Positions 1 through 36,736 of a stretch of DNA of 36,736 nt are shown in pieces. Under the pieces are notes generated by a model. It had not been told where the DNA came from. It was given only the letters and a program-made list of their open reading frames with translations, and did not search any database. A program made the position numbers and the translations under genes. Source of the DNA: Aureococcus anophagefferens (lineage: Eukaryota; Sar; Pelagophyceae; Pelagomonadales; Pelagomonadaceae); assembly GCF_000186865.1 (NCBI RefSeq), contig NW_008705575.1, positions 894,396 to 931,131 of the forward strand, given 5' to 3'. Positions within the stretch are counted from its first letter, which is position 1; every line of letters starts with the position of its first letter.

Positions 1-25
1 CGCCGTAGACGACCTTACGGCGGCC

Positions 26-300
26 TGCCCCGGGCGCGCACGTTTTTGGCGACGACGGCGTCCGCGCGGACGACCTCGGCGGCGGCGGCGTCGTCCTCGC
101 GCCCGCTCGAGAACGTCGTCGGGGTTCGACGCGCGCGGCGTCGAGCCTGGGCGCCAGTGCGACGTGTGACGCGGCGGCGGGCGACGCGCTGCCCCGGGCG
201 CGAGCGCGACGGCGTCCGCGCGGACGACCTCGTCGGCGGCGCCGCGGCCTCCGCACGCGCGAGGACGTCGAGGACGTCGTCGGGGTTCCGCGCGCGCGGT
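26..300. repeat. Diverged tandem repeat, period ~163 bp
   Basis: A segment starting CTGCCCCGGGCGCG near 26 recurs near 189, and both copies continue through GACGGCGTCCGCGCGGACGA and end near GACGTCGTCGGGGTTC. The copies differ by small indels, so neither reads as the same protein frame throughout. Both strands are open here because of the very high GC content, and I could not choose a convincing coding frame. It could be the 3' end of a repeat-bearing gene lying to the left of the window, or non-coding satellite-like sequence. The stretch from 300 to 484 holds nothing else I recognise. Confidence 0.45.
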
Positions 301-484
301 CCGGCGCGAGCGATCGCCGCCGGACCTTCTCTCCGGTCCGAGGGGCCCGTCGGGACTGGGCCTCGCCGCCTACGACGAGACGACGATGACCGCCGGCGCG
401 CGGCGCGCGGACGTCGCCGCGGCGCGCTGGCGCGGCTCGGCAGAGATCCGCTCCCTCGCTCGCGCATTTAAAGAACTAGCCCGT

Positions 485-1246
485 CTACGCGGCGGCCTTC
501 TTGAAGAAGGCCGAGATCGTCTTCTGGCCGGGATCCCGCTTCCGCGCCTTGGGGGGCCGCGGCTTGCAGTCCATGCAGTGCATGGGGTAGTTCGCCTCGA
601 AGCAGCCCAGCGCCGTGTAGGCGCGGAGGTGCGTGGCGGAGGTCAGTGGGGGGCTCGGCGGCCCGCCCTCTCCGCGGAGCGCCGCGAGGGCCCAGTCGCG
701 GTGCTCGGGCGCGAGCTCCGCGACGCCGCGCACGTCCGCGACGTCGAAGTGCTCGAGCCCCGGCTCCGCCCGGAGCGCCCGCATGAACGCACGGGCCTCG
801 TGGAGGCGGAAGAGGATGCCCCAGTCGGGCTCGCCGTTGTGCTTCGGCACGACGACGGCGAGCCTCACCGCGAACTTGTCGATCTTGGCGCCGCTCAGAG
901 CGCAGGTTGCCCTGCCCGTCGGCGCGTAGTCGACAAAGAGGCAGGTCGCGAGGCACTCGAGATGCACGGGGCGCGAGTCCTGCTGGGGCCGCACCCACGC
1001 GACGAGGCTGCCGTCGCAGCAGAGGCTACGTAAGCACGCGGCGCACTCGCCGCAGCCGCCGCAGCCGCGGTGCGTGAACGCGTACGGCGTGCCGTCCTCC
1101 TTGGGCACGACCTCGCCGCCATGGTCGCCCCAGGCGTAGAGCCCTTCGTTCGCCACGCAGACACGGGCAGAGCGCGCTCCGCGGCATGCACAGCCTGCCG
1201 CGATGCATCGTGGCCACAGGCGTGCTGGTCGTGCAGCGCGCAAGCT
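485..1246 (-). CDS. PARP-type zinc-finger-like protein with C-terminal PIP box (5' end unresolved)
   Basis: The open frame gives about 250 residues. The N-terminal part has a Cys cluster (CGGCGECAAC, then LCC, then HLEC) that looks zinc-binding. It is followed by a segment starting YAPTGRATC that resembles PARP-type zinc fingers (GR-x-x-C, a basic I-x-K-x-x-R-L stretch, a Trp, and a later D-V-x-G-V-x-x-L). The second Cys of that finger is Ser and the His/Cys pair is not obvious, so it is degenerate. The C-terminus, QKTISAFFKK, fits a PCNA-interacting PIP box (Q-x-x-I-x-x-F-F). Family knowledge then suggests a nuclear DNA repair or replication role. The frame contains no ATG before the conserved part, and an in-frame stop lies just upstream at 1247-1249. 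A 5' exon or a sequence error is therefore likely. Confidence 0.5.
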   Translation of the reverse strand, partial: SLRAARPARLWPRCIAAGCACRGARSARVCVANEGLYAWGDHGGEVVPKEDGTPYAFTHRGCGGCGECAACLRSLCCDGSLVAWVRPQQDSRPVHLECLATCLFVDYAPTGRATCALSGAKIDKFAVRLAVVVPKHNGEPDWGILFRLHEARAFMRALRAEPGLEHFDVADVRGVAELAPEHRDWALAALRGEGGPPSPPLTSATHLRAYTALGCFEANYPMHCMDCKPRPPKARKRDPGQKTISAFFKKAAA

Positions 1247-1651
1247 TCAGGCGCGTTCCGAACGGCGCAGGCATCGTCGGCACAGACACGAGGCTGGAAA
1301 AGCAGCAGCAGTAGGACGTTCGACGCGTTTGTCGCGACGAGGCGGTCTCAACGGGCGCTGGCAGCTCGTCGCATCGTTGTGGCGGCCTCGCGCCGATCGT
1401 GCCGCAGCACCGTCGGCCGCCGTCCGTCGTGTTCTGTCGCGTTGGCTCGCCACTCGAGCTCGCGGCCGGGGTCTGCGGCTTCACCGAAGCTACGCGTATC
1501 CGCGGCCCAGGTCGCCGCGGCGTCGATGCCGCGGTGCTGGAGCCCTAAGGTCGCGGCGGCGGTCGCCCGCGTAGACTCACGCGGCGGCTGAACTCGGCGG
1601 GACATGCGGTGCAACTGGTACCAGGTGCTCTAATGCACACCCCTCCCCTTC
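1247..1651. other. Intergenic or intron sequence, no gene recognised
   Basis: About 400 bases of lower GC content than the flanking genes. Open frames occur on both strands but give Arg/Ala-rich peptides without motifs. It should hold the 5' end (promoter, and perhaps a first exon and intron) of the zinc-finger gene at 485-1246 and the 3' end of the F-box-like gene, which stops at 1652. I could not identify a convincing splice pair or start codon. Confidence 0.4.
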
Positions 1652-2569
1652 TTACTTCCACCGCGCCGCGAGGTCCAGGAACTTGCAGAGCTCGGCGAGG
1701 TTTGCGTAGAGATCTCCGTAGTCGAAGTCGTGCAGTGTGCGAAACCCGATCTCAATGCCATCGAGATGTAACTCCGGCTCCTCCTCCTCATCATCAATAT
1801 CATGAACGACTTCGTGGATTTTGACCAGCGCGTACGTCTCCAACATTTCTACGTTGTTGTTGAGCGGCAACTCAAAAAAAGGTGCATCGAATGGATCGTC
1901 AGTTTGCCATTGAAGTTCGGAATCGATCACATCAGGGAGCGCCCATCCTTGGTACAAGTAGGAGATCATCCCGTCTTTCAGTCGCACGACGGACAGCGAT
2001 GCGGTGGCGAATGACCACCGTTCGTCATCTGGCCACGTCACGACGCGGCTTGGTAATCCACCTCTATCGACCGTGATCGTTGTCAACGAGAAACTCGCGG
2101 AATCCGGCTGCTCGAATAAACACTCACTCGGCCGAAGGACGCGCAACGTCGTCTCGCCGCCGCTGGCGAGCCGGACACCCAAAACGAAGCGATGCGTGTC
2201 GTCGACGCCGAGTTCGGCGGTCGGGGGATCCTCGTGCTGCGGCACGTCGACGAGCGCCGGTCGCACGAAAAGCTCTTCATACACGGGCTCCGTCTCGACC
2301 CGCTCCGGTCCGAGCTTCGCGCTCATGGCCTTGATTCCGCGCTCGAGCACGGCGAGCGAGAGCGACCGCCTCAGCACCGCGCGCAGCCGGCGGCGCACGG
2401 CCGGCAGCGCGAAGAACTCGTCGTCCGGGAACGACGGGTCGCGCCGCAGAAGGATTTCGCGCCGCTCCGCGACTTGCCGCGCGACTTTGTGGCACGTCAT
2501 CGCGAACGCCGACCAGTCCGCCAGGAACCCGTGGTCCATGATCGCCGCCGCTGCGGCCGCAGGGATCAT
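1652..2569 (-). CDS. F-box-like protein of a lineage-specific family
   Basis: 305 residues from ATG at 2569; a second ATG at 2539 (MDHGFLADW) is an equally plausible start. Residues ~11-45 (FLADWSAFAMTCHKVARQV) resemble an F-box-like helical motif, although the canonical LP-x-E is missing. The rest is a beta-rich body with an acidic DDEEEE stretch near 262-270 and a C-terminal FRTLHDFDYGDLY segment. The body and tail resemble the protein encoded at 35257-36219, so the two are probably members of one family. F-box proteins act as substrate receptors of SCF ubiquitin ligases; that role is inferred from the family only. GC content is lower than in neighbouring genes. Confidence 0.6.
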   Translation of the reverse strand: MIPAAAAAAIMDHGFLADWSAFAMTCHKVARQVAERREILLRRDPSFPDDEFFALPAVRRRLRAVLRRSLSLAVLERGIKAMSAKLGPERVETEPVYEELFVRPALVDVPQHEDPPTAELGVDDTHRFVLGVRLASGGETTLRVLRPSECLFEQPDSASFSLTTITVDRGGLPSRVVTWPDDERWSFATASLSVVRLKDGMISYLYQGWALPDVIDSELQWQTDDPFDAPFFELPLNNNVEMLETYALVKIHEVVHDIDDEEEEPELHLDGIEIGFRTLHDFDYGDLYANLAELCKFLDLAARWK

Positions 2570-2905
2570 GGCGCGAGATCACCGCGAACTTCGCGCCCGG
2601 ACCGCGGCTGGCTGTCACGGGGACGGCCCGCGCGAGCCCAGCGGGGATTGGCGCGCGTGCCCAAGGCCACTCTCGGAACCGCACTGCTGACCAGACTGTC
2701 CGCTTTATGCGAATGAGCGCGCTTGAAGAATTCAAAGCAAGGTTCACGGACCATGTTGAATGGCAGTTATGAAAGCATATCCGCAGGCGCGTCCGCTACT
2801 GCTCGCGCGACTGCCAGATCATGCATTGGAAGCGCGCGCACCGCGACGAGTGCCAGCCGAAGGCCTCAGGGTAAATTTGTTTGTTAAAACGACCATCGCC
2901 AAACC
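2570..2905. other. Intergenic region, nothing specific seen
   Basis: A 336-base gap between the start of the F-box-like gene and the stop of the U-box gene, both on the minus strand. It is less GC-rich than the genes and has a T/A-rich patch near 2872-2900. Presumably it holds the promoter of the F-box-like gene and the 3' UTR of the U-box gene. No repeats, RNA gene or coding signal were recognised. Confidence 0.4.
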
Positions 2906-4051
2906 TCAGCCGAAGCAGAGGAAGAAGAAGAGGAGCGTGCCGACGGAGAGGATGCCCGCGCGCATGCGGCGCATGGCGACGCGCTCGCGGTGCGTCGCGG
3001 ACTGGACCGCGGGCTCCTCGAGGAACGCGAAGCAGGTCCACTTGAAGCGGCCCGGGCCGCGTCGCCGGTCGGGCACGAGGCCGAATTGGAGCGCGAAGAG
3101 CGACGGGAAGTAGCCCCGCTGGCGCAGGCGCGCGGCGCCGAAGACGCCCGCGGGCACGGCCGCCGCGGCGTCGCCCGGCCGGTCCGCGAGGCGCCGGAGC
3201 GCGCCCTGGGAGTCGCGCGCCTCCTCGTCCGTCGCGCGCCGCGCGTCGGCGTCGCGGCGCCGCGCGGCGCGGCGCTCGTCGTCGGCGACCTCCGCCGCGG
3301 CCCGGTCGCGGAGCGCGCCGACGAGGGCCCGGAGCGCGTCGAGCTGGTCGTCGGACAGGCCCTTGTCGTCGTCGGCGGCGGCGGCGTCCTCCCGCAGCGG
3401 GTTCTCGACGTCGCCCGCGTCGGAGTCCGGGTCCTCGAGGAGCTTGCCGAGGTGCTTGCGCCGGCTCCGCCCGGCGCGCCGGTCCGCCTCGCGCTCGATG
3501 AGCGCCTCGATGATGTTCAGCGCCTCCGACGACCCGTCGGGCGCGGACACGCGCGCGCCCGCCTCGACGAGCGCGCGGGCCGCGGGGAAGCGCCGCGTCG
3601 CGCAGGCCGCGAGCAGGGCCGGCCGCCCGCCGTCGTCGCGCGCGTCCGGGTCCGCGCCCGCGTCCAACAGCCGCGCGACCTCTCCCAGCAGCGCGCGCTC
3701 GCGGGACTCCCAGTCCGCGGGCGCGGGCAGCTCGCGCTCGGCACCGACGAGGGCGACGACGCGCGCGCCGAGGCGGCTCCGGTAGGCGGCGATCATGGAC
3801 GCGAGGTGCCGGTTCGGCACGAGCGTCCGCGACGGCAGCGGCGCGTTCGTCGTCGGCGACCGCCGGTCCGGGCCCATGTCGAGCCACCGCTCGATGGCAC
3901 TCCGCTCGTAGGTGAAGCCGTCGCTCGCGATGACGGGCTCGACCATGACCTCCTGCGTGATGGGGCACAGCAGCGACGGCGGGGCGCCGCCCTCGTCGTC
4001 GTCGCCGCCGTCGTCGACGAGGAGCGGCTCGGAGTCGTCGTTGGTGTCCAT
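2906..4051 (-). CDS. U-box/ankyrin-repeat protein with C-terminal membrane anchor
   Basis: 381 residues from ATG at 4051. An acidic N-terminus leads into a U-box at about 27-95: LLCPITQEVM, then EPVIASDGFTYER, then a conserved W in IERWL. U-boxes recruit E2 enzymes, so this is probably an E3 ubiquitin ligase. Residues ~115-175 contain ankyrin-like repeats (LLDAGADPDARDDGGRPALL, LVEAGARVS). The middle is charged and Ala/Arg-rich. The last ~20 residues (GILSVGTLLFFFLCFG) form a single hydrophobic tail that could anchor it in a membrane. The frame stays open for 67 codons upstream of 4051, to an ATG at 4252, but that extension is Arg/Ala-rich and sits in the divergent promoter, so the shorter start is preferred. 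The ankyrin repeats probably select the substrate (inference). Confidence 0.8.
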   Translation of the reverse strand: MDTNDDSEPLLVDDGGDDDEGGAPPSLLCPITQEVMVEPVIASDGFTYERSAIERWLDMGPDRRSPTTNAPLPSRTLVPNRHLASMIAAYRSRLGARVVALVGAERELPAPADWESRERALLGEVARLLDAGADPDARDDGGRPALLAACATRRFPAARALVEAGARVSAPDGSSEALNIIEALIEREADRRAGRSRRKHLGKLLEDPDSDAGDVENPLREDAAAADDDKGLSDDQLDALRALVGALRDRAAAEVADDERRAARRRDADARRATDEEARDSQGALRRLADRPGDAAAAVPAGVFGAARLRQRGYFPSLFALQFGLVPDRRRGPGRFKWTCFAFLEEPAVQSATHRERVAMRRMRAGILSVGTLLFFFLCFG

Positions 4052-4295
4052 GGTCGGTGTTCTTCCGCCCCGACGCGCTCGACGAGCCGGCTGCACTACG
4101 TGTCTCGGGGCCTTTCCCGACGACGTCGAGGCCGCGCGGCCGAGCTCTTCCGCCCCGCGGACGACGCGAGGAGCTGGCCTCAGTGAGGTGCACCCACAGC
4201 TCCTTGCGGCAAATGTCGCCAAAAGCTGCACAAATGCCGCAGCTCTGGCCATTCGCTCTCAAGCGGGCCGTCTGGGCGCCCTCCTCCCGCCAACC
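4052..4295. promoter_or_regulatory. Shared divergent promoter region
   Basis: A 244-base gap separates the start codons of the divergent U-box and transporter genes. Both 5' UTRs and both promoters must lie here if the start codons are right. I saw no clear TATA element. The divergent spacings at 11053-11302 (250 bases) and 30078-30257 (180 bases) are similar, which supports the start choices. Confidence 0.4.
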
Positions 4296-5864
4296 ATGAC
4301 GCGCTGGTCGAACCTGGCCATGTGCATGTTGGTCATCGTGAGCGGGGGCACGGTCTATAGTTTCGGCGCCTACAGCAGCGCCCTCAAGGAGAAGCTGTCC
4401 CTGACCCAGGAGCAGCTCGAGATCGCCGCCCTCTGCTCGAATCTGGGCAACTACATCGGCCTCGCGGGGTTCTTCTACGACCGCTTCGGCGCGGCGATCT
4501 CCGTGCGCTTCGGCGCGGGCCTCATCGGCGCGGGCTACGGCGCCCAGTGGCTGCTCATGAAGCGCGGCGCGGCGCTCGGACCCGCGCTCGCCGCGCCGCT
4601 GCTCTGCGTCTGCTGCTTCGTCTGGGGCCACGGCTCGGGCTACCTGGACGTGGCGGCCATCGGCACGGGCGTCGCGGCGTTTCCCCGGCAGCGCGGCGCC
4701 GTCGTGGGCCTCCTGAAGAGTTTGTACGGCCTCGCGTCATCGCTGATCGTTTTGTTCGCGGCGTACTGGTCGAGCGAGGAGACGTTCGTGGGCATCCTGG
4801 CCCTGATCGCGCTGGGCCTGCCCCTCGTCGCGACGTTGGGACTCGACGTCGGCGGGCCGAACGAGGCCGCGGAGGACGGCGGCGAGGACGACGCGAGCGC
4901 GTCCAAAGCTTTGGACGCCGCGAGCCTGCGCATCGTCGGCCTCGCGGCGGCCGCGCTGACGCTCGCCGTGCTGCGCATCGTGGCGCCGACCCTATTTTCG
5001 TCCCTCGGCGCGAACGTCGCCGTCTCCGTGGTCGTCGCGCTGGGTCTGGCGTACCAGACGCGCGTCGCGGCCGGCCCCGCGAAGGCGCCCGCGTTCGCGC
5101 CCCTCGAGAGCCGGAACCCCCTCGCGGACGAGGAACCCGGCGACGAGGAGCGCGCGCCGTCCCTGAACCGCGGCGCGAAGCGGACGTCCCTCGCGGGCAC
5201 GCTCGAGTCGCCGCCGCGGGCCACGGCGGTCCGGCCCGAGCTCTGGCTGTTCCTGGCCGCGATCCTGCCGGGCGCGGGCATGGGCCTCATGACCATCAAC
5301 AACCTCGGCCAGATCGTCTCGGCCCGCGGCGGCAACCTGGCCATGCAGGAGGCCTGCACGACGCTCGTGTCGATCGCGAATTGCCTCGGGCGCCTCGCGT
5401 GCGGGAGAGTCGCGGACTCCTTGGTGGCGCGCGGCACGCCGCGGCCCGCGCTCATGGTCGCGGCGGACCTCGCGGGCTGCCTGAGCATGCTCTTCCTCTA
5501 CGCGTCGGGCGAGTCCGTCGGCGCGGCGCTCGCGGGCGCGGCCTGCGCGGGCTTCGCCTACGGCATGATCTGGACGCTCATCCCGACGCTCGCGAGCGAC
5601 TTGTTCGGCCGCGAGTCCTTCGGCTCCAACTACATGCTCTGCCTCCCGGCGGTCATCGCCGGGTCCATCCTCTTCTCCACGCTCCTGGCGCCCGCGGTCT
5701 ACGCGGCGAACGCGTCGACCGACGACGGCGACGACGCGGTCGGCTGCGTCGGCGCGGGTTGCTTCGGCGACACGTTCCTCGCGACGGCCGCGGCCTGCCT
5801 CGTCGGCGCGTCGGCGGCGGCGGGTCTTTTGGTGAAGTCCCGGCGCCTCTACGAGCTCCAGTGA
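4296..5864 (+). CDS. Nodulin-like major facilitator superfamily transporter
   Basis: 522 residues with about twelve hydrophobic segments. The N-terminus (NLAMCMLVIVSGGTVYSFGA, then YSSALKEKLSLTQEQLE, then NLGNYIGLAGFFYDRFG) matches the nodulin-like MFS domain, whose hallmarks are a Y-x-F-G-x-Y-S motif and a Q-x-x-L segment. A central hydrophilic loop (~185-205 and ~260-310, rich in E, D, A and P) separates two six-helix halves, as is usual. The C-terminal half contains GMGLMTINNLGQI and NCLGRLACGRVAD, which resemble the second-half motifs of the family. The substrate is unknown; relatives include monocarboxylate and metal transporters. ATG 4296 is chosen because it directly precedes the first helix. 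The gene converges on the photoreceptor gene with only 20 bases between stop codons. Confidence 0.85.
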   Translation: MTRWSNLAMCMLVIVSGGTVYSFGAYSSALKEKLSLTQEQLEIAALCSNLGNYIGLAGFFYDRFGAAISVRFGAGLIGAGYGAQWLLMKRGAALGPALAAPLLCVCCFVWGHGSGYLDVAAIGTGVAAFPRQRGAVVGLLKSLYGLASSLIVLFAAYWSSEETFVGILALIALGLPLVATLGLDVGGPNEAAEDGGEDDASASKALDAASLRIVGLAAAALTLAVLRIVAPTLFSSLGANVAVSVVVALGLAYQTRVAAGPAKAPAFAPLESRNPLADEEPGDEERAPSLNRGAKRTSLAGTLESPPRATAVRPELWLFLAAILPGAGMGLMTINNLGQIVSARGGNLAMQEACTTLVSIANCLGRLACGRVADSLVARGTPRPALMVAADLAGCLSMLFLYASGESVGAALAGAACAGFAYGMIWTLIPTLASDLFGRESFGSNYMLCLPAVIAGSILFSTLLAPAVYAANASTDDGDDAVGCVGAGCFGDTFLATAAACLVGASAAAGLLVKSRRLYELQ

Positions 5865-5884
5865 GCCCTCGTAATGCGAATTTT

Positions 5885-8800
5885 TTAGTAGTTCCGCGAG
5901 TGCTGGACCGCGGTCTTGTGCTTGTTGACGTAGTGCGTGACGATGGCCTGCTGGTGGGCCGCGTGGGGGCTCTGCTTCTTCCGCAGGGCCGGGTCGTCGT
6001 CCTCCATGCCCGGGAGGCGGTAGACGCGGCCGCGCTGGCGCGCGACGAGGAGGCGGCCCTCGCAGCGCGCGACGCGCTGCTCGCACTTCGTCGTGAGCGC
6101 CTTGAACTTCTGGCCCATGACGCGCTCGGCGATGCGCATGCGCTCGAGCGCCGTCTCGCGCGCGGCGCCCTGCTTGCTCTCCAACGCCTCGCGCGCGTTC
6201 GTGTGCTGCGCGAGCATGGCCTCGACGACGCGCGCGTTGTGCCGGACCTCGTTGTCGCGCTTCGGCGGCAGGCCCGCGGCGGTCTCGACGCCCGGCGTCT
6301 CGACGACGCAGAGCGCGTTGCGGTTGTGGCGGCAGATGTAGGGGTTCTTGCAGGCGCAGCGCACGAACTTTTGCTTCGAGATCGCGCCCGCGGCCGTGCC
6401 GTCGTTCCGCGTGAAGTTCTCCGCGACCTTGTCGATGAAGGTCTGGGCCTCGTCGAGGTGGCGCTGCTGCATGTCGTCCCGCTCGCGCTCGTGCTTGCGC
6501 GTCATGTTGTTGACCTCCCAGTCCTGCTTCTTCTTCAACGCGAGCTTCGCCCGCGCGCTCCTCGTACGCACGTGCTCGAGCTCGCGCGTCAACCGGCCGT
6601 GCTCGACCATGTCCGGGTGGAGCTCCTTGACCTCGTGGCGGTGGCTGTCGAGCAACGTGCTCAAATCCTGGGCGCTGAGGAGGTCGTCCTCGTACTGCTG
6701 GATGAGCGCCTTGTCGCCCTCGGCCTTGACGTCCGCCATCGCCGTAAATAAAAGCTTGCGCTGCTTCTCGTAGCCGTAGGAGCACCACTTGCGGCGGCTG
6801 TCGCGGTCCGCGAGGCCCGCGTCCATGAGGCGCGGCGACTTGGCGCCCGTGGCCGTGACGCGGTGCGAGTTCGCGAGCGACGTCGTCAGCGCGTTCGGCA
6901 GCGCGAGAAGCCCCGCGTTGCCGCCGAAGCGCGCCTGGAGCGGCGCCGCGCTGTTGTCGGCCTCCTTGAGGTGGCGGTCGAGCTTGCGGTTCGAGACCTT
7001 GGCCCAGGAGAGCTCGACGTCGCCCGCGGCGTGGCGCCGCTCCGCGCGCGCCGCTTCCAACCGCCGGTCCGCCGCGTGCCGCGACGGCGGCGCCGCGAGC
7101 AGCCCGCAGAGCGTGCTCGCCACGTGCAGATCATCTCTCAAAGTCTCCGGGTCCAGCCCGCAGAGAAGCACGGCGCTCAGGTCGGGGACCGCGGCCGCGG
7201 GCTGGCAGAGGCAGAGGCCCGGCGCGCACGCCTCCTCCGCGGACGCGTCCGCGCCGTCCGTCGTCGCCCGCGGCAGGAGCACGCGCTTGCCCGGCCGGCC
7301 CTCCCGCAGGCACGCGTGGAGCGCCGTCGGCACGAAGTCCGCGACGTCGCGCCGCTCCCGGTCCGCGAGATCCCGGAACCGACCGTTCGCGAAGCGGACT
7401 TTCAGCTCGCGGTCCACGAGGAGCACGGCCAGGGGCGCGTCGTCGAGGGCCACGTCCAGCAGCCCGAGCTCCGACGGCCGGTTGCCCAGGAGCAGGCTCG
7501 CCGTGTCCTCGAGCGTCGGCGTCCGGAAGAGCACGTCCGGGTGGGAACCGACGGCCGCGTCCTCGCCCAGGAACGACGGCAGCAGCGCCTTCGCCAGGTA
7601 GGGGTAGAGCGCCCTCCGCCGCTCCGCGACGAGGTCCAGGTTCATGCGAGCCATGGACCCCATGGGGATCTCCAGCGAGCTGAAGTAGTAGAGCGCGTTC
7701 CCGTGCATGCGCAGGAGCAGCTCCCGGAGCTTGTCGATCTTGTCCTGGCGCTCCTTGCACGCGAGGGCCGCGTCGACGTCGAGCACGAAGCGCAGCAGGC
7801 CCCGGGCGACGATCGTGCAGTCCTCGGCGGCCTCGGCCCACTTCAGTAAAGCCCGGCGCGGCTTCGCGCCGTCGAGCACCGCGTCGAGCGTCGCGACCCA
7901 GCGCGCGCCGCCCTTGGCGCGGTCGTCGCGCGCGCGGAAGCCCTCGACGGTGAGCCAGCAGGCGAGGGCCAGGGGCGCCCGCTCGAGCGCGTCGGCCGCG
8001 CCGACGTTGACCCACGCGGCGTCTGCCGCGCTCGTCGACCGCGGCAGCCGCCGGAGCGTCGCGTCGACGGCGAGGAGCGCCTTGCCGAGCTTGTCCGCGT
8101 CGTTCGTGACGCGCACCTGGAAGCCCAGCGTGTACGCCGGCTCGCCGAGCGCGTCCCGCAGCGTCACGAGGACGACCATGCACTTGAAGCGGTCGCCGCT
8201 CCGGTCGTAGCAGTAGAGCGTCGTGAGGCTGTCCCTGTGGACGCGGAGGGACGCGGACAGCTCTTCCACCAGGAACGGCTGGGACCGGTCGCGGGCCGAC
8301 CGGCCCCGGTTGAGGAAGCGGCAGTTCCGGCCCACCGCGTCCGCGAAACTGTAGAGCGTGAGCTTCGTGAAGCCCGCGGACCTGTGTGGAATTCAAATCT
8401 TCAACCCGACTTCAATGTGCGCGTATGCGACAGTTTTGACGCAATCTCTTCGGCTGTGCTTCGAGAACTCGACGAGAGCAATCGATTCGTCCAAAAATCA
8501 GCCGAATCGACTTCGATTCGACCGAGCTAGAGAATTCTGAAGGTTGGTCAGGACCACCCAAACCAGTGGTTGGTTTCCACACAGCCGCGGACACGTAGGC
8601 CAGGGGCAGCCCCGGCGCGCGCAGGTCGCTGCAGCACACCCCGATGTCGTCGCCGACCTCGTGGGCGACGGCGGGCACCATGTCGAGCCACGTGCCCGAC
8701 CGCTTGACCGCGAACGCCGCGGCCGTCGGCGCGGCCGTCGTCGGGCCCGCGCCCGCGTCCGCGGCCGCGACGTCCGCGTCGCAGAGCTCCTGGATGATCT

Positions 8801-11052
8801 CGAGGCCGACCTTGGACGCGAGGAGCGGCGCGAGCACGAGGTCGACCAAACACTCCTGGACGCAGGCCTTCGTCGCGCGGATCGACTTCTCGACGAAGGC
8901 CCGGCGGCCCGACTCGAGGAGGAGCTTCGCGACGTGGTCGCGGCACGACTCCGCCAGGGTCCGCCCCGCGGCCCACAGGGGCTGCTCGGGCGCCGCGTAG
9001 CTCGGCCGCGGCCCCCGGCCGGACGACCCGACGGAGAGCGCGCGGCTCATGGGCGCCTGTGTGGAATTCAACCACTGGTTTGGGTGGTCCTGACCAAACT
9101 TCAGAATTCTCTAGCTCGGTCAAATCGAAGTCGATTCGGCTGATTTTTGGACGAATCGATTGCTCTCGTCGACTTCTCGAAGCGCAGCCGAAGAGATTGC
9201 GTCGAAACTGTCGCATATGCGCACATTGAAGTCGGGTTGAAGATTTGAATTCCACACAGATGGGCGCGGGCGGAGAGTAGGACCCCGCGGCGGCCGCCGT
9301 CCGCGAGTGGCGCGCGGACCGCGTGCCCCCCGGCGCCGGGCCCGCGGGCGCCCGCGGCGAAAAGAGGTCCGCGGCCCACTCGACGGCGTCGTCGACGCAC
9401 GCGACGTCGCCGCTCGACTTCTTGCGGATCCGCGACGGCCGCTTCTCGCGAGCCAACGCGACGGCGAGCTGCTGCTCCGTCGCGCGCGCGTCCCAGAAGT
9501 CGCGCCGCACCTCGTCGCAGAAAAGCGCAAAACAGGCGAGGTCGTCGTCGCCGAGCGACGACGCGTGGACCGGCGGCTCCGGGTCGTCGCGGTGGCCGCT
9601 GTGGCCGTCGCGGTGGTCCAGGAGCTTGCTCTTCGGCGTCGCCGTCGCCAGCAGGCGCAGCGCCCCGTCCGCGGCGAAGAGCACGTTCCGCAGCAGCGCC
9701 GCGAGCCCCGCGCAGCTGCCGTCGATGTAGTCGCGCACGTGGTCGCCGACCGTGCCCGGCGCCCGCAGGATCGCGTCGAGGCACGCCGCGGGATGCGCGA
9801 GCCACACGGCCCGCGTGTACAAATAGTTGACGCGCTTCGCGAAGTGGGTCGGGTGGCCGTCGTGGCCCTCGCGGCCCTGGGCGCGCTCGAGAGACTGGCG
9901 GCGCTTCTCCAGAAAGGCCGCGGACGACGTCTCGGGCGCGCGGAGGCCGTAGTTCCGCGCCCACTCCGCGCTCTTGTAGCGCACCTTGACGGGCAGGGAC
10001 TGGAGCAGGCGCCCGAGGCTCGCGAGCTCGCGCCTTTGGGCCATGGCCGACGCCTCGCGGCCCGCGCGGAGCTCGAACTGGACCGCGATGACGAAGCGGT
10101 AGCAGCCGTCGCCGTCGTAGACGGGCGTCATCGTCAGAAGATTTCGAAAGGGCTCCTGGTTCTTCCGGTAGTTCTTGATGACGACGTGGGCACCCTTGCG
10201 CGCCGCCAGGGACTCCCGCAGAATCTCCACGGCGTCCGTCTCCGTCTCCGGGCCCTGCAAGAATCGACAGTTCCGCCCGACGCACTCGTCGAACGCGTAG
10301 CCCGTCATGCGGCAGAACTCGCCGTTCACATAAACCATGGGCGCGCCGGGCGCCGCCATGTCGCTGACGGCGACGCAGAGCTGCAGCGTCTCCGCCATGG
10401 AGACGAGCACGCCGAGCCACGCCTCCATGTTCGCCGGGAGCCGCCGCCGGAGCCGGCCGAGCGTCGACAGCAGCGCCGCGGCGACGTCGCCGCCCGGGTC
10501 CTGCGGTTCCAGCGCCTCCGCCGCTTCCTGCCAATCATCATACAACTCGCTGTGGAGGAAGCGGGGCAACGCGGTGATCGCCAAGCCCTGGACCAGCGAG
10601 TCGCACTCCTCGACGCACCACTCGAGCTTGGACCAGCTCCGCACGCCGACGTCGAGCTGCAGGCCATCAATATAATCCTTCCAGAGCTCGCGCGCCGCCA
10701 GGTTGCGCTTCTCGCTCACCTTGCGGTGGCAGATGCCGTAGGCCGCCTTCCGGCTGAACTCGGTCCAACTCGCGTTCGCGCGCTCGAGCACGCGGTTCAT
10801 GTTCTTGTCGCGCTGCATGAGCCGCACGTTCTTGATGAAGTCGACGTGGCGCTTCTCGTCGCTGTGGAGGCTCCGGAAGAAGGGCTCGGCCAGCGACGGC
10901 ACGGCGAAGATGAGCATGTGCACGGCCGTGACGGCGTCGCCGCAGAACTTCGTGTCCACGTGCGTCGGCAGGGCGCGCGCCGCCGCCTCGAGCGACGCCG
11001 GGCCCGCCCGGTCGTGGATCGCATGCCGCACGCGGTCCACGTCGCGCTGCAT
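5885..11052 (-). CDS. RGS-LOV-LOV-PAS coiled-coil protein, putative blue-light G-protein regulator (three exons)
   Basis: Exons 11052-9268, 9056-8593 and 8381-5885 join in frame to give about 1581 residues. N-terminus (~27-174): RGS-like domain, clearest at its end (ARELWKDYIDGLQLD, LPRFLHSELYDDW). LOV1 (~222-328): VYVNGEFCRMTGY, GRNCRFLQGPETE with photoactive Cys near 262, then NYRKNQEPFRN and the Gln of AVQFEL, so flavin binding is expected. LOV2 (~730-840) is split by intron 2. Joined, it reads AYVSAGFTKLTLYSFADAVG before GRNCRFLN, with Cys near 770, but both flavin-contact Asn residues are Cys (CYDRSGDRFKC). A third PAS-like segment lies near 1060-1117, and the C-terminal third is charged coiled coil with a Cys/His cluster (CACKNPYICRHN). 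RGS domains speed GTP hydrolysis by G-alpha, so light-gated G-protein control is a fair inference. Start: ATG 11052; upstream open frame lacks an ATG. Confidence 0.8.
8382..8584 (+). mobile_element. Introner-like non-autonomous DNA transposon, copy A
   Basis: A 203-bp element with terminal inverted repeats: left CTGTGTGGAATTC, right GGTTTCCACACAG, where the inner bases have diverged. It is flanked by a perfect 8-bp target-site duplication, CCGCGGAC at 8374-8381 and 8585-8592. It is about 96% identical (about 8 differences by eye) to copy B at 9057-9259 in the opposite orientation. It has no coding capacity and is far less GC-rich than the surrounding exon. It sits within the LOV2 coding sequence, and removing it with one duplicate restores the LOV frame. 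Introners that make introns by transposition are known from Micromonas and Aureococcus; that this is such an element is inferred from structure. Confidence 0.9.
8382..8592 (-). other. Spliceosomal intron made by introner A (GT-AG)
   Basis: Read on the coding strand, the intron starts GTCCGCGG, the upstream target duplicate, and ends CCACACAG, the element terminus. The donor GT is thus taken from the duplicated host sequence and the acceptor AG from the transposon. The 211-base length is not a multiple of three, so retention would shift the frame. Splicing rejoins TACGT to GTCCGCGGGC and yields an uninterrupted LOV domain, which is strong support for the boundaries. Confidence 0.85.
9057..9259 (-). 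mobile_element. Introner-like non-autonomous DNA transposon, copy B
   Basis: A 203-bp element, the reverse complement of copy A with about eight differences. Its termini are CTGTGTGGAATTC and GAATTCCACACAG, a perfect 13-bp inverted repeat. The target duplication is ATGGGCGC at 9049-9056 and 9260-9267. It lies in the linker between LOV1 and LOV2. The perfect terminal repeats and short duplications suggest recent mobility. No transposase is encoded here, so an autonomous partner must act in trans. Confidence 0.9.
9057..9267 (-). other. Spliceosomal intron made by introner B (GC-AG)
   Basis: Removing the element plus one target duplicate (211 bases) rejoins TCTCCGCCC to GCGCCCATGAGC and keeps the reading frame, giving SPPAPMSRALS. 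The only boundary pair that does this and ends in AG begins with GC, so this should be a GC-AG intron, a known minor class. The GTGTGG inside the terminus offers an alternative GT donor. However, using it would leave extra bases and break the frame with every nearby acceptor I tried. Confidence 0.75.
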
Positions 11053-11302
11053 GGTCGCCGCGTCTAGCGCGCGCCGACGATCATCGAGGAAGCACCATGC
11101 TTGGGAGAGCGCAATGGATGAAACCGTGGTCGGCAAGCTGGGCTGCCTGAGATTCAGCTGTGCTTCAACGTTTCTCAAAAAGTGGATGTTTTCCCCAAAA
11201 GCGAGGCGATAGAGCGTCTCCGGCACCTGTCTTCAGCACCCATCGCCGCGTCCATCGACATCCCCGACCGCGCTCGACCGCCGCCGCGGCCCTGATGCGC
11301 CC
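11053..11302. promoter_or_regulatory. Divergent promoter region of the RGS-LOV gene and DPH3
   Basis: A 250-base gap between divergent start codons, with GC content visibly lower than the flanking exons in its left two-thirds. The minus-strand frame is open through much of it but lacks an ATG before 11052, supporting a non-coding reading. No specific elements were recognised. Confidence 0.4.
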
Positions 11303-11518
11303 ATGGGCGTCTACGAGGACGTCGCCATCGCGGACATGAAGTTCGACGGCGAGCTCTACACCTACCTCTGCCCCTGCGGCGATTTGTTCGAGATCTCCCT
11401 CGAGGAGCTCCACGACGGCGAGGACATCGCCCACTGCCCCTCGTGCACGCTGAAGGTGCGCGTGCTCTTCGACGCCAAGGATCTGCCGGCGCTGCCCGAG
11501 GAGGCGCTCCCGCAGTAG
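11303..11518 (+). CDS. DPH3: Diphthamide biosynthesis protein 3 (CSL zinc finger)
   Basis: 71 residues, close to the usual length of the family. The N-terminus VYEDVAIADMKFD and the Cys pairs C23-P-C25 and C45-P-S-C48 are the hallmarks of the CSL zinc finger, followed by the typical LKVRVLFD strand. In other eukaryotes DPH3 is an electron donor for the radical-SAM enzyme DPH1-DPH2 in the first step of diphthamide formation on elongation factor 2, and also serves Elongator-dependent tRNA modification. It is an intact, single-exon gene. It is divergent from the RGS-LOV gene, and its stop codon is only 3 bases from the next start. Confidence 0.95.
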   Translation: MGVYEDVAIADMKFDGELYTYLCPCGDLFEISLEELHDGEDIAHCPSCTLKVRVLFDAKDLPALPEEALPQ

Positions 11519-11521
11519 AGA

Positions 11522-11772
11522 ATGACGATCACGGAGTCGATGCGCCGCGCGCGGCAGCGCAAGCTCGCGCCGCAGAAGCAGCGGCGCCGCGGCCGCACGC
11601 TGGTCCTCGCGCTCGCGGTCCTCGCGCTCATCGCCGTGACGCCCATCTACCTCGCGACGCACCAGATCGCGCCGTCGCCGCCGGCCGCCGAACCGCGGCC
11701 GGCCGCGCCGGAGCCCGAGCGGCCGCGCCTCCGCGCCGCCGCGCGGCCCGTCGTCGTCGGCCTGCCCCCCAA

Positions 11773-11803
<31 letters not shown>

Positions 11804-12826
11804 AAGAAGAAGAAGATCTGCTACGCGGTCACGGTGACCGAGGAGCCCAAGCCCGGAGCGACGGGCTTCATCGACGGCGCCGCGGTCCTCAAGGAGAGCC
11901 TCTTCGAGGCCTCGGCCCGCTCGAAGTACGGCCTCCCGGCGCTCGTCGCCTTCGTGTCGCCGCGCGTCTCCGCGGGCACGCGCGCGGCGCTCGCGTCCAT
12001 CGGCTTCGAGAGCCGGGAGCAGCCGCTTCCCATCGACCCGGCGCGCATCGAGGGCGACTTCCTGCGGGACCTCTGGAGCAAGGACTCGACGAAGGGCGGC
12101 TGCTGCGGCGCCTGGGAGCTGCTGAAACTGTACGCGTGGACGCTCACGGAGTTCCACCGCGTCGTCCACGTCGACATGGATTGTCTACTACTGCAGCCCA
12201 TCGACGAGCTCTTCGACCTCGACGTGTCCCTGGTCTACACGGCGGACTACAACATGATGAACGACAACCAGCGGCGCAACCGCATGACGCCCGCGGTCCA
12301 GGGCGGGTTTTTGGTCGTGCGGCCGTCGGCGGCCGTCTTCGACGCGATCGTCGCGGTCTCCCAGGCGGGCCGCTGGGGCGGCAAGCTCGGCAGCGGCTGG
12401 GAGGGCACGGGCGTGGGCCACTGGTGGGGCGGCAACACGATCCAGGGCGTGCTGCCCTACTTCTTCAAGATCCACGCGCCGAAGCACCTCGACGCGGCCG
12501 CGTTCGCCGCGGGCGACCTCGAGGCGACGGAGGTCGACCGCTGCATCTACGACAACATGGTCGACAAGGCCGTCGTCAACCCGGACCCGCCCGTCGGCCA
12601 GTCGGCCTGCCGCGATGTCGCCGTCGACGACATCAAGTTCATGCACTTTACGGTCTGCCAGAAGCCCTGGAGCTGCCACCCGAACCGCGACGACGCGAAC
12701 GGCCTCTGCCCCGCGCTCCACCGGATCTGGTTCGAGAAGCGCCGGGCCTACGAGGCGGCCCACGGCATGCCCTCCAACGACAAGCCCTGCCAGCGCAAGT
12801 ACGACCCGATGGCCTTCGCATTCTAA
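11522..12826 (+). CDS. GT8-type (glycogenin-like) glycosyltransferase, type II membrane protein
   Basis: 434 residues. A short basic tail precedes one membrane helix (~26-44), then a Pro-rich stem (a run of 12 Pro near 84-95), giving the type II layout of Golgi glycosyltransferases. The catalytic domain starts near 99 (ICYAVTV) and has a DMD at 218-220 in RVVHVDMDCLLLQPIDELF, the Mn/nucleotide-sugar DxD motif of GT8. AVQGGFLVVRPS (~260-271) and the GNTIQG segment also fit. The C-terminus, KYDPMAFAF, is rich in Cys. Acceptor and sugar are unknown. The start is 3 bases after the DPH3 stop; a later ATG at 11540 would still keep the helix. Pieces of this gene's 3' end recur at 18200, 21335 and 22498. 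Confidence 0.85.
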
Positions 12827-12837
12827 CCACGTCGCTT

Positions 12838-13007
12838 TTTTTTCGGCTCTTATCGCGCGCGCGCTTTCGCGTCCCGGCCGACCGTCGCGACGGCGCCGGG
12901 CCCCTTTCGCGCGCGGCGAGGAGCCCTCTCATCGTCACGGGGGTCGCGGCGAGAGCGGCGTGGCGCGTGGCCTCGGCGGCACGACGCTCGCGACGGGCGC
13001 CGCGCAC
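12838..13007 (-). pseudogene. Out-of-frame remnant of the shared C-terminal module of G1
   Basis: In a frame different from that of G1 the minus strand reads LAATPVTMRGLLAARE. This aligns with AAIPVTSREILAAREE at the C-terminus of G3 and with the matching end of G6. The DNA also aligns, but a stretch encoding the WLWRR motif is missing and a run of T has grown near 12837-12845. G1 itself now stops at 12935 after a Pro/Arg tail. The module was therefore probably lost from G1 by frameshift and deletion. Confidence 0.65.
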
Positions 13008-16000
13008 GGCCAGGAGGCGTCGCGCTCCGCCTTCACGGCCTCTTCGCGTTCCAGGGCGCGCTGGCCCTCCGCTTGGAGCGCGCGCCTCCTTTCACCGACC
13101 GAAGGTCTTGCCTCCTTGGTTTCGAGCCGCGGCGTCTTCGGCTTGGCGACGCTCGGCGGCACGACGCTTGCGACGGGCGCCGCGCACGGCCAGGCGCCTT
13201 CGCGTTCCGCCTTCTCGGCCGCCTCCTTCTCCAGGGCGCGCTGGCCCTCCGCTTGGAGCGCGCGCCTCCTTTCACCGACCGAGGGGCGCGCCTCCTGCTC
13301 GTTCTCGAGCCGCTGCGTCTTCGGCTCGTCGCGAACCGGCTTCTGGAGCCTCGCGAAGGACTCGGCCGCGGCCCGCGCGTCGGCTTCGGCCCGCGTCGCC
13401 TGCTGCGGCGTCTTCGGCTTGGCGACGCTCGGCGGCACGACGCTCGCGACCGGCGCCGCGCATGGCCAGGATGCTACGCGCTCCGCCTTCTTGGCCGCCT
13501 CGCTTTCCAGGGCGCGCTGGCCCTCCGCTTGAAGCTCGCGTCTCCTTTCAGCGACCGAGGGGCGCGCCTCCCGCTCGGTCTCGAGCTGCGGCGTCTTCGG
13601 CTTGGCGACGCTCGGCGGCACGACGCTCGCGACGGGCGCCGCGCATGGCCAGGAGGCTACGCGCTCCGCCTTCTTGGCCGCCTCGCTTTCCAGGGCGCGC
13701 TGGCCCTCCGCTTGGAGCGCGCGCCTCCTTTCCGCGCCCGAAGGTCTCGCCTCCCGCTCGGTCTCGAGCTGCGGCGCTTCCGCCTCGGCGACGCGCGGCC
13801 GGTCCTTGAGCTGCAGCGTCTTCGGCTCGTCGACACGCGGCCGCTTGACGCTCGCAACAGGCGCCGCGCATGGCCAGGCGGCTTCGCGTTCCGCCTTCAC
13901 GGCCTCTTCGCGTTCCAGGGCGCGCTGGCCCTCCGCTTGGAGCGCCCGCCTCCTTTCAGCGACCGAGGGGCGTGCCTCTTGCTCGGTCTTGAGCTTTGGC
14001 GTCTTTGGCTCGTCGACGCGCGGCCCGGTCTCGAGCTGCGGCGCTTCCGCCTCGGCGACGCGCGGCCGCTCGACGCTCTCGACGGGCGCCGCGCACGGCC
14101 AGGCGGCTTCGCGCTCCGCCTTCTTGACCGCCTCGCTTTCCAGGGCGCGCTGGGCGTCTGCTTGGAGCGCGCGCCTCCTTTCAGCGACCGAGGGGCGTGC
14201 CTCCCGCTCGGTCTTGAGCTTTGGCGTCTTTGGCTCGTCGACGCGCGGCCCGGTCTCGAGCTGCGGCGCTTCCGCCTCGGCGACGCGCGGCCGCTCGACG
14301 CTCTCGACGGGCGCCGCGCACGGCCAGGCGGCTTCGCGCTCCGCCTTCTTGACCGCCTCGCTTTCCAGGGCGCGCTGGGCGTCTGCTTGGAGCGCGCGCC
14401 TCCTTTCAGCGACCGAGGGGCGCGCCTCCTGCTCGGTCTCGAGCCGCGGCGCTTCCGCCTCGGCGACGCGCGGCCGCTCGACGCTCGCGACGGACGCCGC
14501 GGCCTCCTCGGCCGCCATGACCGCGAGCTCCTCGCGCCGCTGTTCGGCCTCGTGCGCCCGCGACGCGGCGGAGGCCGCGAGCTTCCTGGCCGAGCTCGCG
14601 AGGGACGCCGCGGTCGCGGCGGCTTCGCGCTCCGCCTGCTTGGCCTTCGCGCTTTCAAGGACGCGCCGGGCCTCCGCTTGGAGCGCGCGCCTCCTTTCCG
14701 CGACCGAAGGCCTCGCCTCCGGCTCGGTCTCGAGCGGCGGCGCTTCCGCCTCGGCGACGCGCGGCCGCTCGACGGACGCCGCGGCCGCGGCTTTTTCGGC
14801 CGCCACGGCCAGCTCCACCATCCGCTGATGGGCCTCGTGCGCCCGCGACGCGGCCGAGCGCTCGGGCCCGCCCCAGACCGCCATCTTCGCGGCGTTGCTC
14901 GCGAAGGACGCCGCGGTGCCGGCGGCCTCGCGCTCCGCCTGCTCGGCCGCCTCGCTTTCGAGGACGCGCCGGCCCTCCGCTCGGACCGAGAGCCGCCTCT
15001 CCTTGGCAGCGCGCAGCTGCGCCGCTTCCGCCTCGGCGACGCGCAGCTGCGCCGCTTCCGCCTCGGCGACGCGCAGCCGCTCGAGGCTCGCGACGGACGC
15101 CGCGGCCTCCTCGGCCGCCTCGGCTTCGAGGCGCTCGGCTTCGAGGAGCTCGGCCTCGAGGAGCTCGGCCTCGAGGCGCTCGGCTTCGAGGAGCTCGGCC
15201 TCGAGGCGCTCGGCTTTCGCGGCCGCGTCGATGGCGAGCTCGAGCGCCGTGTCCTCGCTCGCGTTCGTCGCGTAGGAGCGGAGCTCCGCGTCGGACTTCT
15301 TGGCGCCTTCGAAGGTCGAGAGCGCGAGGCGGCCGACGGACCGCGCGAGCTGCCCCACGGAGCTCTCCTCGTCGAGGGCGCTGGCGACGGCCGCGGCGCC
15401 CGCGGCGACGGTCGCGAGCTCGACGTCGATGCCGAGGCCGACGGCGCCCACGGCGAGCGCGGCGGCGCCCGCGAGCGCGCTGGGGTCGAGCGCGCTCTGG
15501 CGCTTGCCCTTGCCCTTCTTGCGCGCGACGAGGGGCGCGGCGTCCTTGTAGGCTTGCTGCGCGTCGGCGTTGAGCGCCTTCCACTTCTCGCCGAGCTTGG
15601 CCATGACACGCTGGTTCAGCTCCTTCTTGTCGAGGCCCGCGTTCGCCGGGTCCGCCTCGACCTCGGCGCGCGTCGCCGCGCGCGACTCGTTGGAGAAGTG
15701 GAGGTAGCCGCTCAGCCGGACCATGTCGGGCTCGACCTCGCCCTCGAGCGCCGTCGCGGCCGGCGGCGCTTCCGCGGCCGGCGGCGCTTCCGCGGCCGGC
15801 GGCGCTTCGGCCTCGGGCGCCGGCGCCGGCGGCGCGGGCGGTGCCGTCGCCTCGGCGGGCTCGGCCGCGACGGACGCCGAGCGGAGCGGGGCCGCGGGCG
15901 ACGCGGCCGAGGCGTCCGCCTCCGGCGGCGGCGACGGCGCCGCGTCGGGCGTCCTCGGCCCGTCGAGGAACGGCTTCCGGAAAGTCGCGTCGACCTCGCC

Positions 16001-18067
16001 CCACACCGCGAACTTCGCCGCGTTGCTCGCGATGGACGCCGCGGTGCCGGCGGCGTCGCGCTCCGCCTGCTCGGCCGCCTTGATGTCCGCGACGCGCTGG
16101 GCCTCCGCCTGGAGCGCGCGCCTCCGTTCCGCGACCGCGAGGCCCGCGTCCTCCTCCGTCTTGAGCCTCCGCGTCTTCGGCTCGTCGCGGACCGGCTTCT
16201 TGAGCTTCGCGTCGGCCTCGGCCGCGGCCCGCGCGTCGGCTTCGGCCCGCGCCGCCGTCGCCGCGACCTGCTGCTTCGCCCAGGCGGCCGCTTCCTCCGC
16301 CTGCTCGGCCGCCTTGATGTCCGCGACGCGCTGGGCCTCCTCGCGGAGCGAGAGCCTCTTTTCCGCGACCGGGAGGCTCGCCTCGTCCTCCGTCTTGAGC
16401 TTCAGCGGCCTCGGCTCGTGGGGAACCGGCTTCTTGAGCCTCGCGAAGGAGTCGGCCACGGCCCGCGCGTCGGCTTCGGCCCGCATCGCCGCGGCCGCGG
16501 CCTGTTGCTTCGCCCAGGCGGCGCCGCGCTCCGCCTGCTCGGCCGCCTCGCGCTCCAGGACGCGCTCGGCCTCCTCGCGGAGCGCGCGCTTCCTTTCCGC
16601 GACCGGGAGGCTCGCGTCCTGCTCCGTCTTGAGCTTCGGCATCTTCGGCTCGTCGCGAACCGGCGTCCGGAGCCGCGCCAAGGAGTCGGCCACGGCCCGC
16701 GCGTCGGCCTCGGCCCGCGTCGCCTGTTGCTTCGCCCGCCAGGCGGCTGCCTCCTCCGCCCGCGCGGCGGCCTCGCTCTCCAGGACGCGCTGGGCCTCCT
16801 CTCGGAGCGCGCGCCTCCTTTCCGCCACCACGGGGTTCGCGTCCTCCTCCGTCTTGAGCTTCGGCGGCTTCGGCTCGTCGCGAGCCGGCGTCTTGAGCCG
16901 CGCGAGGGAGTCGGCCACGGCCCGAGCGTCGGCTTCGGCCCGCGTCGCCTGTTGCTTCGCCCGCCAGGCGGCGTCGCGCTCCGCCTGCTCGGCCGCCTCG
17001 CGTTCCAGGACGCGCTGGGCCTCTGCATTGAGCGCGCGCCTCCTTTCCGCGACCGCGGGGCTCGCCTCCTGCTCCGTCTTGAGCGGCGTCTTCGACTCGT
17101 CGCGAACCGGCGTCTGAAGCCTCGCGAAGGACTGGGCCGCGGCCCGCGCGTCGGCTTCGGCCCGCGTCGCCTGTTGCTTCGCCCGCCAGGCGGCTTCGTG
17201 CTCCGCCTGCTCGGCCGCCTTGCGTTCCAGAACGCGCTGGGCCTCCGCTTGGAGCGCGCGCCTCCTCTCCTCGGCAGCGCTCAGCTGCGGCGCTTCCGCC
17301 TCGGGCGAAGCGTCATGTCGCTTTCCTTCGCGCTCCGCCTGCTTGGCCGCGTCGCTCTCCAGGACGCGCTCGGCCTGCGCTCGGAGCGCGCGCCTCCTTT
17401 CCGCGACCAGGGAGCTCGCCTCCTGCTCCGTCTTGATCTTCGGCGTCTTCGGCTCGTCGCGAACCGGCTTCAGGAGCCTCGCGAAGGAGTCAGCCACGGC
17501 CCGCGCGTCGGCTTCGGCCCGAGTCGCCTGTTGCTTCGCCCGCCAGGCGGCGTCGCGCTCCGCCTGCTCGGCCGCCTTGCGTTCCAGGACCCGCTGGGCG
17601 TCCGCGTGGAGCGCGCGCCTCCTCGCCGCGGGACTGCTCAGCTGCGGCGCTTCCGCCTCGGCGACGCGCGGCGGCTCGAGGCTCGCGACGGACGCCGCGG
17701 CCTCCTCGGCCGAGGCTTCTTCGGCCGCCATGGCCGCGAGCTCCTTCGGTTGCGCTTCGGCCTGCTCCTCCGCCTCGGCGGCGTCGAGCCGCTCCTGCGT
17801 CGCCCGTTCACCGTCCTCGGGCGTGTACGCGCGAAGCTCCGACACGGCGCCCTCGACCGCGTCGAGGAAGGAGTCCGATCCCGTGGGCAGAGGTGCGGAG
17901 GGGTAGACGGGCAAGTCTTCGCCGGCGCCGCCGTCGGCGCCGCCCATGCGCAGGGCGCGCCATGCCTTCTTCGTCGGTGCGACGAAGCCGGTGGCCGCCT
18001 GGACGAGCACGCATGCGATGAGAAGCGGCGCGGGGCGGCGCCCGGCGCGTCGATTCTGTTGCACCAT
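12935..18067 (-). CDS. G1: giant plastid-targeted repeat protein with HMG box
   Basis: 1710 residues from ATG at 18067. The N-terminus has a signal-peptide-like core (PLLIACVLVQAATG) followed by FVAPTKKAW, the Phe-after-cleavage pattern of stramenopile bipartite plastid leaders. About 17 copies of a 60-95-residue unit follow (consensus AERRRALQAEAQRVLE, AEQAEREAAW, ATRAEADARA, PKTPKLKTE), predicted helical. Near 780-850 an HMG-box-like domain interrupts them: MVRLSGYLHFSNESRAATRA, then LGEKWKALNADAQQAYKDAA and a KKGKGKR tail. A glycine-zipper-like module follows (~860-925, ALAGAAALAVGAVGLGIDVE). Later repeats carry a WPCAAPV motif. The HMG box suggests DNA binding, possibly in the plastid nucleoid (inference). 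The C-terminus appears shortened by frameshift relative to G3 and G6. Strongest family relatives in the window are G3 and G2. Confidence 0.8.
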   Translation of the reverse strand: MVQQNRRAGRRPAPLLIACVLVQAATGFVAPTKKAWRALRMGGADGGAGEDLPVYPSAPLPTGSDSFLDAVEGAVSELRAYTPEDGERATQERLDAAEAEEQAEAQPKELAAMAAEEASAEEAAASVASLEPPRVAEAEAPQLSSPAARRRALHADAQRVLERKAAEQAERDAAWRAKQQATRAEADARAVADSFARLLKPVRDEPKTPKIKTEQEASSLVAERRRALRAQAERVLESDAAKQAEREGKRHDASPEAEAPQLSAAEERRRALQAEAQRVLERKAAEQAEHEAAWRAKQQATRAEADARAAAQSFARLQTPVRDESKTPLKTEQEASPAVAERRRALNAEAQRVLEREAAEQAERDAAWRAKQQATRAEADARAVADSLARLKTPARDEPKPPKLKTEEDANPVVAERRRALREEAQRVLESEAAARAEEAAAWRAKQQATRAEADARAVADSLARLRTPVRDEPKMPKLKTEQDASLPVAERKRALREEAERVLEREAAEQAERGAAWAKQQAAAAAMRAEADARAVADSFARLKKPVPHEPRPLKLKTEDEASLPVAEKRLSLREEAQRVADIKAAEQAEEAAAWAKQQVAATAARAEADARAAAEADAKLKKPVRDEPKTRRLKTEEDAGLAVAERRRALQAEAQRVADIKAAEQAERDAAGTAASIASNAAKFAVWGEVDATFRKPFLDGPRTPDAAPSPPPEADASAASPAAPLRSASVAAEPAEATAPPAPPAPAPEAEAPPAAEAPPAAEAPPAATALEGEVEPDMVRLSGYLHFSNESRAATRAEVEADPANAGLDKKELNQRVMAKLGEKWKALNADAQQAYKDAAPLVARKKGKGKRQSALDPSALAGAAALAVGAVGLGIDVELATVAAGAAAVASALDEESSVGQLARSVGRLALSTFEGAKKSDAELRSYATNASEDTALELAIDAAAKAERLEAELLEAERLEAELLEAELLEAERLEAEAAEEAAASVASLERLRVAEAEAAQLRVAEAEAAQLRAAKERRLSVRAEGRRVLESEAAEQAEREAAGTAASFASNAAKMAVWGGPERSAASRAHEAHQRMVELAVAAEKAAAAASVERPRVAEAEAPPLETEPEARPSVAERRRALQAEARRVLESAKAKQAEREAAATAASLASSARKLAASAASRAHEAEQRREELAVMAAEEAAASVASVERPRVAEAEAPRLETEQEARPSVAERRRALQADAQRALESEAVKKAEREAAWPCAAPVESVERPRVAEAEAPQLETGPRVDEPKTPKLKTEREARPSVAERRRALQADAQRALESEAVKKAEREAAWPCAAPVESVERPRVAEAEAPQLETGPRVDEPKTPKLKTEQEARPSVAERRRALQAEGQRALEREEAVKAEREAAWPCAAPVASVKRPRVDEPKTLQLKDRPRVAEAEAPQLETEREARPSGAERRRALQAEGQRALESEAAKKAERVASWPCAAPVASVVPPSVAKPKTPQLETEREARPSVAERRRELQAEGQRALESEAAKKAERVASWPCAAPVASVVPPSVAKPKTPQQATRAEADARAAAESFARLQKPVRDEPKTQRLENEQEARPSVGERRRALQAEGQRALEKEAAEKAEREGAWPCAAPVASVVPPSVAKPKTPRLETKEARPSVGERRRALQAEGQRALEREEAVKAERDASWPCAAPVASVVPPRPRATPLSPRPP
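13961..14410 (-). repeat. Two near-identical 225-bp tandem units inside G1
   Basis: The segments 13961-14185 and 14186-14410 each begin at GACCGAGGGGCG and encode the same 75-residue unit, with the motifs PRVDEPKTPKLKTE, ADAQRALESEAVKKAERE and WPCAAPVESV. Their near identity, against the diverged neighbouring units, marks a very recent in-frame duplication. Confidence 0.85.
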
Positions 18068-18199
18068 TATCTACAGAACTCGCGCGCTCATTACAGAACT
18101 CGAAGACGCCGTACGTCAGCTTCAATATCTCTTCACCATTGGGCGCTCGGCGGCGCGCGCGCTTCCCCGAGAGGAGTCGGACAGGCTCCGGACGCGCGT

Positions 18200-18337
18200 G
18201 CGGCCTCTTCCCCGCGCTGCAAAGGACATGGTTCGAGCAGCGCAGGGCCTATGGGGCGGCCCACGGCATGCCCGCCAACGACAGAACCCTGTGACGACTG
18301 ACCAGCGCACGTACGACCCGATGGCCTGTTCGTTTTA
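18200..18337 (+). pseudogene. Decayed copy of the GT8 3' end (before G2)
   Basis: It reads PALQRTWFEQRRAYGAAHGM and PANDR, matching PALHRIWFEKRRAYEAAHGM and PSNDK at the C-terminus of the GT8 gene at 11522-12826. An 11-base insertion then adds a stop and shifts the frame, after which QRTYDPMACSF matches QRKYDPMAFAF. The original stop codon is changed to TAC. G2's own stop codon on the opposite strand lies in this last stretch. Confidence 0.85.
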
Positions 18338-21250
18338 CCACCCCGGATTATTCTCGTCGCTTTCTCTTTCGTGCGTCTGACGAGCCTCCCGAGGCTCCGC
18401 GCGTCGCAGCGCCTCGACCGTCGCGCGGAGTTTCGCGGCCTCGCCGCGGAGCTCGGCGGCCTCCGCCGCAGCGTCATCGTCGCTCGCGACAGACGCCGCG
18501 GCGTTTTCGTCCGCCATGGCCGCGAGAGGGTCGACGCGCGGATCGTTGCTCGCGACGGAAACAGCGGCTTCTGCGGCCGCCATGGCCGCGAGCATGATCT
18601 CCTCGCGCCTGCTTTCTGCGACCGAGGGGCTCGTCTTCTCCTCCGTCCTGAGCTGCGGCGTCTTCGCCTCGTCGACGCGCGGATCGTTGCTCGCGACGGA
18701 AACAGCGGCTTCTGCGGCCGCCATGGCCGCAAGCATGATCTCCTCGCGCCTCCTTTCCGCGACCGAGGGGCTCGTTCTCTCCTCGATCTTGAGCTGCGGC
18801 GTCTTCGACTCGTCGACGCGCGGATCGTTGCTGGCGACGGACGCCGCGGCTTGTGCGGCCTCCATGGCCGCGAGCATGATCTCCTCGCGCCTCCTTTCCG
18901 CGACCGAGGGGCTCGTCCTGTCCTCGATCTTGAGCTGCGGCGTCTTCGCCTCGTCGACGCGCGGATCGTTGCTGGCGACGGACGCCGCGGCTTGTGCGGC
19001 CTCCATGGCCGCGAGCATGATCTCCTCGCGCCTCCTCTCCGCGACCGAGGGGCTCGTCCTGTTCTCAATCGTGAGCTGCGGCGTCTTCGCCTCGTCGACG
19101 CGCGGATCGTTGCTCGCGACGGACGCCGCGGCTTGTGCGGCCTCCATGGCCGCGAGCATGATCTCCTCGCGCCTCCTCTCCGCGACCGAGGGGCTCGTCC
19201 TGTTCTCGATCTTGAGCTGCGTCGTCTTCGACTCGTCGACGCGCGGATCGTTGCTGGCGACGGACGCCGCGGCTTGTGCGGCCTCCATGGCCGCGAGCAT
19301 GATCTCCTCGCGCCTCCTCTCCGCGACCGAGGGGCTCGTCCTGTTCTCGATCTTGAGCTGCGTCGTCTTCGACTCGTCGACGCGCGGATCGTTGCTGGCG
19401 ACGGACGCCGCGGCTTGTGCGGCCTCCATGGCCGCGAGCATGATCTCCTCGCGCCTCCTCTCCGCGACCGAGGGGCTCGTCCTGTTCTCGATCTTGAGCT
19501 GCGGCGTCTTCGACTCGTCGACGCGCGGATCGTTGCTCGCGACGGACTCCAGGGCTTTGGCGGCCGCCATGGCCGCGAGCATGACCTCCTCGCGCCTCCT
19601 TTCCGCGACCGAGGGGCTCGTCCTGTTCTCGATCTTGAGCCGCGGCGTCTTTGGCTCGTCGACGCGCGGATCGTTGCTGGCGACGGACTCCAGGGCTTTG
19701 GCGGCCGCCATGGCCGCAAGCATGACCTCCTCGCGTCTCCTCTCCGCGACCGAGGGGCTCGTCCTGTTCTCGATTTTGAGCTGCTGCGTCTTCGCCTCGT
19801 CGACGCGCGGATCGTTGCTCGCGACGGACTCCAGGGCTTTGGCAGCCGCCATGGCCGCAAGCATGACCTCCTCGCGCCTCCTCTCCGCGACCGAGGGGCT
19901 CGTCCTGTTCTCAATCTTGAGCGTCTTCGGCTCGTCGAAACGCGGCTTGTTGCTCGCGATGGGTGCCGCGGCTTTTTCAGCCTTCGCCATGGCCGTGCGC
20001 TGGAGCTCCTCGCGCCTTCTTTCCGCGACCGCGGGGCTCGTCCTGTTCTCGATCTTGAGCGTCTTCGCCTCGTCGAAGCGCGGCTTGTTGCTCGCGATGG
20101 GCGCTGCGGCTTTTTCAGCCTTCGCCATGGCTGTGCGCTGGAGCTCCTCGCGCCTTCTTTCCGCGACCGCGGGGCTCGTCCTGTTCTCGATCTTGAGCGT
20201 CTTCGGCGCGTCGAAGCGCGGCTTGTTGCTCGCGATGGGCGCGGCGGCTTTTTCAGCCTTCGCCATGGCCGTGCGCTGGAGCTCCTCGCGCCTCCTCTCC
20301 GCGACCGCAGGGCTCGTCCTGTTCTCGATCTTGAGCTGGAGCGCCTTCGGCTCGTCGAAGCGCGGCTTGTTGCTCGCGATGGGCGCCGCGGCCTTTTCAG
20401 CCTTCGCCAGGGCCGCGCGCTGGAGCTCCTCGCGCCTCCTTTCCGCGACAGCGGGGCTCGTCCTCTCCTCGGTCTTGAGCTGGAGCGCCTTCGGCTCGTC
20501 GAAGCGCGGCTTGTTGCTCGCGATGGGCGCCGCGGCCTTTTCAGCCTTCGCCATGGCCGCGCGCTTGAGCTCCTCGCGCCTCCTTTCCGCGACAGCGGGG
20601 CTCGTCCTCTCCTCGGTCTTGAGCTGGAGCGCCTTCGGCTCGTCGAAGCGCGGCTTCTTGCTCGCGACGGACGCCGCGGCTTGTTCGGTCGCCAGGGCCG
20701 CGCGCTGGAGCTCCTCGCGCCGCCGCTCGGCCTTGGGCGCCAAGGCGGGCTCGCCAGAGGCCACGGGCTTCGCGGCCGAGGCGTCCTCGTCCGGCGGCTG
20801 CGACAGCGGCGTGTTGGGCATCTTTGGCTCGTCGCGAATCGACTTCAGGAGCTTCAGGAGCTTCGCGGAGGTCGCGGCTTCTTCGGCCGCCAGGGCCTCG
20901 AGCTCCTCGCGCACCGGTTTCCGGAGCTTCGCGTCGGCCTCGGCCGCGGCCCGCGCGTCGGCGTCGGTCTCGGCCGCCTCCTCCTTCGGTTGCGCTTCGG
21001 CATGCTGCTTCGCCTCGGCGGCGTCGAGCTGCTCCTGCGTCGCCCGTTCTCCGTCCTCGGGAGTGTACGCGCGAAGCTCCGACACGGCGCCATCGACGGC
21101 GTCGTCTTCGACGGTGCCGCCGTCGGAGGAGCGCAAGCGCAGGGAGAGCCATGCGTTCTTCGTCGGTGCGACGAAGCCGGTGGCCGCCTGGACGAGCATG
21201 CATGCGATGAGAAGCGGCGCGCGATGGCGCGCGGCGTAACGTCGTCGCAT
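18335..21250 (-). CDS. G2: plastid-targeted protein with 47-residue tandem repeats
   Basis: 971 residues from ATG at 21250. The leader PLLIACMLVQAATG plus FVAPTKNAW is almost the same as in G1, and the next ~60 residues are also shared (AVSELRAYTPEDGERATQE). After an Ala/Glu-rich linker come about 16 copies of a 46-47-residue repeat: IENRTSPSVAERRREE, MLAAMEAAQAAASVASNDPR, VDESKTPQLK. The first five copies use SNKPRFDEPK instead. Each repeat is probably two helices joined by a short basic/proline link. There is no known domain. The last residues (DENNPGW) are read from sequence that descends from the region beyond the GT8 stop, so the C-terminus was probably captured from 3' flanking DNA. Plastid location is inferred from the leader. 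Confidence 0.8.
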   Translation of the reverse strand: MRRRYAARHRAPLLIACMLVQAATGFVAPTKNAWLSLRLRSSDGGTVEDDAVDGAVSELRAYTPEDGERATQEQLDAAEAKQHAEAQPKEEAAETDADARAAAEADAKLRKPVREELEALAAEEAATSAKLLKLLKSIRDEPKMPNTPLSQPPDEDASAAKPVASGEPALAPKAERRREELQRAALATEQAAASVASKKPRFDEPKALQLKTEERTSPAVAERRREELKRAAMAKAEKAAAPIASNKPRFDEPKALQLKTEERTSPAVAERRREELQRAALAKAEKAAAPIASNKPRFDEPKALQLKIENRTSPAVAERRREELQRTAMAKAEKAAAPIASNKPRFDAPKTLKIENRTSPAVAERRREELQRTAMAKAEKAAAPIASNKPRFDEAKTLKIENRTSPAVAERRREELQRTAMAKAEKAAAPIASNKPRFDEPKTLKIENRTSPSVAERRREEVMLAAMAAAKALESVASNDPRVDEAKTQQLKIENRTSPSVAERRREEVMLAAMAAAKALESVASNDPRVDEPKTPRLKIENRTSPSVAERRREEVMLAAMAAAKALESVASNDPRVDESKTPQLKIENRTSPSVAERRREEIMLAAMEAAQAAASVASNDPRVDESKTTQLKIENRTSPSVAERRREEIMLAAMEAAQAAASVASNDPRVDESKTTQLKIENRTSPSVAERRREEIMLAAMEAAQAAASVASNDPRVDEAKTPQLTIENRTSPSVAERRREEIMLAAMEAAQAAASVASNDPRVDEAKTPQLKIEDRTSPSVAERRREEIMLAAMEAAQAAASVASNDPRVDESKTPQLKIEERTSPSVAERRREEIMLAAMAAAEAAVSVASNDPRVDEAKTPQLRTEEKTSPSVAESRREEIMLAAMAAAEAAVSVASNDPRVDPLAAMADENAAASVASDDDAAAEAAELRGEAAKLRATVEALRRAEPREARQTHERESDENNPGW
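18529..20690 (-). repeat. Tandem 141-bp coding repeats in G2
   Basis: The block containing GTCGACGCGCGGATCGTTGC recurs every 141 bp (for example at 18671, 18812 and 18953), which is 47 codons, so copy-number change keeps the frame. Units in the middle are almost identical, and those toward the G2 N-terminal end (right side) are a diverged subtype of 46-47 codons. The gradient suggests expansion from the centre by slippage or unequal exchange. Confidence 0.85.
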
Positions 21251-21334
21251 TTGAAGAATTCCCTAGTCCATTGTGCCCGCCTTCTTCAATTTTAACAGTG
21301 CACCATCGGCGCGGCGCGCGCGCGTGCGAGAGGC

Positions 21335-21445
21335 TCGACCGCGCTCGACCGGATCCCGATAGAGAAGCGCCGGACCTACGAGGCCGTGCCCGCCAACGGC
21401 CGCCCCTGCCAACGCACAGACGACCCGGTGGCCTTAGCGTTTTAA
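21335..21445 (+). pseudogene. Decayed copy of the GT8 3' end (before G3)
   Basis: It reads RIPIEKRRTYEAVPANGR, PCQRTDDPVALAF and a stop, matching RIWFEKRRAYEAAHGMPSND, KPCQRKYDPMAFAF and the stop of the intact GT8 gene, with a small deletion over AHGM. The TAA stop on the plus strand overlaps the TAA stop of G3 on the minus strand (21442-21445), the same convergent layout as at the other copies. Confidence 0.85.
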
Positions 21446-22392
21446 CTACGCTGCTTCTCTTCGGCTTTCATCGCCTTCTTTCGCGCGTCCCGCCGCCAGA
21501 GCCAGCGGCCCGCGAGGCGACCGAGCGTCGCGACGGCGCCGGACTCCTCGCGCGCGGCGAGGATCTCCCGCGACGTCACGGGGATCGCGGCGACGGCCGC
21601 GAGGCGCGCGGCCTCGTCGGCCGATGCTTTTGCGGCCGCCAGGGCCGCGAGCTCCTCGCGCCGCTGCTCGGCCTTGTGCGCCCACGCGGGCTCGCCGGCG
21701 CCGGCCGGCGCGCCGTCCTTCGGCGGCTGCCACAGCGGCGTGTAGAGCGTCTTCGGCTCGTCGCGGGCCGGCTTCCGGAGCTTCGCGGGCGCGTCCGCCG
21801 CGGCCTCCGTGGCGTCGATGGCGAGCGCGAGCGCCTTGCCCTTGATCGCGTCCGTGACGCCGACCTCCGCGTCGAACCGCTTCGCGCCCTCGAAGGTCGA
21901 GAGCGCGAGGCGGCCGAGCGACCGCGTGAGCTGCCCGACGGAGCTCTCCTCGTCGAGGGCGCTGACGACGGCCGCGGCGCCCGCGGCGACGGTCGCGAGC
22001 TCGACGTCGACGCCGAGGCCGACGGCGCCCGCGGCGAGCGCGGCGGCGCCCGCGAGCGCGTTCGGGTCCAGCGTCGTCGGCGACCGAATCGCGTGCTCCG
22101 CGGCGTCGCCCTCGAGCGTCGGAGCGGCCGGCGGCGCTTCGGCCCTGGGCGCCGGCGCGGCCGGCGCGGGCGTCGCCTTCGCCGCGGCGGGCGCGGCCGC
22201 TACGGCTCCCGCGTGGAGCGAGGCCGTGCCCACCGGTGGGGCTGAGTGTTCGGCGCCGCCTTCGGCGACGCGCAGGGCGCGCCATGCCTTCTTCGTCGGT
22301 GCCACGAAGCCGCTGGTCGCCTGGACGAGCATGCATGCGATGAGAAGCGGCGCGCGGCGGCGCTGGGCGTGTGGATTCTGTCGTGCCATCAT
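21442..22392 (-). CDS. G3: plastid-targeted protein with glycine-zipper module and WLWRR C-terminus
   Basis: 316 residues from the first of two ATGs at 22392 and 22389. The leader PLLIACMLVQATSG and FVAPTKKAWRALR marks it as plastid-type. A Pro/Ala linker leads to the hydrophobic module (~107-165): LDPNALAGAAALAAGAVGLG, then VDVELATVAAGAAAVVSALD, then SSVGQLTRSLGRLALSTFEG. The G-x-x-x-G/A spacing could support membrane insertion or helix packing. A KLRKPARDEPKT linker and an [11 protein letters not shown] helix follow. The C-terminus has IPVTSREILAAREE, then LAGRWLWRRDARKKAMK. It has far fewer repeats than G1, G2 and G4 and may be close to the ancestral form, because it holds all shared modules in one short protein (inference). 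Confidence 0.8.
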   Translation of the reverse strand: MMARQNPHAQRRRAPLLIACMLVQATSGFVAPTKKAWRALRVAEGGAEHSAPPVGTASLHAGAVAAAPAAAKATPAPAAPAPRAEAPPAAPTLEGDAAEHAIRSPTTLDPNALAGAAALAAGAVGLGVDVELATVAAGAAAVVSALDEESSVGQLTRSLGRLALSTFEGAKRFDAEVGVTDAIKGKALALAIDATEAAADAPAKLRKPARDEPKTLYTPLWQPPKDGAPAGAGEPAWAHKAEQRREELAALAAAKASADEAARLAAVAAIPVTSREILAAREESGAVATLGRLAGRWLWRRDARKKAMKAEEKQRS

Positions 22393-22497
22393 GCGTCTGT
22401 GTCTGAGGTGTCCCTTGGATTCGCTGCACGCTCGGATTGTTGCAGTGCACCTTCAGCCGTCGCGCCGCGCCGATCGCAAACAAACACGGAATCCAGA

Positions 22498-22625
22498 TGC
22501 CCCGCGCTCCACCGATCTGGTTCGAGAAGCGCAAAGTCCTTTGGGGCGGCGCGCGGCATGCCCTCCAACAACAGACCCTGCCAGCGCAAGTACGACCGCG
22601 CTGGCCTCAGCCTTCGCATTCTAGT
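22498..22625 (+). pseudogene. Decayed copy of the GT8 3' end (before G4)
   Basis: The DNA from CCCCGCGCTCCACCG through GGTTCGAGAAGCGC, CGGCATGCCCTCCAACAAC and CCCTGCCAGCGCAAGTACGA matches the end of the GT8 gene closely, with one-base shifts and an insertion near the end so that no single frame is kept. This is the least diverged copy at DNA level over its first half, and it lies just before the G4 stop codon on the opposite strand. Confidence 0.85.
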
Positions 22626-22632
22626 AGGATTG

Positions 22633-25464
22633 CTACTTATTTCGCTCTTCTTCGCGCTCCGCTTGCTCGGCCTTCTTGACATCCACGGCGCGCTGGCCCT
22701 TCGCTCGGAGCGCTAGCCTCCTCTGCTTGGCAGGGGACAGCTGCGGCGCGTCCGCCTCGGCGACGCGCGGCCGCTCGACGGCGCCCGCGGCTTTTTCGGC
22801 CGCCATGGCCGCGAGCTCCTCGCGCCGTTGCTTTTCCTTGCGCTCCCACGCGGCCGAGGAGGCCGCGAGCTTCGCGGCCGAGCTCGCGAGCTGCTTCTTG
22901 GTCCAGGCGGCTTCGCGCGCCGCCTTCTCGGCCGCCTTGATGTCGATGACGCGCTGGGCCTCCGCTCGGAGCGCGCGCCTCCGCTCCTTGGCAGAGGTCA
23001 GCTGCGGCGCTTCCGCCTCGGCGACGCGCGGCGGCTCGGGGCTCGCGACGGACGCCGCGGCCTCCTCGGCCGCGGCTTTTTCGGCCGCCTCGGCTTTGAG
23101 GCGCGCGACTTCGAGGCGCTCGGCTTCGAGGCGCTCGGAATGAAGGCGCCGGTCTCGGAAGCGCTCGGTCTCCTCCGCCGCCTCGCGCGCCTCCTCTTCG
23201 GCCTTCGCCGCCATCAACAGCTCCTCGGCTCGTCGCTTCTTCCTAGCCCGCTCTTTTTGGGCCATGACCTCCTCCGCTGCCTTGACCTCCGCAGCAGCCT
23301 TGGCCTCCTCAGCGGTCTTGAATTCTGCAGCGGCCATGGCTTCGAGGCGCTCGGCTTCCGCCTTCGCCTCCGCGGCCGCCTTCGCCTTCGCTTCCAGGCG
23401 CTTGGCCTCGGCCTTCGCGGCCGCTTCGGCCTCGACGCACGCGGCCTCGACGCGCGCGGCTTTGAGGCGCGCGGCTTCGACGCGCTCGGCTTCGACGCGC
23501 TTGGCTTCGACGAGCTCGGCTTCGAGGCGCTCGGCTTCCGCCTTCGCCTCCGCGGCCGCCTTCGCCTGCGCTTCCAGGCGCTCGGCCTTCGCCTTCGCGG
23601 CCGCTTCGGCCTCGACGCGCTCGGCTTCGAGGCGCTCGGCTTCGAGGCGCTCGGCCTCGACGCGCGCGGCTTCGAGGCGCTCGGCTTCGAGGCGCTCGGC
23701 CTCCGCCTTCGCCTCCGCGGCTGCTTTGGCTTCGACGCGCTCGGCTTCGAGGCGCTCGGCTTCAAGACGCTCGGTCTCGAGGCGCTCGGCTTCGACACGC
23801 TCAGCTTCCGCTTTCGCTTCCGCAGCCGCTTCGGCCTCGAGGCGCTCGGCCTCCGCCTTCGCCTCCGCGGCTGCTTTGGCTTCGACGCGCTCGGCTTCGA
23901 GGCGCTCGGCTTCAAGACGCTCGGTCTCGAGGCGCTCGGCTTCGACACGCTCAGCTTCCGCTTTCGCTTCCGCAGCCGCTGCGGCCTCGAGGCGCTCGGC
24001 CTCCGCCTTCGCCTCCGCGGCTGCTTTGGCTTCGACGCGCTCGGCTTCGAGGCGCTCGGCTTCAAGACGCTCGGTCTCGAGGCGCTCGGCTTCGACACGC
24101 TCAGCTTCCGCTTTCGCTTCCGCAGCCGCTTCGGCTTTGACGCGCTCGGCTTCCGCCTTCGCCTCCGCGGCTGCTTCGGCTTCGACGCGCTCGGCTTCGA
24201 GGCGCTCGGCTTCAAGACGCTCGGTCTCGAGGCGCTCGGCTTCGACACGCTCAGCTTCCGCTTTCGCTTCCGCGGCCGCTTCGGCTTCGAGGCGCTCGGC
24301 CTCGAGGCGCTCAGCTTCGACGCGCTCAGCTTCGACGCGCTCGGCCTCGACGCGCTCAGCTTCCGCCTTCGCCTCCGCGGCCGCTTCGGCCTCGATGCGC
24401 TCGGCCTCGACACGCTCAGCTTCCGCCTTCGCCTCCGCGGCCGCTTCGGCTTCGACGCGCTCGGCCTCGACACGCTCCGCTTCCGCTTTCGCCTCCGCGG
24501 CCGCTTCGGCTTCGAGTCGCTCGGCCTCCGCGGCCGCTTCGGCTTCGATGCGCTTAGCTTCGAGGCGCTCGGCTCCGAGGCGCTCGGCCTCGACATGGGC
24601 TTCCGCCGCGCCGGCGAGCACGGAGCCGACGGCGTCGCCCGCGGCCGACGAAGCGGAGCCGACGTCGTTCGACGCGGCCGCGCCGACGCCGTCCGTCGCT
24701 TTCGCCGACGCCGACGCGAAGGCCCGCGTCAGCGGATTCGGCTTCGTCGTCTGCCGCGGCGCCGCGCCGCGCGGCGGCGCGCGCGGCCGCGCGGCGGCGG
24801 GGCGCGGCGCCGCGCCGTCGGCGCGGCCGTCCTCGAGGAGCGCGCGCGACCGCTCGAGGGCCTGCATGGTGTTGATCCGCTCGAGCGCCGCATGGGCGGC
24901 CGCGAGGACCGCCGCGTCCTTATCTTCATCGGGGGTCCACGCGTCGGCCTCGGCCCGCGCCGCCGCCGCGGCCGCCGCGTGCTTTTCGCGCTCCTCGGCC
25001 TCCGCCTCCGCCGCCGCGACCGCGGCCTCCGCCGCCGCCGCCTCGGCTTCGGCGGCCTGGGCCCGCGCGTCGGCCTCGGTCCGCGCCGCCGCGGCCGCGG
25101 CCGCGTGCTTTTTGCGCTCCTCGGCCTCCGCCTCCGCCGCCGCGGCTCGGAACTCCGCCGCCTCGGCTTCGTTCCCCTCGGGCTGCGCGTGTTTCTCCGC
25201 CTTGGCGGCGTCGAGCCGCTCCTGCGTCGCCAACTCGCCGGCCTCGGGAGTGTACGCCTGAAGCTCCGACCAGGCGTCCTTGACCGCGTCGAAGAACGAG
25301 CCCGTGGCCGTTGGCCACTCTTCGGGGCCGCGTTCGGCGACGCGCACGGCGCGCCATGCGTTCTTCGTCGTCGGTGCGACGAAGCCGGTGCCCGCCTGGG
25401 TGAGCATGCATGCGACGAGAAGCGGCGCCCGGCGGCGCGCGGGGGACGCAAAAAGAGGGCACAT
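22633..25464 (-). CDS. G4: plastid-targeted long single-helix / coiled-coil repeat protein
   Basis: 943 residues from ATG at 25464. The leader [14 protein letters not shown] and [14 protein letters not shown] is followed by the [20 protein letters not shown] segment shared with G1 and G2. Residues ~85-190 are Ala/Glu-rich; a Pro/Arg/Ala linker follows. From ~290 to ~750 the chain consists of [10 protein letters not shown] pentads broken by [10 protein letters not shown] blocks, typical of stable single alpha-helices or long coiled coils. The C-terminal ~190 residues return to G1-type units ([26 protein letters not shown]). There is no catalytic motif. A structural or spacer role in the plastid is an inference. 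The extreme Ala/Glu/Arg bias could also arise partly from repeat slippage. Confidence 0.8.
23701..24300 (-). repeat. Four tandem 150-bp units in G4
   Basis: The string CTGCTTTGGCTTCGACGCGC recurs at 23721, 23871 and 24021, and a one-base variant occurs at 24171, an exact 150-bp period (50 codons). The units encode [20 protein letters not shown] plus an [13 protein letters not shown] stretch. The surrounding sequence has shorter 15-bp sub-repeats of the same codons. Near identity of the units points to recent expansion. Confidence 0.85.
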
Positions 25465-25635
25465 CGCGTCGCGCCGGACAGAAGCACCAATTCTCGACCT
25501 TCGGGTTGGGTTGGCGTCAACGTGAAGTTTTCAGCGGGTGTTCAATGAGCCGCCGAAAGCGTCACGCGTCCGCTCACGTGCACGCTCGCTCGTCGACAGC
25601 CGGCGTGACTTTGCTAAAAGAGGCACAAAGGAAGC

Positions 25636-26697
25636 TTAGTAGAGCCGCTCGACGTTGGCGATCGCGGCGGTGATGTCCTTGATGAGCGCGACGAGCGGCG
25701 TGGCGGTCTCGACCGTCGTCGAGCCCATGAGGTCGAGGCGCGCCTGCTCGAGCTTCTGGTAGAGCACCTCCGTCGTCATCGCGGCCGACAAGGACTGGGC
25801 GTACTGCCGCTCCTGCGCCGCCTGGTACTGGGCGGCCTGCCGCTGCTGCGCCGCCTCGTACTCGGCCCACTGCCGCTCCTGCGCCTGGTGGGCCTCGAAG
25901 TCCTGCTCGCGCCCCGGCACGGGCGTCTCCTCGCCCACCGAGTACAGCTTCCGCGCGGGCGCGGTCGCCGCGGGTGCGGGAGGAGCTCCTGGCGCGTACT
26001 CGGCGTACTGTGGCTCCTGCACCTTGTGGGCCTCGAAGTCCTGCTCGCGGCCCGGCGCGGGCGTCTCCTCGCCCACCGAGTACAGCTTCCGCGATTTCCG
26101 CGCCGCCGCGGGTGCGGGAGGAGCTCCTGACGCTGCAGGAGGCGCGTGAGGAGGCGCCGCCGCCGCCATGGGCGCGTGGGGGGGCGCCGCCTCGGTCGCG
26201 TCGACGGCGAGCTCGAGCGCGTCGCCCTGGATCGCGTCCGCGACGCGGCCCCCCGCGTCGGAATCCTTCGCGCCGTCGGAGGACAACCGGTCCAGACGGC
26301 CGACGGACCGCTCGAGCTGACCCACGGGGCTGTAATAGTCGAGGGCGCTGAAGACGGCGGCGGCGCCCGCGGCGAAGGCCGCGAGCTCGACGTCGAGGCC
26401 GACGGCGGCGGCGCCCGCGACGACGCCCGCGAAGGTGACCAGCGCCCGAACGGGCGGCGGCGCTTCGGCGTTGGGGAGCGCGGGTGTTGCCTTCGCCGCG
26501 ACGGAGCCCGAGTAGAGCGAGGCCGTGGTTGGAGGCCGAGTAGTAGTTGAGGCCGCGTGCACCGGTAGAGCTGCCGCGGCGTCAACGCGCCGGTCTTCGG
26601 CGCCGTCTTTGGCGACGTGCAGAGCCTGTTTCGTCGGTGCGACGAGGCCGGTGGCCGCCCGGACGAGCAAGCATGCGATGATCTGACGCGAACTCAT
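25636..26697 (-). CDS. G5: short plastid-targeted paralogue with duplicated YSVGEE motif
   Basis: 353 residues from ATG at 26697. The leader QIIACLLVRAATG and LVAPTKQAL keeps the family pattern, with Leu instead of Phe after the predicted cleavage site. The hydrophobic module is present in diverged form (~115-185: GAAAVGLDVELAAFAAGAAA, VFSALDYYSPVGQLERSVGR). Then come two copies of a ~40-residue unit with RKLYSVGEETP, PGREQDFEAH and PAPAA. A Gln-rich helix (EYEAAQQRQAAQYQAAQER) and a C-terminal helix pair (VLYQKLEQARLDLMGS, LVALIKDITAAIANVERLY) have no counterpart in the other members. The frame is open for 62 codons upstream, but the leader fixes the start. No GT8 remnant precedes its 3' end. 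Confidence 0.78.
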   Translation of the reverse strand: MSSRQIIACLLVRAATGLVAPTKQALHVAKDGAEDRRVDAAAALPVHAASTTTRPPTTASLYSGSVAAKATPALPNAEAPPPVRALVTFAGVVAGAAAVGLDVELAAFAAGAAAVFSALDYYSPVGQLERSVGRLDRLSSDGAKDSDAGGRVADAIQGDALELAVDATEAAPPHAPMAAAAPPHAPPAASGAPPAPAAARKSRKLYSVGEETPAPGREQDFEAHKVQEPQYAEYAPGAPPAPAATAPARKLYSVGEETPVPGREQDFEAHQAQERQWAEYEAAQQRQAAQYQAAQERQYAQSLSAAMTTEVLYQKLEQARLDLMGSTTVETATPLVALIKDITAAIANVERLY

Positions 26698-26937
26698 AGT
26701 CGGGAGCCGGTCGGAAGCTGCTTCAATGAGTTCAACGGCTTCGTTATCTTCGTTCTCGGCCCCGCGACGCAGCGGCTGCCGCAGCGCGCCCGCGCGGCGC
26801 CAACTACGACCCGAAAGCCTCCAAGTTCCCAATATGCGCCTACACTTCCCAGGAAATTCGCGGCCGTGTCGGGCGAGGGCCAATTCTGCTTGATGTACAT
26901 GCGTATCTCGAAGTCGCGCTGGAGACGCCGCGAAGAC

Positions 26938-27780
26938 CTAACGGAGGCCCTCGCGGCGCTTCGCCGTCACATACGACGGCCGTTTCATCGCTTCCTTCTT
27001 CGCGTCTCGCCGCCAGAGCCAGCGGCCAGTGAGGCGGCCGAACGTCGTGGAGAAACCTTCCCCGCGCGCGGCGATGATCTCGCGCGTCTTCACTGGCTTC
27101 GCGGCGACGGCCGCGATCAGCGCGGCCTCCTCCTCTTTCGCCTTCTTCGACGCCAAGACCGCGGCCCGTTTCGCCGGCGCGGTCTTGGCCTCGTAGACGG
27201 CGGCGCGCCGCTCCCTGAACCCTCTCTCCCACGGCTCGGCGTCCGGCCCGTCCTGCTTCGGCGAGGCCGCGGGCGCCTCGGCGACGATCGGCGCGGGCGT
27301 CGGCGCCTCGGCGACGGCCGGCGCGGGCGTCGGCGCCTCGGCGACGACCGGCGCGGCCGTCGGCGCCTCGGCGACGACCGGCGCGGCCGTCGGCGCCTCG
27401 GCTGCTTCAGCAACGGCACGTGCGTCGCGCTGGGCACGTGCCGCTGCGCGCCCGGCTGGGAGGGTGACGACTGCTCCGTCCGCGACGGCCGGCGCGTCCT
27501 CCTTCGCGACGGGCTTCGCGGCGCCCGCGACGGCGCCCGCGGCGAGCGTGGCGCTGCCCGCCATCGCGCTGTTGTGCTCCTCGACGACGGTTTCCAGCGC
27601 CGCCGGCGGCTCGTGGAGCGCGTGTGTTGGCGGCTCGACGACGGCGACGCGCAGGCCGAAGTCGTGGTACGAGACGACGCCGGTGGCGTCGCACTTGGCG
27701 CGCCATGCTTTGTTCGTCGGTGCTATGAGACCGGCGGCCGCCTGGAAGAGCACGCACGTTCTGACGACGGATGCCATCAT
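26938..27780 (-). CDS. G6: diverged plastid-leader paralogue with APTAAPVVAE repeats
   Basis: 280 residues from the first of two ATGs (27780, 27777). The leader VVRTCVLFQAAAG plus LIAPTNKAWRAK is the most diverged of the six. A short SAMAGSATLAAGAVAGAAK segment is a remnant of the hydrophobic module. Five copies of an 11-residue AEAPTAAPVV repeat follow, and then helices ending in PVKTREIIAARGE and LTGRWLWRRDAKKEAMK, the module shared with G3. Between the zipper remnant and the APT repeats, the segment LPAGRAAARAQRDARAVAEA is read from DNA whose opposite strand encodes an EGF-like motif (27403-27474). This is the last array member. Beyond it a 220-base gap precedes the Mpv17-type gene. Confidence 0.75.
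   Translation of the reverse strand: MMASVVRTCVLFQAAAGLIAPTNKAWRAKCDATGVVSYHDFGLRVAVVEPPTHALHEPPAALETVVEEHNSAMAGSATLAAGAVAGAAKPVAKEDAPAVADGAVVTLPAGRAAARAQRDARAVAEAAEAPTAAPVVAEAPTAAPVVAEAPTPAPAVAEAPTPAPIVAEAPAASPKQDGPDAEPWERGFRERRAAVYEAKTAPAKRAAVLASKKAKEEEAALIAAVAAKPVKTREIIAARGEGFSTTFGRLTGRWLWRRDAKKEAMKRPSYVTAKRREGLR
27403..27474 (+). pseudogene. EGF-like domain fragment antisense to G6
   Basis: The plus strand reads CFSNGTCVALGTC, then RCAPGWEGDDC, a full C-x5-C-x5-C-x-C-x8-C pattern with the G-x-C, C-x-C and GW-x-G-x-DC signatures of EGF-like (tenascin/integrin type) repeats. Flanking plus-strand sequence shows no further EGF units, start codon or membrane helix. It looks like a piece of an EGF-domain gene inserted in reverse and now read as part of G6. 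A chance match is possible but unlikely given six correctly spaced Cys plus the Gly/Trp pattern. Confidence 0.55.
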
Positions 27781-28000
27781 CGTCGAGCTGCGAGATGCTG
27801 ACGCGCACGCGACTGTCGGGTTAAGCTATTCGAGCTGCCCAGCCCGACCGTGATGACACGACGAATGTTAAAAGGTGCAACAAGCCGATGAAGCACTGAT
27901 CGCAAAACGTTGTCTCCAGTCACACTGACCGCAGTCGATGTTCTGCTCTGCGACCTCGCTGCAGCCTCTCCTCTAGGGTCACTGCATCAACTCTAGCACC

Positions 28001-28705
28001 ATGTTCTGCTTACTCCTGGGCCTCATCATCCTCGACAGCGCCGTCGCGCTGCAGTCGCCGGCGAAGCGCGTCCAGCGAGCGCCGCGCCTGCTCAAGCAGT
28101 GCCGCGGCGGCGCCCTCGACGCGTCGGCCATCCCCGGCGGCGAGTGGTACGCCACGGAGCTGAAGAGCAACCCCATGCGCACGCGCATGTGGACGTCGGG
28201 CGCCATCGCCGGCGGCGGCGACGTCCTCGCGCAGACGCTCGCGAGCCAGCCCTTCAACGCGGAGCGCCTCTGCGCCTTCGTGCTCGTCAACGCGCTCTTC
28301 ATCGCGCCCGTCGTCGGCCCCTGGTTCGCGTTCCTCGCGCGCAGCGCGGACCGCGCGCGGCGGGAGACGGAGTTGCCCTCGTGGCTCATCACCGCGATCC
28401 AGACGCTCGCGGACCAGACGGCCGGCGCGTTCACGGTGCTGTCCGCCTTCTTCGTCGTCAACGAGCTCTTCCGCTGGCTCGTGGCGTCGGTCTTCGCGCT
28501 GCAGGTGCTGCCCTTCGTGCCCGCGCTCGACGCGGGCGTCGCGGCCGTGCGCACGCAGCTCATGATCACGATGCACGCGAACTGGAAGATCTGGCCCATC
28601 GCGAACTACCTCAACTTCGCCTTCGTGCCCGCCGAGTTCCAGCTCCTCGCGTCCAACGTCGTCGCCTTCTTCTGGAGCGCGATCCTGTCCGCGCTCGCGA
28701 ACTAA
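28001..28705 (+). CDS. Mpv17/PMP22-family membrane protein with signal-like leader
   Basis: 234 residues from ATG at 28001. Residues 1-17 (MFCLLLGLIILDSAVAL) look like a signal peptide, followed by a basic stretch (KRVQRAPRLLK) that may act as a transit peptide. The body has WYATELKSNPMRTRMWTSG and AGGGDVLAQTL, the family's typical first helix. It ends with the hallmark NWKIWPIANYLNF, AFVPAEFQLLASN and a W near the C-terminus. About four membrane helices are visible. The family includes Mpv17, Sym1 and PMP22 of mitochondrial inner membrane and peroxisome. The leader suggests a plastid or ER location here, which I cannot prove. It is intact and single-exon. Confidence 0.88.
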   Translation: MFCLLLGLIILDSAVALQSPAKRVQRAPRLLKQCRGGALDASAIPGGEWYATELKSNPMRTRMWTSGAIAGGGDVLAQTLASQPFNAERLCAFVLVNALFIAPVVGPWFAFLARSADRARRETELPSWLITAIQTLADQTAGAFTVLSAFFVVNELFRWLVASVFALQVLPFVPALDAGVAAVRTQLMITMHANWKIWPIANYLNFAFVPAEFQLLASNVVAFFWSAILSALAN

Positions 28706-28812
28706 GCGCCGGTTATCTAAATCTAACGTAGAACTGAGGACGTCCTTATATGCACTAGAGGACGTGGCTACTGAGGACGCCAGTTAGTGGAGAGGACAGG
28801 GGGACATCGTCG

Positions 28813-30077
28813 TCAGGCGGCGGCGCTCTTCGTCGCCTGGCCGCCGCGGCCGTCGGCGACGACGACGGAGAAGCGCGCGAGGTCCGGGAAGTGGCGCTTC
28901 GCCACCGCGAAGGCGGCGGCGACGTCGACGTCGTCGAGGTAGGCGCCGTCGGCGTTGGCGTCCGGCGGGAAGGCGATCGCGCGCGGCGCGCGGAGCTGGA
29001 GCGACCGGAGGCCGCCGCAGCCGAGGAGCGCGACGAGCTGGACTGCGCGGCGACGTCCACGGGCGCGTCGGCATTGCGCACGGCGTGCAGCGCGACGACG
29101 GACAGCTCGCGGAGCGTCGGCAGGCGCGCGTCGCAGACGAGGTGCTCGCAGACGAGCGACCGGAGGTCCCGGGATCGCAACGCCGACGCCTCGATGTCGA
29201 CGGCCGCGCGGATGTTGCCCGCGGCCTGGCGCGACGGCGTCGCGCCGCGCTCCCCCGCGACGCGCCAGCTGCTGTGGCCGCAGCTCAGGTGGACGAGCGC
29301 GCGCTCGGGCGCCGCCGCGCGGCGCCGCGGCGCGACGCCCGCCGGCGGCGGCTCGCGCGCGCGGCGCGTCGCGGACACGCGGGAGACGAAGGCGCCGTCG
29401 TGGACGGAGCTGACGTAGCAGACCTCGATGCCCGGCGGGAGGCGCCCCGTGTCCCGCAGGGCCCGGAGGCAGCGCTGGGACCGCACGACGTGCGCGCGGT
29501 ACCGCCGCTTCGCGTCGAGCCACGCGCGGTTCGCGGCGAAGCCCTCGAAGTCGTCCTCGTCCTCGACGACGGAGGACCCCGTGCAGCCCAGCACGAAGGA
29601 CGCCAGGGGCGCGCGCACGGCGTCGCCCGGCGCGCGCGGCGCGCGGGGACCGCCCTTGCGCGGCTCCGGCGCGCAGAGAAACCGCGCCTCGCCCAGGGTC
29701 CGGGGCCGGGGGAAGCGCCGCTGGAGCGCGAGGCCGACCTTGGCCGCGCCGTAGAGGTGGGGCGCGTAGCAGTGCTCCCGCAGGAGCCGCGAGCAGCACG
29801 CCGCGCGGCCGAGCGTCCGCAGGCCGCACCACCGGAGCACCTCGTCCGCCAAAGGGCCGCACAGGCTCTCGAGGGCGCCGCGCGGCGCGGCGTAGGCGTC
29901 GGCGAGGGCCCGCTGCTGGGCCGTCACGAGGGCCGCCGCCGTCGCCACGGAGCACATGGACGTCGACATGGCGAGGGCCGCGGAGGCCAGATTCCGCGCG
30001 AGCTCCTGGTTCGGCGGGAGGCGGGCGGGCAGGGGCGACGCCACCGTCTCCGTCAGCGTCAGCGTCCGCGTGCCCAT
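28813..30077 (-). CDS. F-box/LRR-like protein with apparent frameshift
   Basis: From ATG at 30077, about 420 residues. Residues ~65-95 (LCGPLADEVLRWCGLRTLGR, CCSRLLREHC) form an F-box-like helical motif. Further along are conserved-looking segments such as FEGFAANRAWLDAKRRYRAH and LPTLRELSVVALHAV, the latter LRR-like. Near 29045-29055 the frame must change by one base: before it the chain reads NADAPVDVAA, after it VQLVALLGCGGLRSLQLRAP and on to FSVVVADGRGGQATKSAAA with a stop at 28813. Without the change the product is a Ser/Arg-rich low-complexity tail running to 28755. A one-base sequence error or a recent mutation explains this best; no plausible intron fits. A run of ten or more G just inside the promoter adjoins the start codon. 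Confidence 0.6.
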
Positions 30078-30257
30078 CGGGGGGGGGGGCTGCGAGTGTC
30101 GGGGGGACCGCGGACCCGCTCCCGACGCTCCCGGCGTCTGCGTGCAGAGAACAAGACGTCTCGTTCGGGCTCCCAAATAGAAAATCTCTCGCTTGCCGTT
30201 GCCTTGAACATTCAAGCCGACCAATACTAGCGCGATGGCAGCCCGATCGATAGCGCG
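30078..30257. promoter_or_regulatory. Divergent promoter of the F-box-like and DHHC genes
   Basis: A 180-base divergent gap. It contains a G homopolymer at about 30079-30089 next to the F-box-like start and a lower-GC stretch from about 30170 to 30250. No defined elements were recognised. Confidence 0.35.
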
Positions 30258-30929
30258 ATGAGCGTCGTTCCCGCTGAAACAGACGGCAATGCGGCTCGTC
30301 TCGAGGCACTCGACCCTAAGAATCTCCTTTTCACGGACACGTTCCACTGCTGCGCGCGGGTCGGCAACCATCGACTTCTCTGCGGCCGAAAAGAGAGGGA
30401 CCTGCCCTGGGCCTGGAGCGTCGGCCCGCATCGCTGCGGCTGCGTGTCGTCGTACGTGCTCATCGTCGTCACCTACGGGCTCTTCCTCGGCGTCGTCGCC
30501 GTGCGCATGCACGTCGCCGTCGTCGCCGGCGGCGCGCTCGGGTGCCTCGGGCTGCTGTCGGTCTTCTCGTCCGTCGCGTGCGCGGATCCCGGGATCGTCT
30601 ACCGCCGCGCCGCCGCCGCGCAGACGACGGACGACGGCGAGCCGTACTTCAACCGCTGCGAGATCTGCGACGTCGACCGGCCCAAGGGCGCGCGGCACTG
30701 CTACGACTGCGGCGTCTGCGTGATGGACCTGGACCACCACTGCCCGCTCATCGGCAAGTGCGTCGGCGCGAAGACCATCGACCGGTTCCAGCTCACGCTC
30801 ATCGCGGTCACGGTGAACCTCGCGCTCGTGAGCATCCTGTCCATCGCTGATCCTCGGCGGCGGCTAGTTACACAACGACCCAATCGTCCGACTCGGCGCG
30901 TAAATTTTTCGGCGACTTGTGGCAGTTGA
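30258..30929 (+). CDS. DHHC-type protein S-acyltransferase, probably truncated
   Basis: 223 residues. Two membrane helices (~65-82 and ~87-108) precede a DPG motif (110-112) and the Cys-rich domain: CEICDVDRPKGARHC, CGVCVMDLDHHCPLIGKCVG, with the catalytic D159-H160-H161-C162. A third helix follows (FQLTLIAVTVNLALVSILSI, ~178-196). Family members normally have a fourth helix and a TTxE motif. Here the chain breaks into an Arg-rich tail of about 26 residues. The retroelement-like sequence that starts just downstream suggests that the 3' end was lost by insertion or rearrangement, although an unseen intron is possible. The enzyme class palmitoylates membrane proteins, typically at the Golgi or plasma membrane. 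Confidence 0.8.
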   Translation: MSVVPAETDGNAARLEALDPKNLLFTDTFHCCARVGNHRLLCGRKERDLPWAWSVGPHRCGCVSSYVLIVVTYGLFLGVVAVRMHVAVVAGGALGCLGLLSVFSSVACADPGIVYRRAAAAQTTDDGEPYFNRCEICDVDRPKGARHCYDCGVCVMDLDHHCPLIGKCVGAKTIDRFQLTLIAVTVNLALVSILSIADPRRRLVTQRPNRPTRRVNFSATCGS

Positions 30930-30955
30930 GCGACGCGTCCTAGAGAGAGGGCCCG

Positions 30956-32275
30956 ATGGCGCCGCGGATCGTCCGTGCGGCTCGTCAAGCGCGCGTCGCC
31001 ATCGCGACGCTGTGGGTCGACGAGCCGGCGAACGATGGACGCCGGCTCTTGCCGCGCGCGTTCCGACGGGCGGCGCTGGAGCATCTCGGCGTTCCTGCGC
31101 GCGGTCCGCGCGGCGACGGAGATGCCCGCGCTCGTCGGGTCGAACGCGGATTCCGAGGCGCAGCGGCGCATCTGCGACCCGTCGAGGCGCGTCGGCGTGC
31201 TCAACTCGACGGCGGATGGACGTCGCGGGCGCGGCGGCATCTCGAGCGGCCGGGCTCGAGTGGCGACGTCGCCGCGCTCCAGGAGCCGTCGACGCACTGG
31301 GCCTCTCCCACGGCCCTACGCGACGGCGGGGACCGCGCCCACGCCAACCACGGCGTCTACAGTTCCGACTTGGTCACGCCCGACGGCACGCGCATCCCGG
31401 TCGAGCGCGACAACCACTTCCCGACCTTCGCCGTCTCCATCTTCAGCGAGGGCCAGCTCGAGGAGCAGGGCTACCGGTTCCACACGACGGAGTCCGCCCA
31501 GGGCCTCTCCAAGTTCATGGTCACGCCCGCGGGCGCGCAGGTCAAGCTCATGACCTGGCGGAACCTCAAGATGATCTACGTCCGCATGGCGCCCATGATT
31601 CCGCCGCCGCTCCCGCCGACCCACACGGCGCCGCACTTCAGCTACCTGCCACTGGACACCCTGCCGAACTCGCAGCCCGGCACGGACGGCGGAAACTACA
31701 CGGCGCCCGCGGCCGACGAAGCCGCGGCTCCGGGGGAGCTGCGCTCTCCGCTCGCGGGGGAGCACGACCCCGCGCTCGCGGGGGAGCCCGCCGACGGCAG
31801 TCCGCCTCCGGGGGAGCCGCCCGACGACGAGCCCCCGCGGCGAAGCCGCAAACGCCGCACGCACCTCGACATGGGCAGCGACATCGGCGCGTCACACCGG
31901 AACTGGCGCGACTCCACCGCCTCAAGCGCCGTAGCCGGCCGCGTCAGCGGCCTCGCGCTCCTCCCGGTGATGGCGCTCGCCCTCGTCGCGTCGGCCGGAC
32001 ACGAGATGTCGCCGCTCATGCCGTCCCTGTGCAGCTACGCCATGCCCACGGTGCTCTCCTTCGCAGCCGAGCACGCGGCGCACGGCCTCGCCGCCAGCGC
32101 CGTGCCACGCACGACGGTCTACGACCCCGTCGACACGGAGCTCCACGCTCCAGACATGCGGCACCTCCACGAGCCGCGCCGCCAGGCGCCGCCCCCGACC
32201 TACCCCGGCGACCACACCATCGACGGCGACATGACGCTCCGTCAGGCCCTGCAAGGGCCAGACCGCGGCAAGTAA
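30956..32275 (+). mobile_element. Possible Copia-like retrotransposon polyprotein fragment
   Basis: A 439-codon open frame. Its middle (~130-235) reads HANHGVYSSDLVTPDGTRIP, then HFPTFAVSIFSEGQLEEQGY, RFHTTESAQGLSKF and LKMIYV. This resembles the segment between protease and integrase of Copia-type polyproteins (a V-S-x-x-x-E-x-x-L-x-x-x-G-Y pattern). The first ~110 codons look non-coding and Arg-rich. The next section has GE-rich repeats (LAGEHDPALAGEP), and the end is Pro/His-rich. No protease, integrase or reverse transcriptase motif is complete, so it is a remnant. It could alternatively be an unknown host gene. Confidence 0.35.
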
Positions 32276-32385
32276 TGATCGCCGGGCTCCGCGTCAACGA
32301 CAGAAACGAGCTCGTCGACCTTCCTCTCGCCTAGGCCTGGCGGCCCGCGGCCCTACCGAACCAACCTGGCCAACGGGCCGCTCCT

Positions 32386-32643
32386 CCCGCCCGCCTCCCT
32401 GCACGCCGCGGCGTGCACAACACTCCCGCGCCTGAGGCCGCGGGCGACCCCGCGGGGTCGCCCGCCAGAGCCCGCGCCTACTTCCTCCCTACGCCCGGAA
32501 CAGCGAAGGCCCTGCGGGGTTCTACGCCGGTTCCCGCTCTTCGGCCTCAGCGCGGCGCGCCCGCAGGGCACGCCGCACCGCCGTTCCTCCCCGGCGCGGT
32601 GCCGTGGCGCCCGCCCGCCTCCCTGCACGCTGCGGCGTGCACA
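32386..32643. repeat. Direct repeats with an 18-bp palindrome, 224 bp apart
   Basis: The sequence CCCGCCCGCCTCCC followed by a palindrome occurs at 32386-32417 and again at 32610-32641. The first palindrome, TGCACGCCGCGGCGTGCA (32400-32417), is perfect; the second has one C-to-T change. The region 32276-32909 has no convincing gene. It may be part of the adjacent retroelement or another element's terminal region. Confidence 0.6.
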
Positions 32644-32909
32644 TTCTCATTCCCCGGCCTGGCTTCGCAGTCCCCGCTCCGCCTTTCCGGCCGCGGCGGG
32701 GGAGCAGAGGAGCCAGGATACGCCTAGGATACCCGTAACGCAGTCTCACTCTGATCTGCGACCATCGTGCTCGATCGGCGCGCGATGGTTTTGAGGATGA
32801 TGCCAACGCTAGTGTCCGCCATCGATTCGACTCGGTCGTGGCGCGCGGCCCGGCGAACGGCCTGAGCCTGAGGTCGAATCCCAAATCTCCGACTCCCGCA
32901 GTTCGTAAC

Positions 32910-34388
32910 TTACCAGGGGTCGGGCTCGAGGCCCTTCGCGAAGGCCGCGGTCGCGGCGGCGACGTGGGCCACCCAGGGGTCGTAGGCGAACTCGGCCTGG
33001 TGGAGCGGCTTGCCGTGAACGTTCTTCTCGAAGAGGAACGCGTTGGCCGCCATCGCGCGCGCGGACCCGTGCGCGACGGTCGCGGCGGCCGCCGCCGTCG
33101 CGTAGGCGAACTCGAAGAACATGGGCGGCAGCGTCGTCGCCGAGTGCTTCGTCGCGTCGTAGGCCGCGCGGAACCACCTGTCCGCGTCGACGGCCGGGTT
33201 GTAGAACTTGAGGCCGTGGACGACCGTCGACTGCGGCTTGGGCTCCATGGCGATCCGCTCCGAGCCCGCGCCCGGCGCGTTGTGGAAGCGGCCCGCGGGC
33301 AGCCAGGCGACGCGCAGGGACTCGGCGCCGCAGCGCCGCCAGAAGTGGCCGCTGAGCGCGTCGACGCCGGGCACGAAGGTCGGCAGGTCCGCGGCCGGGT
33401 CGGTGCCGTTGACGAGCCCCACCGCGCGGTCGACGAACGCGCGCGCGTACGCGCACCCCGCGACGGACGTCGCCAGCGACGCGGAGATGACCTCGGCGCT
33501 CGCGGCGAAGGGGAAGCAGTCCGCGTCCGTCGACGGGTAGGCCGCGCAGGGCTTGGGGTCGAACGTCGACTCGCGGAGTCCGAGATGCGGCGCGTCGGCC
33601 GCGATCAAGGGGCACTGCGAGTGCGCGCCGGGCCGGTCGTCGCGGCGACACATGCCGCCGCGGTAGCAGCCGTCGTCGGCGAGCCGCTCGAGCTCGTCGC
33701 GCGTCGCCCGCGGCGTCGCCGCGGCGGCCTCCGGGCGCGCTCCGTCCCAGAACTTGGCGGGGTCGTAGGCGAGCCACATGCCCATGCCGTAGGCCAGATG
33801 CTTCTCCGCCGCCGAGCCGGCCAGGCCCCGCAGGTCGCCCGCGAGGAGGTTCGTCGCGACGAAGTGGTCGTCCTCGAAGCGGCCGTAGAAGCGCGCCTTG
33901 AGGTCGGTCGTCGCGTACGCGTAGAATCGCACGACCTTGCAGATGGCGACGACCTGCTTCACGAAGCCGCCGCCCTCGGGGCAGTCGACGAAGAGGAAAT
34001 CGTCGTGCCGCGACGCCTCGGCCGCGAGCGCCGCTTTCGCCGACGCGCCGACGACGAAGCGGACGGCGACGCCCTCGGCCGCGCCGGGCCGCGCCATGAG
34101 CTCGCGCGACAGCGCGCGGTACTGCGTGCCCGCGGGCATGCACGTCACGCCCAGCGCGAGCAGCAGCCGCCCGTCCTTCGAGGTCTTCGGCGGCGGGAGC
34201 GGCGGCGTCGCTGGTGGCGGCGGTGGGGGCGCTGGATGCAGCCTTTGCTCCTGGAGGAGCTTCGCTTGCTTGAGCGCCGCCAAGGCCTGCTCCGCGGACG
34301 CGATGGCGGCGTCGAAGTCGATGGGCGCCTCCTGGGCTGCGACTGCCGCGCACAGCAGCCACGCGACTGTGCGCGCGACGGCCATCAT
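32910..34388 (-). CDS. GT31-like (beta-1,3-galactosyltransferase type) glycosyltransferase
   Basis: 492 residues from the first of two ATGs (34388, 34385). A signal or anchor sequence (TVAWLLCAAVAAQ) is followed by a short coiled stem (AIASAEQALAALKQAKLLQE) and a Pro-rich linker. The catalytic part begins near 72 (LLLALGVTC) and has VRFVVGASAK, then HDDFLFVDC, and ARFYGRFEDDHFVATNLLAG. The EDD there takes the place of the GT31 DxD. The C-terminal half is Cys-rich and ends with a long segment (FYNPAVDADRWFRAAYDATK) unlike standard GT31 enzymes. Secretory-pathway glycan synthesis is the likely setting; the sugar donor is unknown. The gene is divergent from the Cys-rich protein gene, with 143 bases between starts. 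Confidence 0.7.
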   Translation of the reverse strand: MMAVARTVAWLLCAAVAAQEAPIDFDAAIASAEQALAALKQAKLLQEQRLHPAPPPPPPATPPLPPPKTSKDGRLLLALGVTCMPAGTQYRALSRELMARPGAAEGVAVRFVVGASAKAALAAEASRHDDFLFVDCPEGGGFVKQVVAICKVVRFYAYATTDLKARFYGRFEDDHFVATNLLAGDLRGLAGSAAEKHLAYGMGMWLAYDPAKFWDGARPEAAAATPRATRDELERLADDGCYRGGMCRRDDRPGAHSQCPLIAADAPHLGLRESTFDPKPCAAYPSTDADCFPFAASAEVISASLATSVAGCAYARAFVDRAVGLVNGTDPAADLPTFVPGVDALSGHFWRRCGAESLRVAWLPAGRFHNAPGAGSERIAMEPKPQSTVVHGLKFYNPAVDADRWFRAAYDATKHSATTLPPMFFEFAYATAAAAATVAHGSARAMAANAFLFEKNVHGKPLHQAEFAYDPWVAHVAAATAAFAKGLEPDPW

Positions 34389-34531
34389 CGGCTGCCCGTC
34401 CCCGTCAACGAGGCCAAGGTGCCGCCTGCTGTGGATGAGACGCGGCACGCTGAGCCTCGTCGCGCACCCGCGGCGACGCACAGATCTCGCGACGAGCGCC
34501 GACCCCGCACCCACCCGCCCACGGAAAAAAA

Positions 34532-35254
34532 ATGTCCACCCGCGCCTTCTCGCGCCGGAACACGGACGGCGTCGACCGCGCGGGCGTCATGGAGCTCCTG
34601 CCGGAGCAGGGCCTTCCCGCGGAGCCGCTGGTCAAGGAGGCCCCGCCGGCGCACCGCACGCGGGGGCGGAAGAAGCGGCGCGCCGACGCCCCGCCGGCGC
34701 ACCGCGCGCGGCCGAGGAAGGGGCCGCCGGCGCCCCCGGCGTGCCCCGCGGCGCGGCGCGTCGACGCGTTGCTCGACGCCGTCCGCGCGGCGACGGAGGC
34801 GGACGACGAGGACGACGACGACTGCCGCCACGCGGGCCCCCACGCGTGCCTGGGCTGCGGCGACGTGCGCGTGCGCTGGTTCGCCTGCCGCGGGAGGGGC
34901 TGCGGCGGTCCCAACGCGCCGCCGTGCGCGCCGCTGCAATCCGGCGGCCGCCTCGACGACGGCGCCGTCGGCGCCTTCGGGCGCGACGCCGTCGTCGCCT
35001 ACCTCGACGCCCACCTCGAGCGGCACCTGCGGTCCGTGCTGCGCGAGCCGACCTGCGCCGAGCAGGCCGCGCGGAACGCGCTCGCCGTCGCGGCGCTGCC
35101 GGAGCCGTCCGAGGCGGCGCGCGTGATGACGGTCATCGCGGACCGCAAGGACGCGCTGCCCTGCGACGAGGTCGCCCTGGGCGACGACTGCGGCCTCGAG
35201 AGCGAGAGCCAGCGTCGAGCGACAGGAGTGTTTTTTCGCGTGGATTTCGCCTGA
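34532..35254 (+). CDS. Cys-rich protein of unknown function
   Basis: 240 residues, not recognised. The N-terminal ~75 residues are basic and Pro/Ala-rich with a repeated APPAHR motif; a KKRR stretch may be a nuclear signal. An acidic run (ADDEDDDD) precedes a compact Cys/His cluster: CRHAGPHACLGCGDV, then WFACRGRGCGG, then C. This could bind one or two zinc ions. The C-terminal part has a helix-rich segment (DAVVAYLDAHLERHLRSVLR). An A-run of eight (34525-34532) lies directly before the start codon. The last ~12 residues are read through an AT-richer stretch and may not be original. The next gene begins 2 bases after this stop. Confidence 0.6.
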   Translation: MSTRAFSRRNTDGVDRAGVMELLPEQGLPAEPLVKEAPPAHRTRGRKKRRADAPPAHRARPRKGPPAPPACPAARRVDALLDAVRAATEADDEDDDDCRHAGPHACLGCGDVRVRWFACRGRGCGGPNAPPCAPLQSGGRLDDGAVGAFGRDAVVAYLDAHLERHLRSVLREPTCAEQAARNALAVAALPEPSEAARVMTVIADRKDALPCDEVALGDDCGLESESQRRATGVFFRVDFA

Positions 35255-35256
35255 AG

Positions 35257-36219
35257 ATGCGAAGAAATCCGACCCCGTCGCACTTGGTAGGCGAGAGCTA
35301 CTGGTGGTTCAAGGACGACCCGCCGCGGCCCGCGGACGCGTGGGCGCCGCGGCCGCGGAAGCACGCGATCGTCGAGCGGTTGGACGCGGCGCGCGCGGTC
35401 CGCGACGCGGCCTTCGCGCGGCGCCTGGACGTGCGCTGTCAGCCCCGCGAGATCTGGCGCCACGTGCTGGCGCTGAGCGACGTCGCGACGCACGGGCGCG
35501 CGCTCGCCGCGTGCCGGGCCTTCCGCGGCGACGGCGCCGCGGCGGCGCCCGCGGTCTTCGAGGCGGCGCTGAAACGCTTCCCGGCGGCGGCGTACCAGGC
35601 GCCCTACCTGCCGCAGCCCCTGGACCACCGGGCGCTCTTCAAGCGGAACCTGGAGCTGCACCGGCGCGCGGACGACGGCCCGCGGCCGCGGCGCGTGACG
35701 CCGACGCGGTCCTTCGACGCGTACGTCTTCACGGTGGAATTGATCGACCGGAGCGACGACGTCGTCTTCGCGGCGACGGCGACGGTCGACGAGGACGCGT
35801 CGGGCACCGTGCTCCGCACGGAGGTTTGTACATCGGACGCGTGCTCCATGTTCGACGTCGTCACCGCGCACGACGACGAGCCGGGCGACGACCGCTGGGA
35901 CGCCATCGACGGCTGCAAGCTGCGCGTGCTCGTCGTGGACACGGTTAGCGGCGGCGTGGCGTGCCTCCAGCCCGGGGGGCGCGTCGAGGACGTCGACGAG
36001 TGCGTCTACTACGAGAGCGGCATCCTCAGCATCCGCGAGATGATCGAGGGCCTCGTCGACGACGACGACGGGCCGGACCCCTGCGTCGACTCCCACTACA
36101 ACTGCCACGAGAAGCGCTTCTACACGACCTTCCGCCTCCTGTCCGAGTACGACTCCAGCGACATGGCGCGCCGCGACGTGCTCTGCCTGCTGGAGCACCT
36201 CATCGACTTCAACATCTGA
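35257..36219 (+). CDS. F-box-like protein, relative of the gene at 1652-2569
   Basis: 320 residues from ATG at 35257. The N-terminus has SYWWFKDDPPRP. Residues ~60-105 (EIWRHVLALSDVATHGRALA, CRAFRGDG) form an F-box-like motif. The remainder is a beta-rich body (FDAYVFTVELIDRSDDVVFA), acidic stretches (VDDDDG) and a C-terminal helix pair (DVLCLLEHLIDFN). The arrangement of strands, acidic loop and tail (KRFYTTFRLLSEYDSSDM versus GFRTLHDFDYGDLY) matches the minus-strand gene at the left of the window. A role in an SCF ubiquitin ligase is possible but rests only on the weak F-box likeness. Confidence 0.65.
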   Translation: MRRNPTPSHLVGESYWWFKDDPPRPADAWAPRPRKHAIVERLDAARAVRDAAFARRLDVRCQPREIWRHVLALSDVATHGRALAACRAFRGDGAAAAPAVFEAALKRFPAAAYQAPYLPQPLDHRALFKRNLELHRRADDGPRPRRVTPTRSFDAYVFTVELIDRSDDVVFAATATVDEDASGTVLRTEVCTSDACSMFDVVTAHDDEPGDDRWDAIDGCKLRVLVVDTVSGGVACLQPGGRVEDVDECVYYESGILSIREMIEGLVDDDDGPDPCVDSHYNCHEKRFYTTFRLLSEYDSSDMARRDVLCLLEHLIDFNI

Positions 36220-36248
36220 GCGGTTCCGATAATCTCAGTCCCCCGGGC

Positions 36249-36736
36249 TTAGTCGCGCCAGCGGGGGCTCCGGGGCGACCGCGGGGGCGACGCGGGCCGC
36301 GACCGCCGCGCGACCGCGCGCGGGTAGGCGTCGTCGTCGTCGTCGGACTCGTCGAGGCCGCGCCAGCCGCCGTGGTCCTTCGGGTCCGGCCGCGTCCAGG
36401 GGACCGCGCGTTCCGGCTTGGCGACGCTCGACGCGAGCGCGCGCGCGGACCGCGACGACATGAGCTCGAGGTCGCAGATCTCGCACTTCTGGTCCTCCCC
36501 GAAGCGCCGGTTGTGGTGGCCGCAGGCCGGGCAGGTGACGTAGACGACGGCGTCGGCGCTCGCCGGGTTCGGGCTCCGGCAGATGGTGCAGGCGTCGGCG
36601 CCCTTTTTGTTGTCGCCGTAGAAGCAGACGGGGCACGCCCACGTGTCGTCGAAGCCCCGCGCGGTCGGGCGCTTCGCCGCCGGGGGCGGTGCGCCGGCGA
36701 AGAGGTGGTCGTCGGGGCCCGGCGCGCCGAAGACGG
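36249..36736 (-). CDS. RanBP2-type zinc-finger protein, 3' part (runs off the window)
   Basis: The minus-strand frame is open from the window edge to TAA at 36249-36251, giving 162 codons. It begins VFGAPGPDDHLFAGAPPPAA. It contains a RanBP2-type finger, WACPVC, then ACTICRSPNP (W-x-C-x2-C, then C-x2-C), and a second zinc-ribbon-like pair (VTCPACGHHN, KCEICDLEL). The C-terminus is Ser/Arg/Pro-rich with an acidic DESDDDDD patch. RanBP2 fingers bind RNA or ubiquitin, and the RS-like tail leans toward an RNA-processing role (inference). The 5' end lies outside the window. It converges on the F-box-like gene with 29 bases between stops. Confidence 0.75.
   Translation of the reverse strand, partial: VFGAPGPDDHLFAGAPPPAAKRPTARGFDDTWACPVCFYGDNKKGADACTICRSPNPASADAVVYVTCPACGHHNRRFGEDQKCEICDLELMSSRSARALASSVAKPERAVPWTRPDPKDHGGWRGLDESDDDDDAYPRAVARRSRPASPPRSPRSPRWRD

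What the first reader, a model, noticed from the sequence alone, without database searches (positions are those of the whole stretch)
8374..8592. Introner A creates an intron inside a LOV domain, borrowing its donor site from the target duplication
A 203-bp element with CTGTGTGG/CCACACAG ends sits between perfect 8-bp duplicates. Taking the GT of the upstream duplicate as donor and the terminal AG as acceptor removes exactly element plus duplicate and restores an uninterrupted LOV signature on either side (AYVSA then GFTKLTLYSFADAVGRNCRF). This is an unusually clear example of intron birth by DNA transposition, as described for introners in Aureococcus and Micromonas.
Basis: partly seen in the sequence, partly recalled or inferred. 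Interest (0 to 1): 0.9.

Follow-up and report, generated by a model that had tools for sequence, protein, structure and literature searches.

The report
Jumping DNA that became an intron
A 203-base element with the marks of mobile DNA sits inside a light-sensor gene of the brown-tide alga Aureococcus, flanked by two copies of an 8-base target; the cell likely cuts it out of the RNA as an intron, using one splice signal from the element and one borrowed from the copied target, a striking but already described way of making new introns.

Summary
The gene is on the minus strand; removing element plus one TSD gives a 211-nt GT-AG intron and an ungapped PAS/LOV frame. A second, inverted copy (9057-9259) in the same gene needs a GC donor. 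The species is Aureococcus anophagefferens (97.7-99.1% over aligned residues).

I turned the example into a test. All 99 TSD-flanked copies found in the fetched loci have GT/GC at the TSD start on at least one strand (background 35%). On the separately inferred coding strand it is 87 of 88 (background 20%); the opposite TSD end is at background (15 of 75). The AG on the gene's 3' side is intact in 73 of 73, its mirror T in 64. This fits selection for splicing with a co-opted donor.

It belongs to the introners already in print for this species. Not shown: RNA evidence, the transposase, and whether an in-frame GT 12 nt downstream (adding 4 residues) is sometimes used; two strain gene models use it.

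The parts
8382..8592 (-). Inferred intron 1 (211 nt, GT-AG, phase 2): one TSD copy plus the element
   Evidence: excision leaves an open frame reading AYVSAGFTKLTLYSF; no RNA evidence
8382..8584 (.). Introner copy 1, 203 bp, CTGTGTGG...CCACACAG ends
   Evidence: the 40 scored genome matches are 93-100% identical
8374..8381 (.). TSD copy CCGCGGAC; on the gene strand this is the retained, exonic copy
   Evidence: exact match to 8585-8592
8585..8592 (.). TSD copy CCGCGGAC; on the gene strand GTCCGCGG, whose GT is the inferred co-opted donor
8382..8384 (-). CAG, the inferred acceptor, carried by the terminal inverted repeat
   Evidence: CAG intact in 73 of 73 oriented copies
8577..8584 (-). CTGTGTGG end on the 5' side of the intron; holds the alternative in-frame donor CTGT|GTGG (+12 nt)
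   Evidence: model B open in frame; strain gene models use this GT of copy 1 (P0004, joined to a later acceptor) and of copy 2 (P0003)
9057..9259 (.). Introner copy 2, 203 bp, inverted relative to copy 1
   Evidence: arms 94% complementary
9049..9056 (.). TSD copy ATGGGCGC of copy 2, retained in the exon
9260..9267 (.). TSD copy ATGGGCGC of copy 2; on the gene strand GCGCCCAT, inferred GC donor
9057..9267 (-). Inferred intron 2 (211 nt, GC-AG, phase 0)
5885..8381 (-). Exon downstream of intron 1, to the stop codon; holds most of the second PAS/LOV-like domain (GRNCRFL)
8593..9056 (-). 464-nt exon between the two introners
9268..11232 (-). Upstream coding exon (open from a stop at its 5' limit; true start not determined), with a first PAS/LOV domain
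   Evidence: PAS_9, 53.3 bits

Best explanation
The 203-bp element has the hallmarks of a non-autonomous DNA transposon copy (an introner), flanked by a perfect 8-bp target-site duplication inside a minus-strand PAS/LOV gene of Aureococcus anophagefferens, and it is likely removed from the RNA as a 211-nt intron whose donor GT would come from the duplicated target and whose acceptor AG would come from the element's terminal repeat. Shown here: the anatomy, the restored frame, and the pattern over the fetched copies (GT/GC at the TSD start on the inferred coding strand in 87 of 88; AG intact on the gene's 3' side in 73 of 73). Inferred: that a transposase cut the target 8 bp apart and the gap was filled in; that insertions without a usable donor were lost by selection; that the spliceosome uses these two sites. 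Because both ends read CTG...CAG, the element can work in either orientation (42 and 33 of 75 copies).
For: Perfect TSDs and ends. Frame restored and ungapped against a related full-length protein, P0005, at both junctions. 99 of 99 TSDs carry GY on at least one strand; 10 of these lie in loci picked by a different end pattern, where all 12 upstream TSDs do so, as read off. 87 of 88 on the coding strand (either TSD copy counted) against 20%; 85 of 86 after removing two near-identical pairs; 74 of 75 with the stricter first set. GY at the opposite end of the TSD is 15 of 75, the background level, so this is not a symmetric target preference. Terminal A of the acceptor 73 of 73 against 64 of 73 for its mirror, Fisher p 0.003. 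86 of 88 copies lie in confidently coding flanks against 716 of 970 random sites of the same loci. Retaining copy 1 gives a stop about 60 codons on.
Against: No RNA read was examined. Annotated proteins of two Aureococcus strains do not use the TSD donor: P0003 splices site 2 after CTGT (adds ICAP), and P0004 has AYVSAAV at site 1 and then skips the LOV core. One copy, L058, has GA at the TSD start on the inferred coding strand. A paper passage says that the introners of A. anophagefferens have canonical splicing motifs (PMC7789003), while half of the copies here would need a GC donor. Retaining copy 2 brings no stop before 8593, though its 211 nt shift the frame. No autonomous element with these ends was found. 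The related protein shows the ancestral sequence, not which splice site is used now. The codon model was trained on the same loci it scores.
Confidence: 0.93

Rival explanations
1. The element carries both splice sites: the donor is the GT inside its own end (CTGT|GTGG), the acceptor its terminal AG, and splicing leaves 12 extra nt (8 from the TSD, 4 from the element), adding four residues.
For: Both insertions stay in frame under this model. Exactly this arithmetic is reported for an introner family of another Aureococcus sp. (PMC9860276 Fig. 2F legend). Gene models P0003 (SPPAPICAPMSRAL) and P0004 (AYVSAAV) use that GT.
Against: It puts no constraint on the TSD, yet 87 of 88 TSDs start with GY on the coding strand. 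The T of that GT is no better kept than its mirror (69 of 73 and 69 of 73; the G is 73 of 73 and so is its mirror). Four extra residues would fall inside the PAS/LOV core, where P0005 has none. At site 1 neither gene model keeps the LOV core, so they are weak evidence.
Confidence: 0.05
2. The GY at the TSD start is a target preference of the transposase, not a trace of splicing; the element is an ordinary miniature transposon that damages the gene.
For: Each of 99 TSDs has GY on a strand, including copies with other interiors.
Against: A sequence preference alone cannot know the coding strand, yet the GY end agrees with it in 87 of 88, and the opposite TSD end is at background (15 of 75). The terminal AG is kept better on the gene's 3' side than its mirror.
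Confidence: 0.01
3. The repeated introns spread through RNA (reverse splicing), as PMC9860276 (passage) reports has been proposed for fungal introners.
For: Copies lie almost only in coding sequence and with GY on the sense strand.
Against: 8-bp TSDs and terminal inverted repeats, and copies in both orientations relative to the gene (42 and 33 of 75), which an RNA copy of an intron would not be expected to give.
Confidence: 0.01

Closest known systems
Introner elements of Aureococcus anophagefferens (Huff et al. 2016, Nature; recalled, paper not held)
   Same: Same species; non-autonomous elements, TIRs, 8-bp TSDs, one splice site carried and one co-opted (recalled). PMC9481584 gives about 210 bp as their characteristic intron length (passage); the introns here are 211 nt.
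   Different: No structural difference known to me. I add a coding-strand test, a mirror test of the acceptor, and the relative acceptance of GT and GC donors; I cannot say which of these Huff et al. already report.
Introner family 4 of Aureococcus sp. TARA_AOS_82_MAG_00129 (PMC9860276 Fig. 2F, passages)
   Same: 8-bp TSD; splicing keeps 8 bp of TSD and 4 bp of the element, the same distance as between the two possible donors here.
   Different: That family is said to carry both splice sites and to add four residues; the family here shows selection on the TSD donor. Its example is at positions 3289-3365 (77 bp), not 203 bp. Sequences not compared.
Introners of Symbiodinium microadriaticum (PMC9860276 Fig. 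2B, passage)
   Same: TIRs, acceptor carried by the element, donor co-opted from the TSD.
   Different: 4-bp TSD; that paper found no homology between introners of different genera (passage). Not compared here.

Membership tests
Introner (DNA-transposon type) | Many near-identical copies in one genome | tested here: met
   255 matches of the 15-base end, 0 in the reversed control; median 4.9% divergence from consensus in the 91 of 99 copies that are over 85% identical to the window copy
Introner (DNA-transposon type) | TIRs and TSDs | tested here: met
   99 copies with a TSD differing by at most 1 of 8, in 88 of 99 loci scanned; 11 loci gave none under the relaxed scan
Introner (DNA-transposon type) | Copies lie in genes and excision leaves an open frame | tested here: met
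   86 of 88 copies in confidently coding flanks with the frame open at the junction; 1 further copy dropped for short flank
Introner (DNA-transposon type) | One splice site carried, one co-opted | tested here: met
   GY on coding strand 87 of 88; AG 73 of 73; evolutionary evidence only
Introner (DNA-transposon type) | Spliced in RNA | not testable with these tools
   No reads available; the two strain gene models at hand disagree with each other
Introner (DNA-transposon type) | Mobilised by an identified transposase | tested here: inconclusive
   PF05699, PF10551, PF18758, PF12762, PF20700: 0 matches, but the control rang only for PF10551 and PF12762; PF21787: one degenerate match without paired introner ends in the readable surroundings
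Aureococcus anophagefferens introners | Same species | tested here: met
   P0003 (A. anophagefferens) 98% over 35% of the queried region, 1406 of 1419 aligned residues overall; P0004 1102 of 1128
Aureococcus anophagefferens introners | Sequence match to the published consensus | not tested
   Huff et al. not held
LOV/PAS domain | Profile match and GRNCRFL motif at the interrupted domain | tested here: inconclusive
   PAS_9 21.9 bits spliced seamlessly, 18.8 with four extra residues, both under the 27-bit cut-off; the GRNCRFL motif is present. P0005 aligns here without a gap

The most novel reading that the evidence does not exclude
The geometry of this family gives each insertion two frame-safe donors exactly 12 nt apart, a borrowed GT/GC at the TSD start and a built-in GT in the terminal repeat, so insertions at weak GC donors (such as copy 2 here) make two protein isoforms that differ by four residues; and the unexplained 39.6% of GC-AG introns reported for this alga is largely the footprint of introners landing in GC-rich exons, where GC is about three times as common as GT as a target.
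Probability: 0.3. Interest if true: 0.55.

Novelty: already known. Interest (0 to 1): 0.35.

Why it matters
It is a clean, readable case of how a spliceosomal intron can arise in one step, and the family is a natural experiment in which many insertions have already been sorted by whether their target offered a donor. In the 75 copies, GT targets are over-represented about tenfold and GC about threefold relative to coding background, and everything else is nearly excluded. That offers a measure of how well GC donors work in this alga, and a likely answer to what a 2011 comparison called an enigma, its 39.6% of GC-AG introns (PMC3033335, passages).

Tried and rejected
Autonomous partner: five transposase families (PF05699 hAT, PF10551 MULE, PF18758 KDZ, PF12762 IS1595, PF20700 Mutator) gave no match; only two of these five had a working control. 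That hAT, P and KDZ elements make 8-bp TSDs is recalled. PF21787 (P-element-like) gave one degenerate match with three stops inside on C25; the readable part of its surroundings has two octamers one base off CTGTGTGG and none like CCACACAG, so no pair. A pattern excluding the known interiors gave 16 places, of which I fetched the 12 not yet held: 11 are short elements with a partner end at 147-208 bp and a TSD with at most 2 mismatches, 1 has no such TSD. The RAG-like transposon of this species (PMC9435367, passages) has 5-bp TSDs and other ends.

Pfam scores cannot decide between the two donor models, since seamless splicing is by construction the pre-insertion sequence. A search for short homologous proteins (transcript fragments) across the two junctions found nothing. 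Reverse splicing and target preference were rejected for the reasons given under rivals.

Counts set aside: L001 (same as window) and L027 (same as L008); also two short pairs, L006 (80 bp) and L074 (63 bp, an internally deleted copy); one copy with short flanks; L089-L100 have too little flank for the coding test. The copies come from the first 100 of 255 listed ends (78 elements, contigs C1-C7), 2 more C7 matches and 8 loci, the window, then the 12 loci. 17 of the 40 scored matches were never fetched.

Full report
What is there. On the plus strand the order is TSD CCGCGGAC (8374-8381), element (8382-8584, 203 bp, CTGTGTGGAATTC...GGTTTCCACACAG), TSD CCGCGGAC (8585-8592). The gene is on the minus strand. 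Read that way, GCCTACGT is followed by GTCCGCGG, the element, and GTCCGCGG again. Removing 8382-8592 leaves GCCTACGT|GTCCGCGGGC, the presumed pre-insertion sequence, and a frame open from 11232 to the stop at 5885-5887 when the second element is removed too. The second copy, 9057-9259 with TSD ATGGGCGC, lies in the same gene 464 bp upstream, inverted relative to the first. Its TSD on the gene strand is GCGCCCAT, so seamless removal needs a GC donor. A scan of the window for exact 8-bp TSDs around CTG...CAG with at least 5 inverted end bases, 50-450 bp long, found these two alone.

Where it comes from. The spliced protein matches P0003 and P0004, annotated as Aureococcus anophagefferens proteins (98% over 35% and 64% over 100% of the queried region; over aligned residues 99.1% and 97.7%; the gene models differ in their exons).

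How many copies. The 15-base end occurs 255 times, its reversed control 0 times. I fetched 80 loci of about 3.2 kb, 8 came, and 12 short ones followed. A relaxed scan found 99 elements in 88 of 99 loci (window included, two duplicate loci left out). Of the other 11 loci, 9 were looked at with BLAST and hold diverged, truncated or TSD-poor copies; L092 and L094 were looked at.

Test of the co-opted donor. All 99 TSDs start with GT or GC on at least one strand, where 35% of octamers in the same DNA do. To ask whether this follows the gene, I trained a codon model on the loci, removed each element with one TSD, and picked the best open frame through the site without using the TSD rule. GT or GC stood at the TSD start on that coding strand in 74 of 75 copies of the strict set and 87 of 88 of the relaxed set, where either TSD copy could count. 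86 of 88 were confident coding calls, and 85 of 86 remain when two near-identical pairs of loci are counted once. In random coding sites of the same loci GT plus GC make up 20% (4.7% and 15.4%, n 2719). The other end of the TSD shows GY on the reverse strand in 15 of 75, about background (23%). A transposase with a sequence preference alone would not know the coding strand; selection on splicing does. The exception, L058, has GA.

Test of the carried acceptor. Both ends of the element read CTG...CAG, so each copy has its own control. In the 73 copies whose TSD orients them one way only, the final AG on the gene's 3' side is intact in 73; at the mirror positions of the other end the C is kept in 72 and the T in 64 (Fisher p 0.003 for A against T). 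The element lies in either orientation (42 and 33 of 75).

Seamless or plus twelve. The 5' end of the element has its own GT, CTGT|GTGG. Using it keeps 8+4=12 nt and the frame. A paper reports just this for another Aureococcus family (PMC9860276, passages and section 26). P0003 has the resulting ICAP at site 2, and P0004 AYVSAAV at site 1. Neither model keeps the LOV core at site 1; at site 2 both resume at the element's acceptor. I prefer the TSD donor since only that explains the GY rule, and since the built-in GT is kept no better than its mirror (T 69 of 73, mirror 69 of 73). Both may occur.

GC donors. In 75 copies the dinucleotides at the TSD start are 37 GT, 37 GC, 1 GA. Against background, GT is over-represented about tenfold and GC about threefold, so a GC target seems accepted about a third as often as a GT target. 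A 2011 study found 39.6% GC-AG introns in A. anophagefferens and called it an enigma (PMC3033335, passages). Introners landing in GC-rich exons are a likely answer; whether the 2016 paper already says so I could not check, as it is not held. Against this, PMC7789003 (passage) describes the introners of this species as having canonical splicing motifs.

What is not shown. No RNA evidence, no empty allele, no transposase. The paper searches (listings; passages of five papers) named no mobiliser in what I read; PMC9860276 points to a supplementary table on mobilising elements that I could not see, and most subscription papers are not held.

Verdict. Ordinary for this alga, but a very clear example; already known as a kind and in this species.

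Noticed in passing
G000:C21:374777-382645 (minus): Eight matches to the LOV domain about 1.0-1.2 kb apart, each listed with a 4092-residue open frame, some pairs with equal scores: perhaps a giant multi-LOV protein or a tandem expansion.
   Followed up: no
window 12900-27800: A long stretch of direct repeats with spacings of 15, 141 and about 225 bp, many in multiples of three.
   Followed up: no
L101:2073-2519 (G000:C25:178372-178818): A degenerate match to PF21787 (P-element-like transposase) with three TAG inside; no paired introner ends in the readable surroundings, 1562 unreadable bases, mostly on the left.
   Followed up: partly
L021, L033, L053, L069, L077, L083: A recurrent end variant CTGTGCCG / CGGCACAG in otherwise similar copies, perhaps a subfamily.
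   Followed up: no
L089-L100: Short elements with the same ends and often other interiors, 11 of 12 of 147-208 bp; all 12 upstream TSDs carry GY on a strand.
   Followed up: partly
L058:1527-1730: The one copy with GA at the TSD start on the inferred coding strand; a GT lies 3 nt upstream, whose use would drop one codon.
   Followed up: partly
fetched loci: 86 of 88 copies lie in confidently coding flanks, against 716 of 970 random sites in the same loci; loss of harmful insertions in genes does not by itself explain the lack of intergenic copies in this sample.
   Followed up: partly
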